This document shows positions 1 to 64,000 of a DNA stretch of 64,000 nucleotides, piece after piece. A program made the translations under genes and the position numbers. Position 1 is the first letter of the stretch. Each line of letters begins with the position of its first letter. The stretch spans positions 62,001-126,000 of the forward strand of contig NZ_LBIP01000016.1 in the NCBI RefSeq assembly GCF_001280435.1. Direction: 5' to 3'. The DNA comes from Mangrovimonas xylaniphaga. GTDB lineage: Bacteria; Bacteroidota; Bacteroidia; Flavobacteriales; Flavobacteriaceae. The notes beneath the pieces are model-generated. The model had not been told where the DNA came from, searched no databases, and worked only from the letters and a program-made list of their open reading frames with translations.

Positions 1-2279
1 AAGCGCCAGGATCCAACGCTTTGGAAGTTGCCAATGGCATAAAAGAAGCCATGGCCTTTATGAGCACACGATTTCCCGAGGGCATCTCCTATGACATTTC
101 CTTAGACACCACTTTGGCCATTACTGCAGGAATTGATGACATTATTGAAACCTTAATCATTGCCTTAATCTTGGTAATATTCGTGGTGTTTTTATTCCTT
201 CAGGACTGGCGAGCCACCCTCATCCCTTGTCTCGCGATTCCTGTGTCGCTTATAGGCGCTTTTATATTCTTTCCAATGCTAGGATTTACCATTAATGTCC
301 TATCGCTGTTGGGCTTGGTCTTGGCCATTGGTATCGTGGTGGACGATGCCATTATTGTGGTGGAAGCGGTACAAGTAAACATTGAAAGAGGCATGCAACC
401 CAAAGAAGCCACTATCGATGCCATGAAAAAGGTTACAGGTCCCGTGATTGCAACCACTTTAATATTGGTAGCTATTTTTATTCCTGTGGCGGGTATGTCC
501 GGTATCACAGGAAAACTCTACCAACAGTTTGCCATTACCATTGCTTTGTCTGTGATTGTATCCTCTGTAAACGCCTTAACCCTATCGCCTGCCCTCTGTA
601 GTTTACTCTTAAAAGAACCCAAGCCTTATAAAGGCGTTTTAGGCAAAATATTTGGAGGGTTCAATAAGTTTATGAAAAAATCTACCGGTGGCTATATGTC
701 CGTGACCAATGTGGTTACAGGTAAGATCAAACGAGGATTGATATTTATAGGAATTTTGATTTTGGGTATGGGAGTCTTATCAAAAGTAGTTCCTATGGGC
801 TTTATCCCTGAAGAGGACATGGGCTACTTTTTTGTGAATATTCAGTTGCCACCTGCAGCCTCTATTCAACGGACCAACGACATCACTAGACAAGTAGAAG
901 ATTTGTTAGTAGCCAAAGAAGATGTGCAATATGTTACCAATGTAACGGGCTACAGTTTGCTGTCTACCTCTTTTTTAAATAATTCGGCAGTGATGTTCGT
1001 GAAACTAAAAGATTGGGATGAACGGAGTATTACTGCCAAAGCGTTTGTTGAAAACATCAATCAAGAGCTCCTAAAAATACCGGGCAGTATCAATTTGGCC
1101 TTTGGTCCTCCTCCTATTCCCGGTTTGGGCAAGGGATCAGGATTCAGCATTATGATACAGGACCGAGGAGGCAATACTCCAAAATATCTAGCCGAACAAG
1201 CCAATATATTTACGCAAAAAGCTATGGAACGCCCTGAAATAGGAAGAGCCTTCACCCCTTTCAATGCTTCGGTACCCCAGCGTTTATTGGAAATCAACAA
1301 AGAAAAGGCCCTTAAACTAGGCATCCCTTTAAATGACATCTATGCCACTGTTGGTGCCTATATGGGAGGGACCTATGTTAATGATTTCAACAGATTTGGA
1401 AGGCTCTATAAAACTTATATACAAGCCAAACCTGAATACCGTCAGGATGAATCGGGGTTGAATAGTTTCTTTCTGAAAAACAGGAATGGCGATATGGTTC
1501 CCATGTCTACCTTCATTGACATGGAACATATTTCAGGACCAGATTACACCAATCGTTTCAACCTGTTTAGATCTATTGAGGTCTCTGGAGCAGCGGCCGC
1601 TGGCTATAGTACCACGCAAGCTTTGGACGCTCTAGAGGAAGTAGCTGCAGAAGTATTACCCAGCGATGTAGGCTATTCGTGGAATGGGCTTTCCTATCAA
1701 GAGAAAAAGGCCTCTGGAGGTTTGCTGCCCATATTGGGACTTTCCATGATTTTCGTCTTTCTAATTCTCTCTGCGCAATACGAAAGTTGGTCCCTACCCA
1801 TAAGTGTTTTGGCAGGAACTCCCTTTGCCATTTTTGGAGCATTTCTGGGATTGTACATTGCTAGGTTCCTATCCCCTTCTTTTGAAAACAATGTGTTTGC
1901 CCAAGTGTCCTTCGTCATGCTTATTGGTATGGCAGCCAAAAATGCGATTCTTATTGTTGAGTTTGCTACGGAAGAATTCCACAACGGAAAAAGCTTGTAT
2001 GATGCAGCCATAATGGCTGCCAAAGAACGTTTTAGACCCATTCTCATGACGGCCTTTGCCTTTATTTTCGGGATATTCCCTTTGGTCATTGCCACGGGAT
2101 CCGGAGCTGAAGCACGAAAAGTAATGGGAATGACCTTATTGGGAGGCATGGTTGTAGCCACCTTCGTTGGTGTTTTTCTATATCCCATGTTATTTGTATT
2201 TGTAGGCAAACTATTTGGTTATGAGAAAAAACGCTTGAAAGAGGCGACTTCGGAATCTATAGAAAATAAAGAGGAATGA
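1..2279 (+). CDS. RND efflux transporter permease, HAE1 family (5' truncated by window)
   Basis: Inner-membrane proton-driven drug/solute exporter of the AcrB/MexB type. The reading frame is already open at base 3 (A-P-G-S-N-A-L-E-V-A), so the true start lies upstream and roughly the first quarter is missing. The visible part begins at the end of the first porter domain. It contains the TM block with GIVVDDAIIVVEA, whose paired aspartates are the proton-relay residues (AcrB D407/D408). The second periplasmic domain follows, then the C-terminal TM block with GMAAKNAILIVEFA. The tail is short and charged. The stop overlaps the next gene by 4 bp (ATGA), so the outer-membrane partner is translationally coupled. 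The adaptor (MFP) gene is presumably upstream, outside the window. Substrate cannot be told from sequence. Confidence 0.95.
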   Translation, partial: APGSNALEVANGIKEAMAFMSTRFPEGISYDISLDTTLAITAGIDDIIETLIIALILVIFVVFLFLQDWRATLIPCLAIPVSLIGAFIFFPMLGFTINVLSLLGLVLAIGIVVDDAIIVVEAVQVNIERGMQPKEATIDAMKKVTGPVIATTLILVAIFIPVAGMSGITGKLYQQFAITIALSVIVSSVNALTLSPALCSLLLKEPKPYKGVLGKIFGGFNKFMKKSTGGYMSVTNVVTGKIKRGLIFIGILILGMGVLSKVVPMGFIPEEDMGYFFVNIQLPPAASIQRTNDITRQVEDLLVAKEDVQYVTNVTGYSLLSTSFLNNSAVMFVKLKDWDERSITAKAFVENINQELLKIPGSINLAFGPPPIPGLGKGSGFSIMIQDRGGNTPKYLAEQANIFTQKAMERPEIGRAFTPFNASVPQRLLEINKEKALKLGIPLNDIYATVGAYMGGTYVNDFNRFGRLYKTYIQAKPEYRQDESGLNSFFLKNRNGDMVPMSTFIDMEHISGPDYTNRFNLFRSIEVSGAAAAGYSTTQALDALEEVAAEVLPSDVGYSWNGLSYQEKKASGGLLPILGLSMIFVFLILSAQYESWSLPISVLAGTPFAIFGAFLGLYIARFLSPSFENNVFAQVSFVMLIGMAAKNAILIVEFATEEFHNGKSLYDAAIMAAKERFRPILMTAFAFIFGIFPLVIATGSGAEARKVMGMTLLGGMVVATFVGVFLYPMLFVFVGKLFGYEKKRLKEATSESIENKEE

Positions 2280-3781
2280 CACGCAAACTCATAAAATATA
2301 GCCTCTTTGTTACGCTGATTTCAGCCATTTACTCCTGTGCCGTTGGACCTAATTTTACACCTCCAAAAGTTAACGAACCTGTTGATTTCAGGTTTAATGT
2401 TCAACAGGATACGGTTATCAATCTAAATTGGTGGGAACTTTTTAAAGACCCTGTCCTAGACTCCTTGATTACAGCCGCCTTGGAAAATAACAGAGATGTA
2501 TTAATTGCCAGTAGCAGGATAGAACAGGCTCGGGCTGTACTGGGCGTCAGTAAAGCCGATTTTGGACCGGCCATAGGCTATTCAGGGAACCTAACACCTA
2601 CCAATTACCCTCAATACGTCACGGTTGATGAGGTAACAGGCAACTATTCCTTTCAAACATTCCTGAACTGGGAAATTGATGTATGGGGCCGCATAAGACG
2701 TAGCAATGAATCTGCTCGAGCAAATTTGTTGTCTCTGGCCTATGCAAAAAGAGCCACGCAACTAAGTTTGATCAGTGAGGTTGCCTCCAGCTATTATGAT
2801 TTGTTGGATTACCGTACCCGATTGGTCATTGCCCAAAATACCTTTAAGGTTAGGGACAGCGCCTTGACCATTATTAAATTGCGCTACGAAAAGGGCATTA
2901 TCCCGCTATTGGATGTCAATCAAGCTGAAGTTCAGAGTGCCACTGCAGAAGTGGCCATTCCTCTCTATCAGCGACAAATTGCCCGTACAGAGCACCGATT
3001 AAAATTACTTTTAGGCAATTATCCCGGCCCAGTACCCAGCCCTGCAACCCTCATAGAAAAAAAATTGCCCGATTCACTACCTGCCGGGCTCCCCTCAGAC
3101 TTGCTATTGCGACGTCCAGATATCATCGCCTCCCAATATGACTATTGGTCGCAACATGCCAAAATAGGAGTCGCCGAAGCCCTACGCTTTCCTACGATAA
3201 GTTTGACAGGCGTTTTAGGTTATGGAAGTCCAGAGTTGTCCAATATCATTTCCAATGGGTTGGGATGGGGTGTACAAGGTAGTCTTGTAGGACCTCTTTT
3301 TGAATGGGGCAAAAACAAAAGGAGAGTTGATATTGAAAGAGAAGGTGCTAAGCAGGCTTTATTCGCTTATGAAAATACGGTATTGAATGCCTTTAGGGAA
3401 GTAGATGATGCCTTGATTACTGTCCAAACCCTTAAGGAAGAACTAAAAATAAAAGAGTTCCGATACAAAGCAGCTGAAAGTGCCAGCTATCTTTCTAGCT
3501 TAAGATATGACAAAGGAGTCACAAGTTATTTGGAAGTTATAGAAAATCAAAGGCAAACCTTTGCAGCCAAACTGGAATATTCACAAACCTATAAAGAGGT
3601 ATTTTTGGCATACATAACACTTTACAAAGCTTTAGGAGGCGGTTGGATTAGTGAAAGTGAACGCGAAGCATATGCAAAGGCCTATGAAGAGCAACTAAAT
3701 TTAGAAGACAATAGTGTTAGAAGGGACACCCTTATTTACAAAGGACAACTAAATGATTTAAAAACCACTAACAAAAAGTAA
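2276..3781 (+). CDS. TolC/OprM-type outer-membrane efflux lipoprotein (NodT family)
   Basis: Outer-membrane exit duct of the tripartite RND pump. The signal peptide ends in a lipobox (S-A-I-Y-S-C, lipidated Cys21), followed by AVGPNF as in OprM/CusC/NodT proteins. Two OEP repeats follow, about residues 55-240 and 270-460, rich in long amphipathic helices, with the family motif LLLRRPDI at the repeat boundary. Length (501 residues) is normal. It overlaps the permease gene by ATGA, which fixes the start and indicates one operon. The C-terminal ~45 residues are charged and look like a family-variable tail. Confidence 0.93.
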   Translation: MTRKLIKYSLFVTLISAIYSCAVGPNFTPPKVNEPVDFRFNVQQDTVINLNWWELFKDPVLDSLITAALENNRDVLIASSRIEQARAVLGVSKADFGPAIGYSGNLTPTNYPQYVTVDEVTGNYSFQTFLNWEIDVWGRIRRSNESARANLLSLAYAKRATQLSLISEVASSYYDLLDYRTRLVIAQNTFKVRDSALTIIKLRYEKGIIPLLDVNQAEVQSATAEVAIPLYQRQIARTEHRLKLLLGNYPGPVPSPATLIEKKLPDSLPAGLPSDLLLRRPDIIASQYDYWSQHAKIGVAEALRFPTISLTGVLGYGSPELSNIISNGLGWGVQGSLVGPLFEWGKNKRRVDIEREGAKQALFAYENTVLNAFREVDDALITVQTLKEELKIKEFRYKAAESASYLSSLRYDKGVTSYLEVIENQRQTFAAKLEYSQTYKEVFLAYITLYKALGGGWISESEREAYAKAYEEQLNLEDNSVRRDTLIYKGQLNDLKTTNKK

Positions 3782-3848
3782 TTTTGAAGCAATATCATTT
3801 ACAATTGTTCCTAAAGGGATAATCTGTCTTAATAAGCCTTCCTCCCCT

Positions 3849-5525
3849 TTAATTGTAATACAAAATCCAATTGGGATAGTCGATATGATGAGAAAAGGAC
3901 TTGTTTAAAAATGAAAATTCTTCCGCTACTGGTTTCTTTCTTCTTACCAACATATATGTATTACCATTGGCGCACATTGGCGCCAAACGAAAGACATCAT
4001 TTTCATTCTTTAAATCCACTAAACCATTTTTCCATTCCTCACTGTGTTGAAACTGCAAATCCCTTTCGGAAGTATTATGATCGTAATGAAGTGTAATAGT
4101 TTTAAGATTGGAATAAAAGGGTGCCGAAGACAACAAATAATCATAAACCAAAATGGTATCCTTATCATTCCTGCTTTGATCCAATTCATTTATTTTCGCT
4201 AACATGGGCTTGACACTATTGGACAAATGCGGATTTTGCATCAACACTACTTGAGCCATGGCGAGTGTAGAAATGATAAATACCATAAACTGTAATACCA
4301 ATTTCGTTTGAGGCGCGTTTCTAAAAACATAAGCTACTATACTTGCCAGTAGTATCACGGCCAACACCAATGCCCTTAATATTCCTGAAGATGCAATGAA
4401 ATTAGGTTTGAGCCAACTTAGCAGAATGGGTACTAACGCCACAAGTAAGGTAATCCCTAAAACCACATTCATCAAAACCCTTACGTTTAGTTTAGAAATC
4501 CTTGTGAGTTGATGCCCTATCAGTAGTGCCAACATCCAAAACATGGGCAATAGATACATCAACAGCTTAGTTTTAAAAAGTGAAAAAACCACAAAAACCA
4601 AAACCGATGCCATCAATAGCGCTTTGTCGCTAGTTTGAATTTCAAATTCCTTCAAAATTTTTCTATTTCTAAAAATCAGTAGTAAAACCCATGGCAACAA
4701 CAAGCCCAATACCACAGGAATATAGAACCAAAAAGGCTTGCCTCTATTGAATGAATCCGAACTAATGCGATGCGCCAATTGATCTACCACAAAATAATCC
4801 AATAGTTTCGAATCTTCCAGTATCAAATATATAAACCATCCTGAAGCTAATATTAGAAATAAAAGGAACCCTAAAACATGGTTCCAAGTCAATTTCAATC
4901 CCATTTTCTGGGAATAGCAAAACAAGACTACAAAGCTGAGGATAAAAATTAGAGATACCGGTCCTTTGGTAACTATAGAAGCCGCCATAGCAATAAAAAA
5001 AGCATATAAATAAAGGGGATTTCCCGTTTTAAAATGCTTCAACCAAAAGAAAACCGAAGCCATAATAAAAGTTGTTAGATAGGCATCGGTGGTTAAATTT
5101 CTACTTGAAATAAGCACAATGGGAAAAGCTAGATAGGTCAATGCACTTAGAACTCTTACCCGTTTATCATTATACAATAGCTTCCCTAAAAGAAAGACCA
5201 AAACTACTTGGCAAATGACCGCTATTTGCAGAAAAAAACGACTACCAAATTCATTGACGCCAAACAGTTTATAGCCTGCTACAGTGATCCAATAGGTCAT
5301 TGGCGGTTTATGGTAGTGGTAAATTCCCAACAATTGCGGATGCAAAAAATCGCCACTAACTAACATTTCGCGACTTATTTCGGCATAACGGGCTTCACTG
5401 GTTTCGGCCAAGGGATATTTGCTGGAAGTTAACAGCAAAACAAATAGAAGCACTGCCAAGCTTCCCAATAAAAATTTAGTGTTTACGATATCTATGGATC
5501 GTGTAAACCTTTTGATGGTGTCCAT
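3849..5525 (-). CDS. ArnT/PMT-like membrane glycosyltransferase
   Basis: Polytopic GT-C type glycosyltransferase of the ArnT/dolichyl-phosphate-mannose transferase superfamily, which moves a sugar from a polyprenyl phosphate onto lipid A or another envelope acceptor. After the first membrane segment it has E-A-R-Y-A-E-I-S-R-E-M, matching the acidic catalytic loop of ArnT-like proteins. A further loop (HYHKPPMTYW) and about eleven more hydrophobic segments follow, then a soluble C-terminal domain of about 110 residues. The start is placed at the ATG giving MDTIKRF. An ATG 7 codons upstream adds a hydrophobic stretch unlike the family. It is convergent with the efflux operon. The sugar donor is unknown. 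Confidence 0.85.
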   Translation of the reverse strand: MDTIKRFTRSIDIVNTKFLLGSLAVLLFVLLLTSSKYPLAETSEARYAEISREMLVSGDFLHPQLLGIYHYHKPPMTYWITVAGYKLFGVNEFGSRFFLQIAVICQVVLVFLLGKLLYNDKRVRVLSALTYLAFPIVLISSRNLTTDAYLTTFIMASVFFWLKHFKTGNPLYLYAFFIAMAASIVTKGPVSLIFILSFVVLFCYSQKMGLKLTWNHVLGFLLFLILASGWFIYLILEDSKLLDYFVVDQLAHRISSDSFNRGKPFWFYIPVVLGLLLPWVLLLIFRNRKILKEFEIQTSDKALLMASVLVFVVFSLFKTKLLMYLLPMFWMLALLIGHQLTRISKLNVRVLMNVVLGITLLVALVPILLSWLKPNFIASSGILRALVLAVILLASIVAYVFRNAPQTKLVLQFMVFIISTLAMAQVVLMQNPHLSNSVKPMLAKINELDQSRNDKDTILVYDYLLSSAPFYSNLKTITLHYDHNTSERDLQFQHSEEWKNGLVDLKNENDVFRLAPMCANGNTYMLVRRKKPVAEEFSFLNKSFSHHIDYPNWILYYN

Positions 5526-5721
5526 TAAAATGATAATTGAAACCAAAGAAGATTGTTGTGAGGTATTTTAGTCCGTAAAATTTCAATTCCTGAAAAATGA
5601 TTGTCTTCACAGTCAAAATTCACACCAACCTATATGGAATTGGTCGTTTATTCTCTGTTCAAATAACGTAGTTGTTGTGAGAGAAATTACCAAAATGATG
5701 TCCAGACTAATTATATTGGAC

Positions 5722-6759
5722 CTATTGGACGTTTTGCTGAAGGGAGTTTTTGTATTCCGAAGGGGTTATTCCTTTAATTTTCTTGAATGTAGCATTGAAG
5801 GTCGATTTCGAATTAAAGCCCACCTCATTAGCAATGCCCAAGAGTGTTAAATGAGCATACTGGTCATCTTTAAGCCTTTTTATGAACTCCTCAACACGGT
5901 ATTCATTTATAAAATCCAGAAAACTTTTCTCCAAATGAAGGTTGAGTACTTCTGAGATATATTGACGAGGAATCTGGAGTTCTTCAGACAGCTTATGAAT
6001 AGACAATTTAGGATCTGTATAGAGTTTGTCCTTTTCCATAGCACTTATTAAAGCTGTTTTATGCCGTTCTATAAGTTTGTCATTAAGATTGGAGGTTTTG
6101 TATTTTTTTTGCTTTTCGGTGGGCAACAACTCTTTTGGGGAAGTGATAAAATAAAACGTAATGACATAAAACAAAAAAGCCATGACAATGAGCAAATAAC
6201 TACTAAAATCGGAATTATTTAAATTGAATATAGGTTCCTTTCCGATGGGCATTAAAAATTCATTGATGTATTTCAAACTTAAAATAAGCACAATTGGAAT
6301 GGCCGTATACAGTATCCAATTGTTGCTCTTATTCTTAAAAAGGTCGTATAGCATATAAACCAAATAGCTTAAAAAGGATAGTTCTACAACAAACTCCGCT
6401 GCTTCCAAAAACACATGCCCTTCAAGACCTATCTTTTCAATTATTTCAATAGTGAAATACAAGAGGTTTGGAATAAAAAAGAGGAGATCTTTCCTATCGA
6501 ACACTTCCTTGCCCGACTTATAATACCTAAAAAACAGAAATAAAAATGTGATAAAAAGTGAAGCATCAAACAGAAACCAATTTGCCTGTTCCCGAAAGAG
6601 ATTATTGTCGTCATCACCTATGATAAACAATAGTATTGAAACTATACTTAAACTAAACAACCAGAAAGTAATCCTCCTATATTTTGCTTTATTTTTAAAA
6701 AGTACAAAGAGTAAAAATACTCCTTGGAGCAAGGTAATAATTTGGATGGTTGTTAACAT
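5722..6759 (-). CDS. AraC-family regulator with seven-helix membrane N-terminus
   Basis: Transcription factor fused to a membrane sensor region. Residues ~1-210 contain about seven hydrophobic helices separated by short loops. A linker of ~30 residues follows, then a C-terminal AraC HTH domain of ~100 residues with two helix-turn-helix units (first around KLSEELQIPRQYISEVL, second around GIANEVGFNSKSTFNATF). The end, KKIKGITPSEYK, is the standard AraC signature. This 7TM-AraC layout is common in Bacteroidota, where a membrane-detected cue presumably controls DNA binding. It is co-oriented with the ArnT-like gene (about 200 bp apart), which may be a target. A weak promoter-like TATCTTTA lies on the minus strand at 6776-6783. 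Confidence 0.88.
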   Translation of the reverse strand: MLTTIQIITLLQGVFLLFVLFKNKAKYRRITFWLFSLSIVSILLFIIGDDDNNLFREQANWFLFDASLFITFLFLFFRYYKSGKEVFDRKDLLFFIPNLLYFTIEIIEKIGLEGHVFLEAAEFVVELSFLSYLVYMLYDLFKNKSNNWILYTAIPIVLILSLKYINEFLMPIGKEPIFNLNNSDFSSYLLIVMAFLFYVITFYFITSPKELLPTEKQKKYKTSNLNDKLIERHKTALISAMEKDKLYTDPKLSIHKLSEELQIPRQYISEVLNLHLEKSFLDFINEYRVEEFIKRLKDDQYAHLTLLGIANEVGFNSKSTFNATFKKIKGITPSEYKNSLQQNVQ

Positions 6760-6913
6760 TAACTGCTTTTTATATTAAAGATAGCCTTTTATTCCCAAGT
6801 AGGAAACCTAAGATCGTTGCTATCAAAAACGCTCCATCAACTAAAAAATTGAGTTTTCATGTGATTTCAAAAAAATTCAGTCCTCCCTAACTGAGCGTTG
6901 GAAATAAGCATGA

Positions 6914-6946
6914 AAAAAGCCGCGAATTATAAATAAGCGGCTTTTT
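6914..6946. terminator. Rho-independent terminator
   Basis: A 10-bp perfect stem (AAAAAGCCGC / GCGGCTTTTT) with a 13-nt loop. It has A-runs and T-runs on the two sides and could act in both directions. It lies just downstream of the minus-strand hypothetical gene 6971-7282. Confidence 0.8.
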
Positions 6947-6970
6947 ATATGATGATTATACTTTCAATTA

Positions 6971-7282
6971 TTAGCAAAACAAACTAAACTCCTCAGTCTC
7001 GCAAGTACAAGCCTCAGCTTTCTTGTCATTTGGATTGGCTTTAGAAAACTTGAAGGTTCCCAAAAACGAATCCCCCTCAACACCTATAGAAAATTTCTCC
7101 TTTTTAAAATTAACTTCCACTCGGCAAACATGAACACCACTTGGGTTGGTGAAATACGACATTTTAAAACATTGATAATCCTCACTGCTGTCCTCTTTCA
7201 AAAACTCAATATTATCCATTTTTTCGAAATTGCAAATCTTTGAGGTAATTAAATTTAAAAGCGTTGTATCTAAGGTTTTCAT
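6971..7282 (-). CDS. hypothetical protein, Cys-rich C-terminus
   Basis: A 103-residue soluble protein with no signal peptide or membrane segment, not recognised. It is acidic, with a predicted beta-rich centre (VCRVEVNFKKEKFSIGV), and ends in a cysteine cluster (ACTCETEEFSLFC). The CxC pair plus C-terminal Cys could bind metal or form disulfides, but there is no direct evidence. It lies downstream of mnmE on the same strand with a 140-bp gap and is closed by a good terminator, so it is probably a real single-gene transcript. Confidence 0.6.
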   Translation of the reverse strand: MKTLDTTLLNLITSKICNFEKMDNIEFLKEDSSEDYQCFKMSYFTNPSGVHVCRVEVNFKKEKFSIGVEGDSFLGTFKFSKANPNDKKAEACTCETEEFSLFC

Positions 7283-7422
7283 AACGATTAGTTAATTTAG
7301 GCTGGCAAAAATACATTGAATTAACAAAAGGGCAATGTTAAGTTTACAGGCAGCAGTAAAATTTAATATTGGACCTTGCCCAAAGAAAAAGTAATTTATT
7401 TTGAATTGAAGTAGCAAGAAAA

Positions 7423-8811
7423 TTACTTCCCGATACAGAAATTAGCAAAAATATTCCCCAACAACTCATCATTGGTGACTTGTCCAGTTATTTCTCCAAA
7501 ATGATATAAGGCCTGGCGTATATCAATGGCCAATAAATCACCTGACAAGCCTGTTTCCAAACCGTATTTTACCTTTTGGATTTCTTCAAAAGCTTTTAAC
7601 AGGGCGTCGTAGTGGCGTGAATTGGTAACGATGGTTTCGTTATTTCGCAACGCTCCTGTATTGATCAAATCGAGAAGGTTTTTGGTCAAGTCTTCCACAC
7701 CTTCTCCTGTTTTAGCAGACAGCATTTGTATTTCAGGAATTTCCGCTCTCATTTTGGCCTGTTGTTCGGCATCAATTTTATCCACCTTATTGGCTAAAAT
7801 AATCAACGGTTTTTGTGGATATTTGTTTTTGATTTTTTCAAGTTCCACCTTAAACTTGTCACTTTGTTCTTGGTATTGTGTACTGTCAAACAAATAAATC
7901 ACCACTTGGGCCTGCTCAATTTTTTCAAAGGTCTTTTTAATCCCTATGCTCTCCACCACGTCTTTCGTATCACGAATTCCAGCCGTGTCAAAAAACCTAA
8001 AACCAATCCCGCCAATGGAAATTTCATCTTCAATAGTATCTCTGGTAGTTCCCGCAATGTCACTTACAATAGCACGCTCTTCATTTAAAAGAGCATTTAA
8101 CAAAGTTGACTTTCCAACGTTAGGCTCTCCAACAATCGCTACAGGAATCCCATTTTTGATCACATTTCCAACGGCAAAGGAATCGATTAGTCGTTTCAAT
8201 ACAAACACAATGCGCTCCACCAATTCCTTAAACTGACTTCTATCCGCAAACTCTACATCTTCTTCCGAAAAATCCAATTCCAATTCAATCAAAGAGGCAA
8301 AATTCAAAAGCTCTTCACGAAGTTTAGCAATTTCCGAAGAAAAACCACCACGCATCTGTTGCATGGCTACTTGATGCGATGCTTCGTTGTCACTGGCAAT
8401 CAAATCGGCTACAGCTTCTGCTTGACTTAAATCGAGTTTACCATTTAAAAAAGCCCTAAGGGTAAACTCTCCCGCATTGGCCATTCTGCAACCTCGACGC
8501 AACATTAGTTGGATGATTTCCTGCTGAATGTAGACACTTCCATGACAGGACACTTCAATCACATCTTCACCCGTATAGGAATTTGGATTTTTAAAAATGG
8601 TCACCAAAGCTTCATCCACCACTTTTTCATTGTCCACAATATGACCTAGGTGCACCGTATGGGTACGTTGTTTGTATAATTCCTTTCCAGAAACAGAGCG
8701 AAACACACCTGAGGCAATATTAATGGCCTCTGGCCCAGATAAACGAATCACCGCAATGGCGCCACTGCCCGAAGGCGTTGCCAAAGCCACTATAGTATCA
8801 TTATGAGACAT
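7423..8811 (-). CDS. mnmE: tRNA uridine-5-carboxymethylaminomethyl GTPase MnmE
   Basis: Cytoplasmic GTPase that acts with MnmG to install the cmnm5 group at wobble U34 of certain tRNAs, using 5,10-methylene-THF. The N-terminal THF-binding domain starts TIVALATPSGSGAIAVIRLSG. The helical domain is split around the inserted G domain (~residues 220-380), which carries GEPNVGKST (G1), GTTRDT (G2), DTAGIRD (G3) and ANKVD (G4). The extreme C-terminus FCIGK holds the conserved C-x-G-K cysteine. Length (462) is typical. It appears monocistronic. Confidence 0.97.
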   Translation of the reverse strand: MSHNDTIVALATPSGSGAIAVIRLSGPEAINIASGVFRSVSGKELYKQRTHTVHLGHIVDNEKVVDEALVTIFKNPNSYTGEDVIEVSCHGSVYIQQEIIQLMLRRGCRMANAGEFTLRAFLNGKLDLSQAEAVADLIASDNEASHQVAMQQMRGGFSSEIAKLREELLNFASLIELELDFSEEDVEFADRSQFKELVERIVFVLKRLIDSFAVGNVIKNGIPVAIVGEPNVGKSTLLNALLNEERAIVSDIAGTTRDTIEDEISIGGIGFRFFDTAGIRDTKDVVESIGIKKTFEKIEQAQVVIYLFDSTQYQEQSDKFKVELEKIKNKYPQKPLIILANKVDKIDAEQQAKMRAEIPEIQMLSAKTGEGVEDLTKNLLDLINTGALRNNETIVTNSRHYDALLKAFEEIQKVKYGLETGLSGDLLAIDIRQALYHFGEITGQVTNDELLGNIFANFCIGK

Positions 8812-8898
8812 GATGGATAATTTTTAAGCAAATGTATTGCAAAATTGCTGTTTCTGCCCAATTGAGCACCATTTCTTTGGGGTTTCACCATAAAAGGG

Positions 8899-8930
8899 TT
8901 GACTTTCTAAAGGCAGACTTCCTATATTTG
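8899..8930 (+). promoter_or_regulatory. Bacteroidota-type promoter for the TlpA-like gene
   Basis: TTG at 8899-8901 and TATATTTG (TAnnTTTG) at 8923-8930 with a 21-bp spacer, matching the Flavobacterium promoter pattern. The start codon is 25 bp downstream. Confidence 0.6.
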
Positions 8931-8954
8931 TGCAACTCAAAAAAATAAATAACA

Positions 8955-10094
8955 ATGAAAAAAATACTTAGTGTATTATCTCTTTCCCTACTTATTACGG
9001 CATGTAAATCGCCAGAGAAACACGATGGCTATGTAATTGATGGAACCGCAGACGGTATTACCAATGGCATTAGGGTTTACCTAAATACCATGGACGACCG
9101 CGGAAGACCCGTAGCTCAAGATACAGCCGTGGTAATGGATGGTAAATTTAAATTTGAAGGTTCTATTGCCTCTCCAAAACTATGGTTCCTTTCCATTGAT
9201 AATGTAAATGGCTTAAAACCTATTTTAATGGAGAATGCCCTATTTGAAGCTACTGTTTACAAGGACAGTCTGCATGCCTCCAAAGTAACCGGAAGTCATT
9301 CCAACGAAATATTTTCTGATTACAACGAAGCGATGAAAACCATGTCTATGGAGCGTCAAAATATCACTTCCGATTTCAGAAAAGCCAGTCAGGCTAAAGA
9401 TACTGCAGCCATTGCAAAGGCCAGAAAAGACCTTTCGGAGCTTACCACGAGAATGCAGACATACCCATACGATTTCCTAAAAACGGGAGAACCTTCCTTC
9501 TTCTCTTTATTATTAATTGAATCCTTGATTCAAGGAAAAGATAGCGATTTAGCCAAACTTACTGAAGCTTACAATGGCTTAGATGCTGACATCAAAAACT
9601 CGGAATACGGTGTAGTTGTTGGTGGAAAAATCAAACAAAAAGAACAAGAGGCTGCTAAAACTGCCTATTTAGAAATTGGAAAACCGGCTCCTGAATTTTC
9701 AGCTCCAGATACCAATGGTAATGTGGTTGCTTTAAAAGACCTAAGAGGTAAAGCCACCATTATCGATTTTTGGGCATCTTGGTGTGGTCCTTGTCGTAGA
9801 GAAAACCCAAATGTGGTAAAGGTTTATGAAAAATATCATGACAAAGGTCTGGAAATTATTGGCGTATCTTTGGATAAAGAAGGCCAAAAAGACCGTTGGT
9901 TACAAGCGATTGAAGCCGACAATTTAACTTGGAACCATGTCTCTAACCTAAAGTATTTCCAGGACCCGGTGGCACAGCAATACAACATCAGATCGATTCC
10001 ATCAACCTATATTTTGGATGAAAACGGAATTATCGTAGCCAAAAACTTGAGAGGTCCAGCTTTGGAAGCTAAAATTGCAGAGCTTTTGGATTAA
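8955..10094 (+). CDS. TlpA-like thiol-disulfide lipoprotein with DUF4369 domain
   Basis: Envelope thioredoxin-fold protein. The signal peptide ends in a lipobox with lipidated Cys17. Residues ~25-130 form a beta-rich DUF4369 domain (DGTADGITNGIRVYLN), followed by a helical linker and then an AhpC/TSA-TlpA thioredoxin domain (~240-379). The active site WASWCGPC and the cis-proline region (IRSIPSTYILDENG) are intact, so thiol redox activity is expected on the periplasmic face. The DUF4369-TlpA arrangement is widespread in Bacteroidota and its client is generally unknown. It has its own promoter and a strong terminator. Confidence 0.92.
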   Translation: MKKILSVLSLSLLITACKSPEKHDGYVIDGTADGITNGIRVYLNTMDDRGRPVAQDTAVVMDGKFKFEGSIASPKLWFLSIDNVNGLKPILMENALFEATVYKDSLHASKVTGSHSNEIFSDYNEAMKTMSMERQNITSDFRKASQAKDTAAIAKARKDLSELTTRMQTYPYDFLKTGEPSFFSLLLIESLIQGKDSDLAKLTEAYNGLDADIKNSEYGVVVGGKIKQKEQEAAKTAYLEIGKPAPEFSAPDTNGNVVALKDLRGKATIIDFWASWCGPCRRENPNVVKVYEKYHDKGLEIIGVSLDKEGQKDRWLQAIEADNLTWNHVSNLKYFQDPVAQQYNIRSIPSTYILDENGIIVAKNLRGPALEAKIAELLD

Positions 10095-10118
10095 GTTCTT
10101 TCATGAAACATATACAAA

Positions 10119-10150
10119 CAAAAAAGTCTTCAATATTGAAGACTTTTTTG
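10119..10150. terminator. Perfectly palindromic bidirectional terminator
   Basis: A 32-bp perfect palindrome with A6 and T6 flanks around AGTCTTCAATATTGAAGACT. It lies between the converging TlpA-like (+) and rhomboid (-) genes and can serve both. Confidence 0.85.
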
Positions 10151-10152
10151 TT

Positions 10153-10800
10153 TTATAACTTTCCTGTTTTGTGCATGACATACAAAATAATAATTGGGAC
10201 TGCCAAAAGCAATACCATCGATAAATTGGTCTGCAATAAATAAGGTGCCAAAATAAGCGTTACCAGATAGCCTCCAACTGCACCACCAAAATGCGCATCG
10301 TGACCAATATTACCCACCTTATTTTTCATTCCGTAGATGGAATACAGTAAATACCCAATCCCAAAAAGATAGGCTGGAATTGGAATGGGAATAAAAAACA
10401 TATACAAACTCATTCCCGGATTCAACAAAATGGCAGAATACAAAATACCGGTTACCGCTCCACTGGCTCCCACAGCACTGTAATAATATTCATCCTTGTG
10501 AAAAAACAAAGAAAACAAGCTTCCCAAAATCAAACTACTGATATAAATAATGATAAAATGAAGGTTTCCCAGATAGCTAATTACCACATCGGCAAAAAAG
10601 TACAGAGTAAGCATGTTAAACAATAAATGGGCAGTATCCACATGTAAAAACCCAGAACTGAACATCCTGATTTGCTCTCCCCTCTTGATGCCTCCTACAT
10701 TAAATTTATAGCGTTCAAAAAAGCCGTAATCTCCAAAACCTTTATAAGAAACAATTACATTGGCCGCAATGATAACGATGGTCACTAAACTTAAATCCAT
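10153..10800 (-). CDS. rhomboid-family intramembrane serine protease
   Basis: Six-helix integral membrane protease of the GlpG/rhomboid family, about 215 residues. Visible motifs: the L1 loop, then HLLFNMLTLYFF (helix 2, with the conserved His/Asn face), the catalytic serine in GASGAVTG, and the catalytic histidine in DAHFGGAVGG in the last helix. The start is set at the ATG giving MDLSLVTIVII, because an ATG 32 codons upstream would overlap the divergent acyltransferase gene and adds a non-family extension. Substrates unknown. Confidence 0.9.
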   Translation of the reverse strand: MDLSLVTIVIIAANVIVSYKGFGDYGFFERYKFNVGGIKRGEQIRMFSSGFLHVDTAHLLFNMLTLYFFADVVISYLGNLHFIIIYISSLILGSLFSLFFHKDEYYYSAVGASGAVTGILYSAILLNPGMSLYMFFIPIPIPAYLFGIGYLLYSIYGMKNKVGNIGHDAHFGGAVGGYLVTLILAPYLLQTNLSMVLLLAVPIIILYVMHKTGKL

Positions 10801-10830
10801 AAACTCAAGAGGTATATTTATATTATAGCA

Positions 10831-10838
10831 TATATTTG
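10831..10838 (+). promoter_or_regulatory. -7 element for the acyltransferase gene
   Basis: TATATTTG matches TAnnTTTG and lies 25 bp before the start codon, in the short divergent region with the rhomboid gene. No clear TTG -33 box is visible. Confidence 0.45.
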
Positions 10839-10862
10839 CTCTTGCAAATCTAATACTAAAAA

Positions 10863-11756
10863 ATGCAATTTCTTGTCTACATTTTGGTTTACCCAATTAT
10901 CTGGTTCATTTCCAAACTTCCTTTCAGACTCCTTTACGCCCTCTCCGACTGTATTTTCGTTCTGCTATACTACGTTGTGGGCTACCGCAAAAAAGTAGTG
11001 AAGGAAAATCTCAATTTGGTATTCCCAAATAAGTCCAAAGAAGAAATCAACACCATTACCAAGAAGTTTTACCATCATTTATGTGATATGATTGTAGAAG
11101 CGCTTAAATCCATGTCGATTACTGAAGAAGAAATGAGAAAACGCTTCACCTTTACCAATGTGGACCTAATACAAAATACAGTGGACGATGGAAAAAGTAT
11201 TGCTTTAATGTGTGCCCATTACGGAAGTTGGGAGTGGATTTTTGTATTGCAAACCTATTGTGATGTCAAGGGATATGCCGTTTACAAACGTTTGGAAAAC
11301 AAATATTTTGACAAATTGGTCAAAGAAATTAGAGCAAAATACAACAGTTATCTCATCACTACCAAGGAGACCATTCCGGTATTATTGAAAGCAAAAGCTA
11401 ACAAACAACAAATTATCTGCGGTTTTGTTTCCGATCAAACACCTAAACCTAGCAAAGCCTTCCATTGGGGTGAATTTATGGGGATAAAAGTCCCTATGCA
11501 CACAGGAGCCGAAATGTTGGCCAAACGTTTAGATCTCGCTGTTGTTTTCTTCAAGGTGAAACGTCTCAAACGTGGGTATTACCAAACCACTTTTGAAACC
11601 ATTACCCTAAACCCAAAAGAATACGATAATTACGATATTACCGACCATTATTTCAAGTTGGTAGAAGCACAAATCGAAGAAGCCCCAGAATACTACTTGT
11701 GGACACATAAGCGTTGGAAACACCGAGACAGTGTCCCTGAGGAATATCAATCCTAA
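10863..11756 (+). CDS. LpxL/HtrB-type lipid acyltransferase
   Basis: Inner-membrane acyltransferase of the lysophospholipid/lipid A late-acyltransferase family (LpxL/HtrB). The N-terminal hydrophobic segment is followed by the Y-R-K-K-V-V-K-E-N-L family signature. The catalytic H-x4-E motif is present as HYGSWE, with further conserved blocks at SDQTP and a C-terminal YLWTHKRWK. Length (297) fits. In E. coli it adds secondary acyl chains to lipid A. In Bacteroidota, relatives also acylate aminolipids, so the exact acceptor is open. Divergent from the rhomboid gene. Confidence 0.92.
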   Translation: MQFLVYILVYPIIWFISKLPFRLLYALSDCIFVLLYYVVGYRKKVVKENLNLVFPNKSKEEINTITKKFYHHLCDMIVEALKSMSITEEEMRKRFTFTNVDLIQNTVDDGKSIALMCAHYGSWEWIFVLQTYCDVKGYAVYKRLENKYFDKLVKEIRAKYNSYLITTKETIPVLLKAKANKQQIICGFVSDQTPKPSKAFHWGEFMGIKVPMHTGAEMLAKRLDLAVVFFKVKRLKRGYYQTTFETITLNPKEYDNYDITDHYFKLVEAQIEEAPEYYLWTHKRWKHRDSVPEEYQS

Positions 11757-11762
11757 AAATAA

Positions 11763-11787
11763 AAAGAGCTCCAATTTGGAGCTCTTT
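11763..11787. terminator. Terminator between converging genes
   Basis: An 11-bp stem AAAGAGCTCCA / TGGAGCTCTTT with a 3-nt loop, shared by the acyltransferase (+) and the mutase (-). Confidence 0.8.
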
Positions 11788-11809
11788 CATTTTATATAAG
11801 CATCAGCTT

Positions 11810-13198
11810 TTAGCTATTTGCAATTGCCTTGATTTCAGCAATAAATCTATCGGCTAAAGTATCGGCTTCCTCTTGTGAAGGCGCTTCCGTATAGATTCTA
11901 ATGATAGGCTCCGTGTTACTTTTTCTTAAATGCACCCATGAGTTGGCAAAGTCGATCTTTACGCCATCAATAGTTGTAATTTTTTCATTGGAATACGTTT
12001 CTGCCATAGTTTTCAAAATAGCATCCACATCCAATTCTGGCGTCAACTCTATTTTCTTTTTGCTCATAAAGTAGTTTGGATAAGAGGCTCTCAAAGCGCT
12101 AACCGACAGTTTCTTTTCTGCCAACAAACTCAAGAACAAAGCAATCCCCACTAAAGCATCCCTACCATAATGTAGTTCAGGATAAATGATGCCGCCATTA
12201 CCTTCCCCTCCAATAATAGCATTGTTTTCTTTCATCAATTCCACAACGTTCACTTCCCCAACAGCACTGGCCTCATAAGTCCCACCGTGTTGTTTGGTGA
12301 TATCGTTCAAGGCACGGGTAGAACTCATATTGCTTACGGTATTACCAGGTGTTTTACCCAACACATAATCGGCACAGGCCACAAGGGTATATTCCTCCCC
12401 AAACATCTCGCCTCGCTCATCCATAAAGGCCAAACGGTCTACATCTGGATCTACCACAATACCCAAATCGGCATGTTCTTTTACCACAGCTTCGGAAAGA
12501 TCGGTTAAATGTTCTTTTAATGGTTCTGGGTTGTGCGGGAAATGCCCATTAGGCTCACAATACAATTTTATGGTTTCCACTCCCAAACGCTCCAACAATA
12601 AAGGCACTGCTATTCCTCCCGTTGAATTTACACCATCTACAACCACTTTAAATTTAGCCGCCTTAATAGCATTGGCATCCACCAGATTCAATTTCAAAAC
12701 TTCATCGATATGCATGTCGATATATGCATCATTTTTAGTGATATACCCTAAACTGTCCACATCGGCAAAAGTCATGCTGTCCTGTTCGGCAATTTCCAAA
12801 ATTTTAGCGCCTTCAGCACCACTCAAAAATTCACCTTTGGCATTCAATAACTTTAGGGCATTCCATTGTTTTGGGTTATGACTCGCCGTAAGGATGATTC
12901 CTCCATCGGCATGTTCCAAAGGCACTGCTACCTCCACCGTTGGGGTGGTTGACAAGCCTAAATCCACCACATGGATCCCAAGCCCTACCAAAGTGTTCAT
13001 CACCAAATTTTGAATCATGTCTCCCGAAATTCTGGCATCTCTTCCAACTACCACAGTATGCCGATCTTTTTGACGTTGTTGTTTGAGCCAAGTACCATAA
13101 GCCGAAGCAAATTTCACAGCGTCAATCGGCGTTAAATTATCACCAACTGAACCGCCGATAGTACCACGAATTCCTGAAATTGATTTTATAAGTGTCAT
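11810..13198 (-). CDS. glmM: phosphoglucosamine mutase / phosphohexomutase
   Basis: Alpha-D-phosphohexomutase that interconverts 6- and 1-phosphosugars, most likely glucosamine-phosphate for UDP-GlcNAc synthesis. The phosphoserine loop is TASHNPKQWNALK and the Mg-binding loop is DPDVDRLAF. The sugar-binding loop around GEGNGGIIYP and the C-terminal phosphate loop RKSNTEPIIRIY are complete. Length (462) is usual. Bacteroidota members are generally annotated as GlmM. Phosphomannomutase activity cannot be excluded from sequence. A TATCTTTG promoter lies upstream on the minus strand. Confidence 0.88.
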   Translation of the reverse strand: MTLIKSISGIRGTIGGSVGDNLTPIDAVKFASAYGTWLKQQRQKDRHTVVVGRDARISGDMIQNLVMNTLVGLGIHVVDLGLSTTPTVEVAVPLEHADGGIILTASHNPKQWNALKLLNAKGEFLSGAEGAKILEIAEQDSMTFADVDSLGYITKNDAYIDMHIDEVLKLNLVDANAIKAAKFKVVVDGVNSTGGIAVPLLLERLGVETIKLYCEPNGHFPHNPEPLKEHLTDLSEAVVKEHADLGIVVDPDVDRLAFMDERGEMFGEEYTLVACADYVLGKTPGNTVSNMSSTRALNDITKQHGGTYEASAVGEVNVVELMKENNAIIGGEGNGGIIYPELHYGRDALVGIALFLSLLAEKKLSVSALRASYPNYFMSKKKIELTPELDVDAILKTMAETYSNEKITTIDGVKIDFANSWVHLRKSNTEPIIRIYTEAPSQEEADTLADRFIAEIKAIANS

Positions 13199-13220
13199 AT
13201 GTTTGTATTCTTGATTTCAG

Positions 13221-13228
13221 CAAAGATA
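13221..13228 (-). promoter_or_regulatory. -7 element for the phosphohexomutase gene
   Basis: Read on the minus strand, TATCTTTG fits TAnnTTTG, 22 bp before the start codon. The -33 box is not clear. Confidence 0.45.
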
Positions 13229-13287
13229 ACAATTCAAATTCTTAAAACTATCGGCAAAGTATCGCATCTAATTTGTAAATTACCCTA

Positions 13288-13896
13288 ATGAATTTTCTCG
13301 CACACATCTATCTCTCTGGAGACGACGAACTTGTCCGTATTGGTAATTTTATGGCTGATGGTATCAAGGGTTCCCAATACAAAAGTTTCCCTACAGATAT
13401 TCAAATTGGTATTTTACTGCACCGCGAAATCGACACCTTTACAGACTCGCACCCCATTGTGAGACAGAGCACCAAACGCTTGCACCCTAATTACAGCCAC
13501 TACAGCTCTGTGATTGTGGATATTCTTTATGATCATTTTTTAGCCCGAAATTGGACTCGATATTCCGATACGCCTTTGAGCGTTTATGTAGATGATTTTT
13601 ATGACAGCCTTTCCAACAATGGAGAATTGCTCACCTCTAGGATAAAGCATTTAACTCCCTATATGATTGCCGATAATTGGCTACTGAGCTATGCCAAAAT
13701 TGAAGGTATACAGCGGGTTTTGAACGGTATGAACAGACGAACCAACCACAAATCCGGAATGCATACGGCCACCTACGAACTGAAACTATATTACACTGAA
13801 TTTGAAACTGAATTCACCGAGTTCTTTGAGGAACTTAGGGCTTTTTCCAACAACAAGCTCCATCAATTGAAACAACAATACTATCCTTCTCCATGA
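13288..13896 (+). CDS. acpH: acyl carrier protein phosphodiesterase (DUF479)
   Basis: AcpH-family hydrolase, which in E. coli removes the 4'-phosphopantetheine group from holo-ACP. The protein is all-helical and begins with the diagnostic MNFLAHIYLS, then GNFMADGIKGSQ, LHREIDTFTDSHP and DILYDHFLARNW. The conserved His/Asp residues fit an HD-like metal site. Length (202) is normal. The 3' end overlaps the next gene by ATGA, an unusual pairing with gamma-glutamyltransferase that implies one transcript. Confidence 0.92.
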   Translation: MNFLAHIYLSGDDELVRIGNFMADGIKGSQYKSFPTDIQIGILLHREIDTFTDSHPIVRQSTKRLHPNYSHYSSVIVDILYDHFLARNWTRYSDTPLSVYVDDFYDSLSNNGELLTSRIKHLTPYMIADNWLLSYAKIEGIQRVLNGMNRRTNHKSGMHTATYELKLYYTEFETEFTEFFEELRAFSNNKLHQLKQQYYPSP

Positions 13897-15581
13897 AACA
13901 ACTTTTGCCCTACTTACTCCTTAGTATTTTTATATTTTCCTGTACTAAAGCTTCCAAAAATTCCCCCAATGGACTGATTACCGAAAATGCCATGGTGGTC
14001 TCCGCAAGAGAGGAAGCTTCCAAAATTGGTGTAGACATTTTAAGGAATGGCGGTAATGCCTTCGATGCTATGATGGCTACCGAAATGGCTTTGGCGGTCA
14101 CCTTTCCCTATGCAGGAAATTTAGGTGGTGGCGGGTTTATGGTCTACCGATTGAACAATGGGGAAACAGGTGCTTTGGATTTTCGGGAAAAGGCCCCTTT
14201 AGCAGCCTCTAGGGATATGTATTTAGACTCCTTAGGAAACGTTATTCCCAACAAAAGTACAGTTGGTCCATTTGCTGTTGGTGTACCTGGCACTGTTGCG
14301 GGTTTGTTTGCCACTTACGAAAAGTTTGGTTCACTTCCTGTAAAAGACATTCTAGCTCCTGTTATTGAATTAGCAAAAAAAGGCTTTAGGGTGACGAAAT
14401 ACCAAGAAGAACGCTTCGATACCTACGACAGTATTTTTAAAGCTGTAAACGGAAAAGACATCTTGTTTTCATCGTCTATTAAAGCTGGAGATACCATTAA
14501 AAATATCTCCCTCGCCAAAACTTTGGAACGCATTGCCCAAAATGGCAAAAAAGAATTCTACGAAGGCCAAACTGGGCAGCAACTAGTGAAATATTTGCAG
14601 GAAAAGGGAGGCATCATCACCATGGAAGATTTAGCGCTATACGAAGCTAAGTGGCGCGACCCCATTACATTTCAGTATAAAGATTTACAGATTACCTCCA
14701 TGTCTCCTCCATCTAGTGGTGGTATTTGTCTGGGACAGATCCTGAAAATGGTCGAGCCCTTCGACCTCAAATCTTATGGTCATAATTCTCTAAAAACCAT
14801 TCAAGTTTTGGTTGAAGCCGAACGACGAGCCTATGCCGATAGAAGTTTCTATTTGGGAGATCCCGATTTTGTTGAGATTCCAACCGAAACGCTTTTGGAT
14901 ACCGACTATTTAAAAGAACGCATGGCCAATTTCTCTTTTGAAACTCCCACCAAATCTGAAGCGCTTTCCTATGGCAATATTGTCGGTTTTGGTAGTAATG
15001 AAACCACTCATTATTCTATTGTAGATGCTTTTGGAAATGCAGTATCGGTCACCACTACCCTTAACGGGGCATATGGCTCCAAACTGTATGTGGATGAACT
15101 TGGTATTTTCTTAAACAACGAAATGGACGATTTTAGCAGCAAGCCGGGAGTTCCCAACAGCTATGGCCTCTTGGGGGCCGAAGCCAACAGCATAGCACCA
15201 CAAAAACGGATGCTAAGCGCCATGACTCCAACCATTATAGAAAAAAACGGAAAACTATTTATGGTGTTGGGCACACCAGGAGGCTCCACCATCATTACTT
15301 CAGTGTTACAGACTATTTTAAACGTTGAGGAATTTGGCATGGGTATGCAACAGGCTGTAGATGCCCCGCGTTTTCACCACCAATGGTTGCCAGATGAAAT
15401 TAGAATGGAGGTGAATTTATTTCCAGAATCCCTTAAAAACCAACTCGAAGCCCACGGCTATCCTATCAATGAAACGGCGCCACCAATCTCCGCTAGGGTT
15501 GATGCCATTTTAGTCCTTGACAACGGTAATTTGGAAGGCGGAGCCGACCATAGAGGCGACGATACAGCGGCCGGTTATTAA
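13893..15581 (+). CDS. ggt: gamma-glutamyltransferase (glutathione hydrolase), lipoprotein
   Basis: Autoprocessing N-terminal nucleophile hydrolase that cleaves the gamma-glutamyl bond of glutathione and similar peptides, giving glutamate and Cys-Gly outside the cytoplasm. It has a lipobox with Cys17 (S-I-F-I-F-S-C), so it is probably membrane-anchored in the envelope. The large-subunit substrate motif is FDFREKAP-like (ALDFREKAP). The self-cleavage site and catalytic Thr are in N-E-T-T-H-Y-S-I. The small subunit ends with GGADHRGDDTAAGY. Length 562. Translationally coupled to acpH by a 4-bp overlap. Confidence 0.93.
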   Translation: MKQLLPYLLLSIFIFSCTKASKNSPNGLITENAMVVSAREEASKIGVDILRNGGNAFDAMMATEMALAVTFPYAGNLGGGGFMVYRLNNGETGALDFREKAPLAASRDMYLDSLGNVIPNKSTVGPFAVGVPGTVAGLFATYEKFGSLPVKDILAPVIELAKKGFRVTKYQEERFDTYDSIFKAVNGKDILFSSSIKAGDTIKNISLAKTLERIAQNGKKEFYEGQTGQQLVKYLQEKGGIITMEDLALYEAKWRDPITFQYKDLQITSMSPPSSGGICLGQILKMVEPFDLKSYGHNSLKTIQVLVEAERRAYADRSFYLGDPDFVEIPTETLLDTDYLKERMANFSFETPTKSEALSYGNIVGFGSNETTHYSIVDAFGNAVSVTTTLNGAYGSKLYVDELGIFLNNEMDDFSSKPGVPNSYGLLGAEANSIAPQKRMLSAMTPTIIEKNGKLFMVLGTPGGSTIITSVLQTILNVEEFGMGMQQAVDAPRFHHQWLPDEIRMEVNLFPESLKNQLEAHGYPINETAPPISARVDAILVLDNGNLEGGADHRGDDTAAGY

Positions 15582-15737
15582 TCGATGCATTTGGATGCTG
15601 AGCGTATTAATTTAAAACAATCAAAAAAAACTATTACATTTAAAAGAAAACTGCTTCAGAAAAAGTCTTCTAAGTAGGGAATTCCGAGATATGCCTCAAA
15701 ACCTTAAAATCTCTAGTAAAGATCAAAACCAACGTGT

Positions 15738-16439
15738 ATGCGATTGAGCAAGCCCTTAAAAATAATCTTAGGTGTCATCATCTTTTTTACTTTGCCTAGC
15801 CTCTTGCTCTTTGGTTTCGCCTACTTTAAATATGGCGAACCTTTGCCTGTAGCTTCCCCAAGTGAAGCTGCCGATATTATGGCAAAAAATATGTTGGACG
15901 CACTTAATTATGAAGCATACAAGCAAACAAACTTTATTGAATGGACCCACAAGAAACGTCGACATTACAAATGGAAAAAAAAGGAAGGCAGTTGTACAGT
16001 TTACTGGAAAGACTACAAAGTAGACCTCAACCTTTCCGATTATAGTAAAAGTAAATGCTATGTGCATAATTTCCAGGTTGACGGAGACACCGGCGATGAC
16101 CTGCTAGAAGACGCTATTTCCTATTTTGAAAATGATTCGTTTTGGTTGGTAGCTCCCTATACCATTTTTGATGAAGGCATTACCAGAAGCATTGTAACTT
16201 TAGAAGATGGCAGTAAAGGATTAATGGCCACCTACTCCCCCAAAGAATCCTATGTATGGAAACTGGACAAAAACAACTTCCCCAAAAGCTTAAAAATGTG
16301 GACCAAGAAACTTCCTTTTGGAGGTATTGAAATGTCTTGGAAAGATTGGACCACCACCGAAAGTGGGGCCCAATTGCCTACCTTTCATAAATTCTTGGTA
16401 TTTGGAATCCAACTTAACCATATTACGGCTACCAAATAA
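15738..16439 (+). CDS. hypothetical membrane-anchored protein
   Basis: A 233-residue protein with one N-terminal membrane segment (residues ~8-28) and an extracytoplasmic remainder. I do not recognise a named family. Visible features are a basic, Trp-rich stretch (FIEWTHKKRRHYKWKKKEG), a repeated tendency to short beta-strands, and a motif GIEMSWKDWTTTESGAQLP near the end, as in periplasmic beta-sandwich lipid-binding-like proteins. It is co-oriented with ggt after a 156-bp gap and ends 2 bp before the converging gene 16442-16969. Confidence 0.7.
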   Translation: MRLSKPLKIILGVIIFFTLPSLLLFGFAYFKYGEPLPVASPSEAADIMAKNMLDALNYEAYKQTNFIEWTHKKRRHYKWKKKEGSCTVYWKDYKVDLNLSDYSKSKCYVHNFQVDGDTGDDLLEDAISYFENDSFWLVAPYTIFDEGITRSIVTLEDGSKGLMATYSPKESYVWKLDKNNFPKSLKMWTKKLPFGGIEMSWKDWTTTESGAQLPTFHKFLVFGIQLNHITATK

Positions 16440-16441
16440 CC

Positions 16442-16969
16442 CTACTTGGCAGATTTCTGACCAACGAATTGATGATTCTTCAACTTAAACAACACATTAA
16501 AGGTGGTTAAGCTGCCATAAATACGGGTAATGTATTGCTGTAAATCTATCTTTTCACTTTCGTCCAAATTACTACTATTGATCTTTTGTTCCATTACTCG
16601 CAAGCGATCACGTACCATAGTGATTTTATGAAAAAAACTATCAATAGGGATTTCCTTACTTTGTAACGAACTATCTTCTGGTTTCAAAATCATAGTTCCT
16701 CCCTTCCATTTATCACCAATTGGCACCACTTCGGTCACATCGCTCCAACGTTTCAAAATTTGCACCAAACTACTCTCTACTTCGGCAAAACTAATAGTGT
16801 CCACATCATCTTCCATCGCTTCGATAATTTCAAACTCACTATCTAAATCGATAGTTTCCAAACCACTTTCAATAAAAGTCACCCAATAGTGCTTGGAGGT
16901 TACGTTGGTCACGACCCCTTTTCCCAATTCTGGATGGTCTATCCTAGACCCTATTCCCAATAATTTCAT
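16442..16969 (-). CDS. hypothetical protein with Tudor-like (UvrD C-terminal-like) N-domain
   Basis: A 175-residue cytoplasmic protein. The N-terminal ~45 residues (IGSRIDHPELGKGVVTNV, then a short beta-barrel pattern) resemble the Tudor/SH3-like fold at the C-terminus of UvrD/PcrA helicases. In this window's UvrD the equivalent reads VGNIVEHMRFGKGEVLKI. The rest is mixed alpha/beta ending in a helical region with a basic C-terminus. It lies divergently next to uvrA, so a role near DNA or RNA polymerase is possible but only inferred. No catalytic motif seen. Confidence 0.72.
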   Translation of the reverse strand: MKLLGIGSRIDHPELGKGVVTNVTSKHYWVTFIESGLETIDLDSEFEIIEAMEDDVDTISFAEVESSLVQILKRWSDVTEVVPIGDKWKGGTMILKPEDSSLQSKEIPIDSFFHKITMVRDRLRVMEQKINSSNLDESEKIDLQQYITRIYGSLTTFNVLFKLKNHQFVGQKSAK

Positions 16970-17210
16970 ATGCTTTATTTTTTGACCTATTTTAATAGGT
17001 TTTGATTAATTTTTAAATACAGTTGACACATTAACTATGCACCAGCACAAGTATAACAATTTTTGAAGCATTTTCTAAGAGCTTTAAACCTAAATACAGT
17101 AGTTTTTCACTGTTTTAATTGGCTTTAAAAACAGAACTTATCTACCTCAGTTTTACAATAATTAACAGTATACAAAATAAGGGATACTTCCTTTTTCAGT
17201 TCATAATCTG

Positions 17211-17218
17211 TACCTTTG
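17211..17218 (+). promoter_or_regulatory. -7 element for uvrA
   Basis: TACCTTTG (TAnnTTTG) followed by CAAC, 16 bp before the uvrA start codon, so the leader is very short. The upstream 230 bp are AT-rich without other recognisable signals. Confidence 0.55.
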
Positions 17219-17234
17219 CAACTTTGCCAATTTT

Positions 17235-20066
17235 ATGAGCGCATTTGAAGAACATATTGAAGTTAAGGGTGCCCGTGTGCACAATTTAAAAAACATCGAT
17301 GTTACCATCCCAAGGGAGCAGTTGGTAGTCATTACTGGACTTTCTGGAAGTGGGAAGTCGTCTTTGGCTTTCGACACCATTTACGCCGAAGGACAGCGTC
17401 GCTATATTGAGACCTTTTCGGCCTATGCCCGCCAATTTTTGGGTGGCTTGGAACGCCCCGATGTAGATAAGATTGACGGTCTTTCCCCTGTGATTGCCAT
17501 TGAGCAAAAAACCACAAGTAAATCGCCAAGATCCACCGTGGGAACCATCACAGAAATCTATGATTTCCTGAGATTGCTTTTTGCCAGGGCTAGTGATGCT
17601 TATAGCTACAATACTGGTGAAAAAATGGTGAGCTATAGCGATGAGCAAATCAAAGCACTTATCACAGAAAGTTACGAAGGCAAACGCATCAATATTTTGG
17701 CGCCTGTCATCAGATCACGTAAAGGACACTACCGCGAGTTGTTTGAACAGATTGCCAAACAAGGCTTTGTAAAAGTACGTACCGATGGTGAAATCAAGGA
17801 CCTTGTAAAAGGCATGAAACTTGACCGATACAAAACCCACGATATCGAAATTGTCATCGACCGATTGAAAATTGATGCTTCGGCCGACAACGATAAACGC
17901 TTGACAGAAACCATCAATACGGCCATGTACCATGGTGATGATGTCTTGATGATTTTGGACCAAGACACTCAGGAAGCGCGTTATTTCAGTAGAAATTTAA
18001 TGTGTCCTTCTTCCGGTATTTCTTACCCCAATCCAGAACCCAACAACTTTTCATTCAACTCACCTAAAGGTGCCTGTCCAAAGTGTAATGGGATTGGCAG
18101 ACTGTATCAAGTCAATGAAAAGAAAATTGTTCCAGACGATACACTCTCCATTAAAAATGGCGCTTTAGCGCCTCATGGACCTCAAAAAAACAGTTGGATT
18201 TTCAAACAATTGGAGGTTATTGGTCAACGCTTCAATTTCGACCTTAACACCCCTTACAAAGACATTCCCGAGGAAGCCAAACAAATGATTCTTTATGGAG
18301 GCAATGAAAAGTTCTCCATCCAAAGTAAAACTTTAGGCGTGACCCGCGATTATAAAATCGATTTTGAAGGGGTTGCTAAATTTATAGAAAGTCAGTACCA
18401 TAATTCCGATTCTACCTCCTTGAAAAGATGGGCCAAGGAATACATGGACAAAGTGGTTTGTGACGAATGTGAAGGATCTCGACTGAGAAAAGAATCCCTA
18501 TACTTCAAGGTCAACGGATTGAGCATTGCCGATTTGGCACATAAGGACATTGTGGATCTGTCCCAATGGTTTGCAGATTTACACAATCACCTCAGTGACA
18601 AGCAGCTTAAAATTTCAGAAGAAATTATCAAGGAAATCAAGGCCCGACTTCAGTTTTTGCTGGATGTGGGACTGGATTATCTTTCCCTAAACCGCAGCTC
18701 AAAATCGCTTTCTGGAGGCGAGGCGCAGCGTATAAGATTAGCCACACAAATTGGTTCACAATTGGTGGGTGTACTTTATATCTTGGATGAACCAAGTATA
18801 GGATTGCACCAACGTGACAACGAAAAATTGATCAATTCCTTGGTGTCACTTAGAGATATAGGTAATTCTGTGATTGTGGTAGAACACGATAAGGACATGA
18901 TAGAACGTGCCGATTATGTAATCGATATTGGTCCAAAAGCAGGAAAACACGGTGGGGAAATCATTAGTATTGGAACTCCCGAAGAACTCAAAACCCATCA
19001 CACCCTTACCGCCGATTATCTAAACGGCTGCAAACAGATTGAAATTCCTAAAAAACGCCGTAAAGGCAACGGAAAATCCATCGAGTTGAAAGGCTGCACA
19101 GGAAACAACCTCAAAAATGTATCGGTAACTTTTCCTCTAGGAAAAATGATAGGTGTTACGGGGGTGTCAGGAAGTGGAAAATCCACCTTGATCAACGAAA
19201 CCCTCTACCCTATTATGAATGCCCATTATTTTAACGGGGTTAAAAAACCGATGCCTTATAAAAGCATCAAAGGATTGGAGCATATTGACAAAGTTATCGA
19301 TATCAACCAATCCCCTATTGGGCGTACCCCAAGAAGTAATCCTGCGACTTACACTGGAACCTTTAGCGAAATACGTAGTTTATTTGCCAAAGTACCGGAA
19401 GCCATGATTCGTGGCTACAAACCTGGACGTTTTAGCTTTAATGTGAAAGGTGGGCGTTGTGAAACCTGCCAAGGTGGTGGACTTCGAGTGATTGAAATGA
19501 ACTTTTTACCTGATGTTTACGTTGAGTGCGAAACCTGTCAAGGGAAACGTTTCAACAGGGAAACTTTAGAAATTCGTTACAAAGGCAAATCGATTAGTGA
19601 TGTCTTGAACATGACTATTAACGAAGCAGTAGACTTCTTTGAGCATATTCCTAAAATCCATAAAAAACTGAAAACTATTCAGGATGTTGGATTGGGCTAC
19701 ATCACATTGGGGCAACAGAGTACCACGCTTTCTGGAGGGGAAGCCCAACGCATCAAACTGGCTACAGAATTGAGCAAACGGGACACCGGTAACACCTTCT
19801 ACATTTTGGATGAACCTACTACAGGATTGCATTTTGAAGATATCCGTGTGTTGATGCTGGTACTTAACAAATTGGTTGACAAAGGCAACACCGTACTGAT
19901 TATAGAACATAACTTGGATGTCATTAAAACCGTTGACCATATTATCGATGTTGGTTATGAAGGCGGAAAAGGTGGCGGACAAATTATTGCGGAAGGTACT
20001 CCTGAAGAGATTATCAAAAACAAAAAAAGCCATACAGCCAGGTTTCTTAAGAAAGAATTGGAGTAA
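17235..20066 (+). CDS. uvrA: excinuclease ABC subunit A
   Basis: DNA-damage recognition ATPase of UvrABC nucleotide excision repair. It contains two ABC ATPase modules. The first Walker A is [12 protein letters not shown] and the second is [12 protein letters not shown]. Both signature motifs are LSGGEAQRI. Zinc-binding cysteines appear in CPKCNG (the usual family first zinc module) and in the pair CETCQGGG / CETCQGK. Length (943) is complete. The phrase [11 protein letters not shown] before the second zinc module is the family insertion site. Monocistronic. Confidence 0.97.
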
Positions 20067-20156
20067 TATTTTTTGATAAAAAATTAGTTTTCAACAATTT
20101 AAACTAGTAAAAATCAACATTTTACTATTATTTAGGAAAATTCTTTAGTATATTAG

Positions 20157-20351
<195 letters not shown>

Positions 20352-20388
20352 AAACATCTTTATATAAATAACTTTCAAATTAAGAAAA

Positions 20389-20415
20389 GGCGGAATTCAT
20401 TCCGTCTCTTTTTTT
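20389..20415 (+). terminator. Terminator of the 55-residue gene
   Basis: A GC-rich hairpin GGCGGAAT / ATTCCGTC followed by a T-run (20408-20415). Confidence 0.7.
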
Positions 20416-20538
20416 ACCGTAAAGTCACTCCCATTTAACATGCTTACCAAATTTTAATTTGTATCTTGAAATCCTTAAAAAAGGGCAGTTTTAAGAATTT
20501 TGAATACAACGCCCTGATACCTTTTTAAAATTTCAAAT

Positions 20539-21225
20539 ATGACCAGAGAACAACATCACAGACGATGGAACGAGATAAAAACCAATGATTCATGGGCCAT
20601 TTTTAAAATCATGGGGGAATTTGTTAATGGCTACGAAAAGTTAAGCCTTATAGGTCCCTGTGTATCCATCTTTGGATCGGCCAGAACAAAACCTGACCAC
20701 AAATATTATAAACTGGCCGAAAACATTGCCGAGAAAATTGTCAACCAAGGCTACGGTATCATTACAGGTGGTGGCCCCGGTATTATGGAAGCTGGGAACA
20801 AAGGTGCCCATATTGCCGGAGGCACTTCGGTAGGACTCAACATAGAATTACCGTTCGAACAACATGACAACCCTTATATCGATTCTGATAAGAGCTTGGA
20901 TTTTGACTATTTCTTCGTGCGAAAGGTCATGTTTGTAAAATACTCACAAGGCTTTGTAGTGATGCCCGGAGGTTTTGGAACTTTGGATGAATTGTTTGAA
21001 TCCATCACCCTTATTCAGACCCACAAAATTGAGCGTTTCCCCATTATTTTGGTGGTGAGCGAATTTTGGAACGGCCTCATGGATTGGATCAAATCTACCC
21101 TTTTGGAAGCTGGCAACATCAGCCCAGAAGATTTAGACCTTTTTCATATTGTGGACACCCCGGAAGAAGTTATTGATATTCTAGATGAATTCTACCAAGA
21201 ATTCAACTTGAGTCCAAATTTCTAA
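20539..21225 (+). CDS. LOG-family (TIGR00730) Rossmann-fold protein
   Basis: Lysine-decarboxylase-like nucleotide hydrolase family. Characterised members are cytokinin riboside 5'-monophosphate phosphoribohydrolases, or release base from AMP-like nucleotides (PpnN-type). It has an N-terminal extension, then SIFGSARTKPDH, GIITGGGPGIMEAGNKGA and the catalytic PGGFGTLDELFE. Length 228. A TACCTTTT promoter-like box lies at 20518-20525. The physiological substrate in this organism is unknown. Confidence 0.88.
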   Translation: MTREQHHRRWNEIKTNDSWAIFKIMGEFVNGYEKLSLIGPCVSIFGSARTKPDHKYYKLAENIAEKIVNQGYGIITGGGPGIMEAGNKGAHIAGGTSVGLNIELPFEQHDNPYIDSDKSLDFDYFFVRKVMFVKYSQGFVVMPGGFGTLDELFESITLIQTHKIERFPIILVVSEFWNGLMDWIKSTLLEAGNISPEDLDLFHIVDTPEEVIDILDEFYQEFNLSPNF

Positions 21226-21466
21226 CACACTTAACTCCTTGTATCAAAACAACATAACAAAAACAACAGGTTTCAACATTAAATCTATGATATTAAAGGT
21301 TTTCTTTTCACACAAAACTTTGTAATATTATATTTTATATGGAAGGATGCAGGGCGTTTTGTAACTCTCCAAAAAACTATAATTAAAAAAAATACGTTAG
21401 TAAAGTAACTTGCCTTTTGTCATGTTTTGTGCCTTTGGCAAGCCGATTAATGATTGTTCTAGCACA

Positions 21467-24298
21467 TTGAAAATATATTTCAAACTCATTCTCGTGCTCT
21501 TGATTAGCACCTCCGCTTTTTCTCAAAACAAAATTGAGATGCAAGCCATTTTCGATGTTCCCAACAAAACCATTCAAATTAAGCAGTACATTGCTTGGAA
21601 GAATACCTCAAAGGACACCTTAAAAACCATCTACCTAAACGACTGGAACAATAGTTATTCTACCAAAAACACGCCTTTGGCCACTCGTTTTACGGAAGAA
21701 TTCAATAACAAGTTCCACTTTGCCAAAAGCGACCAACGTGGCTATACCATTGTAACTTCGGTAAAGGACACCTTGGGTGTTGAGTTACCTTACGACCGAA
21801 TAAAGGACCATCTAGATGTTTTGAAAATAGATTTGAATACGCCTTTGCCTCCTGGCGAAAACTATACTATTATTTTACATTACAACCTACTGGTTCCCAA
21901 TAACACTTTTACAGGTTATGGGGTCTCTGACGGTATGGATTTTAATCTGAAGTATTGGTATTTGGCACCAGCCGTATATGATGGCGAATGGCATTATTAC
22001 AGTAATAAAAACTTGGATGATTTCTATACACCACCTGCCGAAATAACCTTGGAAGTAGTACACCCTAGAAACTATGCCTTGATTTCTGAACTAAATACCA
22101 TTTCTTTAAGACAAACAGACTCTACACAAACTGTAGTTTTGAATGGTAAAAACAGGGTAAACACCAATTTTGTTTTAACGAAATTCCCTAATTATAAATA
22201 TGTAAAAGCCAATAATGTCACGGTGGTTACCAACATTGATGACGGCGGGCTAAAACCTCATGAAAGAGCCTTAGTTGTGGACAAAATTGTCAACTTTATG
22301 AGTGAGAACATGATTCCATATCCACATGATCGCCTTTTACTTACAGAAATCGAGTACAAAAAGAATCCGCTGTACGGACTCAACCAGTTGCCAAACTTTA
22401 TTCGACCTTTCCCCGATGGATTTCAGTATGAATTAAAGTTATTGAAAACAGCCCTGAACAATTATCTTGAAAACACCTTATTGCTCAATCCAAGGGATGA
22501 TTATTGGTTTAAGGATGGGTTGCAAGTGTACTTCTTGATGAAATATATTGAGGAGTATTACCCAGACATGAAATTTCTAGGGATGTTGGCAGACATTTGG
22601 GGAATCCGGGCTTTTCACGCTTCAGACCTTAAGTACAACGATCAATACAACTTGTTTTTCATGCAAATGGCACGTACCAATAGAGATCAACCGCTTACCA
22701 TGCCCAAAGATTCCCTATTAAAATTCAATGCCAATATTGCGGGTAAATATAAAGCAGGAGTTGGTCTGAAGTATTTGGGCGATTTTATCCAACCTGAAAT
22801 TTTGGACCAAACCATTTCCCAATATTTTGAAGCACATCATGAACAGCTTTCTTATTCCAAAGATTTTGAAGCCCTATTGAAACAAAACACCTCCAAAGAC
22901 ATTGATTGGTTCTTTGAAGATTACATCAATACGAGGAAGAAAATTGATTTTAAAATCAAAAATGTAAAACGCGAAAATGATTCGATAAGCCTGACCATAA
23001 AAAATAAACGGCATAACTCGATGCCGGTATCCTTTTTTACAATGGCAGAGGACAGTGTGCTTTCCAAAACTTGGATTGAGAATATTCATGGCAGCAGGAC
23101 CATTAAAATTCCAGAAGACAGTATTGACAAATTGGTACTTAACTATGATAAAGTTATTCCTGAAATCAACCTAAGAGACAATTGGAAATCTCCCAAAGGC
23201 TGGTTTTTTAATAACAAACCTTTGCAAATTCGCCTATTCAAGGATATTGAAGATCCTAATTATAACCAAGTATTCGTGATGCCAATTATTGAATACCGCA
23301 ATATTTACGATGGTTTAACCCTTGGTACCAAACTCTACAATAAAACCTTATTACGCAAGCGTCTCAACTATAAGTTTTCACCTAAATACGCTACCCATTC
23401 CAATATTTTAACGGGGTCCGCATCCGTATCCTATACTCATAATTTGGAAAATCAGGATTTATACAACATTACATACGGCTTACATTCCAGCTATTCTTCT
23501 TTTGCTAAAGATGCCTTTGTGTCTATTTTCACTCCTTCCCTAACCTTTAGTTTTAGGGATGACAAGAACTTTAGATCCAACCAATCGCAATATATCAACA
23601 TGCGCTATGTAGATATATCAAGAACCTATAACGATCCTTTAGTAGTACCGTCCGAAACGCCGGATTATGGTGTTTTCAACATACGCTACATCTACGCTAA
23701 CCCAGGTTTGGTGAACTATTCCAAATGGTATACCGATTTTCAGTTGGCTGACAAATTTGGAAAGTTGGCCGTGAATTATGAGTACAGAAAGCTTTACCAA
23801 AACAACCGCCAATTAAATTTAAGATTCTTTGCCGGAACTTTTATCTACAACAACAACGCAGATGATTCCGATTATTTTAGTTTTGCACTAGATAGACCTA
23901 CGGACTACCTTTTTGATTATGATTATTTGGGACGCTCTGAGCAATCAGGGATTTTCAGTCAGCAAATTATCATTGCGGAAGGAGGTTTTAAATCGAAATT
24001 GGATCCGGCATTTGCCAACCAATGGATGGCAACCATGAACCTGAGTACCACCATTTGGCGCTATATTGAAGCCTATGGAGACATGGGAGTTGTAAAAAAC
24101 AAATATAATAATGCCGAATTTGTCTACGACTCGGGTATCAAACTTGATTTGGTCACCGATTATTTTGAAATCTACTTCCCCATCTATTCCAATTTAGGAT
24201 GGGAAGTAGGCCAACCGGAATACGACCAAAAAATTCGCTTCAAGTTTACGGTAGACCCTAAAGCGCTTCTGGGACTGTTCCGCAGAAGGTGGTTTTAG
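21467..24298 (+). CDS. degenerate M1-peptidase-like domain fused to a predicted outer-membrane beta-barrel
   Basis: I start this gene at TTG 21467, which gives a textbook signal peptide (MKIYFKLILVLLISTSAFSQ). In-frame ATGs at 21410 and 21422 lie in or before a promoter-like TGCCTTTG (21429-21436). Residues ~20-480 follow the M1 aminopeptidase N layout (N-terminal beta saddle, then catalytic-domain positions). Where M1 enzymes carry GxMEN, HExxH and the distal Glu of W-x-N-E-G, this protein has KNPLYGLNQLP, LLKTALNNYLEN and YWFKDGLQVYF. All zinc ligands are therefore lost. The last ~370 residues are alternating strands with aromatic girdles and end in Phe (RRRWF), as in outer-membrane barrels. 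Probably a pseudopeptidase anchored in the outer membrane. Role unknown. Confidence 0.75.
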   Translation: MKIYFKLILVLLISTSAFSQNKIEMQAIFDVPNKTIQIKQYIAWKNTSKDTLKTIYLNDWNNSYSTKNTPLATRFTEEFNNKFHFAKSDQRGYTIVTSVKDTLGVELPYDRIKDHLDVLKIDLNTPLPPGENYTIILHYNLLVPNNTFTGYGVSDGMDFNLKYWYLAPAVYDGEWHYYSNKNLDDFYTPPAEITLEVVHPRNYALISELNTISLRQTDSTQTVVLNGKNRVNTNFVLTKFPNYKYVKANNVTVVTNIDDGGLKPHERALVVDKIVNFMSENMIPYPHDRLLLTEIEYKKNPLYGLNQLPNFIRPFPDGFQYELKLLKTALNNYLENTLLLNPRDDYWFKDGLQVYFLMKYIEEYYPDMKFLGMLADIWGIRAFHASDLKYNDQYNLFFMQMARTNRDQPLTMPKDSLLKFNANIAGKYKAGVGLKYLGDFIQPEILDQTISQYFEAHHEQLSYSKDFEALLKQNTSKDIDWFFEDYINTRKKIDFKIKNVKRENDSISLTIKNKRHNSMPVSFFTMAEDSVLSKTWIENIHGSRTIKIPEDSIDKLVLNYDKVIPEINLRDNWKSPKGWFFNNKPLQIRLFKDIEDPNYNQVFVMPIIEYRNIYDGLTLGTKLYNKTLLRKRLNYKFSPKYATHSNILTGSASVSYTHNLENQDLYNITYGLHSSYSSFAKDAFVSIFTPSLTFSFRDDKNFRSNQSQYINMRYVDISRTYNDPLVVPSETPDYGVFNIRYIYANPGLVNYSKWYTDFQLADKFGKLAVNYEYRKLYQNNRQLNLRFFAGTFIYNNNADDSDYFSFALDRPTDYLFDYDYLGRSEQSGIFSQQIIIAEGGFKSKLDPAFANQWMATMNLSTTIWRYIEAYGDMGVVKNKYNNAEFVYDSGIKLDLVTDYFEIYFPIYSNLGWEVGQPEYDQKIRFKFTVDPKALLGLFRRRWF

Positions 24299-24400
24299 CG
24301 ATTTCTCAGCGAAAATGCTATTTTTTGCATTATTATAATTTTTTTACAAAAAAAGAGTATTTTCCTTATCAAATCATCAAAATTATAACACATTCCATCG

Positions 24401-24431
24401 TTGTAAAGCTTCGAAAGATTACCTAAATTTG
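24401..24431 (+). promoter_or_regulatory. Promoter of the E1 alpha/beta gene
   Basis: TTG at 24401-24403 and TAAATTTG at 24424-24431 with a 20-bp spacer. The ATG follows 22 bp later. Confidence 0.6.
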
Positions 24432-24453
24432 CAACAACTATAAAATCGACACT

Positions 24454-26865
24454 ATGCAAACTGAAACAACCACTATACAAGACATAACCTTTGATGATTT
24501 TAAACAAGAAGTTATCAACGATTATAAAACTGCTGTCACCAGTAGAGAGTGTAGTTTGCTAGGAAGAAGAGAAGTACTTACTGGGAAAGCTAAGTTTGGA
24601 ATTTTTGGAGACGGAAAGGAAGTACCTCAATTAGCCTGGGCCAAAGCTTTCAAAAATGGAGACTTTAGATCTGGCTATTACAGAGACCAAACTTTTATGA
24701 TGGCCATTGGCGAATTGACCGTGCAACAGTTTTTTGCTGGTTTATATGCGCATCCTAGCCTTGAAGCCGATCCAATGTCTGCTGGACGTCAAATGGGAGG
24801 TCACTTTGGCACCCATAGTTTAGATGCCAATGGCAATTGGAAGGACTTGACCAAACAAAAGAACTCCAGTGCCGACATCTCTCCTACCGCTGGGCAAATG
24901 CCACGATTGTTGGGATTGGCACAAGCCTCTAAAATCTACCGAAATGTAAAAGGAATTGATACTACTAACTTTTCTGTAAAAGGAAACGAAGTAGCTTGGG
25001 GAACCATTGGTAACGCTAGTACCAGTGAAGGTTTGTTTTTTGAAACCATCAATGCTGCCGGTGTATTACAAGTGCCTATGGTAATTAGTGTTTGGGATGA
25101 CGAATACGGTATTTCAGTTCACGCCAAATATCAAACTACCAAGGAGAGTATTTCCGAGATATTAAAAGGATTCCAAAGAGATGAAAACGGTAATGGTTAT
25201 GAAATCCTAAAAGTAAACGGTTGGGATTATGTAGCTTTGATTGAAACGTATCAAGAAGCGGCTCGCATCGCCAGAGAAGAGCACGTACCTGTATTGATTC
25301 ACGTGTTGGAATTGACCCAACCACAAGGGCACTCTACTTCAGGATCGCATGAGCGTTATAAGAGTAAAGACCGTTTGGAATGGGAAACAGAGCACGACTG
25401 TATCTCAAAAATGCGCGAATGGATGCTTGCCAACAATATGGCAACCGAAGAAGAATTGCGCGAGATAGAAAAGACCATAAAGAAAGATGTTAGAAACATC
25501 AAAAATCTGGCTTGGGATGCTTATCTAAAGCCTATAAAAAAAGAACAACAGCAAGCTATCACCTTGCTTAACCAATTGGCAAATTCTAGCCACAACAAGG
25601 CATTTATTAGCAAATTGGCCAATGAGCTTTCAGAAAAAAAAGAACCGATTCGAAAAGATGTTATTTCTGTAGCTAGAAAGGCGTTACGTTACGTAATTAC
25701 AGAAAATACTGCTGAAAAAACAGCCCTTCAAAATTGGATCAACAAGTTTTTTGAAGAGGTACAACCTAAATACAGTTCACATCTATATTCAGAAAATGAA
25801 AAGTCGGCTTTAAATGTAAAAGAAGTTGTTCCTAGTTATGCTGATAATACAACTGATGTAGATGGCCGTGTGGTGATCCGTGATAACTTCGATGCTATCT
25901 TCAACAAATATCCAAACACTTTGATTTTTGGTGAAGATTCTGGAAATATTGGAGATGTTAACCAAGGTTTGGAAGGCTTACAAGAAAAATACGGAGACCT
26001 CCGTATTTCTGATGCAGGAATTAGAGAAGCTACCATTTTAGGACAAGGAATTGGAATGGCCATGAGAGGTTTAAGACCCATTGCCGAAATCCAATATTTG
26101 GACTACCTAATGTACGCACTTCAAATTATGAGTGACGATTTGGCTACGCTACATTATCGTACGGCCGGTAGACAAAAAGCGCCTTTAATTGTTAGAACCC
26201 GAGGCCACAGACTGGAAGGTATTTGGCACTCTGGTTCCCAAATGGGAGGTATCATCAATTTGGTTCGCGGTATGCATGTTTTAGTACCTCGCAACATGAC
26301 CAAAGCTGCTGGTTTCTACAACACATTGTTGGAAAGTGACGAGCCTGCTTTGATTGTGGAATGCCTAAACGGATACCGACTTAAAGAAAAAATGCCAGAA
26401 AACCTTGGGGAGTTCAAAACACCTATTGGTGTCGTGGAAACCGTTAAGGAAGGTGCAGATATTACTTTGGTGTCTTACGGATCGACTTTAAATATTGTAG
26501 CGCAAACAGCTAAGGATTTATTGGAAGTTGGTATTGATGCTGAAGTTATTGATGTACAGTCATTGTTACCATTCGATTTGAACCACGACATCCTGAAAAG
26601 TGTTCAAAAAACAAATCGTTTGATGGTAATTGACGAGGATGTTCCTGGAGGTGCTTCGTCTTATATTTTGGATGAAATTTTGAATACCCAAAATGCTTTC
26701 CAATATTTAGACAGTCAACCTCAGACATTGACAGCTAAACAGCACAGACCTGCCTACGGTACAGATGGTGACTATTTCTCAAAACCTTCTGCCGAAGACA
26801 TTTTTGAAGCGGTTTACAACATGATGCATGAAACAAACCCTACAAACTTCCCAAGTTTGAGATAA
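24454..26865 (+). CDS. 2-oxoacid dehydrogenase E1, fused alpha and beta subunits
   Basis: Thiamine-diphosphate-dependent E1 of a branched-chain 2-oxoacid or pyruvate dehydrogenase type complex. The alpha half is residues ~1-420, and the beta (transketolase C-like) half is ~455-803, with FGEDSGNIGDVNQGLEGL and QIMSDDLATLHYRTAGR. The alpha half shows GxASTSEGLFFE and then SVWDDEYGISV. The usual GDG...NN(G)Y ThDP/Mg motif is thus altered to GNA...DDEYG. Such 800-residue fusions are common in flavobacteria, and the substrate is usually assigned to branched-chain 2-oxoacids. No E2 or E3 genes are nearby. Confidence 0.88.
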   Translation: MQTETTTIQDITFDDFKQEVINDYKTAVTSRECSLLGRREVLTGKAKFGIFGDGKEVPQLAWAKAFKNGDFRSGYYRDQTFMMAIGELTVQQFFAGLYAHPSLEADPMSAGRQMGGHFGTHSLDANGNWKDLTKQKNSSADISPTAGQMPRLLGLAQASKIYRNVKGIDTTNFSVKGNEVAWGTIGNASTSEGLFFETINAAGVLQVPMVISVWDDEYGISVHAKYQTTKESISEILKGFQRDENGNGYEILKVNGWDYVALIETYQEAARIAREEHVPVLIHVLELTQPQGHSTSGSHERYKSKDRLEWETEHDCISKMREWMLANNMATEEELREIEKTIKKDVRNIKNLAWDAYLKPIKKEQQQAITLLNQLANSSHNKAFISKLANELSEKKEPIRKDVISVARKALRYVITENTAEKTALQNWINKFFEEVQPKYSSHLYSENEKSALNVKEVVPSYADNTTDVDGRVVIRDNFDAIFNKYPNTLIFGEDSGNIGDVNQGLEGLQEKYGDLRISDAGIREATILGQGIGMAMRGLRPIAEIQYLDYLMYALQIMSDDLATLHYRTAGRQKAPLIVRTRGHRLEGIWHSGSQMGGIINLVRGMHVLVPRNMTKAAGFYNTLLESDEPALIVECLNGYRLKEKMPENLGEFKTPIGVVETVKEGADITLVSYGSTLNIVAQTAKDLLEVGIDAEVIDVQSLLPFDLNHDILKSVQKTNRLMVIDEDVPGGASSYILDEILNTQNAFQYLDSQPQTLTAKQHRPAYGTDGDYFSKPSAEDIFEAVYNMMHETNPTNFPSLR

Positions 26866-26890
26866 GCAATTTATTATCAACTTTATATAC

Positions 26891-26920
26891 AAAACCTTTT
26901 AGGACTTCCTAAAAGGTTTT
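26891..26920 (+). terminator. Terminator of the E1 fusion gene
   Basis: A 14-bp near-perfect hairpin AAAACCTTTTAGGA / TCCTAAAAGGTTTT followed by T's. Confidence 0.85.
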
Positions 26921-26951
26921 TTTATATTTATAAGGAACTCACATTCCTTGT

Positions 26952-28562
26952 ATGCTTACTCAACATGACAAACAGCGGTTAAGAAGCACTATTTTTAGGC
27001 ATCTTGACGGTATTGCTACGGCTACCACTGCCCATGCATTGCATGAAAAGGGTGTGCTCAATTACATATTGCAACAGCAACAAGTAGATCTAGAACAACT
27101 TACGGTAAAATTCAAGGCAAATGAGGGCTATTTAAATGTGGCTCTGCGAATTCTTTGTGCTCAAGGCTGGCTGAACCAAGAACCAATAACAAAGAACAAT
27201 ACCATTCAGTACGCTATTAATGACCAAAGTAAAAAGGCTTTTCAACTCATTCCATTGTACAAAGAAGCTGTTCAACTCCTATCCTATTCCGTGAAATTTC
27301 CAGAGGAACGCATTGGTCCGGATGCCTTTTTAGCATTGGAACGTATTTTCAAGAACTATGAAAATCATTTTGGATTGAAAAAACCGCCAGAAGATAGTCT
27401 GGAATTCCAAATTCTGAAACATATCGAAGGTGTAATAGTAGCCCCTATTATTGTGCTGATGGGAGTTCGCGGGCTGTTCCACAAATACTTTATGGAAGCC
27501 TCTTTTACTGCAGAAGAATACCATAGAAACCCTGAAAGTTTTAAAAAGATCCTAGACTTTTTTGCCTATTTGGGATGGTTTACCAAAAAAAAGAACACTT
27601 ATCAATTTACTGATACAGGTCTGTTTTTTGCCAAGCGAGCCACTGCTTATGGCGTTACCGTATCCTACCTCCCTACCTTTATAAATCTTGAAGCGCTTAT
27701 TTTTGGAAATCCCATCATCTTAAAAACCGATAATATAAACGAAACGGAAAAGCATGTAGACAGAGAAATGAATGTTTGGGGCAGCGGTGGCGCCCATTCC
27801 ACCTATTTCAAGGTCATAGATGAAGTGATTATTGAATTGTTCAACAAACCCATCGATGAGCAACCAAAAGGAATTTTAGACATGGGCTGTGGTAACGGAG
27901 CTTTTCTTCAACATATTTTCGATGTCATCGAACACCAAACCCTAAGAGGAAAAATGCTAGAGGAACATCCTTTACTTTTGGTTGGTGCCGACTTGAACCA
28001 AGCTGCATTGAAAGTCACCAGAGCCAATTTAATTTCTGCCGATATTTGGGCCAAAGTGATTTGGGGCGATGTAGGCAGACCTGATTTATTGGCTCAAGAC
28101 CTAAAAGAAGATTATGGTATCGATTTAGGAGATTTATTGAATGTAAGAACCTTTTTAGACCACAACAGGATTTGGACAGCGCCACAAAATCCTACCCAAA
28201 GAACCAGTATCTCTTCTGGTGCTTTCGCTTATAAAGGTGAGCGTCTTCAAAATAGCTTGGTGGAAGATTCGCTCCTAGAACATTTTCAGCGCTGGAAACC
28301 CTATGTGGAGCGGTTTGGCCTGCTAATTATAGAATTGCACACTATTGCTCCAGAATTGATAAGCAAAAACCTAGGCAAAACCCCAGCTACTGCCTATGAC
28401 GCCACCCATGGCTATAGCGACCAATATATCTTGGAAATTGATATCTTTATAGCCTTGGCGAAAGAGGCTGGATTGGCCCCGGTAGCACAGTATACCTCCA
28501 AATTCCCCAATAGTGACCTAGCAACAGTAAGTATTAATTTATTTAAAGGAGTTTCATCCTAG
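26952..28562 (+). CDS. class I SAM-dependent methyltransferase (AprA-related)
   Basis: A 536-residue protein. The N-terminal ~270 residues form winged-helix-like and helical modules (ALHEKGVLNYI..., ALRILCAQGWL, LDFFAYLGWF). A Rossmann methyltransferase domain follows with SAM motif I DMGCGNGAFLQ and motif II-like VGADLNQAALKV. The overall layout resembles AprA/CurA-type methyltransferases of polyketide loading modules and stand-alone bacterial relatives. No biosynthetic cluster surrounds it, so the substrate is unknown. It is followed 8 bp later by the DoxX gene. Confidence 0.78.
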   Translation: MLTQHDKQRLRSTIFRHLDGIATATTAHALHEKGVLNYILQQQQVDLEQLTVKFKANEGYLNVALRILCAQGWLNQEPITKNNTIQYAINDQSKKAFQLIPLYKEAVQLLSYSVKFPEERIGPDAFLALERIFKNYENHFGLKKPPEDSLEFQILKHIEGVIVAPIIVLMGVRGLFHKYFMEASFTAEEYHRNPESFKKILDFFAYLGWFTKKKNTYQFTDTGLFFAKRATAYGVTVSYLPTFINLEALIFGNPIILKTDNINETEKHVDREMNVWGSGGAHSTYFKVIDEVIIELFNKPIDEQPKGILDMGCGNGAFLQHIFDVIEHQTLRGKMLEEHPLLLVGADLNQAALKVTRANLISADIWAKVIWGDVGRPDLLAQDLKEDYGIDLGDLLNVRTFLDHNRIWTAPQNPTQRTSISSGAFAYKGERLQNSLVEDSLLEHFQRWKPYVERFGLLIIELHTIAPELISKNLGKTPATAYDATHGYSDQYILEIDIFIALAKEAGLAPVAQYTSKFPNSDLATVSINLFKGVSS

Positions 28563-28570
28563 CCCATTAT

Positions 28571-28954
28571 ATGAAAAAACCACATTCAGATTTTGCCTTA
28601 CTAATTTTAAGAGTTGTGTTTTCAGGATTAATGCTCACACATGGCATTCCTAAAATTCCAAGACTTTTTGCAACACCCATTGAATTTGCAGACCCCATAG
28701 GTTTGGGGGCTACCACTTCCTTAATATTGACATTAATAGCCGAAGTTTTAGCTCCAATAGCTGTAATTTTAGGTATTAAAACCAAACTGAGCAGCATTCC
28801 AATAATCATCACCATGGCAGTTGCTGCCTTTGTAGTCCATTTACAAGACCCTATTGGGAATAAAGAAAAAGCCTTGTTGTATCTTGCTGCTTATATCGCT
28901 ATATTTTTAATGGGACCTGGGAGTTACTCTTTGGATAATCGTTTAAAAAAATGA
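28571..28954 (+). CDS. DoxX-family membrane protein
   Basis: A four-helix DoxX protein of 127 residues. Helix 1 carries LRVVFSGLMLTHGIPKI, helix 2 GATTSLILTLIAEVLAPIAV, with GIKTKLSSIPIIITM and LLYLAAYIAIFLMGPGSYSLD thereafter, all standard for the family. It is probably membrane-redox or quinone related by family. It starts 8 bp after the methyltransferase stop and overlaps the DUF202 gene by ATGA, so these three form an operon. Confidence 0.9.
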   Translation: MKKPHSDFALLILRVVFSGLMLTHGIPKIPRLFATPIEFADPIGLGATTSLILTLIAEVLAPIAVILGIKTKLSSIPIIITMAVAAFVVHLQDPIGNKEKALLYLAAYIAIFLMGPGSYSLDNRLKK

Positions 28955-29223
28955 ACACTTCGGAAACCAAACCTAAATTAATCACTCGCGATTGGCTAGC
29001 TATTGAGCGTACTAAACTTGCCAATGAGCGCACCTTTTTGGCGTATTTTAGAACTGCAATCGTGTTTTTGGGAACGGGTATCACCATTTTAAAAATCGAA
29101 ATTTTCAACAGTATGAAACCCTTTGGAATCATTCTTATTACTGTTGCTCCCATTATTCTTTCCATTGGCATTGTTCGTTTAATTTACGTGAGACGATTGA
29201 TTAGAAAACACTACAATGCCTGA
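28951..29223 (+). CDS. DUF202-family membrane protein
   Basis: A 90-residue YidH-like protein. Conserved N-terminal LAIERTKLANERTFLAYFRTA, then two hydrophobic helices. Function unknown in the family. Overlaps the upstream DoxX gene by 4 bp. Confidence 0.9.
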   Translation: MNTSETKPKLITRDWLAIERTKLANERTFLAYFRTAIVFLGTGITILKIEIFNSMKPFGIILITVAPIILSIGIVRLIYVRRLIRKHYNA

Positions 29224-29236
29224 TTAAACATCATTT

Positions 29237-29713
29237 ATGCACACAGAAACCGTTTCTAATATCAAAAAAGAATTGCAGCACCGAAGCCATGAAGAGCTCA
29301 CCAACCTATGCCTTCGCTTGGCTCGTTTTAAAAAGGAAAACAAAGAGTTACTTACATACCTCCTTTTTGAATCGCATGACGAACAAGGCTACATTGATGC
29401 TGTAAAAATGGATATGGACTCCCAATTTGAACAGATCAATACCAACAGCTATTTCTACATCAAAAAAAGTGTGCGTAAAATTTTAAGAAGCGTGCAGAAG
29501 TATATTCGTTATTCCCTTAAAAAGGAAACCGAAGTGGAATTACTGCTCTATTTCTGCCATAAACTTAAGGACTTTAGCCCTTCTATATTTGAAAATGTCA
29601 CTTTAAACAATCTATTCGACCGGCAAATAAATGGGCTCAAAAAGAAAATTCCCGTGTTGCACGAAGATTTACAATACGACTATACTTTAGAATTGGAAGC
29701 GTTAACTGAATGA
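29237..29713 (+). CDS. hypothetical helical protein
   Basis: A 158-residue soluble, mostly helical and highly charged protein. It starts with a regular helix (IKKELQHRSHEELTNLCLRLARFK) and has a lysine-rich centre (SVRKILRSVQKYIRYSLKKETE). No family recognised. It follows the DUF202 gene by 13 bp, so it is likely the last gene of the methyltransferase-DoxX-DUF202 operon. Confidence 0.75.
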   Translation: MHTETVSNIKKELQHRSHEELTNLCLRLARFKKENKELLTYLLFESHDEQGYIDAVKMDMDSQFEQINTNSYFYIKKSVRKILRSVQKYIRYSLKKETEVELLLYFCHKLKDFSPSIFENVTLNNLFDRQINGLKKKIPVLHEDLQYDYTLELEALTE

Positions 29714-29750
29714 TTCAAAACCCAATTATCCTTTCAATTTAATGCCGCAA

Positions 29751-29780
29751 AAAAAAGCCAATGCAAGTGCATTGGCTTCA
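29751..29780 (-). terminator. Terminator of the last LamG gene
   Basis: Stem AAGCCAATGC / GCATTGGCTT with a 4-nt loop. The T-run is on the minus strand. The stem sequence is the same as that at 32041-32069. Confidence 0.8.
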
Positions 29781-29803
29781 TCACTAAAGGCATAATCTTT
29801 CGA

Positions 29804-31054
29804 TTACATCTTAACAACTTTTATTGTTACGGCATCCAATTGGTCTGCCTTTAAGTTCAAGAAATATACTCCAGAATTAAACTGGCTCAATTCAATTTGA
29901 AACTCGTTAGTATTGTTAAATTGATATTGCCCTACCACTTTTCCTGTAATAGACACCAATTGTGCCTCTACTGTTTGATAAACACCATTTAAAGCAACAT
30001 TTAAGTTTTCTGAAGTTGGATTAGGGAATACTTTTAAAGTGTCCATTAAATTTTCTTCAAGCCCCAATGCATTTATATCTACTGTCACACATTCTGAAGT
30101 AGTTACACAAGTTCCTACTGTCACTTCAACAGCATAAGTTCCAGATGCCTCTGGTGTAAAAGTTTGCCCAATAGCTCCTTCTATAGCTGTATTGGCATTC
30201 GCGCAGTCTAACCATTGATAACTAGCTTCCTCTTGGTTTGCTGATAAGGTGTTATCTTCAACCGAAACTAAAGAGCGTCCTGTTACCCAGTTTGAAGTAG
30301 TTCCCGTCAATGCAAAATTCTTTAAAGTTCCCGTATCTGCTGTTGGACTTCCATCTACAGTTGTACTAACTCCAGAATTATCGGCATTAGGAATTCCTTC
30401 ATTAAATGGATAATAAGCAACCAAACCAGTTTCGTCTCCACAAAGTTCTGTGTACATTCTACTTTTTAACTCTTCCAGACTCAATACTTTATTCCAAATT
30501 CTCAACTCATCCATCTCACCTCTAAAAAAGTTAACCCCATCAACTCTCACTCCTATTTTAAGTTTTTCGCCATAAGAGGACGTATACGCATATTTAGCAA
30601 GAGTCGTTTCTGCATCCAATTTTCCATCCACATAAAATTTCACAGAATGATTCGTTGAAGTAGAAGACTCAAAAACCACAGCCACATGGTGCCATAAACC
30701 ATCATTTACAGATTTAACACCATTTACACCTCCCCCATTGACTTCAAGTCTTAAAGCATTATTAGGTAAAATATTAAATGTAAATCGATTACCCTTACTC
30801 TCCTTTCCCCAATCACATATCACACTCTGTCCTTCTCCAGTTGGATTAGTGTCTGCATTATAAGCCGTCGAATTTTTAGTCGTTTTAATCCATGCCTCAA
30901 TAGTTCGAGGATCAGTTCCTTGAACAGGTACTGTATTTCCTTGAATGTAATCATCCTCCCCATCAAAATGAATTCCTGTTTGAGCATTTCCAATCAAAAA
31001 CGAACCCGCCATTAAAGCTGACACCGCTATTTTTCTGTGTAATTGTTTAATCAT
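29804..31054 (-). CDS. LamG/Ig-like T9SS-secreted protein, copy 1 (single module)
   Basis: Secreted or surface-anchored protein. The start is set at the ATG giving MIKQLHRK, as in its paralogs; an upstream ATG adds 13 unrelated residues. Signal peptide ends ...GNAQ, mature end TGIHFDGEDDYIQG. Residues ~27-230 form a concanavalin-like LamG domain of the type-A variety (GQSVICDWGKESKGNRFTF, WHHVAVVF, GEMDELRIWN, ELCGDETGLVAYYPF). A short Ig-like segment (~245-330, YQWLDCAN...SGTYAVEVTV) follows. The T9SS type A sorting domain begins LKVFPNPTSENLNV (residue ~340) and ends in KVVKM. It probably binds glycans or acts as adhesin; the ligand is unknown. Confidence 0.88.
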   Translation of the reverse strand: MIKQLHRKIAVSALMAGSFLIGNAQTGIHFDGEDDYIQGNTVPVQGTDPRTIEAWIKTTKNSTAYNADTNPTGEGQSVICDWGKESKGNRFTFNILPNNALRLEVNGGGVNGVKSVNDGLWHHVAVVFESSTSTNHSVKFYVDGKLDAETTLAKYAYTSSYGEKLKIGVRVDGVNFFRGEMDELRIWNKVLSLEELKSRMYTELCGDETGLVAYYPFNEGIPNADNSGVSTTVDGSPTADTGTLKNFALTGTTSNWVTGRSLVSVEDNTLSANQEEASYQWLDCANANTAIEGAIGQTFTPEASGTYAVEVTVGTCVTTSECVTVDINALGLEENLMDTLKVFPNPTSENLNVALNGVYQTVEAQLVSITGKVVGQYQFNNTNEFQIELSQFNSGVYFLNLKADQLDAVTIKVVKM

Positions 31055-31116
31055 AATTTTATTTTTTTTGCAAAAAAAATCAATTCCAAACAAGAGTTAT
31101 GTTAAGACAAAAACGA

Positions 31117-31132
31117 TTAACCCTTATTTAAC
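31117..31132. promoter_or_regulatory. TTAAC-N6-TTAAC element upstream of LamG copy 1
   Basis: TTAAC at 31117-31121 and 31128-31132, period 11 bp, 63 bp before the start codon. See the findings for the shared pattern. Confidence 0.55.
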
Positions 31133-31293
31133 CTTACAATTCCAAAACACTACCACAAACGTAATTTTTAAAGGCACACTTTCCTAAAACACTTTAGATT
31201 TCTTTAGAATAATCTTATAATTCTTACTTGAATTTTCTTATCTACTTTCTGTATCTTGCCGGTCAGTTTAACTAATCAATGCCCCAAAACCCC

Positions 31294-32013
31294 ATGAAAC
31301 CTATTATTTTATTAGCATTTGCCATGTTCACCTCACTCCTTTCCGCTCAGGTACAGACTGGTAAAGCCTCCTTTTACGGCGATAAATTTGAAGGACGCTT
31401 AACTGCAAGTGGAGAGCCCTATTCGCACAAAAATGCTACGGCAGCCCACAGAAGTTTGCCTTTTGGCACCATGCTAAAAGTGACCAACCTTGCCAATAAC
31501 AAAACGGCCTATGTAAAAGTAAACGATAGAGGTCCCTTTGTAAGCGGCCGTATTATTGATCTGTCAAAGTCTATCGCGGAAAAATTGGATTTTGTAGCCG
31601 CTGGAGTTGCCGATGTTGTTATAGAAGTATTGGATGCTGGAGATTTGTCCATCCAAACTACAGAAGAAACCATCGCAGTTACTCCGGAAAACACTTCCGA
31701 GAGTCCTAATCCCGTAACCGCAGCCCCCATAGAATCTGAGTTTTACGAACTAGCGATTGATAGAGTAAAACCAGATTGGATTGGCGTTCAGATAGGCAGT
31801 TTCCAAGAGCTGGCCAACCTTATTCGTCTGGCCGACAACCTAAAAGTAAGCTATCAAAAAGAAGTTACCGTTCAGGTAAAAACCATTAATGGTGTAAAAA
31901 TCTATTCCCTGATTTTGGGAAAATTCAACACCCGTAGTAAAGCTGAAAATTTCAGAGATAAGGTTGAAGAAAAATATCCAGACTGTTTTATAGTGGATCT
32001 TACCACTTCTTAA
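31294..32013 (+). CDS. rlpA: RlpA-like lytic transglycosylase with SPOR domain
   Basis: Envelope protein of the RlpA family, whose double-psi beta-barrel cleaves denuded peptidoglycan glycan strands. Signal peptide ends LLSAQ. The barrel (~residues 20-105) contains GKASFYGDKFEGRLTASGE, SLPFGTMLKVTN and the catalytic-loop VNDRGPFVSGRIIDLS. A Pro/Thr-rich linker precedes a C-terminal SPOR domain (~160-235, VQIGSF...KIYSLILGKF) that binds septal glycan. I use the ATG giving MKPIILL as start. It sits on the opposite strand inside the LamG array and is not related to it in sequence. Confidence 0.9.
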   Translation: MKPIILLAFAMFTSLLSAQVQTGKASFYGDKFEGRLTASGEPYSHKNATAAHRSLPFGTMLKVTNLANNKTAYVKVNDRGPFVSGRIIDLSKSIAEKLDFVAAGVADVVIEVLDAGDLSIQTTEETIAVTPENTSESPNPVTAAPIESEFYELAIDRVKPDWIGVQIGSFQELANLIRLADNLKVSYQKEVTVQVKTINGVKIYSLILGKFNTRSKAENFRDKVEEKYPDCFIVDLTTS

Positions 32014-32040
32014 ATCATATACCAAAAGCTATAATTAAAA

Positions 32041-32070
32041 AAAAAGCCAATGCGTAATGCATTGGCTTTT
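32041..32070. terminator. Shared terminator, rlpA and LamG copy 2
   Basis: Stem AAAAGCCAATGC / GCATTGGCTTTT with a GTAAT loop and T-runs on both strands. The same stem core as the terminator at 29751, consistent with duplication of the whole gene plus terminator. Confidence 0.85.
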
Positions 32071-32093
32071 TTTTTAAATGTAAATTCTCCCGA

Positions 32094-33344
32094 TTAGATT
32101 TTTACAACTTTTAAGGTTACAGCTTCCAATTCAGCTGCTTTCAAATTCAAGAAATAAACCCCAGAATTGAAATTATTAAGATCTAATGAAAAGCCATTGG
32201 TATTATTGAATTGGTATTGCCCAATAACTTTTCCTGTAATAGCTACCAATTGAGCGTTAACAGTTTCATAAACACCATTTAAAGACACGTTTAAGTTTCC
32301 AGAAGTTGGATTAGGATACAATTGAAGTCCATTAGCAAACAGATTGTCTTCAATACCCAATGTACTACTTGCAAAATTAACTGTCTCTGAGATTTCAGTA
32401 CAGTTTCCAACAGTGATTTCCACAGCATAGTTACCGTTTTGAGACGGTGTAAACGTTTGGGTAGTTACACCTTCAATTACAGCATTGTCATTGTCAACAT
32501 CTAGCCATTGGTAAGTTGCATCCTCTTGGTTAGCTGATAGAGTAGTCTCATCACTTGCAACAGAAGTATCAATTCCTGAAGTCAAATACCCCTCAGCAAA
32601 GTTTGAGTTAAACAAATTCATGCCAAAATTGTGTAATTCATTAACATCCGTCGGAGAGACTTCATTTACAATTGTAGTAATTGCAGTGTTATCAGCACCA
32701 GCAACCCCCTCATTCAATTTATAATAAGCTACTAATTCATCTGAATAATCACAAAGTTCACTATTCATATCTGCTAGAATATCGCCCTGAGTTCTAGCTA
32801 CCTTCCAGATTCGCACATCATCAATAGTACCACTATAGCCTGTACCAGATGGGTTTTTAGCTCTAGCTCCAATTTGGATAGGAGCAAAATTAGAAGTATA
32901 AGTCCCTGTCCCTGTGAAATTCCCTTGAGCCTCTATTACTCCATCAAGATAAAGTTTATATTGATTCTCCTCCAAGGAAGGGTCATAAGTTACGGCCACA
33001 TGGTGCCATCCCATAGGATTACGAGTGGTTCCAGTAAGTCTATTTGTTATCCCTCCTCCTGTTTCTACCTCTAGATAATAATCTTGAAATTTAAAGGTGA
33101 AGCGAGGCCCTCCCTCGGGAGTTAAATCACCACCACCCCATTCTACAATAATATCCTGGCCGCTACCAGAGTGATTAACCCAAGCTTCAACCGTTCTTGG
33201 TGCATTACCTTGTGGTCCATCGAGGTCTGTTAAAATATAATCTCCATAACCATCAAATCTTAATCCAGTTTGCGCATTGGCAGTTAGCATAGAAGCTGCC
33301 AAACAAGCAGCAAAAAAGCATTTTTTGTGTATTTTTTTAATCAT
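32094..33344 (-). CDS. LamG/Ig-like T9SS-secreted protein, copy 2 (single module)
   Basis: 416 residues. Signal peptide MIKKIHKKCFF...TANAQ, mature TGLRFDGYGDYILTDL. The LamG domain is of the type-B variety (IVEWGGGDLTPEGGPRFTFK, MGWHHVAVTYDP, GTIDDVRIWKVART, ELCDYSDELVAYYKLNEG). Then an Ig-like segment (TYQWLDVDNDN...NYAVEITVGNC) and a T9SS type A domain (LQLYPNPTSGNLNVSLNG...). The closest relative in the window is the first module of copy 4. Exported, ligand unknown. Confidence 0.88.
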   Translation of the reverse strand: MIKKIHKKCFFAACLAASMLTANAQTGLRFDGYGDYILTDLDGPQGNAPRTVEAWVNHSGSGQDIIVEWGGGDLTPEGGPRFTFKFQDYYLEVETGGGITNRLTGTTRNPMGWHHVAVTYDPSLEENQYKLYLDGVIEAQGNFTGTGTYTSNFAPIQIGARAKNPSGTGYSGTIDDVRIWKVARTQGDILADMNSELCDYSDELVAYYKLNEGVAGADNTAITTIVNEVSPTDVNELHNFGMNLFNSNFAEGYLTSGIDTSVASDETTLSANQEDATYQWLDVDNDNAVIEGVTTQTFTPSQNGNYAVEITVGNCTEISETVNFASSTLGIEDNLFANGLQLYPNPTSGNLNVSLNGVYETVNAQLVAITGKVIGQYQFNNTNGFSLDLNNFNSGVYFLNLKAAELEAVTLKVVKI

Positions 33345-33409
33345 GAGTAAGTTAATTTTTGTTACAAGGAACTAAAAAAGTTAACACAGCTAAACATATT
33401 CAACGACCA

Positions 33410-33425
33410 TTAACCCTTCCTTAAC
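33410..33425. promoter_or_regulatory. TTAAC-N6-TTAAC element upstream of LamG copy 2
   Basis: TTAAC at 33410-33414 and 33421-33425, 66 bp before the start codon. Confidence 0.55.
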
Positions 33426-33461
33426 ACCCTAAATCAACTAACTTACTGACAACTAAAAACA

Positions 33462-33493
33462 AAAAAGCCAACCCATATCAGGTTGGCTCTTTT
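33462..33493 (-). terminator. Terminator of LamG copy 3
   Basis: Stem AGCCAACC / GGTTGGCT with T-run on the minus strand. The same stem recurs at 35831 and 39579. Confidence 0.8.
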
Positions 33494-33512
33494 AAATAAC
33501 CCCAAAATACAA

Positions 33513-35684
33513 TTACATTTTAATCACTTTTACGGTTACAGCATCCATATTGTCTGCCTTAAGTTTCAAGAAATAAAGTCCAGAATTGAAATTGCTTAAA
33601 TTCAAGTCAAACCCATTGCTATTGCTAAATTGGTACTTACCAACCACTTTTCCTGTAATGGACACCAATTGCGCATCTACTGTTTGGTACACTCCGTTTA
33701 AAACTACATTTAAGTTACCAGAAGTTGGGTTTGGAAACACTTTTAAAGTATCCATTAAGCTTTCTTCTATTCCCAATGCATTAACATCTACTGCCATACA
33801 GCCTGAAGTAGTTACACAACCATCTACAGTAATTTCCACAGCATAGTTACCAGACGCCTCTGGAGTAAAAGCTTGCTCTGTCGCCCCATCTATAACAGCA
33901 TTACCATTATCACAATCAACCCATTGATATGTAGCAACAACTTCTGTAGGAGTAGTTTCTAGATTTGTTTGAGCCGCCGTTAAAGTAGTTCCTTCCAAAC
34001 TCAATAAACCATGGCCTTCTACCCAGTTAGACTCAGCGCCTGACAATGTAAAATTGTTTAAGGTAGCATCATCGCCTGTAGCACTCATATCAGTAAGAGT
34101 TGCAATGCCTGTATTGTCCTCTCCAGGAGTTCCTTCTCCAAACGGATAGTAAATTACAAGCCCTGTTTCATCTCCACAAAGCTCTACATTCATTCTGCTT
34201 TGGATTTGCGCTTCAGTCAAGGCTACATTCCATACTCTTACTTCATCCATATCTCCTTCAAATGGACCAGACCCGTCTACTCTTTTACCCAACCTAATCT
34301 TTGTCGCCCAACTACTTGAACTAGTATTTACCGTAGGATTCCCAGAGGCATCCTCTGTACCATCCACATATACTTTTACCGTAGGTGAAGCCGATGGGTT
34401 GTATACAGCCGCTACATGGTGCCATGCTCCATCATTGACAGGTGTAGTACCAGACACTCCTCCCGCTGCGGTTTCCAAACGAATACCATTACTCCATAAA
34501 AGATTGAAAGTAAATCTTTGACCAGAACTTGAATATCCCCAATCACAAATCACACTTTGCCCATCTCCCCCTGCGCTGGCCGGCTGTGAATCCTTGGTAG
34601 TTCTCACCCAAGCCTCAACGGTTCTTGCTCCATTTCCAGCAACAGGAATTGTTGTTCCTTGCACATAATCATCTACCCCATCAAAATGAAGACCAGTACG
34701 CTTGTTGAAAGCTGGCTCAGCCACAAAACTCGCAGCATCAGACATTACCGAACACGCTCCTAGCGTAATTTCAACAGCATAATTACCTGTTTCACTAGGA
34801 ATAAATGATTGGCTTGTGGCACCGTCGATAGCTGCATTAGCATTGTCAGCATCTACCCATTGGTAAGTGGCATCCGCTTGATTAGCCGTTAAGCCAGATC
34901 CATCAACACTTACTGTAGCATCTATATCACTATCAACATTACCAGATACATAATTAGAATCTGTACCCGACAAAACAAATCCCTCCATCGTGTTTACACT
35001 TGAAGAATTTACTTCATCAACAACATTTGTAATACTTGTATTATCTTCTCCTGCGGCACCTTCATTTAATTTATAATAAGCTACCAAACCTTCTGGAAGC
35101 TCACAAAACTCAGCATTCATACTATCTGAGATTTCAATTTGGGTTCTAGCCACATTCCAAATTCTAACTTCATCCATAGAACCTCCAAAAAACATAGTAT
35201 TAGGTCCAGAAACACGATTTCCAATAAGCACATTTTCATTACCTGAAGGCGTATTAACAGTTGTTAAATTTGCCGTAGCTTTCTCCACACCATTAATATA
35301 TAGATAACCAGTTCCATTGTTTAAAACAAAAGCTACGTGTGTCCAAACATCTAAAGGCACCGTATCTGGATCGGTTCCCATATTTGCATTTGTACCCCCA
35401 GAAACAAACTTCAAGCTGTTATCATTTTTAACAAGAAAGGTGTTCCTTGATCCAACATCATTAGTACCATAATCCAAAATCGCAAAACTAGACGAAGGAA
35501 CAGGAGATGGAACATAAATCCAAGCTTCAAAGGTTCTATTGGCCGCACCTAGTACACCCGCATAATCTGTTTGAACATAATCATCCGTACCATCAAAATT
35601 CAATCCAGTCTGAGCGCTGGAAATCAATACAGATCCCGCGATAAATGCAGGCAAAAACACTTTTTTGTGTAGTTTTTTAATCAT
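33513..35684 (-). CDS. LamG/Ig-like T9SS-secreted protein, copy 3 (two modules)
   Basis: 723 residues. Signal peptide MIKKLHKKVFLPAF...SSAQ. Module 1 is a type-C LamG (YAGVLGAANRTFEAWIY, FAILDYGTND, WTHVAFVLNNGTGYLYING), close to copy 5. It is followed by an Ig-like segment. Module 2 restarts with NKRTGLHFDGVDDYVQGTT, a mature N-terminus placed internally, and is a type-A LamG almost identical to module 2 of copy 4. A second Ig-like segment and the T9SS type A domain (LKVFPNPTSGNLNVVLNG) end the protein. Domain fusion of two array members is evident. Confidence 0.88.
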   Translation of the reverse strand: MIKKLHKKVFLPAFIAGSVLISSAQTGLNFDGTDDYVQTDYAGVLGAANRTFEAWIYVPSPVPSSSFAILDYGTNDVGSRNTFLVKNDNSLKFVSGGTNANMGTDPDTVPLDVWTHVAFVLNNGTGYLYINGVEKATANLTTVNTPSGNENVLIGNRVSGPNTMFFGGSMDEVRIWNVARTQIEISDSMNAEFCELPEGLVAYYKLNEGAAGEDNTSITNVVDEVNSSSVNTMEGFVLSGTDSNYVSGNVDSDIDATVSVDGSGLTANQADATYQWVDADNANAAIDGATSQSFIPSETGNYAVEITLGACSVMSDAASFVAEPAFNKRTGLHFDGVDDYVQGTTIPVAGNGARTVEAWVRTTKDSQPASAGGDGQSVICDWGYSSSGQRFTFNLLWSNGIRLETAAGGVSGTTPVNDGAWHHVAAVYNPSASPTVKVYVDGTEDASGNPTVNTSSSSWATKIRLGKRVDGSGPFEGDMDEVRVWNVALTEAQIQSRMNVELCGDETGLVIYYPFGEGTPGEDNTGIATLTDMSATGDDATLNNFTLSGAESNWVEGHGLLSLEGTTLTAAQTNLETTPTEVVATYQWVDCDNGNAVIDGATEQAFTPEASGNYAVEITVDGCVTTSGCMAVDVNALGIEESLMDTLKVFPNPTSGNLNVVLNGVYQTVDAQLVSITGKVVGKYQFSNSNGFDLNLSNFNSGLYFLKLKADNMDAVTVKVIKM

Positions 35685-35752
35685 AATAGTTAAATTTTAG
35701 TTGTCTTTAAAAGTATTTTAGACATATAGAACCCACACAAAAAAACAGTCCT

Positions 35753-35768
35753 TTAACTTTAATTTAAC
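35753..35768. promoter_or_regulatory. TTAAC-N6-TTAAC element upstream of LamG copy 3
   Basis: TTAAC at 35753-35757 and 35764-35768, 69 bp before the start. On the minus strand a -7-like TACTTTTA lies at 35708-35715, 38 bp from the element. Confidence 0.6.
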
Positions 35769-35830
35769 CTAAACAGAACACAAAATACTGAATAACAAAA
35801 GAATCACATCTTCCTCTTTACTATGTAATA

Positions 35831-35860
35831 AAAAAGCCAACCTTCTGGGGTTGGCTTTTT
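35831..35860 (-). terminator. Terminator of LamG copy 4
   Basis: Stem AAAAAGCCAACC / GGTTGGCTTTTT with a 6-nt loop. The adjacent 3' untranslated stretch (ACACATTACACAATTACATC) is shared with copies 5 and 6. Confidence 0.85.
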
Positions 35861-35879
35861 AAATAAACACATTACACAA

Positions 35880-38057
35880 TTACATCTTTACAACTTTAAC
35901 AGTTACAGCATCCATATTGTCCGCCTTAAGTTTCAAGAAATAAAGTCCAGAATTAAAATTGTTGGTATTTAATTCAAAACCATTGGTGTTGTTGAACTGG
36001 TATTGACCAACCACTTTTCCTGTAATGGACACCAACTGGGCCTCTACAGTTTGGTAAACACCGTTCATCGCTACATTCAAAGTTCCCGATGTTGGGTTAG
36101 GAAACACTTTTAAAGTGCCCATTAAGTTTTCGTCAACCCCCAAGGCATTTACATCTACTGCCATGCAGGCCGAAGTAGTTACACAACCATCTACAGTAAT
36201 TTCCACAGCGTAGTTACCTGAAACTTCCGGAGTAAAAGTTTGCTCTATTGCGCCATCTATAACGGCATTGCCATTATCACAATCAACCCATTGATATGTT
36301 GCAACAAGCTCGGTTGGAGTAGTTTCTGTATTTGTTTGAACCGCTGTTAAGGTAGTTCCCTCCAAACTCAATAAACCATGGCCTTCAACCCAGTTAGACT
36401 CAGTACCTGACAAAGCAAAATTGTTTAGGGTAGCATCGTCACCAGTAGTACTCTTATCTGTAAGTGTAGTAATCCCCGTATTGTCCTCTCCTGGAGTTCC
36501 CTCTCCAAAAGGATAATAGATTACAAGCCCCGTTTCATCTCCACAAAGCTCTACATTCATTCTGCTTTTTATTTGCGCTTCCGTCAAGGCAATATTCCAT
36601 ACTCTAACTTCATCCATATCTCCTTCAAATAGTCCAGCTCCATCAACTCTTTTTCCTAATCTAATCTTACTTATAGTACTAGTATTAACTGTAGGATTTC
36701 CAGAGGCATCCTCTGCACCATCCACAAATACTTTTACTGTAGGTGAAGCTGATGGATCATAAACTGCTGCCACATGGTGCCAGGTACCATCATTTACAGG
36801 TGTAGTACCAGACACTCCTCCCGCTGCGGTTTCCAAACGTATACTATTACTCCATAAAAGATTGAAAGTAAATCGCATACCAGAACTTGAGTACCCCCAA
36901 TCACATATTACACTTTGCCCATCCCCTCCATCACTAGCAGGGCGCGAATCTTTTGTGGTTCTTATCCAAGCTTCAACAGTTCTTGCTGTACTTCCAGCAA
37001 CAGGAGTTGAGGTTCCTTGTACGTAATCGTCAACACCATCAAAATGGAGCCCCGTACGTTTGTTAAAAACAGGCTCTGCCAATACAATGCTCATTGAAAC
37101 GGACATTTCTGTACAATCCCCTACTGTAATTTCTACAGCATAATTACCACTTTCACTAGGAGTAAAATCCTGAGCTGTAGCTCCCTCTATTTCTGCATTA
37201 GCATTGTCCACATCTACCCATTGATAAACAGCATCTACCTGATTCGCTGTTAATGTAACATCATCACTAGTTATCGTAGTATCAATACCAGAAGTTACTT
37301 TTCCTGCCGCATAATTTGAATACGCATTTCCTGATAAGGCAAAGTTTTTCAATTCATTAACATCTGTAGAAGACACTTCATTTACAACCGAAGTAATAGC
37401 TAAATTACTTCCGTTTGCCGTCCCTTCATTTAACTTATAGTAAGCAACCAATTCAGCTGGCAAATCACATAACTCATTATTCATGTCTGCCAGAATCTCA
37501 GATTGAGTTCTTGCCACGTTCCAAATTCTCACATCATCAATAGTCCCGCTAAAGGCTGTTGCTCCAATATTAACATTCCTACCCCCTAATTGAATATTAG
37601 CTGCATCTTGAGTATCTGTACCAGTGCCAGTAAAGTTACCTTCAGCATCTAGATTCCCGTCTACGTATAATTTATACTCATTTTCTTGAGATGGATCGTA
37701 AGTTACGGCCACATGATGCCAACTTGAATTTAAATAAGTTGAACCATCCAAGTAATTATTAGTCCCTCCCGTTTCAATTCTCACTTTACTACTCTGGATT
37801 TTAAAGGTGAAACGAGGCCCCCCGTTCTCTGTTGGAGTTCCACCACCCCATTCCACAATAAGTGCTTGGCGAGATTGGTAACTCCATTTTACCCAAGCCT
37901 CAACTGTTCTCGGCGAATTTCCTAAAACTCCACCAAGATCTGTTAAAATATAATCATCGGAACCATCGAAATGCAAACCTGTTTGCGCCTGAGAAGTTAA
38001 CACAGACACCGCAAAACACGTAGTAAAAAATAGTTTTTTACGTAGATTTTTTATCAT
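35880..38057 (-). CDS. LamG/Ig-like T9SS-secreted protein, copy 4 (two modules)
   Basis: 725 residues from the ATG giving MIKNLRKKLFF; an upstream ATG adds 21 unrelated residues. Signal peptide ends TSQAQ. Module 1 is a type-B LamG (YILTDLGGVLGNSPRTVEAW, LIVEWGGGTPTENGGPRFTF, GTIDDVRIWNVART) close to copy 2. Module 2 begins FNKRTGLHFDGVDDYVQGTS and is nearly identical to module 2 of copy 3, including its Ig-like segment. Ends in a T9SS type A domain. Copies 3 and 4 thus share their 3' halves but have different 5' modules, which suggests recombination within the array. Confidence 0.88.
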   Translation of the reverse strand: MIKNLRKKLFFTTCFAVSVLTSQAQTGLHFDGSDDYILTDLGGVLGNSPRTVEAWVKWSYQSRQALIVEWGGGTPTENGGPRFTFKIQSSKVRIETGGTNNYLDGSTYLNSSWHHVAVTYDPSQENEYKLYVDGNLDAEGNFTGTGTDTQDAANIQLGGRNVNIGATAFSGTIDDVRIWNVARTQSEILADMNNELCDLPAELVAYYKLNEGTANGSNLAITSVVNEVSSTDVNELKNFALSGNAYSNYAAGKVTSGIDTTITSDDVTLTANQVDAVYQWVDVDNANAEIEGATAQDFTPSESGNYAVEITVGDCTEMSVSMSIVLAEPVFNKRTGLHFDGVDDYVQGTSTPVAGSTARTVEAWIRTTKDSRPASDGGDGQSVICDWGYSSSGMRFTFNLLWSNSIRLETAAGGVSGTTPVNDGTWHHVAAVYDPSASPTVKVFVDGAEDASGNPTVNTSTISKIRLGKRVDGAGLFEGDMDEVRVWNIALTEAQIKSRMNVELCGDETGLVIYYPFGEGTPGEDNTGITTLTDKSTTGDDATLNNFALSGTESNWVEGHGLLSLEGTTLTAVQTNTETTPTELVATYQWVDCDNGNAVIDGAIEQTFTPEVSGNYAVEITVDGCVTTSACMAVDVNALGVDENLMGTLKVFPNPTSGTLNVAMNGVYQTVEAQLVSITGKVVGQYQFNNTNGFELNTNNFNSGLYFLKLKADNMDAVTVKVVKM

Positions 38058-38126
38058 AATTGTTAATTTATTAGTTGTCTTTAAAAATATTCCAATCCGC
38101 ACGGAAGAGTAATAAAACATTAGCTT

Positions 38127-38142
38127 TTAACCTATTTTTAAC
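38127..38142. promoter_or_regulatory. TTAAC-N6-TTAAC element upstream of LamG copy 4
   Basis: TTAAC at 38127-38131 and 38138-38142, 70 bp before the start. Minus-strand -7-like TATTTTTA at 38082-38089, 38 bp from the element. Confidence 0.6.
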
Positions 38143-38179
38143 CCACAGAAACACTAACGTATTGACCCCGTGTAAAAAA

Positions 38180-38210
38180 AAAAAAAAAGCTAACCCAAAA
38201 GGTTAGCTTT
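38180..38210 (-). terminator. Terminator of LamG copy 5
   Basis: Stem AAAGCTAACC / GGTTAGCTTT preceded on the plus strand by a long A-run, which is a T-run on the minus-strand transcript. Confidence 0.8.
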
Positions 38211-38230
38211 CATAAAAACACATTACACAA

Positions 38231-39436
38231 TTACATCTTTACCACTTTAACAGTTGCAGCATCCAAATGATCTGCCCTAAGGTTTAAGAAATAAAGCCCC
38301 AAATTGAACTTGTTTAGATCTAATGAAAATTCATTGGTATTACTGAATTGATATGTCGCCACCACCTTTCCAGTGATAGATACCAATTGTGCATCCACAG
38401 TTTGGTACACACCGTTTAAAGTTACATTTACATTTCCTAAGGTTGGGTTAGGATATAATTTAAGATTGTTGGCAAACAACTCATCTTCCACTCCCAATGA
38501 AGACACCTCTACACATTCCGAAGTCGTGGTACAACCATCTACAGTAATTTCTACAGCATAGCTCCCCGGCTCTACTGGTGTATAGACCTGTTCTGTAGCA
38601 CCAACAATTGCTGTATTGGCATTATCACAGTCTACCCATTGGTAAGTAGCTCCTGTTTGAGCCGCTGTAAGGGCAGCTCCTTCCAGCGCAACCAAACCAT
38701 GACCTTCCACATAATTAGAAACGGCTCCTGCAGACAAATCGAATCCCATTAAGGTACCATCATTCCCATTGACCGCATCAATGGCTGTTGTTACCCCTGA
38801 ATTATCTCCTTCGGCAATCCCTTCATCCAACTTAAAATAGGCTTGTAATCCAGCCACATCTTCACATACTCCAGTATTCATGGTAGATTGGATTTCCGCC
38901 TGGGTCCTTGCAATATTCCATATTCTAACCTCATCGATATTACCTTGAAACAAAATAGACCCTCCTGTAACGCGCTCTCCAATTTTCAGATTATCACCAG
39001 TAGAAGGTGTATTCAGTGCAGTGACAGAAGCGGAGCCCATTTCATCACCATTTATATACAAATAACCTGTAGTACCATTTTTAACAAAAGCCACATGAAC
39101 CCAGGTATCCAACGGTACGGTATCTGCCTCGGTAGATACATTGGCTGATCCGGCGATAAATTTTAAACTTCTATCACCGCCAACCGCAAACGTATTTCTA
39201 CCTCCGGTTTGATTCAATCCATAATCTAAAATTGCCAAATTGGATGTTGGTGAAGAGGAGGGTATGTAAATCCAAGCTTCAAAAGTTCTGTTGGCCGATC
39301 CAAGCACGCCCGCATAAGGTGTTTGTATATAATCATTAACCTTATCAAAATTCAATGCGTTTTGCGCATTAAAAGTTAACACAGAAACCATGAAACATAC
39401 AGTAAAAAACATATTTTTGCGTAGTTTTCTTATCAT
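38231..39436 (-). CDS. LamG/Ig-like T9SS-secreted protein, copy 5 (single module)
   Basis: 401 residues. Signal peptide MIRKLRKNMFFTVCFM...FNAQ, mature NALNFDKVNDYIQTP. Type-C LamG (YAGVLGSANRTFEAWIYIP, LAILDYGLNQTGGRNTF, WVHVAFVKNGTTGYLYING, GNIDEVRIWNIART). Ig-like segment (TYQWVDCDNANTAIVGATEQ). T9SS type A domain (LKLYPNPTLGNVNVTLNG ... KVVKM). Related to module 1 of copy 3. Confidence 0.88.
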   Translation of the reverse strand: MIRKLRKNMFFTVCFMVSVLTFNAQNALNFDKVNDYIQTPYAGVLGSANRTFEAWIYIPSSSPTSNLAILDYGLNQTGGRNTFAVGGDRSLKFIAGSANVSTEADTVPLDTWVHVAFVKNGTTGYLYINGDEMGSASVTALNTPSTGDNLKIGERVTGGSILFQGNIDEVRIWNIARTQAEIQSTMNTGVCEDVAGLQAYFKLDEGIAEGDNSGVTTAIDAVNGNDGTLMGFDLSAGAVSNYVEGHGLVALEGAALTAAQTGATYQWVDCDNANTAIVGATEQVYTPVEPGSYAVEITVDGCTTTSECVEVSSLGVEDELFANNLKLYPNPTLGNVNVTLNGVYQTVDAQLVSITGKVVATYQFSNTNEFSLDLNKFNLGLYFLNLRADHLDAATVKVVKM

Positions 39437-39505
39437 AATTGTTAAATTTTAGTTGTTTCTTAAAATTACCGCACACTATAGGTGACACTAAATTAAATAG
39501 ACCTA

Positions 39506-39521
39506 TTAACATTAATTTAAC
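39506..39521. promoter_or_regulatory. TTAAC-N6-TTAAC element upstream of LamG copy 5
   Basis: TTAAC at 39506-39510 and 39517-39521, 70 bp before the start. Minus-strand -7-like TAATTTTA at 39461-39468, 38 bp from the element. Confidence 0.6.
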
Positions 39522-39578
39522 TTGTAAATTTCACAAAAACCTGAACCTTAACCATATAATCAATTTCATCAAACAAAA

Positions 39579-39606
39579 AAAAGCCAACCTAAAAAGGTTG
39601 GCTTTT
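39579..39606. terminator. Terminator of LamG copy 6
   Basis: Stem AAAAGCCAACCT / AGGTTGGCTTTT with a 4-nt loop. Confidence 0.85.
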
Positions 39607-39627
39607 CAAAATAAACACATTACACAA

Positions 39628-40872
39628 TTACATCTTTACCACTTTAACTGTAGCAGCATCTAAATGATCTGCCTTAAGGTTTAAGAAATAAAGCCCCGAA
39701 TTGAAATTGTTAAGATCGATTGCAAATTCATTGGTATTGCTGAATTGGTATGTTGCCACCACTTTTCCTGTGATAGATACCAATTGTGCATCTACAGTTT
39801 GGTACACACCGTTTAAAGTTACATTTACATTTCCTGAAGTTGGGTTAGGATACAATTTTAAACTGTTGGCAAATAAGGTATCTTCCACTCCTAATGCCTC
39901 AACCTCTACCGCCATACAAGTTGATGTTACGGTACAGCCTTCACTATCTGTAATCTCAACCGCATAGGTTCCAGATGCTTCTGGAGTAAACGACTGCCCT
40001 GTGGCACCATCTACAGCTGTATTTCCATCTGTACAGTTAAACCATTGATAAGTTGCATCTGTTCCAGTTGCCATAAGTGTAGATCCATCTAATGTAACCG
40101 TGTTATCAACAGAACTTGTAAGTGTTGGACCCGAAACAAAATTAGAAAAAGCACCACTTAAAGAAAAGTTATGCAACGTTCCATTATAGCCATTTTTAAG
40201 CTCGGATACTGTCGTAATACCTGCATTCTCTCCACTGGCAGTTCCTTCGTTAAATTGATAATAAGCTACCAAACCTTCTTCATCCCCACACAATGTAACC
40301 CCTTTATTAAGATCAATATCATTTGCACTTCTTGCCACGTCCCAAATACGCACTTCAGCTATCTTTCCATCAAATGAGGTAGATGGATCCATATCATTTC
40401 TTTGTCCTATCACAATATTATTACTTCCTACATTCAGAGTTTGACTTGTAATATCCCCCTCAACATTCAATGCACCATCAACATATAACTTGTATTTATT
40501 ACTGGAAAGAGAATTATCATACACTACCGCTACATGATGCCATTGAGAATTTGTTATATAGGCTGTGCCGTTTAATCCACCTCCACCAACTTCAATCCTG
40601 ATAACCGAAGCACCTGGATTAATTTTAAATGAAAATCGTGTTCCCCCACCATCCATGGAGCCCATACCCACAATAAACCTCTGACCTGCGTCGTATGAAG
40701 CATTAATCCAAGCTTCAACTGTTCTAGAAGCACTGCCTTCTATAGAAGGCGCCGTGGTGGTTATATAATCATTGATACCATCAAATTCCAAACCATTTTG
40801 TGCATTGGAAGTTAACATAGACACCGCAAAACATGCAGGTAAAAGCATTTTCTTGTGTAGTTTTTTTATCAT
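39628..40872 (-). CDS. LamG/Ig-like T9SS-secreted protein, copy 6 (single module)
   Basis: 414 residues. Signal peptide MIKKLHKKMLLPACFA...SNAQ, mature NGLEFDGINDYITT. A LamG domain nearest the type-B variety (GSASRTVEAWINASYDAGQR, GGTRFSFKINPG, QWHHVAVVYDNSLSSNKYKL). Then an Ig-like segment (TYQWFNCTDGN...GTYAVEITDSEGC) and a T9SS type A domain nearly identical to that of copy 5 (LKLYPNPTSGNVNVTLNG). First gene of the array in transcriptional order. Confidence 0.88.
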   Translation of the reverse strand: MIKKLHKKMLLPACFAVSMLTSNAQNGLEFDGINDYITTTAPSIEGSASRTVEAWINASYDAGQRFIVGMGSMDGGGTRFSFKINPGASVIRIEVGGGGLNGTAYITNSQWHHVAVVYDNSLSSNKYKLYVDGALNVEGDITSQTLNVGSNNIVIGQRNDMDPSTSFDGKIAEVRIWDVARSANDIDLNKGVTLCGDEEGLVAYYQFNEGTASGENAGITTVSELKNGYNGTLHNFSLSGAFSNFVSGPTLTSSVDNTVTLDGSTLMATGTDATYQWFNCTDGNTAVDGATGQSFTPEASGTYAVEITDSEGCTVTSTCMAVEVEALGVEDTLFANSLKLYPNPTSGNVNVTLNGVYQTVDAQLVSITGKVVATYQFSNTNEFAIDLNNFNSGLYFLNLKADHLDAATVKVVKM

Positions 40873-40940
40873 AATTGTTAATTTTTTGTTGCAACGAAAA
40901 TAAATAAGCCTTCAATAATCCTCATCTATACAAACCTCGT

Positions 40941-40956
40941 TTAACCTTAATTTAAC
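40941..40956. promoter_or_regulatory. TTAAC-N6-TTAAC element upstream of LamG copy 6
   Basis: TTAAC at 40941-40945 and 40952-40956, 69 bp before the start codon. Confidence 0.55.
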
Positions 40957-40961
40957 CCAAC

Positions 40962-40995
40962 AAAAAAAGCCAACCCAAAAGGATTGACTCTTTAA
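40962..40995 (-). terminator. Decayed array-type terminator
   Basis: AAAAAAAGCCAACC then CAAAAGGATTGACTCTTT: the right arm of the AGCCAACC/GGTTGGCT hairpin now has mismatches. No gene ends here. Confidence 0.45.
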
Positions 40996-41190
40996 TAACA
41001 TAACACAATTTGCATAAGACCTTAAAGGCCTTTTGCGTCCAAATTTTAAGGCTAACTACTTCCTTATAATTTGAATTCGTTTAATCAACTAAAAACTTAA
41101 CTTAATAAAAAAATCTAATGATCTTAGAGTACTGAAATTCAAACAAATGACAGCTAAAAAAATCTTCAATTCATTTATAAAACTACGTTG

Positions 41191-41253
41191 CAAAGGTAAC
41201 CAAAAGGCCTTTCCTGACCTTTAAAATAAGTGTACCGTTAACACTTGATTAAC
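41191..41253 (-). promoter_or_regulatory. Minus-strand promoter with upstream TTAAC repeats, no adjacent gene
   Basis: Minus-strand -7 TACCTTTG at 41191-41198, with TTAAC at 41238-41242 and 41249-41253 (period 11) 40 bp upstream. This is the best consensus promoter of the array, yet the nearest start codon is 320 bp downstream. Confidence 0.5.
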
Positions 41254-41269
41254 CTTTGTGAAATTGTTG

Positions 41270-42274
41270 TTAATTGAAGATTTTCACCAACAGCTCTTTT
41301 AATAGATCACCTTGAGGAATAGCATTGGCCCCCACCCCTTTACTTTTAACGTCAAAGTCCCGCAAGGTTTCTACAATGGCACTCACTTTTCGCATAGGAA
41401 AATTGCGTGCGGCTACGGTGTATTCGTTTACAAAATAAGGATTGATTTTTAAGGCTGAAGCCACATTTCTTGGATTTTTATCACTCAATCCGTGAAATTG
41501 CAATAACTGAGAAAAGAAACTGAACAGCAAGGATACCGTCATCACCATAGGGTTATCTTTTGGGTTATCTGCAAAATAGTTAACAATCTGAAAAGCCTTT
41601 AAAGTGTTACGTTCCCCTATTGCCTTTCTGAGCTCAAAATTGTTATAGTCCTTACTAATCCCTATATTTTCCTCAATCTGTTCCGCAGAAATCTCAGTAC
41701 CCTTTGGAAGAATAATTTTAAGTTTATCCAGCTCGTTACTGATTTTGCTCAAATCGGTTCCTAAAAACTCCACCAACATTTGGGCGGCTTTTGGTGTAAT
41801 ACTGTAGTTCTGCCCAGAAAGCACACGTCTAATCCAATCGGCCACTTGGTTATCGTAAAGTTTTTTGCTTTCATAAACTACACCTGTCTTTTTAATGCTT
41901 TTATAAAGCGCTTTACGCTTATCGATTTTCTTGTACTTATAATTGAGCACCAAAACGGTTGAAGGCTGAGGATTTTCGGCATAAGCAGCCAACTTTTCAA
42001 TTTGCCGTGCCAAGTCCTGGGCCTCTTTAACAATCACCACCTGGCGTTCTGCCATCATTGGGAAACGCTTGGCATTGCTCACAATATCATCTACAGAAAT
42101 ATCACGTCCATACAACACCATTTGGTTAAAGCCCTTCTCCTCTTCCGCAAGCACATTGTCTTCAATATAATCGGATATCTTATCTATATAATAAGGTTCT
42201 TCGCCCATTAAAAAATAGATAGGTTTTAAATTTCCGTTCCTAATATCTGTTACTATCTGTTTAACCTCGTCCAA
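41270..42274 (-). CDS. holA: DNA polymerase III subunit delta
   Basis: Clamp-loader delta subunit that opens the beta sliding clamp. The N-terminal domain reads LKPIYFLMGEEPYYIDKISDYI, then FPMMAERQVVIVKEAQDL and VLVLNYKYKKIDKRKALYK. The middle shows LVEFLGTDLSKISNELDKL and the C-terminal collar domain is alpha-helical (NPRNVASALKINPYFVNEY). Length (334) is typical. Divergent from the HsdR_N gene. Confidence 0.93.
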   Translation of the reverse strand: MDEVKQIVTDIRNGNLKPIYFLMGEEPYYIDKISDYIEDNVLAEEEKGFNQMVLYGRDISVDDIVSNAKRFPMMAERQVVIVKEAQDLARQIEKLAAYAENPQPSTVLVLNYKYKKIDKRKALYKSIKKTGVVYESKKLYDNQVADWIRRVLSGQNYSITPKAAQMLVEFLGTDLSKISNELDKLKIILPKGTEISAEQIEENIGISKDYNNFELRKAIGERNTLKAFQIVNYFADNPKDNPMVMTVSLLFSFFSQLLQFHGLSDKNPRNVASALKINPYFVNEYTVAARNFPMRKVSAIVETLRDFDVKSKGVGANAIPQGDLLKELLVKIFN

Positions 42275-42326
42275 AAGCGTAAAATTTCATGTATCCAAAT
42301 GCCCATTGAAAAACTAAAGCCGGCAT

Positions 42327-42356
42327 TTGGTATTTATTATATGTAGTGTATTTTTG
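42327..42356 (+). promoter_or_regulatory. Promoter of the HsdR_N / glycosyltransferase pair
   Basis: TTG 42327-42329 and TATTTTTG 42349-42356 (TAnnTTTG), spacer 19 bp, 20 bp before the ATG. Confidence 0.55.
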
Positions 42357-42376
42357 AAAAAATTCAAGTGGCGCGC

Positions 42377-42838
42377 ATGCAAAACCTAAACTTTCCAAAG
42401 TTTTCATTCCGTTTCAAAAGTAGCGAAAATAAAATTTCTATTTTCGATGAGATTCGTAAAAAATTCATCATTCTCCAACCCGAAGAATGGGTGCGCCAGC
42501 ATTGCGTGCATTACCTGATGCAAGTGAAAAACTATCCCAAATCACTTATTAATGTTGAAAAGGAGCTGACCGTAAACAACTTGAAGAAACGCTACGATAT
42601 TGTGGTATTCAACACAGACGGAAGCATTCACCTTATTGTGGAATGCAAAGCACCTTCTGTACCTATCAGTCAAGCTACCTTCGACCAAATTGCGAGATAC
42701 AATTTAACCTTGGATGCCTCATTTTTGATGGTAACCAACGGAATTAATCATTATTATTGTCAAATGGATTTTGAAGAGGAGCGTTACACTTTTTTAAGAG
42801 AGCTCCCCTCCTATGATTCCAATCCCTCAACCCCCTGA
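42377..42838 (+). CDS. stand-alone HsdR N-terminal-like (PD-(D/E)xK) protein
   Basis: A 153-residue protein matching the HSDR_N_2 domain, the nuclease-fold N-terminus of type I restriction subunit R, without helicase domains. Catalytic-type residues are present: D in KKRYDIVVF and E-x-K in LIVECKAPS, with a downstream Q-x3-Y helix (FDQIARYN). I start at ATG 42377, not GTG 42368. No hsdM, hsdS or full hsdR is near. It overlaps the following glycosyltransferase gene by 26 bp. Such stand-alone proteins are conserved next to holA in flavobacteria by my recollection; function unknown. Confidence 0.85.
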   Translation: MQNLNFPKFSFRFKSSENKISIFDEIRKKFIILQPEEWVRQHCVHYLMQVKNYPKSLINVEKELTVNNLKKRYDIVVFNTDGSIHLIVECKAPSVPISQATFDQIARYNLTLDASFLMVTNGINHYYCQMDFEEERYTFLRELPSYDSNPSTP

Positions 42839-43838
42839 AACCATTTCTGTGAGCACACGTATAGCTATTGTCATTTTAAACTGGAACGGAAAACAACTTT
42901 TGGAGCAATTTCTGCCTTCTGTGGTATCACATTCCCAAAGCGCTGACATTTATGTGGCCGATAATGCGTCTACGGATGATTCCGTAGCCTTTGTAAAAGC
43001 TAAATATCCAGAAATTACCATCATCCAAAATCAGGAAAATGGTGGCTATGCTAAAGGCTATAATGATGCTCTTAAACAGGTAGACGCTGATATTTTTTGC
43101 TTATTGAACAGTGATATTGAAGTGACCCCAAACTGGCTTCCTCCAATCATCACGGAGTTTGATAATAACTCGAACACCGCCATTGTACAACCAAAACTTC
43201 TAGATTACAAACGAAAAGATCACTTTGAATACGCAGGGGCCGCAGGAGGTTTTATTGATAAGTTCGGGTACCCCTTTTGCCGAGGTAGAATTTTTGAAAC
43301 GGTTGAAGCCGATACAGGACAATACAGTGACAACACCGACATTTTTTGGGCTTCCGGCGCCTGTTTTTTTATTAGAAAAGAAGTCTTCAACACCTTAAAT
43401 GGTTTTGATGAGGATTTTTTTGCCCATATGGAAGAAATCGATCTTTGCTGGCGCGCCTTCAATTTAGGGTACACCACTAAGTATATAGGTACTTCCACTG
43501 TTTATCATGTGGGAGGCGCCACACTTCAATCCAGCAACCCTAGGAAAACCTATCTTAATTTTAGGAACAGCCTCTACACCCTTACCAAAAATGCCAGCGG
43601 ACCAATTTTTATATTGGTTTTTACACGTTTGGTTTTAGATGGCATTGCTGCCCTTAAATTTTTGTTTGAATTAAAATTCAAACATATTTTATCCATTTTA
43701 AAAGCGCATTTCAGCTACTATGCCCACTTACCCCAATTAATTAAACAGCGTAACCAAATCACCCAGCAAAAGCACTACTATAAATACACTTCGATACTTA
43801 CGAGATACTATATTAAAGGACAGAAAACATATATGTGA
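42813..43838 (+). CDS. family 2 glycosyltransferase
   Basis: GT-A fold glycosyltransferase of family 2 (rhamnosyl/wbbL-like). The core begins IAIVILNWNGKQLLEQFLPS, then VADNASTDDSVAF, GGYAKGYNDAL and the metal-binding-like LLNSDIEVTPNW. The acceptor loop is HMEEIDLCWRAF. C-terminal ~90 residues hold a hydrophobic hairpin that may associate with the membrane. The alternative start GTG 42849 would shorten the N-terminus by 12 residues and remove the 26-bp overlap. Sugar and acceptor unknown. Confidence 0.9.
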   Translation: MIPIPQPPETISVSTRIAIVILNWNGKQLLEQFLPSVVSHSQSADIYVADNASTDDSVAFVKAKYPEITIIQNQENGGYAKGYNDALKQVDADIFCLLNSDIEVTPNWLPPIITEFDNNSNTAIVQPKLLDYKRKDHFEYAGAAGGFIDKFGYPFCRGRIFETVEADTGQYSDNTDIFWASGACFFIRKEVFNTLNGFDEDFFAHMEEIDLCWRAFNLGYTTKYIGTSTVYHVGGATLQSSNPRKTYLNFRNSLYTLTKNASGPIFILVFTRLVLDGIAALKFLFELKFKHILSILKAHFSYYAHLPQLIKQRNQITQQKHYYKYTSILTRYYIKGQKTYM

Positions 43839-43847
43839 TTTCCCACA

Positions 43848-43863
43848 TTAACCTTGATTTAAC
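43848..43863. promoter_or_regulatory. TTAAC-N6-TTAAC element upstream of the small T9SS gene pair
   Basis: TTAAC at 43848-43852 and 43859-43863, 57 bp before the start of 43921. Relative to its gene the orientation is opposite to that in the LamG array. Confidence 0.45.
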
Positions 43864-43920
43864 TCTCAAAAAAAAAGTAGTTTTTAGTTTACACACCATA
43901 AATCAACTAAAAAAACAACC

Positions 43921-44631
43921 ATGAAAAAACTACTACTTTTATTTTGCTTTGCAGCATTTGGAACTACCAATACTATTGGCCAAACAACTTTTGGATGGGA
44001 AACAGCTCCAAGTGGCGCAGCTAAAACTAAGTCGGAAACTATAGATGGTATTACCATTACCGGTTCTTGTCGTGATGGAAATGTTACCTTAGGCTCGAGT
44101 AGCCCCCATGGAGGTTCTGGAAAATTTTTCCATTCACAATACACAAATTCCACAGAATTCAGCTTCAACACCCCAGTGAATTTAATTTCCATAATTGCAA
44201 TGAGCTATTCGGATCCTGACATCACATATACATTTACGCCTTTCGGTGGAGACAACACACCGGTTATAGTAACCTTAGACTATCATCACGCCACTGTTGA
44301 ATTAAATTGGGAAGGTGTAACGTCCTTTACTATATCCTCTGAAGCAAAAGAATTTGCTTGGTTTGATGATATAATAGTAGAAAACACCTCCTTAAGTTCT
44401 CCTGATTTATCAATGGAAGAAATAACCGTTTACCCAAGCCCAGCATATTCTACCTTATACTTAAAAGGACTTACAGCTATCACTATCTCAAAAATTTACA
44501 ATAGTTTAGGTCAATTGGTATTGAGCACTACTGCTTCAGAAATAAATATAGAACCGCTTACCAACGGTGTTTATATTTTAAAAGTAACCACCGATAAAGG
44601 AAACTTCGCAAAACAATTTATAAAACAGTAA
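43921..44631 (+). CDS. small T9SS-secreted protein, paralog 1
   Basis: 236 residues. Signal peptide MKKLLLLFCFAAFG...TIGQ, mature end TTFGWETAPSGA. A beta-sandwich domain of about 130 residues follows (EFSFNTPVNLISIIAMSYS, TYTFTPFGGDNTPVIVTL, SFTISSEAKEFAWFDDIIVE). The T9SS type A sorting domain is VYPSPAYSTLYLKGL...NGVYILKVTTDKGNFAKQFIKQ. I do not recognise the core domain; its layout resembles carbohydrate-binding jelly-roll modules. Tandem with its paralog 44715-45431. Confidence 0.82.
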   Translation: MKKLLLLFCFAAFGTTNTIGQTTFGWETAPSGAAKTKSETIDGITITGSCRDGNVTLGSSSPHGGSGKFFHSQYTNSTEFSFNTPVNLISIIAMSYSDPDITYTFTPFGGDNTPVIVTLDYHHATVELNWEGVTSFTISSEAKEFAWFDDIIVENTSLSSPDLSMEEITVYPSPAYSTLYLKGLTAITISKIYNSLGQLVLSTTASEINIEPLTNGVYILKVTTDKGNFAKQFIKQ

Positions 44632-44714
44632 AAACAACCTAAAGTCATTTGTAACTACCAAACGTACCGTTTCCTTATTAGAACCGGTGAACTTTTAAAT
44701 CAAAACCCAATCCC

Positions 44715-45431
44715 ATGAAAAAACTTACTTTTTTGTTCTTATCACTAGCCATTCAAACAACAGCCACATTATCACAAACAACTTTTGATTGGGAAACGCT
44801 CCCTTCTCCAGTTGGATCCACATCCTTAAGCGAGACAAGAGATGGTATAACTGTAACTTTTTCAGACTCCAACTCATCAAAAGAAGTTGTATCCTTAGCT
44901 AATATTTCATATGGTGGATCTGGAAATTGTATTTTTAGCAATAACTCAAGTAGTGTTGTATTTACTTTTGACACAGCCGTAAATGTCATTTCGATTCTTG
45001 CCATGAATGGTAATCCACCTGAAACTTATACATTTACTCCTACAGGAGGTACAAATACACCTGTAGTTGTTGAATTTACAGGCAATGCTTCCGAAGTATC
45101 GCTTAAATGGACTGGCATAACCTCATTTACAGTAACTGCAAATCAGCCTACTCCTATTATTTTTGATAACTTAGTCGTTACAACTGAAGCTTTGAGTATA
45201 CCCAAATTATCAGCGGAACAAGTAACTATTTATCCAAACCCAACGGCCTCCATCATATACATTAAAGGTGTTACTAATATCACTTCATCAGAAATATACA
45301 ACAATTTAGGACAATTAGTATTGAGTAACACTGAAGCAGAAATCAATGTTGAAGACCTTACCGCTGGTGTTTATATTTTAAAAGTAACCACCGACAAAGG
45401 CAATTTCACTAGACAATTTGTAAAAGAGTAA
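44715..45431 (+). CDS. small T9SS-secreted protein, paralog 2
   Basis: 238 residues, clearly homologous to the preceding gene along its whole length (TTFDWETLPSPVG, DGITVTFSDSNSS, YTFTPTGGTNTPVVVEFTG, IIFDNLVVTTEALS). It ends in a T9SS type A domain (IYPNPTASIIYIKGV...TAGVYILKVTTDKGNFTRQFVKE). No TTAAC element lies in the 83-bp gap; an AAACG-TAC-CGTTT inverted repeat sits at 44660-44672. It is probably cotranscribed with paralog 1. Confidence 0.82.
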   Translation: MKKLTFLFLSLAIQTTATLSQTTFDWETLPSPVGSTSLSETRDGITVTFSDSNSSKEVVSLANISYGGSGNCIFSNNSSSVVFTFDTAVNVISILAMNGNPPETYTFTPTGGTNTPVVVEFTGNASEVSLKWTGITSFTVTANQPTPIIFDNLVVTTEALSIPKLSAEQVTIYPNPTASIIYIKGVTNITSSEIYNNLGQLVLSNTEAEINVEDLTAGVYILKVTTDKGNFTRQFVKE

Positions 45432-45540
45432 CACCAATTTCTAAAAGATTAAGACAAATGAACTCAAAAAAAGGATAACAAAAAGCAGGAGTCAAACTAA
45501 TAATCAAAAAAGTTGGACGGTTTTAATATTTTTATACCCA

Positions 45541-45556
45541 TTAACATTAATTTAAC
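45541..45556. promoter_or_regulatory. TTAAC-N6-TTAAC element in intergenic region
   Basis: TTAAC at 45541-45545 and 45552-45556; the N6 is ATTAAT as in the element of LamG copy 5. About 160 bp upstream of the candidate small RNA. Confidence 0.4.
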
Positions 45557-45715
45557 CTTCAAGCCTTTTTTAATTTTTAGTTTCGGTTTCAGAATTTTTT
45601 AAGTGTGTGTCATACATTTATATTTTTTTGATTATTAATTTAACATTATAAAGGTTTTCGGTTCAGGTAATATTTTGAACTAAATAAGAGCTAAATGTAG
45701 TTACCTTTACCTTTA

Positions 45716-45823
45716 ACAGAAGCAGGGATTTTTTACAAAAGTTTAATCTTAGCAGTAACAACTCAACCAACCTTGCTTTTAGCCAGACCACTTCATATTT
45801 TGAAGCCGGTTTGGCTTTTTTTT
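45716..45823 (+). ncRNA. candidate small RNA with intrinsic terminator
   Basis: A strong intrinsic terminator (AGCCAGACC / GGTTTGGCT with an inner CTTCA/TGAAG stem, then T8) ends at about 45823, but no open reading frame precedes it. A -7-like TACCTTTA lies at 45702-45709, giving a transcript of about 108 nt. No known RNA family is recognised; the 5' end is a guess. Confidence 0.35.
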
Positions 45824-45824
45824 C
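45781..45824 (+). terminator. Intrinsic terminator without upstream gene
   Basis: Extended hairpin with outer arms AGCCAGACC and GGTTTGGCT and inner arms CTTCA and TGAAG, followed by eight T's. Confidence 0.75.
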
Positions 45825-45850
45825 GCCCTCATATTTTGTTTATAAATTTT

Positions 45851-45903
45851 GTTAAACTTTTTGTTAACTTATTCCCAAACGAAAATTCTTTTCTATAATT
45901 TTG
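45851..45903 (+). promoter_or_regulatory. OmpA-gene promoter region
   Basis: TAATTTTG (TAnnTTTG) at 45896-45903, 36 bp before the start codon. Two GTTAA half-sites at 45851 and 45863 (period 12) lie upstream. No clear TTG -33 box. Confidence 0.5.
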
Positions 45904-45939
45904 GGACGTTAAATTAACAACGAATAATCACGGACAATT

Positions 45940-46797
45940 ATGAAAAAACTAATGTTATTGAGTGCTTCGGCCATGTTGCTTTTCGGATCTTGTGTATCTA
46001 AAAAAGAATATGCCGCACTTGAAGCCAAACACAAAGAAACTGAGGACTTATTAAATAGCGCAACCGTAAAACTAAACAGCTGTCTTTCAGACAAAGCAGC
46101 AGCCACTGCTCGTTTAGAAGGGATGCAAGAACAACTTGCCGACTTGCGCAGAACCAACCAAGACTTGATTGATACTAAAGGAAATTTGACAACCTTAACC
46201 CAAAAAGGTGCTGAAAATCTTGAGAAATCATTGGAAAGTCTAAAAGAAAAGGATTTAAAAATCACGCGTCTTCAAGAAGCGTTAACCAAAAAGGACAGTG
46301 TCACTCTTGCCATTGTATCTAGCTTGAAAAAAGAAGTAGGTATTAACGATCCAGACATTGAAATCAATGTTGAAAAAGGAGTTGTATTTATTTCTATTGC
46401 AGACAAATTGTTATTCCAAAGCGGAAGCTACAATGTAACTTCAAGAGCTAAAGAAGTTTTAGCTAAAGTTGCTAAAGTTATCAACAGCAAGCCAAACTTT
46501 GAAGCTATGGTAGAAGCCCATACCGATAATGTACCTTACCAAAGAGGGGTGTTATTGGATAACTGGGATTTAAGTGTGAAGCGTGCAACTTCTGTGGTAA
46601 GAGTATTGGAAAGCTTAGACGTAAACCCACAACAGCTTATTGCTGCTGGACGTGCCGAATTCGTGCCTTTAGCTTCTAACGATACTTCTGAAGACAGAGC
46701 TAAAAATAGACGTACAAGAATTGTTGTACTTCCAAAAATTGATCAGTTCTACGACATGATCGAGGAAGAAATGAAAAACCTTAGTAACGAAGGTTAA
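45940..46797 (+). CDS. OmpA-family peptidoglycan-binding lipoprotein
   Basis: 285 residues. Lipobox with Cys18 (M-L-L-F-G-S-C). Residues ~25-120 form a long coiled coil with heptad pattern (KETEDLLNSATVKLNSCLSD..., NLEKSLESLKEKDLKITRLQ). The C-terminal OmpA domain (~140-270) has LLFQSGSYNVTSRAKEVLA, VEAHTDNVPYQ, NWDLSVKRATSVVRVLE and the peptidoglycan-binding RAKNRRTRIVV. It anchors the outer membrane or a complex to the wall. Own promoter and terminator. Confidence 0.93.
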   Translation: MKKLMLLSASAMLLFGSCVSKKEYAALEAKHKETEDLLNSATVKLNSCLSDKAAATARLEGMQEQLADLRRTNQDLIDTKGNLTTLTQKGAENLEKSLESLKEKDLKITRLQEALTKKDSVTLAIVSSLKKEVGINDPDIEINVEKGVVFISIADKLLFQSGSYNVTSRAKEVLAKVAKVINSKPNFEAMVEAHTDNVPYQRGVLLDNWDLSVKRATSVVRVLESLDVNPQQLIAAGRAEFVPLASNDTSEDRAKNRRTRIVVLPKIDQFYDMIEEEMKNLSNEG

Positions 46798-46820
46798 TTC
46801 TTCAAAACATTATAAATTAC

Positions 46821-46847
46821 AAGCCCACCAAATGGTGGGCTTTTTTT
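46821..46847 (+). terminator. Terminator of the OmpA gene
   Basis: Stem AAGCCCACC / GGTGGGCTT, 4-nt loop, followed by a T-run. Confidence 0.85.
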
Positions 46848-46866
46848 GTTAATCTTCTTTTATAAA

Positions 46867-46933
46867 GTCGAAAAAACGACTAATTTAAACCTCACAAAAA
46901 CAGATAATTATCTTCTATCCGTTCTTTTTGTGA
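46867..46933. repeat. cluster of inverted repeats in intergenic DNA
   Basis: Three structures in 67 bp: GTCG-A6-CGAC (46867-46880), TCACAAAAA/TTTTTGTGA arms (46892-46900 and 46925-46933), and inside them the palindrome GATAATTATC (46903-46912). No gene overlaps. Could be an operator or a structured leader. Confidence 0.4.
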
Positions 46934-47045
46934 AGTTTGTCTTACGAGGAATTTAAATTTTATCCATTAAACGATTAAAATCGGTAATTAAAAGAAAAAC
47001 AGCACTTTATAATTTCGCATCACTTATATTTATAAGACCCAAAGC

Positions 47046-47053
47046 TACCTTTG
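47046..47053 (+). promoter_or_regulatory. -7 element before the 57-residue gene
   Basis: TACCTTTG (TAnnTTTG), 51 bp before the ATG at 47105. No TTG at -33 is visible. Confidence 0.45.
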
Positions 47054-47104
47054 TTTTTTCTAAGAACTAAAACTGTAAATGCCTGCTTCTAATTTATTTA
47101 ACCC

Positions 47105-47278
47105 ATGGAACAAGCATTACCCTATCGTTTTAAAAGACGTTCAAAAAACCATTTCGATTGGTTATTAAATGTTATCAAATCTGAAAAGTACCATGAAGCC
47201 GAATCTATCATTGTAGAACACACCTACAACAAGATGTCCAGTTCAGCACAAAACTTCAATAAGAGCAGTGTTTTTTGA
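47105..47278 (+). CDS. small hypothetical protein, 57 residues
   Basis: ATG-initiated frame beginning MEQALPYRFKRRSKNHFDWL and ending NKSSVF. It is basic at the N-terminus and amphipathic-helical in the middle (LLNVIKSEKYHEAESIIVEH), with no signal peptide. Support comes from a good -7 box upstream and codon use like the neighbours. No family is recognised, and it could be a decayed fragment of a larger gene. Confidence 0.45.
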   Translation: MEQALPYRFKRRSKNHFDWLLNVIKSEKYHEAESIIVEHTYNKMSSSAQNFNKSSVF

Positions 47279-47380
47279 ACTTTTTCAGTGTATTTCTTCT
47301 ACATAACAAAGCCCTTAGTTGTCCGTTAAATTATTAACCGTACAACCCATTTGTTACGCCCATACTCCAACAATAGAATT

Positions 47381-48001
47381 CTAAAATATTTCAAGAGATC
47401 CTTTTCCCTCTCTAACAATAAGAGGTTCTTCTTCTGAAAAATCTATAACCGTAGAGGCCTCATTATCCCCATAACCACCATCTATAACAAGATCTACCAA
47501 ATTATCCCACTTTTCATGAATCAATTCTGGATCAGTAGTATACTCCAAAATCTCATCATCATCACGAATAGAGGTTGAAATGATGGGATTCCCCAACTGC
47601 CTCACAATTTCCAAAGCAATATTATTAGCAGGCACCCTTATCCCTACGGTTTTCTTTTTCTTAAAGACAGACGGAAGTGTTTTAGCACCTGGAAGAATAA
47701 AGGTATAAGGCCCAGGCAAGGCCCTTTTCAAAATTTTAAAGGTACTGGTATCTATTTGCTTTACATAATCGCTTAAATTGCTCAAATCCTCACATATAAA
47801 TGAAAAGTTGGCCTTTTCAAGCTTCACTTTTTTTATTTTGGCTACACGCTCCAGTGCCTTCGTATTCATAATATCACATCCCAAACCATAAACTGTATCG
47901 GTAGGATAAATTATCAACCCGCCATTTTTAAGAACTTTGACTACTTTATCTATCTCTCTTGGGTTAGGATTTTCCTCATATATTCTAATAAACTGGGCCA
48001 T
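47381..48001 (-). CDS. Sua5/YciO/YrdC-family protein, YciO type
   Basis: 206-residue YrdC-domain protein. It has the nucleotide-binding NGGLIIYPTDTVYGLGCDI, the basic KxKK loop (RVAKIKKVK) and the LPGPYTFILPG region. The C-terminal loop reads GNPIISTSIRDDDE where TsaC/Sua5 enzymes have an S-T-S-A-N triad, so the conserved Asn is replaced. This and the length fit the YciO subgroup. Threonylcarbamoyl-AMP synthase activity for tRNA t6A is the superfamily role but is weaker or unclear in YciO proteins. Confidence 0.88.
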   Translation of the reverse strand: MAQFIRIYEENPNPREIDKVVKVLKNGGLIIYPTDTVYGLGCDIMNTKALERVAKIKKVKLEKANFSFICEDLSNLSDYVKQIDTSTFKILKRALPGPYTFILPGAKTLPSVFKKKKTVGIRVPANNIALEIVRQLGNPIISTSIRDDDEILEYTTDPELIHEKWDNLVDLVIDGGYGDNEASTVIDFSEEEPLIVREGKGSLEIF

Positions 48002-48087
48002 TTTTCAAGTTTCTTATATCACTATAAAAGTAGTTAAATATTCCCAATAGAACCTGCCTAGAAAATATATTTAAACATCTGTAAATC

Positions 48088-48115
48088 AGTGATTTAAAAA
48101 AAATCACTATCTTTA
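48088..48115 (+). promoter_or_regulatory. putative promoter with operator-like inverted repeat
   Basis: Inverted repeat AGTGATTT (48088-48095) / AAATCACT (48101-48108) with 5-nt spacer. Its right end overlaps a -7-like TATCTTTA (48108-48115), as for a repressor site. It lies 90 bp before the hypothetical-cyclase gene pair. Confidence 0.4.
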
Positions 48116-48205
48116 ATTGTATATCGCTCTCCTTAAGACAGATAATTGCCTCATTTCATTATTTAATAGCACTTAAAATGAAAGTAACCATTAAATAATT
48201 GAAAT

Positions 48206-48646
48206 ATGAACTCCGATAATGACAAAAAAGACACAAAGGTTTATCTCACTGTAGATACAAGTAAAATCAACTTAGGCAATGTAAATTTCACGGCCATATT
48301 TTCAGACAATAGAGACGATGTCTCCTATCCTGCAGGTGTCCCAAGTAAATTTATCTCCAAAGTCGACAAAAACAAATCTGTTACCTGGGAAGGCCTCCCA
48401 AAATATCCGGATTCCGGTGATACTGTCCAAATTATCTTGGTAGCACGAAAACCAGGAGATAGCGGGGGTGCCAAAATTTTAAAAAAATCTATAATCGAAG
48501 TAGATAGCCTCGGAAATGTTTCCGGAAAAATTCATGACAGTGATATAGAAGGAGAGGAAAACTATTATGTAGTGTTTACTGTCAATAATGATACTTCTAA
48601 TCCCTATGTCTTAGATCCAAAACTAAAAATGACAGACAAAATATAA
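48206..48646 (+). CDS. hypothetical beta-rich protein before the cyclase gene
   Basis: A 146-residue soluble protein, no signal peptide or TM. Strand-rich, Asp/Lys-rich (DTSKINLGNVNFTAIFSDN, KSVTWEGLPKYPDSGDTVQI, NYYVVFTVNND). No family recognised; the pattern suggests a beta-sandwich. It lies 19 bp upstream of the cyclase gene in the same direction, so it is cotranscribed and possibly linked to its signalling, by inference only. Confidence 0.65.
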   Translation: MNSDNDKKDTKVYLTVDTSKINLGNVNFTAIFSDNRDDVSYPAGVPSKFISKVDKNKSVTWEGLPKYPDSGDTVQIILVARKPGDSGGAKILKKSIIEVDSLGNVSGKIHDSDIEGEENYYVVFTVNNDTSNPYVLDPKLKMTDKI

Positions 48647-48665
48647 TTTATTTTCAACATACTAT

Positions 48666-50525
48666 ATGCGCTTTAGTGTATTGAGAATTTGCATAACCCT
48701 GATATTGGTTGCAACATTCTTACAGACTGGGTTTTCTCAAAACCAAAAAACTGCTGATAGCTTAATTGCTGTCTACGAAACCAATGTGTCCAATCAAAAC
48801 AACCTTTCTTTAATTTTCAAGATTATAAATGAATCATTAAATGCAGATACCAAACTAAAATTCTCAAACCTCCTCCTTGAAAAAGCTCCAAAAGACTCCT
48901 TAAAACTGCAGTATTCGGGCCATTTACAAAAAGCCAATGCCTTTAGTGAAAAAGCTGACTTTCCCGAAGCGCTGGAATGTTACTTTTCGAGTTTGAAATA
49001 TGCAGAACAAACCAAAAACGACGCTTTTATTGGAGCTGCTCTAATTGGAATAGCCGACACCTACTCTATTGTAGAAAATCCATCCAACGCCCAAAAGTAT
49101 TACCTAGAAGGAATCGAAAAATTAAAACATACCAATGATTCCATAAAACTAGGGTATGCCCTTTACAATTTGGGAGATCAATATTTAAAAACTGGCAATT
49201 CCAATGATGCACTTTCCTACACAAAAGAAGCTGGCAATATTTTTGAAAAATTAAATGACGTTAGAGCTTTAGCCTATGTAGATGGCAACCTAGGAAGAGT
49301 ATATGCAGAAAAGGAAAAGGATGAACTTGCTTTAGAAAAAATAAACTCCGCTATCGTAACTCTTGAAAAATTTGAGGACTACTACCCTATATCAGAATTT
49401 CTAACTTACATGGCCGATATCTATTCAAAAAAGGGAGAGATAAAAAAAGCTTTAGCCTATGCCAACAAGAGCCTTCACCTTGCGCAAAAACACCAGCTCG
49501 ATGAACAGTTAAGCGAAACCTACTTACAATTATCAAACCTTTATGAAGCGCAAGGAAATTTCAAGGATTCCCATTTTAATTTCAAACAACATATAGCCTA
49601 TAGGGACAGTATTGCAAACTTAGAGAATATTCAAAAAATGTCTGCCCTAAGAACCGATTATGAGGTTTCAAAAAAAGAAGCCGAAGTTAATATCCTTCAA
49701 AAAGAAGCCGAAATATCCCAACTCAAAGCACGTCGGCAAAGAGCTGCCATTTATGCCACTGCCGCTATTATATTTTTGATTTCTCTTTTAGCATGGGGCC
49801 TTTACAGACGTTATAAATTCATTAATAAAACCAAAATCATTATTGAAAATGAAAAGAAACGATCAGATGACTTACTCAAAAACATTCTTCCCGAACAAAC
49901 CGCCGAAGAACTCAAGCAACACGGCAAAGTAAAAGCTCAAAAAATTAAGCACGCTACAGTATTGTTTACCGATTTTGTAGGCTTTACAAGATATTCAGAA
50001 CATCTACCCCCTCAGCAGTTGGTGGAAAGCATTGACTACTACTTTTCAAAATTTGATGAAATTATCGGTCGTTACCAATTGGAAAAAATAAAAACGGTGG
50101 GAGACGCTTATATGTGTGCTAGTGGATTGCACAACCATAGCAGCAACCATACTCATAACATGCTTTTGGCAGCAATGGATATTGTTGACTTTGTTAATCA
50201 AGCAAAAGCAACAAACACACAGTTAGCTTCCAATTTCGATATTCGTGTTGGAGTTAACACAGGGCCCGTGGTGGCCGGTGTGGTAGGTACCAAAAAATTT
50301 GCTTACGACATTTGGGGAGATACCGTAAATGTAGCCTCAAGAATGGAATCCTGCTCTCTACCAGGAAAAATCAATATTTCCCACAATACTTACAAAATTG
50401 TAAAAGACGAATTTCATTGCGAATATCGCGGCAAAGTTGAAGTAAAAAACAGAGGCATCATGAAAATGTATTTTGTCAATTCAAAAAACAACATTACTTC
50501 AAACCTTATGCCCCGACCAAACTAA
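48666..50525 (+). CDS. exported-TPR class III adenylate cyclase
   Basis: 619 residues. Signal peptide (ends TGFSQ), about six TPR repeats in the periplasm (~30-320), a coiled coil (~325-358), one TM helix (~360-380) and a cytoplasmic class III nucleotidyl cyclase domain (~425-610). Metal aspartates are D436 (LFTDFVGFT) and D480 (VGDAYM). Base-recognition residues are K476 (KIKTVGD) and D548 (YDIWGDT), the Lys/Asp pair of adenylate cyclases instead of the Glu/Cys pair of guanylate cyclases. Transition-state N555/R559 are present in NVASRM. It should therefore make cAMP in response to a periplasmic signal. Confidence 0.88.
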   Translation: MRFSVLRICITLILVATFLQTGFSQNQKTADSLIAVYETNVSNQNNLSLIFKIINESLNADTKLKFSNLLLEKAPKDSLKLQYSGHLQKANAFSEKADFPEALECYFSSLKYAEQTKNDAFIGAALIGIADTYSIVENPSNAQKYYLEGIEKLKHTNDSIKLGYALYNLGDQYLKTGNSNDALSYTKEAGNIFEKLNDVRALAYVDGNLGRVYAEKEKDELALEKINSAIVTLEKFEDYYPISEFLTYMADIYSKKGEIKKALAYANKSLHLAQKHQLDEQLSETYLQLSNLYEAQGNFKDSHFNFKQHIAYRDSIANLENIQKMSALRTDYEVSKKEAEVNILQKEAEISQLKARRQRAAIYATAAIIFLISLLAWGLYRRYKFINKTKIIIENEKKRSDDLLKNILPEQTAEELKQHGKVKAQKIKHATVLFTDFVGFTRYSEHLPPQQLVESIDYYFSKFDEIIGRYQLEKIKTVGDAYMCASGLHNHSSNHTHNMLLAAMDIVDFVNQAKATNTQLASNFDIRVGVNTGPVVAGVVGTKKFAYDIWGDTVNVASRMESCSLPGKINISHNTYKIVKDEFHCEYRGKVEVKNRGIMKMYFVNSKNNITSNLMPRPN

Positions 50526-50631
50526 CAATTCACTAGCCTAAAAAACTTAAGCAACATTCCCATTTTACAAAAATCATAACTTAAGACATTTAAACTCTGT
50601 AACATCTTTCACTTTTTGGAGTCTTAAATAC

Positions 50632-51591
50632 ATGAGGGTTTTCATTTTTATAATAGTTTTCATCTTTGGGCTTCAAACAGCGTTTGCCAATTTGGCTATC
50701 AATCAGGTCTCCTTTCCTCAAGCTGAAATCCTCAATCAATATACCTCCCGCATCCCTTTTCAACTTATCGACAACCTTATTGTAGTAAAGGCGGAATTGA
50801 TGGGAAAGAAGGGGAATTTCATTATCGATACAGGCTCTGAGGCCCTTATCCTCAATAAAGTTCATTTCCCTCAAAAATATGCCCACAACAGAAAGCGTCA
50901 AGAAATGACTGGGGTTGTAAGCATTATTGACAACCCTTTTGAAAGAAAGCTCAATTCTTTTGTCATTGAAAATCTTGTTTTGGAAAACCAAACTTCAGAT
51001 ATCATTGACTTGTCCCATATTGAAACTTCAAAGAAAATGAAACTCTTAGGAGTGATTGGTTATAGTATTTTGAAAGATTACGAAATTTTTGTCGACCTAT
51101 ATCTTAACCAAATTACCTTATCCAAAACTGATAACAAAGGAGTTAAATTAGATCCTCGCGGCTATTTGGAAAAAATAGTTGATAGCGTTGGGTTTAAATT
51201 GAAAAACCACACCATTGTGGTAAATGCCTCCATCAATGGGCAACCTTTAACGTTTGGAGTGGATACAGCTGCCGAAGTCAACCAAATTAATAACAAAGCC
51301 TCCCGAAAAGCCTTAAAGTATTTCCACCCCAAGGGACGCCTAATGCTTACAGGGGCCAGTAATAAACAAATTGAAGTTTTGGCAGGAAATTTGCACCGTG
51401 TTAAACTAAGTGAAACTGTTTACCTAGGACCGATGCAAACCATTGTAACAAATTTAGACAATCTCAACAAAGCCTTCGGGACAACTTTGGACGGCATTTT
51501 GGGATATGAATTTTTCAAACAAAAACGAACAATCATCAATTATAAAAAAGAAAAACTTTACTTTGTACAATATCCATTACAACGGCATTGA
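50632..51591 (+). CDS. retropepsin-like aspartyl protease, exported
   Basis: 319 residues with an N-terminal signal peptide or anchor (IFIIVFIFGLQTAFA). Two aspartic-protease half-sites are seen, FIIDTGSEALILN (~residue 65) and FGVDTAAEVNQIN (~215). The first is a canonical D-T-G; the second reads D-T-A. The duplicated layout resembles pepsin-like two-lobed or paired retropepsin folds (DUF4124/clan AA type). Its start is the ATG at 50632. The stop overlaps the TTG start of the next gene (TTGA), so the two are coupled. Confidence 0.8.
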   Translation: MRVFIFIIVFIFGLQTAFANLAINQVSFPQAEILNQYTSRIPFQLIDNLIVVKAELMGKKGNFIIDTGSEALILNKVHFPQKYAHNRKRQEMTGVVSIIDNPFERKLNSFVIENLVLENQTSDIIDLSHIETSKKMKLLGVIGYSILKDYEIFVDLYLNQITLSKTDNKGVKLDPRGYLEKIVDSVGFKLKNHTIVVNASINGQPLTFGVDTAAEVNQINNKASRKALKYFHPKGRLMLTGASNKQIEVLAGNLHRVKLSETVYLGPMQTIVTNLDNLNKAFGTTLDGILGYEFFKQKRTIINYKKEKLYFVQYPLQRH

Positions 51592-52556
51592 GAAAAATTG
51601 TTCATTATATTGCGTTTATCCTGCTCATACTAGTGGGCACAAGCGCTCTTTGCCAAAACCAAAACGTGAAAGGATATAGAATTGAAGGCGACGAGGTTGT
51701 GTTCACATTCAACAGAAACGACTACCAATCTGTATCTCCCGACGGTTTTAAACCCTCCATCCCTTTTGAAAACCTCACTATCGATAATGTCGTGGTTGCT
51801 GGACAATTCAACAATTGGTCGATGCATCGATGGAAAATGAAGAAAGTGGATGAGAACACCTACGAACTTCGTAAGAAACTCAGCGACTTTACAGATGCCT
51901 TTTCATGGGAATTTAAATTTGTCATTAACCATGAATATTGGGCCGAACCTTCTGCTCAGGTAAGCAACACGGTACAAGCCACTAAAGATGGCTACCATCT
52001 TAACGTACTTAATCTAAACCTTTTTACAGGCGCCTACCCTTCAAAAGATGGCAATGTTAGATTCAGGCTGAAAGGTCATGAAGATGCCAAAGAAGTGATT
52101 TTATCCGGCTCTTTCAACAAGTGGAACGAGCATGCCTTTAAAATGTATAAAATTGATGGAGGCTGGGAAATTATCCTGCAACTAAGACCAAACGATTATC
52201 AATACCGCTACATTGTTGATGGCCTTTGGATGGAAGACCCTACAAATCCAGACAGAGTCACCAATGAGTTTGGCGAATACAATTCCCATATCAGCATTAA
52301 GGAGAATGTTACGTTTATTCTTAACGGCTATCCTAATGCAGAAAAAGTAATTTTAGCGGGCTCTTTTAATGATTGGAATGAACAGCAAATTGAAATGAGC
52401 AAAACTAAAACTGGATGGACCGCAACCATACTCCTTTCAGGAGGAAAGCACCATTACAAATACATTGTAGATGGCAACTGGATCGTAGATCCAGACAATC
52501 CTGTAAAGGAATACGATGACCACGGCTACATCAATTCTGTGATGATGGTAAAATAA
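51588..52556 (+). CDS. exported protein with three glycogen-binding-like (CBM48/AMPK-type) modules
   Basis: 322 residues starting at TTG (51588), with signal peptide IAFILLILVGTSALCQ. It is built from three repeats of the CBM48/isoamylase-N/AMPK-beta kind. Each has the signature V-x-A-G-x-F-N-x-W: VVVAGQFNNW (~67), VILSGSFNKW (~170) and VILAGSFNDW (~260). Repeats 2 and 3 also have Y-R/K-Y-I-V-D-G-x-W-x-x-D-P. No catalytic domain is present. It likely binds alpha-glucan or acts as a scaffold outside the cytoplasm. Pairing with the aspartyl protease is unexplained. Confidence 0.82.
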   Translation: MRKIVHYIAFILLILVGTSALCQNQNVKGYRIEGDEVVFTFNRNDYQSVSPDGFKPSIPFENLTIDNVVVAGQFNNWSMHRWKMKKVDENTYELRKKLSDFTDAFSWEFKFVINHEYWAEPSAQVSNTVQATKDGYHLNVLNLNLFTGAYPSKDGNVRFRLKGHEDAKEVILSGSFNKWNEHAFKMYKIDGGWEIILQLRPNDYQYRYIVDGLWMEDPTNPDRVTNEFGEYNSHISIKENVTFILNGYPNAEKVILAGSFNDWNEQQIEMSKTKTGWTATILLSGGKHHYKYIVDGNWIVDPDNPVKEYDDHGYINSVMMVK

Positions 52557-54875
52557 CTATCCTAGCATTTTCAATTTTGCAAAGCGGAGTAATAATTTTT
52601 TAACCCCACCTACTTCAAAATTGATTTCCGCTTTGGTGTCGGCACCTTGTCCTTCAATCTTCAAGACCTCTCCTTTTCCAAATCGCATGTGCTCTACAAT
52701 GTTGCCCACAGTAAGCTCCCCATCAAATAAATTGGTCACTTCATTCTCTTTAGCTTTTGCCATCGGCTTCAATTTGGCAGGCGGAATAAACTTAGGCGGC
52801 TGCTTTTCTGACATCTTTTTCATTGGAGGCTTTTTGAACCTTACCTTATTAGGTGGCACGTCTCCAAAAATATCCGCATCCAACATTGGATTAAAGCGTT
52901 GTTCTTGAACCGGAGTCAAGATTTCCAAATATTGATCATCGATTTCCTCAATAAACCTACTCGGCTCGGCATCTACCAATTTCCCCCATCGATAACGCGA
53001 AACTGTATAGGTTAAATATGCCTGCTTCTCTGCCCTAGTAAGCGCCACATAAAACAGACGGCGTTCTTCTTCCAAATCGCTTCTGGAATTCGAGCTCATA
53101 GCACTCGGAAACAGGTCTTCCTCCATCCCAACGATATACACATAAGGAAATTCCAATCCTTTTGCCAAGTGAATGGTCATTAACGCGACTTTATCATCAT
53201 CCTCATTGTCTTTGTCCATATCGGTTGCCAATGCAACATCCTCCAAAAACTCAGTCAATGATCCCGTAGCATCTGCCAATTCCTTTTGACCTTCAACGAA
53301 ATCCTTAATACCATTTAAAAGCTCCTCGATGTTCTCCATTTTGGCAACACCTTCAGGAGTGCCATCTTTATTGAATTCCTTAATCAATCCAGTCACCTTG
53401 GTAATGTGCTCGGCCAATTCAAAAGCATTAGCCGTTTGGTTCATCACCTGAAAACTCTCAAGCATTAAAACGAAATCACGTAATTTCCCTTTAGTTCCAG
53501 AATTAATCTTCAAATCAACTTTATCCAAGTTTTGCATCACCTCAAACATGGAGCGCTTGTAGCCATTGGCAGCTACCAATAACCGATCAACCGTTGTTTG
53601 TCCAATTCCCCTAGGCGGGAAATTGATGACTCTTTTTAAAGCTTCCTCATCCGCCGGATTGATTACCAAACGTAAATAAGAAAGAATATCCTTGATTTCC
53701 TTACGCTGATAGAAGGACAGCCCTCCGTAGATACGATAAGGAATATCACGTTTTCTCAATGCGTCTTCCATAGCTCTAGACTGCGCATTGGTACGATATA
53801 AAATTGCAAAATCACTGTTTTTGAGCTGTTCGTTCATTTTGTTTTCAAAAATAGAACTCGCAACATAACGCCCTTCGTCACCATCGGTCATCAAACGATT
53901 GACCTTGATTTTCCCTCCTTCATCATTGGCAGTCCAAACCACCTTATCCAATTTGGTTTGGTTTTTATCAATAATGGAATTGGCAGCGTTGACAATATTT
54001 TTTGTAGAACGGTAATTCTGCTCCAAACGGAACATTTTCACACCATCATAATCCTTCTGGAAGTTCAAAATATTGTTGATATTGGCTCCCCTAAAAGCAT
54101 AGATACTCTGCGCATCATCCCCTACCACACAAATATTTTGGAATCGATCGGACAAGGCCCTTACAATCAAATACTGGGAATGGTTGGTATCTTGATACTC
54201 ATCTACTAAAATATAGCGGAAGCGATCTTGATACTTTGCCAACACATCTGGAAATCTCGTTAAGAGTTCATTGGTTTTCAACAACAAATCGTCAAAATCC
54301 ATAGCGCCCGCCTTAAAACAGCGCTCTACATAGTTCCTGTAAATCTCTCCCAACTTTGGCCTTCTTGCTGCAGCATCAGATTCCATAAGTTCAGGGTTAT
54401 TGAAATAGGCCTTAACCGTAATAAGGTTGTTTTTATAAGAAGAAATTCTAGAACGAATCTGTTTCGCTTTATAAACATCCTTATCAAGTCCCATTTCCCT
54501 GATAATGGAACCAATCAGTTTATCAGAATCCTGAGCGTCATAAATGGTAAAATTGCTTGGATAACCCAATCTATCGGCTTCAAAACGCAGGATTTTGGCA
54601 AAAATGGAGTGGAATGTTCCCATCCATAGGTTTTTGGCCTCACTTTGCCCAACAATTGTGGCAATACGTTCTTTCATCTCACGCGCTGCCTTATTGGTAA
54701 AGGTCAAGGACAATATATTGAAGGGATCGACCCCTTGGCTCATTAAATAGGCAATCCTATAGGTTAGTACCCTTGTTTTGCCAGATCCGGCTCCAGCAAT
54801 CACTATCATTGGCCCATCCTTTTGAATGGTTGGGGCTAACTGTGCTTCATTCAGCTGACTTAAATACTTCTCCAA
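52557..54875 (-). CDS. uvrD: UvrD/PcrA-type 3'-5' DNA helicase
   Basis: Superfamily 1A helicase of repair and replication. Motif I AGAGSGKTRVL, Ia LTFTNKAAREMKERI, II VDEYQDTNHSQY, III GDDAQSIYAFRGA, IV LEQNYRSTKNIV, V VALMTIHLAKGLEFPYV and VI YVALTRAEKQAYLT are all present. The C-terminus carries a basic linker and the UvrD-type Tudor-like domain (VGNIVEHMRFGKGEVLKIEG...). Length 772. PcrA or UvrD naming is interchangeable here. It follows the DUF748 gene on the same strand after 92 bp. Confidence 0.96.
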   Translation of the reverse strand: MEKYLSQLNEAQLAPTIQKDGPMIVIAGAGSGKTRVLTYRIAYLMSQGVDPFNILSLTFTNKAAREMKERIATIVGQSEAKNLWMGTFHSIFAKILRFEADRLGYPSNFTIYDAQDSDKLIGSIIREMGLDKDVYKAKQIRSRISSYKNNLITVKAYFNNPELMESDAAARRPKLGEIYRNYVERCFKAGAMDFDDLLLKTNELLTRFPDVLAKYQDRFRYILVDEYQDTNHSQYLIVRALSDRFQNICVVGDDAQSIYAFRGANINNILNFQKDYDGVKMFRLEQNYRSTKNIVNAANSIIDKNQTKLDKVVWTANDEGGKIKVNRLMTDGDEGRYVASSIFENKMNEQLKNSDFAILYRTNAQSRAMEDALRKRDIPYRIYGGLSFYQRKEIKDILSYLRLVINPADEEALKRVINFPPRGIGQTTVDRLLVAANGYKRSMFEVMQNLDKVDLKINSGTKGKLRDFVLMLESFQVMNQTANAFELAEHITKVTGLIKEFNKDGTPEGVAKMENIEELLNGIKDFVEGQKELADATGSLTEFLEDVALATDMDKDNEDDDKVALMTIHLAKGLEFPYVYIVGMEEDLFPSAMSSNSRSDLEEERRLFYVALTRAEKQAYLTYTVSRYRWGKLVDAEPSRFIEEIDDQYLEILTPVQEQRFNPMLDADIFGDVPPNKVRFKKPPMKKMSEKQPPKFIPPAKLKPMAKAKENEVTNLFDGELTVGNIVEHMRFGKGEVLKIEGQGADTKAEINFEVGGVKKLLLRFAKLKMLG

Positions 54876-54967
54876 AGTTTCTGATTTTTTTCCGGCGTGA
54901 AATTAACCAATGTCTAAGTTTTAGTCGGTCAGATTTATTAATAATTATAAACAATGCGGAATAATTT

Positions 54968-56545
54968 CTAGGTTTTATGCTTTCGTTTGTGGTTTACCAT
55001 GGTTTTCAGCAAACCATCTTTGGCATTGATCCAAACATAATTAAACACCGATTTGGTTTTGTTTCTTTCAATCCCCTCTTTATGGCCCTCCCTAAAATGA
55101 TCGGGCAACCTATCGCTATCCTTGGCCACTAGAGTATTCAACAAACCCGACAATAGCTTGTTTGGGGTTGAACCATCCTTTTTCAAGGCAATAATTTGAA
55201 AGTCTTCATATTTGGCACGCATATCCACTTGCGACACATTGGTATTTCCCCAAATGGTAAAGTACAATTGCTCAATTTCCCCTTCAAACTTGATCCGTAG
55301 GTTAGGTTCTGAAAATTTATTGACATCATGCACCTTCAACCTATCCAATTCTGCTTGAAATATGAATGTCCCATCAGGATCGTTTACATCAAAATTCCAG
55401 TGAACCTTCAAAGGCGCATGTTCCATAAAATTGGCTTCAACTTCAATCTCTGTTTTTATTGGAGCTTCATAGGTATTGCTCACATTGGCAATGTCGGCAT
55501 TCAAATTTGAAAAGGTAATCTTTCCTCCATGATTATCTTGTTTCACGCGTTCAGAATAAGCAACAGACGCATTTTTAATTTGAAGAGAATCAATAGTCAA
55601 ATCAAAACTCAAATCCCGAAGCATCTCATTGTAGAGCGGTTTTATTTTGGGGTCGTCTGCCACGAGTTTATCTCTAAAAAAATCCACTTGAGGGTTTAAG
55701 ATTTCCATCTTTGGACTTGAAAAAGACACCCTTCCACTATCTCCAACACCTATTTTGTAATCTTTCAATGTTACGGATTCAAACACCACATCCGCAAAAT
55801 CCCTCTCTACAGGAATATGCTTGGAAAGCTCATACTTTGAGTATTTTGAAAAGATCCTAACATTTTCAAAAGCCATATCTTGTTGGGATAATTTAGAAGG
55901 TCCAACCGCCATGTTCTCGAAGGGACCAATAGTGTAGAACAGAGAATCGAAAGCCATTTGATAGCCCTCATAATCTACTGGAATCTTTTGCCGCAAAACA
56001 GTCTCATCGACAAACACTTTGTCCAAACCGAAATCTAAATCGGATACATGAAGAAGTATGGAATCTGTTTCGGTATTCACTATTTCAATTCCTGCCTTGC
56101 TTATATCCAGCCTTCCTAGATTCACCCTATAATTAAATACTTTTGGCTCTTCCTGAACTTCCTTAACAGAATCTGGATTTTGAAGTTTGAAATAAGTCAA
56201 TTGTGGACGAACCAATTGAATATTTCCAATATCAATATTGTCATTGAACAAATATGCCCAATAACCAATATCATTAACTGAAAGAGAGTCCAAACGTAGC
56301 TTCAAGAGTGGCTCTTTGGAAGTTTCATTAAAGTTTTCCAACTCAATACCTTCAAGAGTAGCCGCCCCTTTCCAAAGGTCCAAGTCCAAATTGGAATACT
56401 TTAATTTAACGGTTTCAGGCAAAGAACTTGAAAGATAATCCTCTACCTTTTCTTTCACCACCGAATTGACTTTACTAGCTGCCCAAGCAGCCAACACAAC
56501 GACAGTCAAAAGAACTATCAATTTGATTTTCTTGCCTTTACCCAT
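54968..56545 (-). CDS. AsmA/DUF748-like envelope protein
   Basis: 525 residues. A single N-terminal TM helix (KLIVLLTVVVLAAWAASKV) is followed by an extracytoplasmic region of repeating beta-strands typical of DUF748/AsmA proteins (LKYSNLDLDLWKGAATLEGIEL, LRLDSLSVNDI, VNLGRLDISKAGIEIVN, PFENMAVGPSKL). The C-terminal part is basic. AsmA-like proteins bridge the periplasm and are linked to phospholipid transport, which is possible here by family analogy. Co-oriented with uvrD. Confidence 0.8.
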   Translation of the reverse strand: MGKGKKIKLIVLLTVVVLAAWAASKVNSVVKEKVEDYLSSSLPETVKLKYSNLDLDLWKGAATLEGIELENFNETSKEPLLKLRLDSLSVNDIGYWAYLFNDNIDIGNIQLVRPQLTYFKLQNPDSVKEVQEEPKVFNYRVNLGRLDISKAGIEIVNTETDSILLHVSDLDFGLDKVFVDETVLRQKIPVDYEGYQMAFDSLFYTIGPFENMAVGPSKLSQQDMAFENVRIFSKYSKYELSKHIPVERDFADVVFESVTLKDYKIGVGDSGRVSFSSPKMEILNPQVDFFRDKLVADDPKIKPLYNEMLRDLSFDLTIDSLQIKNASVAYSERVKQDNHGGKITFSNLNADIANVSNTYEAPIKTEIEVEANFMEHAPLKVHWNFDVNDPDGTFIFQAELDRLKVHDVNKFSEPNLRIKFEGEIEQLYFTIWGNTNVSQVDMRAKYEDFQIIALKKDGSTPNKLLSGLLNTLVAKDSDRLPDHFREGHKEGIERNKTKSVFNYVWINAKDGLLKTMVNHKRKHKT

Positions 56546-56603
56546 ACATTAAAGATATCATTTTAGAACCATATTTTTTAAATATCTTTACAAAAAACCC
56601 TTT

Positions 56604-58169
56604 ATGAACATTCTGTTATTTGCCCTTGCCGACATTCGTTGGTGGATGTGGATTCTTATTGCCTTATTCCTTGTAGCCATTAGGGATATTTTCATTCAAA
56701 AAAAACATACCATTAGCCACAACTTCCCTATTGTTGGTCATTTAAGATACCTTTTGGAAAGCATCGGCCCAGAAATGCGGCAATATTTTGTCGCCAACAA
56801 CAGAGAGGAACTTCCTTTTAACAGAATTGAAAGAAGCTGGATCTACGCGTCAGCCAAAAAAGAAAACAACTACGAAGGGTTTGGAACCGATAGGGACATT
56901 TATGCCCACCAACACATCTTTATCAATAATGCCATGATTCCTTTTAAGATTGAAAAAGATCATCCAAATGCCATTGATAAAACATTTTTGCCTTGCGCCA
57001 AAGTCATGGGCGCATACAACCAACGCAAAAAACCATACCGTCCCGCCTCTATAATCAATGTCTCTGCTATGAGTTTTGGTTCGCTTTCCGCAAAAGCCAT
57101 CGAATCCCTCAATAAAGGGGTACATATTGCAGGTGCCTACCACAACACTGGTGAAGGTGGTTTGTCTCCATATCATTGTCAAGGTGGTGATGTCATTTTC
57201 CATTTTGGAACCGGTTATTTTGGAGTTCGGGACAAGCAGGGTAATTTTTCCTTAAAAAAATTGGTGAAATTGGTCAAGGACAACCCGCATATCAAGGCCA
57301 TTGAAATCAAGTTGTCCCAGGGCGCAAAACCAGGAAAAGGCGGCGTTTTACCCGCAGCAAAAATATCTAAGGAAATATCTGAAATACGCCATGTAGAAAT
57401 GGGCAAGGATGTGCTTTCGCCTCCTAATCATTCGGCCTTCTCCAATGTTTCTGAACTTTATGATTTTATTGAAACCATCGCAGAAGCTACAGGTCTTCCT
57501 GTGGGCATTAAAGCTGCTATTGGGAAATTGGAACAATGGGAAGAATTGGCCGACCTAATGCTTGAAAAAGGTCATGGCCCTGACTTTATCACCGTAGATG
57601 GCGGTGAAGGTGGCACGGGTGCTGCCCCTCCAAGTTTCGCCGATCATGTTTCATTGCCTTGGGTATATGGTTTCACCGATTTGTATAAACTTTTCAAAAG
57701 TAAAGGCCTCACCGATCGCATTGTATTTATTGGCAGTGGTAAACTGGGCTTTCCCGCCAAAGCCGCTATGGCCTTTGCCATGGGGGCCGATTGTATTAAC
57801 GTAGCAAGGGAAGCCATGATGAGCATTGGTTGTATTCAAGCTCAAATTTGTCACACCAACCGTTGCCCAAGTGGGGTGGCCACACAGAACAAATGGCTTC
57901 AAAATGGCATAAACGTCCCTTTAAAATCAGAGCGATTGGGACAGTATTTTAAAACCTTCCGAAAGGAATTTATTGAAATCACCCATGCTGCAGGTTACGA
58001 GCATCCCTGCCAATTTAAAATGACTGATGTAGATGTGAATGTAGATGACCGCAATCTTTCCGAAGAATTAAAATACACTTACCATTACGAAAAAACTCCC
58101 GTCCCATTTAAAAGTATGCAAGATTTAAAAGATTGTCTATATTTGGGCGGACATTACCATAACAAATAA
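56604..58169 (+). CDS. FMN-binding glutamate synthase-domain protein
   Basis: 521 residues, with two N-terminal hydrophobic segments (LLFALADIRWWMWILIALFLVAI) and then a GltB-type central/FMN domain. Conserved pieces: SAMSFGSLSAKAIESLNKG, NTGEGGLSPYH, KLSQGAKPGKGGVLPAAKI, VDGGEGGTGAAPPSFADH, GSGKLGFPAKAAMAFAMGAD and the Cys region CIQAQICHTNRCPSGVATQ. Stand-alone proteins of this kind lack the glutaminase and NADPH parts of GltB, so the reaction is not certain. Possibly membrane-associated. Followed by 58188. Confidence 0.88.
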   Translation: MNILLFALADIRWWMWILIALFLVAIRDIFIQKKHTISHNFPIVGHLRYLLESIGPEMRQYFVANNREELPFNRIERSWIYASAKKENNYEGFGTDRDIYAHQHIFINNAMIPFKIEKDHPNAIDKTFLPCAKVMGAYNQRKKPYRPASIINVSAMSFGSLSAKAIESLNKGVHIAGAYHNTGEGGLSPYHCQGGDVIFHFGTGYFGVRDKQGNFSLKKLVKLVKDNPHIKAIEIKLSQGAKPGKGGVLPAAKISKEISEIRHVEMGKDVLSPPNHSAFSNVSELYDFIETIAEATGLPVGIKAAIGKLEQWEELADLMLEKGHGPDFITVDGGEGGTGAAPPSFADHVSLPWVYGFTDLYKLFKSKGLTDRIVFIGSGKLGFPAKAAMAFAMGADCINVAREAMMSIGCIQAQICHTNRCPSGVATQNKWLQNGINVPLKSERLGQYFKTFRKEFIEITHAAGYEHPCQFKMTDVDVNVDDRNLSEELKYTYHYEKTPVPFKSMQDLKDCLYLGGHYHNK

Positions 58170-58187
58170 CCCTAATTCGCTATAAAC

Positions 58188-58709
58188 ATGGATTCCGAAA
58201 GAATTATCGACTTACTACTTTTTACCATACCAACATTAGTAACAGGACTAATTGCCTACCATTTTTTTAAGGAACACACCAAAAATGAAGATGGCCGAAG
58301 ACGCTTTTTATTGCATAAAGACATTCAGGTAAATACCCTTCCAATTCGCTTACAAGCTTATGAGCGCATGGCCTTGTTTTTAGAGCGTATCAGCCCATCA
58401 AAATTACTTGTGAGAGTCAAGCCAACATCTTCAAATAAAGAAGATTACGAATCTTTACTTATCGCAACTATTGAGCAAGAATTTGAGCACAATATTTCGC
58501 AACAAATCTATATTACCGACGAATGCTGGAACATTATTGGAGCTGCCAAAAACTCTACGATTCAACTGATAAGAAAGGCGAGCATGTTGGAAAAAACCGA
58601 TTCTGCCAACAAATTAAGAGAAGTGGTTTTAACAGAAATGATGGACCACCGCGCACCAAGTGACGCTGCCCTATCTTTCATTAAACATGAAGTAGGCGAA
58701 TTGTGGTAA
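58188..58709 (+). CDS. conserved flavobacterial membrane-anchored hypothetical
   Basis: 173 residues with one N-terminal TM segment (LLLFTIPTLVTGLIAYHFF) and a soluble helical domain (LPIRLQAYERMALFLERISPSKLLVRV, then EFEHNISQQIYITDECWNIIG, ATIQLIRKAS-like). I believe it belongs to a family often annotated DUF7935 in flavobacteria, but function is unknown. It follows the GltB-like gene by 18 bp, in the same direction, likely cotranscribed, and ends 8 bp before the converging patatin gene. Confidence 0.78.
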   Translation: MDSERIIDLLLFTIPTLVTGLIAYHFFKEHTKNEDGRRRFLLHKDIQVNTLPIRLQAYERMALFLERISPSKLLVRVKPTSSNKEDYESLLIATIEQEFEHNISQQIYITDECWNIIGAAKNSTIQLIRKASMLEKTDSANKLREVVLTEMMDHRAPSDAALSFIKHEVGELW

Positions 58710-58716
58710 TCTTGTT

Positions 58717-59622
58717 TTAAAGATCTTTTAAAACAGAATCTGCACCGTGCTTCTTGGCAGCATGTTCATACCCTTGCTGCCACCATTTTACCATTAAATT
58801 TCTACTGAATATCAAAGAGTTTTCGGTGAGATCTGTTGGAGTGTAATACAGGTTAAGTTTCACATTTTTGTTACTTGCCGCCAACTTCCCGATAAGTATG
58901 TCGTGGCTTTCCAACTGATCCATTAAATGACCAAACAAACTGATCATTAAGGAAAAGGGATTTTTCCCCAACACTTTTTTGCCTTCCATTTTTTCCGACT
59001 TTAAAATAACGGCATCAATCTCTGTGGCGCCACGTTGAATCGCCTCCCTTATAGGCACAACACAACCCAAACCACCATCGGCATATTCGTTGCCATTCAC
59101 TTCGGTAAGCGACATAAAAGGGATATAATTGCAGGAAATCCAGATCCAGTGGCAAAATTCCTCGTAACTAAAATCCTTAATAGATTTATATTCCACTGAA
59201 TTATTTGACAAGTTAGAAACCGTAACAACCACATCTTCCTTGGTTGCCAAAATTTGAAGATATTCCTCCTTGGTAAAATTCTTTTTAATAAGGCGCTTCA
59301 AGGATTTACTCTCTCCGAAGGTGCGCTTCATTTTGATAAATTGCCACAAGGAGTTCACAAAATCTATCGAGACAAACTCCCTATCTCCCTTTTTTCGCTG
59401 TACAAAAGGGCTGATACTAAAAATATCGTGCTGTTGCACATTGGTAAAAACGTTGTACAATTTCCCTATGTTATTCACCGCCAAATGGGGAACCAACAAA
59501 CTTCCTGTAGAAGTCCCAAGATACATATCGTAGTCCCTACCAAGTTCTTCAATAAGATATTGTGCAACTCCACCAGCAAAAGCACCTTTGCTCCCGCCTC
59601 CGGAAATAACCAATGCGCGCAT
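58717..59622 (-). CDS. patatin-like phospholipase
   Basis: 301-residue serine hydrolase with a patatin catalytic dyad. The oxyanion motif is VISGGGSKGAFAGGVAQYL, the nucleophile Ser is in GTSTGSLLVP (G-x-S-x-G), and the catalytic Asp is in EYADGGLGCVVP (D-G-G). No signal peptide is visible, so it probably acts on phospholipids or acyl esters at the cytoplasmic side. Physiological substrate unknown. Confidence 0.92.
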   Translation of the reverse strand: MRALVISGGGSKGAFAGGVAQYLIEELGRDYDMYLGTSTGSLLVPHLAVNNIGKLYNVFTNVQQHDIFSISPFVQRKKGDREFVSIDFVNSLWQFIKMKRTFGESKSLKRLIKKNFTKEEYLQILATKEDVVVTVSNLSNNSVEYKSIKDFSYEEFCHWIWISCNYIPFMSLTEVNGNEYADGGLGCVVPIREAIQRGATEIDAVILKSEKMEGKKVLGKNPFSLMISLFGHLMDQLESHDILIGKLAASNKNVKLNLYYTPTDLTENSLIFSRNLMVKWWQQGYEHAAKKHGADSVLKDL

Positions 59623-59710
59623 GTAATTTTTGTATTAAGTTAAGTTATGGTTTCCCAATTTACAAAAATTCGGGTTTTATGTTTCATGGATAACAATTAT
59701 ATTCGTCTTC

Positions 59711-61813
59711 ATGAATACCAAGTTGCAAACTCCCATAGACTACTTAAAAGGCGTTGGTCCTAACCGTGCCGATTTATTGCGAAAAGAGCTTGGTATTCAC
59801 ACCTATCAAGATTTGCTGAACCTGTTCCCTAATCGCTATATCGACCGCACACGCTACTATAAAATCAATCAGCTGCAACAAAATTCTTCCGAAGTACAGG
59901 TGGTTGGACGAATTACCGGAATCAAGGAAGTTGCTCAAAAACGAGGCAAACGCTTAGTGGCCACCTTTAGGGACGATACCGGAACTATGGAATTGGTTTG
60001 GTTCCGGGGGCAGAAATGGATCAAGGACAGCATCAAGCCCAATACCGATTATGTTATTTTTGGGAAGACCAATTGGTACAACGGTACATTTAGCATGCCA
60101 CATCCTGAAATGGAGCTCTTGAGCGACCACAAAAACAACCTTCGCTCGGCCATGCAAGCAGTTTATCCTTCTACGGAAAAGCTTTCCACCAAGGGTATCA
60201 CCAATAGGGTCATGACGAAAATCATGCAAGAGCTATTCATGGAAACACAAGGCAGATTTGCCGAAACGCTTTCAACTTCCATTCTCACAAATTTGCAACT
60301 CGTTTCAAAAAGAGAAGCCCTTTTCAATATCCATTTTCCAAAAAGTCAAGAACTTTTGGCGAAGGCACAATACCGATTAAAATTTGAAGAACTTTTCTAT
60401 ATACAACTGCAATTGGTCATCAAAAATTTGATGAATAAAACCAAAATAAAAGGCCTTCCTTTTGAGAATGTCGGACCGCTTTTCAACTCCTTTTTCAAAG
60501 AGCATTTACCCTTTGATTTGACCAATGCCCAAAAGCGGGTAATCAAGGAAATTCGTCAGGACTTAGGAAGCAATGCACAGATGAACAGATTGCTCCAAGG
60601 GGACGTTGGATCGGGTAAAACCATCGTCGCTTTAATGTCCATGCTCATCGCTTTGGATAACGGTTTCCAAGCATGCCTTATGGCGCCCACTGAAATTTTG
60701 TCAGTCCAGCACTTCAATGGATTATCTGAACTATGTAAAAACCTGAATATCAATATAAAAATACTAACCGGCTCAACTAATACTTCAGAACGAAAAGAGA
60801 TCCATAAAGCCCTAGAAAGTGGTGATTTACAAATTTTAATTGGCACGCACGCTCTCCTTGAGGACAAGGTGAAATTCAAAAATTTAGGACTCGCCATCAT
60901 CGATGAACAGCACCGTTTTGGAGTAGCACAACGCAGTAAATTGTGGCGAAAAAATGCTACACCTCCACACATTTTAGTCATGACAGCAACGCCTATTCCT
61001 AGAACTTTGGCCATGTCTGTTTATGGCGATTTGGATGTTTCCGTTATCGACGAATTGCCACCAGGAAGAAAGGAAATAAAAACCGTGCATCGCTACGATA
61101 AAAACCGTTTGAACGTTTTTAAATTCATAAGGGACGAAATCCAAAAAGGACGTCAGATTTACATCGTTTACCCCCTTATTCAGGAAAGTGCCGCAATGGA
61201 CTACAAAGACCTTATGGATGGGTATGAAAGTATCGCTAGGGACTTCCCTGCTCCACAATATCAAATTTCCATCGTCCACGGTAAAATGAAACCTGCCGAC
61301 AAAGATTACGAGATGCAACGTTTCATTAAAGGCGAAACCCAAATCATGGTAGCAACAACCGTGATAGAAGTTGGGGTTAACGTGCCCAATGCCTCCGTAA
61401 TGATTATAGAAAGCGCCGAACGTTTTGGACTTTCGCAATTGCACCAGCTGAGAGGACGCGTAGGTCGAGGCGCCGAGCAAAGTTACTGTATTTTAATGAC
61501 CAGCCATAAACTGAGCGAGGACAGCAAAGTGCGTTTGGAAACCATGACCAGAACCAATGATGGTTTTGAGATTGCTGAAGTAGACCTGAAATTGAGAGGG
61601 CCTGGTGATATTATGGGCACACAGCAAAGCGGTGTTCTCAACCTAAAAATAGCAGACATCATTAAGGACAGCACCATTCTTCAACACGCCAGATATATGG
61701 CCAAGGAACTTTTGAAGAAGGACCCTTCCTTAAAACTGGAAGAAAACCAAGTCATCCTCCACACTTATCAGCAACTAAGCAAGTACAAAAACATTTGGAA
61801 TTACATCAGTTAA
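59711..61813 (+). CDS. recG: ATP-dependent DNA helicase RecG
   Basis: Branch-migrating helicase that regresses stalled forks and processes Holliday junctions. The N-terminal wedge/OB-fold domain starts LKGVGPNRADLLRKELGIHTYQ-like and contains VVGRITGIKE. The helicase core shows LQGDVGSGKTIVALMSM (I), APTEILSVQHF (Ia), IIDEQHRFGV (II, DEQH), VMTATPIPRTLAM (III), ATTVIEVGVNVPNA (V) and QLRGRVGRGAEQSYC (VI). Length 700. Appears to be a single gene. Confidence 0.97.
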   Translation: MNTKLQTPIDYLKGVGPNRADLLRKELGIHTYQDLLNLFPNRYIDRTRYYKINQLQQNSSEVQVVGRITGIKEVAQKRGKRLVATFRDDTGTMELVWFRGQKWIKDSIKPNTDYVIFGKTNWYNGTFSMPHPEMELLSDHKNNLRSAMQAVYPSTEKLSTKGITNRVMTKIMQELFMETQGRFAETLSTSILTNLQLVSKREALFNIHFPKSQELLAKAQYRLKFEELFYIQLQLVIKNLMNKTKIKGLPFENVGPLFNSFFKEHLPFDLTNAQKRVIKEIRQDLGSNAQMNRLLQGDVGSGKTIVALMSMLIALDNGFQACLMAPTEILSVQHFNGLSELCKNLNINIKILTGSTNTSERKEIHKALESGDLQILIGTHALLEDKVKFKNLGLAIIDEQHRFGVAQRSKLWRKNATPPHILVMTATPIPRTLAMSVYGDLDVSVIDELPPGRKEIKTVHRYDKNRLNVFKFIRDEIQKGRQIYIVYPLIQESAAMDYKDLMDGYESIARDFPAPQYQISIVHGKMKPADKDYEMQRFIKGETQIMVATTVIEVGVNVPNASVMIIESAERFGLSQLHQLRGRVGRGAEQSYCILMTSHKLSEDSKVRLETMTRTNDGFEIAEVDLKLRGPGDIMGTQQSGVLNLKIADIIKDSTILQHARYMAKELLKKDPSLKLEENQVILHTYQQLSKYKNIWNYIS

Positions 61814-61819
61814 GACCAT

Positions 61820-61850
61820 AAAAAACCCAACCTTTCGGTTGGGCCTAAAA
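61820..61850 (-). terminator. Terminator of the small gene 61865-62113
   Basis: Stem CCCAACC / GGTTGGG with a TTTC loop. The T-run is on the minus strand, so it ends leftward transcripts from 61865-62113 rather than recG. Confidence 0.8.
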
Positions 61851-61864
61851 CATAACTGTACGTT

Positions 61865-62113
61865 TTATGATCGATTGATTGATGTATGTGAATCATAAGT
61901 CTCCAAGTTCGAAATAAACTCGTTATGACGTACCTTAACAATAGGTATTGGTTTTAAGGAAAGTGCACAAGTATCTATAACGCTACTTGTTTGAACAACT
62001 GAATCCTGTTGACTTTTCTCGGGAAGGTTTGATGGGACATGAAACTCTAAAATAGATACGAATAAAAAAACGAATAAAGCGGAAGCTCCATGCAAAGCGT
62101 CTAGTTGCCTCAT
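61865..62113 (-). CDS. small membrane-anchored hypothetical protein
   Basis: 82 residues beginning MRQLDALHGASALFVFLFVS: one N-terminal hydrophobic helix (~residues 10-24), then a polar Ser/Asn-rich tail ending HTSINRS. No family recognised. Support for a real gene: a minus-strand intrinsic terminator stands exactly downstream of its stop and serves no other gene. Confidence 0.5.
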   Translation of the reverse strand: MRQLDALHGASALFVFLFVSILEFHVPSNLPEKSQQDSVVQTSSVIDTCALSLKPIPIVKVRHNEFISNLETYDSHTSINRS

Positions 62114-62298
62114 AATAAATTGATTTCAAATTGATTACCCTAAAATTAACCGCTATTACAGCTCACTCATGTTAGAGCAATGTTAAAAGCTTTTAGCGCC
62201 CTGTTAATTAACTATTCCTTAAGTAATTGATAAAGGTTTATTAAAACAATTGCCTTTATCCCCACAAAAAAGTACATTCGCAAACATTTACTATTTAG

Positions 62299-62306
62299 TG
62301 CGTTTG
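62299..62306 (+). promoter_or_regulatory. -7-like element before the S9 peptidase
   Basis: TGCGTTTG, one mismatch from TAnnTTTG, 34 bp before the start. Confidence 0.3.
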
Positions 62307-62340
62307 GGCACGAAATTTCAAAACTTACAATTCATTTCGC

Positions 62341-64000
62341 ATGAAACATATTTTAGCGCTTGTTTTATCCATTTTCATCACTTCAACAACTATTGCACAA
62401 ACTGGCAATCAGTCTCCGTTAAGCATTAAAACCATTATGCAGGGCGACAATTTTGTTGGCCACTTGCCTTCAAATGCTCACTGGTCTGCCGATGGTAAAA
62501 CCATATATTTCAGTTGGAATCCTGAAGGAGCTTTTAGCGATTCCCTTTATGCTTACACACTTTCCAACGGAAATACCAATAAAGTAGACTTTGAAACCTC
62601 ATACAACCTGCCACAGCCAAGTGGGAATAGTAATATCACAAACAAATCCAGTTATGTTGACCCTTATGACCACATCACTTACAACAGCGATAGATCAAAG
62701 AGCATTTACACAAAGCATGGCGACATTTACCTAGTTGATCAAAAGGACTATTCGGTGATGCAAATCACCAACACCTTAGACACCGAAAGCAACATTCAAT
62801 TTACAGCAAACGATACCAAAATAGCTTATGTAAAGAATGGCAATCTATTCACTTGGTCGTTGGAAACGGGAATCACCGAACAGATTACCGATTTCACAAA
62901 TAAGAAAAACAGCACTTCTGAACGAAGCGAGCAAGACGAATGGCTATACCAAGACCAATTGGGAATTTTTGATGTACTTAGCGAGCGTAAAGCTAAAAAT
63001 GACGCTAATGAGGCTTTCAACAAAAGAAATCTAAACAAAAGACCTCTTGAAATCTATACCGAAGGGAAATTTGTGACCAACATCCAAATAAGCCCGAATG
63101 GAAAATTTGTAACCTACGAACTATATCAAGCTCCAAAAGAGGCCAATGGCACCATTGTGCCTCATTACGTTACTGAATCAGGCTACACCGAAGACCAACA
63201 CACACGCACCAAAGTTGGTAGCGAACAAGGCACATATGAAATGTTCATTTATAACATAGAAGCAAGAACTTTTTATCCCGTTGTTTTGGATAATTTGAAA
63301 GGTTTAGACGATATCCCTGAATACACAAAAGACTACCCTGACAAAGCATACAAAAACGACAACAGAATCTCTTATATATCGGGACCAAACTGGAGTAAGG
63401 ACAGCAAATATGCGGTATTGGACATTAATAGTAATGATTTTAAAGACCGTTGGATTGTATCCCTAAACTATGAAGATGGCTCTGTTAAAAATTTAGTAAG
63501 ACAACGTGACGAAGCTTGGATAGACGGCCCTGGCATCAGCAGTTTTGGAGGCAGTGCTCTAGGATGGTTGCCAGACAACGAAACCATTTGGTACATGTCT
63601 GAAGCCACCGGGTTTGCTCATTTAAATACTACCCACGTCAATTCAGGAAAAACAAAAGCACTGACCGAAGGAAATTTTGAAGTGTATGACGTCTACCTTT
63701 CCAAAGACAAAAAGCACTGGTATTTTACATCAAACAAAACCCACTCGGGAGATCGTCAATTTTTCAGCATGCCACTTAAGGGAGGTAAATTCACCCAATT
63801 AACAAGCATGATAGGTAATAACGATGTGGTATTATCTCCAAACGAAGAGTATTTGGCCGTTTTGCACTCCTATTCCAACAAACCAACAGAGCTTTACCTA
63901 CAGAAAAATCCTCTGTTCGGAAAAACGTCTGAACAACCAAAACAAATAACGCATTCCACAACGGAAGGTTTTGAAGCTTACCCTTGGAGAGACCCAGAAC
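62341..64000 (+). CDS. S9-family (DPP-IV-like) prolyl peptidase, 3' truncated by window
   Basis: Frame open from the ATG at 62341 to the end of the window (about 553 codons). Signal peptide MKHILALVLSIFITSTTIAQ. The visible part is the N-terminal beta-propeller typical of dipeptidyl peptidase IV/S9B enzymes in Bacteroidota: short repeats such as AHWSADGKTIYFSWN, ISPNGKFVTYELYQ, WSKDSKYAVLDINS and LSPNEEYLAVLHSY. The catalytic alpha/beta-hydrolase domain with the Ser nucleophile lies beyond the window, so activity cannot be checked. Expected to be exported and to cleave dipeptides or oligopeptides after Pro. Confidence 0.85.
   Translation, partial: MKHILALVLSIFITSTTIAQTGNQSPLSIKTIMQGDNFVGHLPSNAHWSADGKTIYFSWNPEGAFSDSLYAYTLSNGNTNKVDFETSYNLPQPSGNSNITNKSSYVDPYDHITYNSDRSKSIYTKHGDIYLVDQKDYSVMQITNTLDTESNIQFTANDTKIAYVKNGNLFTWSLETGITEQITDFTNKKNSTSERSEQDEWLYQDQLGIFDVLSERKAKNDANEAFNKRNLNKRPLEIYTEGKFVTNIQISPNGKFVTYELYQAPKEANGTIVPHYVTESGYTEDQHTRTKVGSEQGTYEMFIYNIEARTFYPVVLDNLKGLDDIPEYTKDYPDKAYKNDNRISYISGPNWSKDSKYAVLDINSNDFKDRWIVSLNYEDGSVKNLVRQRDEAWIDGPGISSFGGSALGWLPDNETIWYMSEATGFAHLNTTHVNSGKTKALTEGNFEVYDVYLSKDKKHWYFTSNKTHSGDRQFFSMPLKGGKFTQLTSMIGNNDVVLSPNEEYLAVLHSYSNKPTELYLQKNPLFGKTSEQPKQITHSTTEGFEAYPWRDPE

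Follow-up and report, generated by a model that had tools for sequence, protein, structure and literature searches.

The 64,000-nucleotide stretch of DNA analysed here, referred to as the window, is part of contig C8 of the 3.82-Mb genome of Mangrovimonas xylaniphaga. Between positions 29804 and 40872, it carries six paralogous open reading frames, all on the minus strand and each with a Laminin_G_3 (LamG) domain (PF13385) and a T9SS type A tail (CTD). The encoded proteins consist of a signal-peptide-like start, one or two of these pentraxin-like LamG domains (heads), an Ig-like segment, and the tail. One-headed genes are copy 1 (29804 to 31054; type A head), copy 2 (32094 to 33344; type B), copy 5 (38231 to 39436; type C), and copy 6 (39628 to 40872; type D). 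In copy 3 (33513 to 35684), a type C head and an Ig segment precede a type A head, a second Ig segment, and the tail, and copy 4 (35880 to 38057) has the same arrangement with a type B head in the first position. The likely start codons of copies 1 and 4 are at 31054 and 38057. An earlier note on this DNA had described six paralogs on one strand with common signal peptides, and indeed, all six have LamG domains and tails above the curated cut-offs and signal-peptide-like N termini. The note had also placed the array at 29804 to 41269. A plus-strand rlpA-like gene (DPBB_1 plus SPOR; 31279 to 32013) lies between copies 1 and 2, and 40873 to 41269 is intergenic, with holA beginning at 41270. A terminator-like hairpin was found by scanning 3' of copy 3 (33460 to 33494, minus strand), and similar hairpins lie 3' of copy 1 (29754 to 29779), copy 5 (38185 to 38211), and copy 6 (39578 to 39607).

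The Laminin_G_3 model matched all copies with 73.9 to 181.8 bits (gathering score, 27.6), and the tail was recognized in 6/6 copies by TIGR04183 (38 to 46.6 bits; cut-off, 23) as well as by PF18962 (43 to 51 bits; cut-off, 27). Inspection of the N termini revealed a lysine-rich start, a hydrophobic stretch, and an A-x-A-like end. The T9SS machinery is encoded in the same genome, with SprA at 2790 bits and the sortase PorU at 1416 bits, and both were found in all three congener genomes (the window species, TPBH4, and G002). From the signal-peptide-like start, the tail, SprA, and PorU, we predict that the proteins are exported by the T9SS and anchored at the outer surface.

An AlphaFold2 model of copy 6, calculated with 22 aligned family members, had a mean pLDDT of 81, and residues 24 to 252, the LamG head, were predicted to form a ConA-like/pentraxin-like sandwich. 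The best structural match of this segment was 4dqa (Z, 22.5; 202 aligned residues; rmsd, 3.1), annotated as a putative carbohydrate-binding protein from B. ovatus, followed by PAPP-A (Z about 22) and PTX3 (Z about 20), and sequence profile matches were consistent with these structural matches. An S-layer-domain protein, 4qvs, was also among the sequence matches. Although the heads share their fold with Laminin_G_3/pentraxin-like proteins at Z values of about 20 to 22, they are only 15 to 25% identical in sequence to 4dqa and PTX3 and are fused to Ig-like segments and T9SS tails, and the pentraxin signature HxCx[ST]Wx[ST] was not seen on reading the array protein sequences. With the pentraxin family model PF00354 (cut-off, 25 bits), copies 1, 3, and 6 scored 20 to 23 bits, no match was reported for copies 2 and 5, and copy 4 alone exceeded the cut-off, at 28 bits. 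Therefore, we assign the heads to a LamG/pentraxin-type binding fold but do not class them as pentraxins. Evolutionary rates were 1.14 in LamG loops and 0.79 in strands; we dropped this difference as a sign of selection, since any beta-sandwich is expected to show it.

The description of the proteins as lectin or adhesin like suits the fold, which has pentraxin-like matches, and binding of a ligand is predicted. LamG folds are found in enzymes and scaffolds, too. If the heads bound to one another or to polysaccharide made by the cell itself, the proteins would be scaffold or biofilm/outer-layer proteins, and the head types would serve self-recognition rather than recognition of external ligands. 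Small proteins of about 400 amino acids with one or two heads, in which a catalytic domain was not detected, would suit such a role, as would the S-layer-domain match and the frequent oligomerization of pentraxin-like folds. However, the top structural match is annotated as a putative carbohydrate-binding protein, and we regard a scaffold function as unlikely.

In a phylogeny, 29 LamG modules taken from four genomes (the window species; TPBH4, a Mangrovimonas sp. whose genes are labeled T; G002, labeled B; and the more distant relative ST2L15, labeled S) fell into four types: A (copy 1 and the second heads of copies 3 and 4), B (copy 2 and the first head of copy 4), C (copy 5 and the first head of copy 3), and D (copy 6). 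The earlier note had distinguished three types and counted copy 6 among type B. Its types A and C were recovered with the same members, and copy 2 and the first head of copy 4 do group together, but the head of copy 6 is only 45 to 48% identical to these two and forms a clade of its own with B_2, B_6, and T_4 (support, 100/99), so that a fourth type is needed; in the tree, type D is the sister of type B. Head identity is 34 to 48% across types and 55 to 65% inside a type. The tails, previously called near identical, are 70 to 92% identical at the amino acid level across the six copies, and near identity is limited to copies 5 and 6. As had been noted, copies 3 and 4 have common second halves (LamG, 89 to 90% amino acid and 85% nucleotide identity; CTD, 86 and 83%) and unlike first heads, of type C and type B in the tree. 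The second half of copy 4 is sister to that of copy 3; copy 4 is a chimera, judging from its modules.

Among 60 relatives searched, the array was found solely within Mangrovimonas, where one genome per species was compared. Its site, the interval between holA and a gene for a 158-amino-acid protein at 29237 (p158), contains 6 copies in the window species, 8 in TPBH4, and 9 in G002; ST2L15 has 2 genes, on the opposite side of holA. The TPBH4 genome is listed with 7% contamination. In G007, from the nearest other genus checked, p158 and holA are present with unrelated genes between them, and relatives with the LamG-Ig-tail architecture elsewhere in the order are single or few per genome. The positional counterparts of copy 1 are T_8 and B_8, and those of copy 2 are T_7 and B_7; the gene closest to copy 5 is B_1. 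The rlpA-like gene is at the matching position in the two sister species, and the G002 array also holds an unrelated DUF1254/DUF1214 gene. TPBH4 and G002 each have one two-headed gene (C plus A), whereas the window species has two, copy 3 (C plus A) and copy 4 (B plus A). Since the B plus A type is present in the window species alone, copy 4 looks either newly combined or lost elsewhere.

Head and tail do not share one history in these genes. The heads of copies 5 and 6 are unrelated (40% amino acid identity), and their synonymous codons are identical at 41% of positions in the head versus 81% in the tail (Fisher P = 4.6e-7). The same was seen for T_3 and T_4 (48 versus 87%; P = 2.2e-7) and, with synonymous codons more alike in the tail than in the head, for several further gene pairs. 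T_5.2 and B_5.2 have the opposite pattern, with head codons more alike than tail codons. In the LamG tree, module 1 of B_5 is sister to B_3 and module 2 is sister to T_5.2. The T_1 head groups with S_1 (97/96), and this grouping is rejected by the CTD data (p-AU, 0.0018 for protein and 0.0037 for DNA). A head transfer between TPBH4 and ST2L15 was considered for T_1 and S_1 but is unsupported, with a synonymous identity of 0.55 inside the core-gene range of 0.41 to 0.55. Taken at the level of sequence comparison, these conflicts demonstrate that the array is a mosaic with breakpoints and several histories, shaped by recombination over evolutionary time. This agrees with the recombination read from the modules in the earlier note, as do, at the species level, the varying copy number and module order and the conflicting module trees.

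Exchange also reached across species. Flanking genes gave the species tree ((window, T), B), with median dS values over 31 genes of 0.62 between the window species and TPBH4, 1.24 between the window species and G002, and 1.29 between TPBH4 and G002, the minimum for the last pair being 0.68. T_7 and B_7 are far below this minimum, with dS values of 0.31 in the LamG domain, 0.04 in the Ig segment, and 0.18 in the tail. They share a 600-bp tract that is 98.7% identical, whereas the maximum in about 36 kb of core sequence of the same two species is 92.8%. Although the window species is expected to be nearer to TPBH4 than G002 is, dS between the LamG domains of copy 2 and T_7 is 0.96. By this comparison, T_7/B_7 contains an interspecies tract. 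T_5.2/B_5.2 (dS, 0.36) and T_4/B_2 (dS, 0.30) point in this direction too but less clearly by identity. T_4/B_2 was not accepted as a second tract, since its identity over 600 bp is marginal (93.5 versus the core maximum of 92.8%), although its dS is below that of every core gene. What could not be upheld is that the repertoire is actively recombining: the second halves of copies 3 and 4, the duplicated halves that resemble each other most, differ by a dS of about 0.7, comparable to the divergence of the window species from its sister species (median, 0.62), and with one genome per species, a claim of ongoing recombination goes unsupported.

These data bear on the possibility of an ordinary birth-and-death family, in which duplications are old, tails are alike through purifying selection and codon constraint, recombination is slight, and the proteins have a routine T9SS surface role. 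Tail protein identity is indeed high in every species, the split between the second halves of copies 3 and 4 is not recent, and among the three congeners, CTDs from one genome resemble each other no more than CTDs from different genomes do (P = 0.41). The last result also led us to reject genome-private concerted evolution of the tails, which became significant only when ST2L15 was added; the even similarity of the tails fits exchange beyond one genome or shared retention. However, a family of this kind is hard to reconcile with tail codons that are far more alike in genes with unrelated heads, or with the reverse in T_5.2/B_5.2, with head trees that conflict with tail trees, and with a T_7/B_7 tract above every core window. 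We consider it improbable.

All array genes have a common promoter element. The sequence GTTAA-N6-GTTAA is located 78 to 89 bp 5' of the ATG in 25/25 array genes of the four genomes and was also found at an isolated LamG gene on contig C5. In these 26 LamG promoters, 10/10 fixed bases are invariant, whereas flanking bases are 28 to 46% alike. The box is a direct repeat with an 11-bp period. In the window, all on the minus strand, it is present at 31117 to 31132 (copy 1), 33410 to 33425 (copy 2), 35753 to 35768 (copy 3), 38127 to 38142 (copy 4), 39506 to 39521 (copy 5), and 40941 to 40956 (copy 6). Further boxes on the same strand lie antisense upstream of a small T9SS gene (box, 43848 to 43863; gene, 43921 to 44631) and just 3' of another (box, 45541 to 45556; gene, 44715 to 45431); both run in the opposite orientation to the small T9SS genes and are kept in TPBH4 and G002. 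Altogether, the window contains 9 matches to the pattern versus 0.43 expected. The strict form GTTAAATNAANGTTAA had 9, 10, and 8 matches in the three genus genomes versus 1, 1, and 1 for a reversed control, and outside the array, it is found 5' of the isolated LamG gene and beside T9SS-tailed genes. A looser form was not enriched genome-wide (48 matches versus 53 in controls), and true sites are therefore told apart only by promoter position and conservation. The box was discarded as a family-wide motif, being at chance level in the sampled Flavobacteriaceae other than Mangrovimonas, and it is absent from those order-level homologs that have readable upstream sequence. In a scan for sigma70-type promoters, sites were no more frequent than in shuffled sequences; by eye, many promoters have a candidate TAnnTTT-like -7 element roughly 35 to 50 bp 3' of the box.

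In all three congeners, the box is also found 5' of an operon for a sensor kinase and an OmpR-type regulator and 5' of each of two downstream T9SS cargo genes. In the window species, the kinase and regulator genes are on contig C5, at about 1761.6 to 1763.7 kb. The regulator has the domains of the OmpR/PhoB type (PF00072, 104 bits; PF00486 [Trans_reg_C], 57.8 bits), and 11-bp direct repeats suit dimers of the OmpR/PhoB family. At E <= 1e-90, it was detected in 3/3 genus genomes (the window species, TPBH4, and G002) and in 0/37 other genomes. It resembles RprY of the RprX/RprY system of Bacteroidota, its best NCBIfam match (NF051850), but its score of 220 bits is below the equivalog cut-off (370 bits) that defines RprY in that model. 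A limited literature search found no published GTTAA motif for RprY. A second regulator copy, about 60% identical, exists, and the box-linked regulator looks like a Mangrovimonas-specific paralog. Since the box precedes the kinase operon and the T9SS cargo neighbors as well as the array genes, the array is probably coexpressed under this two-component system, and the regulator may control both the array and itself.

We favor, as the rather probable explanation, that the locus encodes T9SS-displayed lectin-like proteins that form a recombining repertoire and are coexpressed through a two-component system dedicated to them; for this, we infer surface display, binding of a ligand by the heads and of the promoters by the regulator, and a benefit of diversity. 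Each copy would be a stand-alone cassette in which the operator box, signal peptide, head or heads, Ig-like spacer, and T9SS type A tail are usually followed by a hairpin terminator. The tail would direct passage through the T9SS and anchoring at the outer surface, and the LamG head would recognize a ligand, the likeliest candidates being glycans carried by algae, polysaccharide particles, or other cells. T9SS surface proteins shape the adhesion of marine flavobacteria to algae and particles. Mangrove or marine polysaccharides or algae as the ligand are guessed from where the genus lives, Mangrovimonas being described as gliding and mangrove associated (PMC11261673) and M. yunxiaonensis as algicidal (PMC4246170). 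Four head types, used singly or in pairs, would provide several binding specificities. New copies would arise by duplication, after which heads diverge into types, and homologous exchange at the conserved cassette ends, sometimes across species, would join heads to other tails and produce chimeras with two heads, of which copy 4 is an example. The array would be switched on jointly by the two-component system rather than copy by copy. More tentatively, we propose that Mangrovimonas has evolved a two-component system of its own, whose OmpR-type regulator binds GTTAA-N6-GTTAA and turns on the whole reassorting repertoire of T9SS pentraxin-like lectins at once. If this holds, many binding specificities would be displayed together and cassettes traded across species, with no switching of one antigen at a time. 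Operator, candidate kinase/regulator pair, and head-swapping family occur together and are accessible to ordinary genetics.

Retention of the box by every copy makes joint expression likelier than one-at-a-time switching, and the suggestion of the earlier note that the array is possibly a source of antigenic diversity found no support: a separate promoter box accompanies every gene, and neither an expression site nor an invertible element or a recombinase next to the array was seen. A scheme of programmed antigenic or phase variation from a single expressed copy with silent donors and a dedicated recombination system, which the conserved ends and variable middles of tandem paralogs resembling donor cassettes might suggest, is very improbable, as all copies are intact in their signal-peptide-like starts and tails and several have terminator-like hairpins, no truncated silent donors, invertible promoter, or adjacent recombinase was found among the Pfam-named neighbors, and most heads, at 34 to 65% amino acid identity, are too diverged for frequent exchange.

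The regulators and the diversification of T9SS surface proteins are, to our knowledge, mostly unknown, and a literature search with a limited set of terms found no earlier description of LamG/T9SS tandem arrays. The closest system by behavior is the tandem array of T9SS leucine-rich repeat (LRR) surface proteins of F. psychrophilum, which comprises 15 to 23 genes, depending on the strain (PMC4172266, PMC8400371), 17 of its genes being induced jointly by fish plasma (PMC9723704). Both arrays consist of rearranged tandem paralogous genes for secreted proteins in a flavobacterial host, and copy number varies in both, among strains in F. psychrophilum and, at 6, 8, and 9 tandem T9SS-type genes in three congeners, only between species in Mangrovimonas. 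The heads differ, with LamG/pentraxin-like domains in place of LRRs; no LRR family was among the Pfam matches of the six copies. Also, Mangrovimonas has a common operator box and a linked two-component system, of which no equivalent was found in the available parts of the F. psychrophilum reports. What sets the Mangrovimonas locus apart from known systems is its LamG heads, the interspecies exchange, and a conserved box shared with a two-component system peculiar to this lineage. In P. gingivalis, surface proteins of this phylum, Bacteroidota, are likewise diversified by domain rearrangement and by allelic or horizontal exchange, giving a mosaic that departs from the strain tree (PMC5266723). 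There, however, strain-level variants occur at several separate loci, whereas in Mangrovimonas, a whole tandem array of lectin-like genes is involved and exchange was detected between species, in a tract whose identity far exceeds that of the surrounding core genes.

The GTTAA-N6-GTTAA box is not confined to the array. On contig C5 of the M. xylaniphaga genome (1756000-1767500; region L113), it was found in each promoter of a genus-specific sensor kinase/OmpR-type regulator and its two T9SS cargo genes, and it is kept there in three genomes (L113, L175, and L176). Another strict box, at about 339696 on C5 (L115), is inverted relative to the gene that it precedes by ~240 bp, which encodes a long secreted protein (>1,000 amino acids, a lower bound since the fetched region ends within the gene); the arrangement is similar in the related species TPBH4 (L133). 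In the window, an extra loose box, GTTAATCAAGTGTTAA, lies between holA and copy 6 (41238-41253, minus strand), about 370 bp ahead of the copy 6 start codon.

A conserved box was also present on either side of two small, fast-evolving, plus-strand T9SS-tailed genes (43921-44631 and 44715-45431), antisense to both. Their nucleotide identity to TPBH4 was 60 to 66%, with a dN of 0.3 to 0.45, and they diverged much faster than the neighboring genes in the same comparison. Whereas the window has two genes between these boxes, TPBH4 and G002, another Mangrovimonas species, have one each.

The G002 array contains an inserted DUF1254/DUF1214 gene (L069:7690-8724) on the opposite strand. In the more distant ST2L15, both LamG genes (L076:10001-12618) lie upstream of holA rather than downstream as in the other arrays, and thus, the array or holA has moved. 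The window's plus-strand AprA-type methyltransferase gene (26952-28562; PF23525, PF23589, and PF23526), which adjoins a DoxX gene, is syntenic even beyond Mangrovimonas, in G007, the nearest other genus checked.
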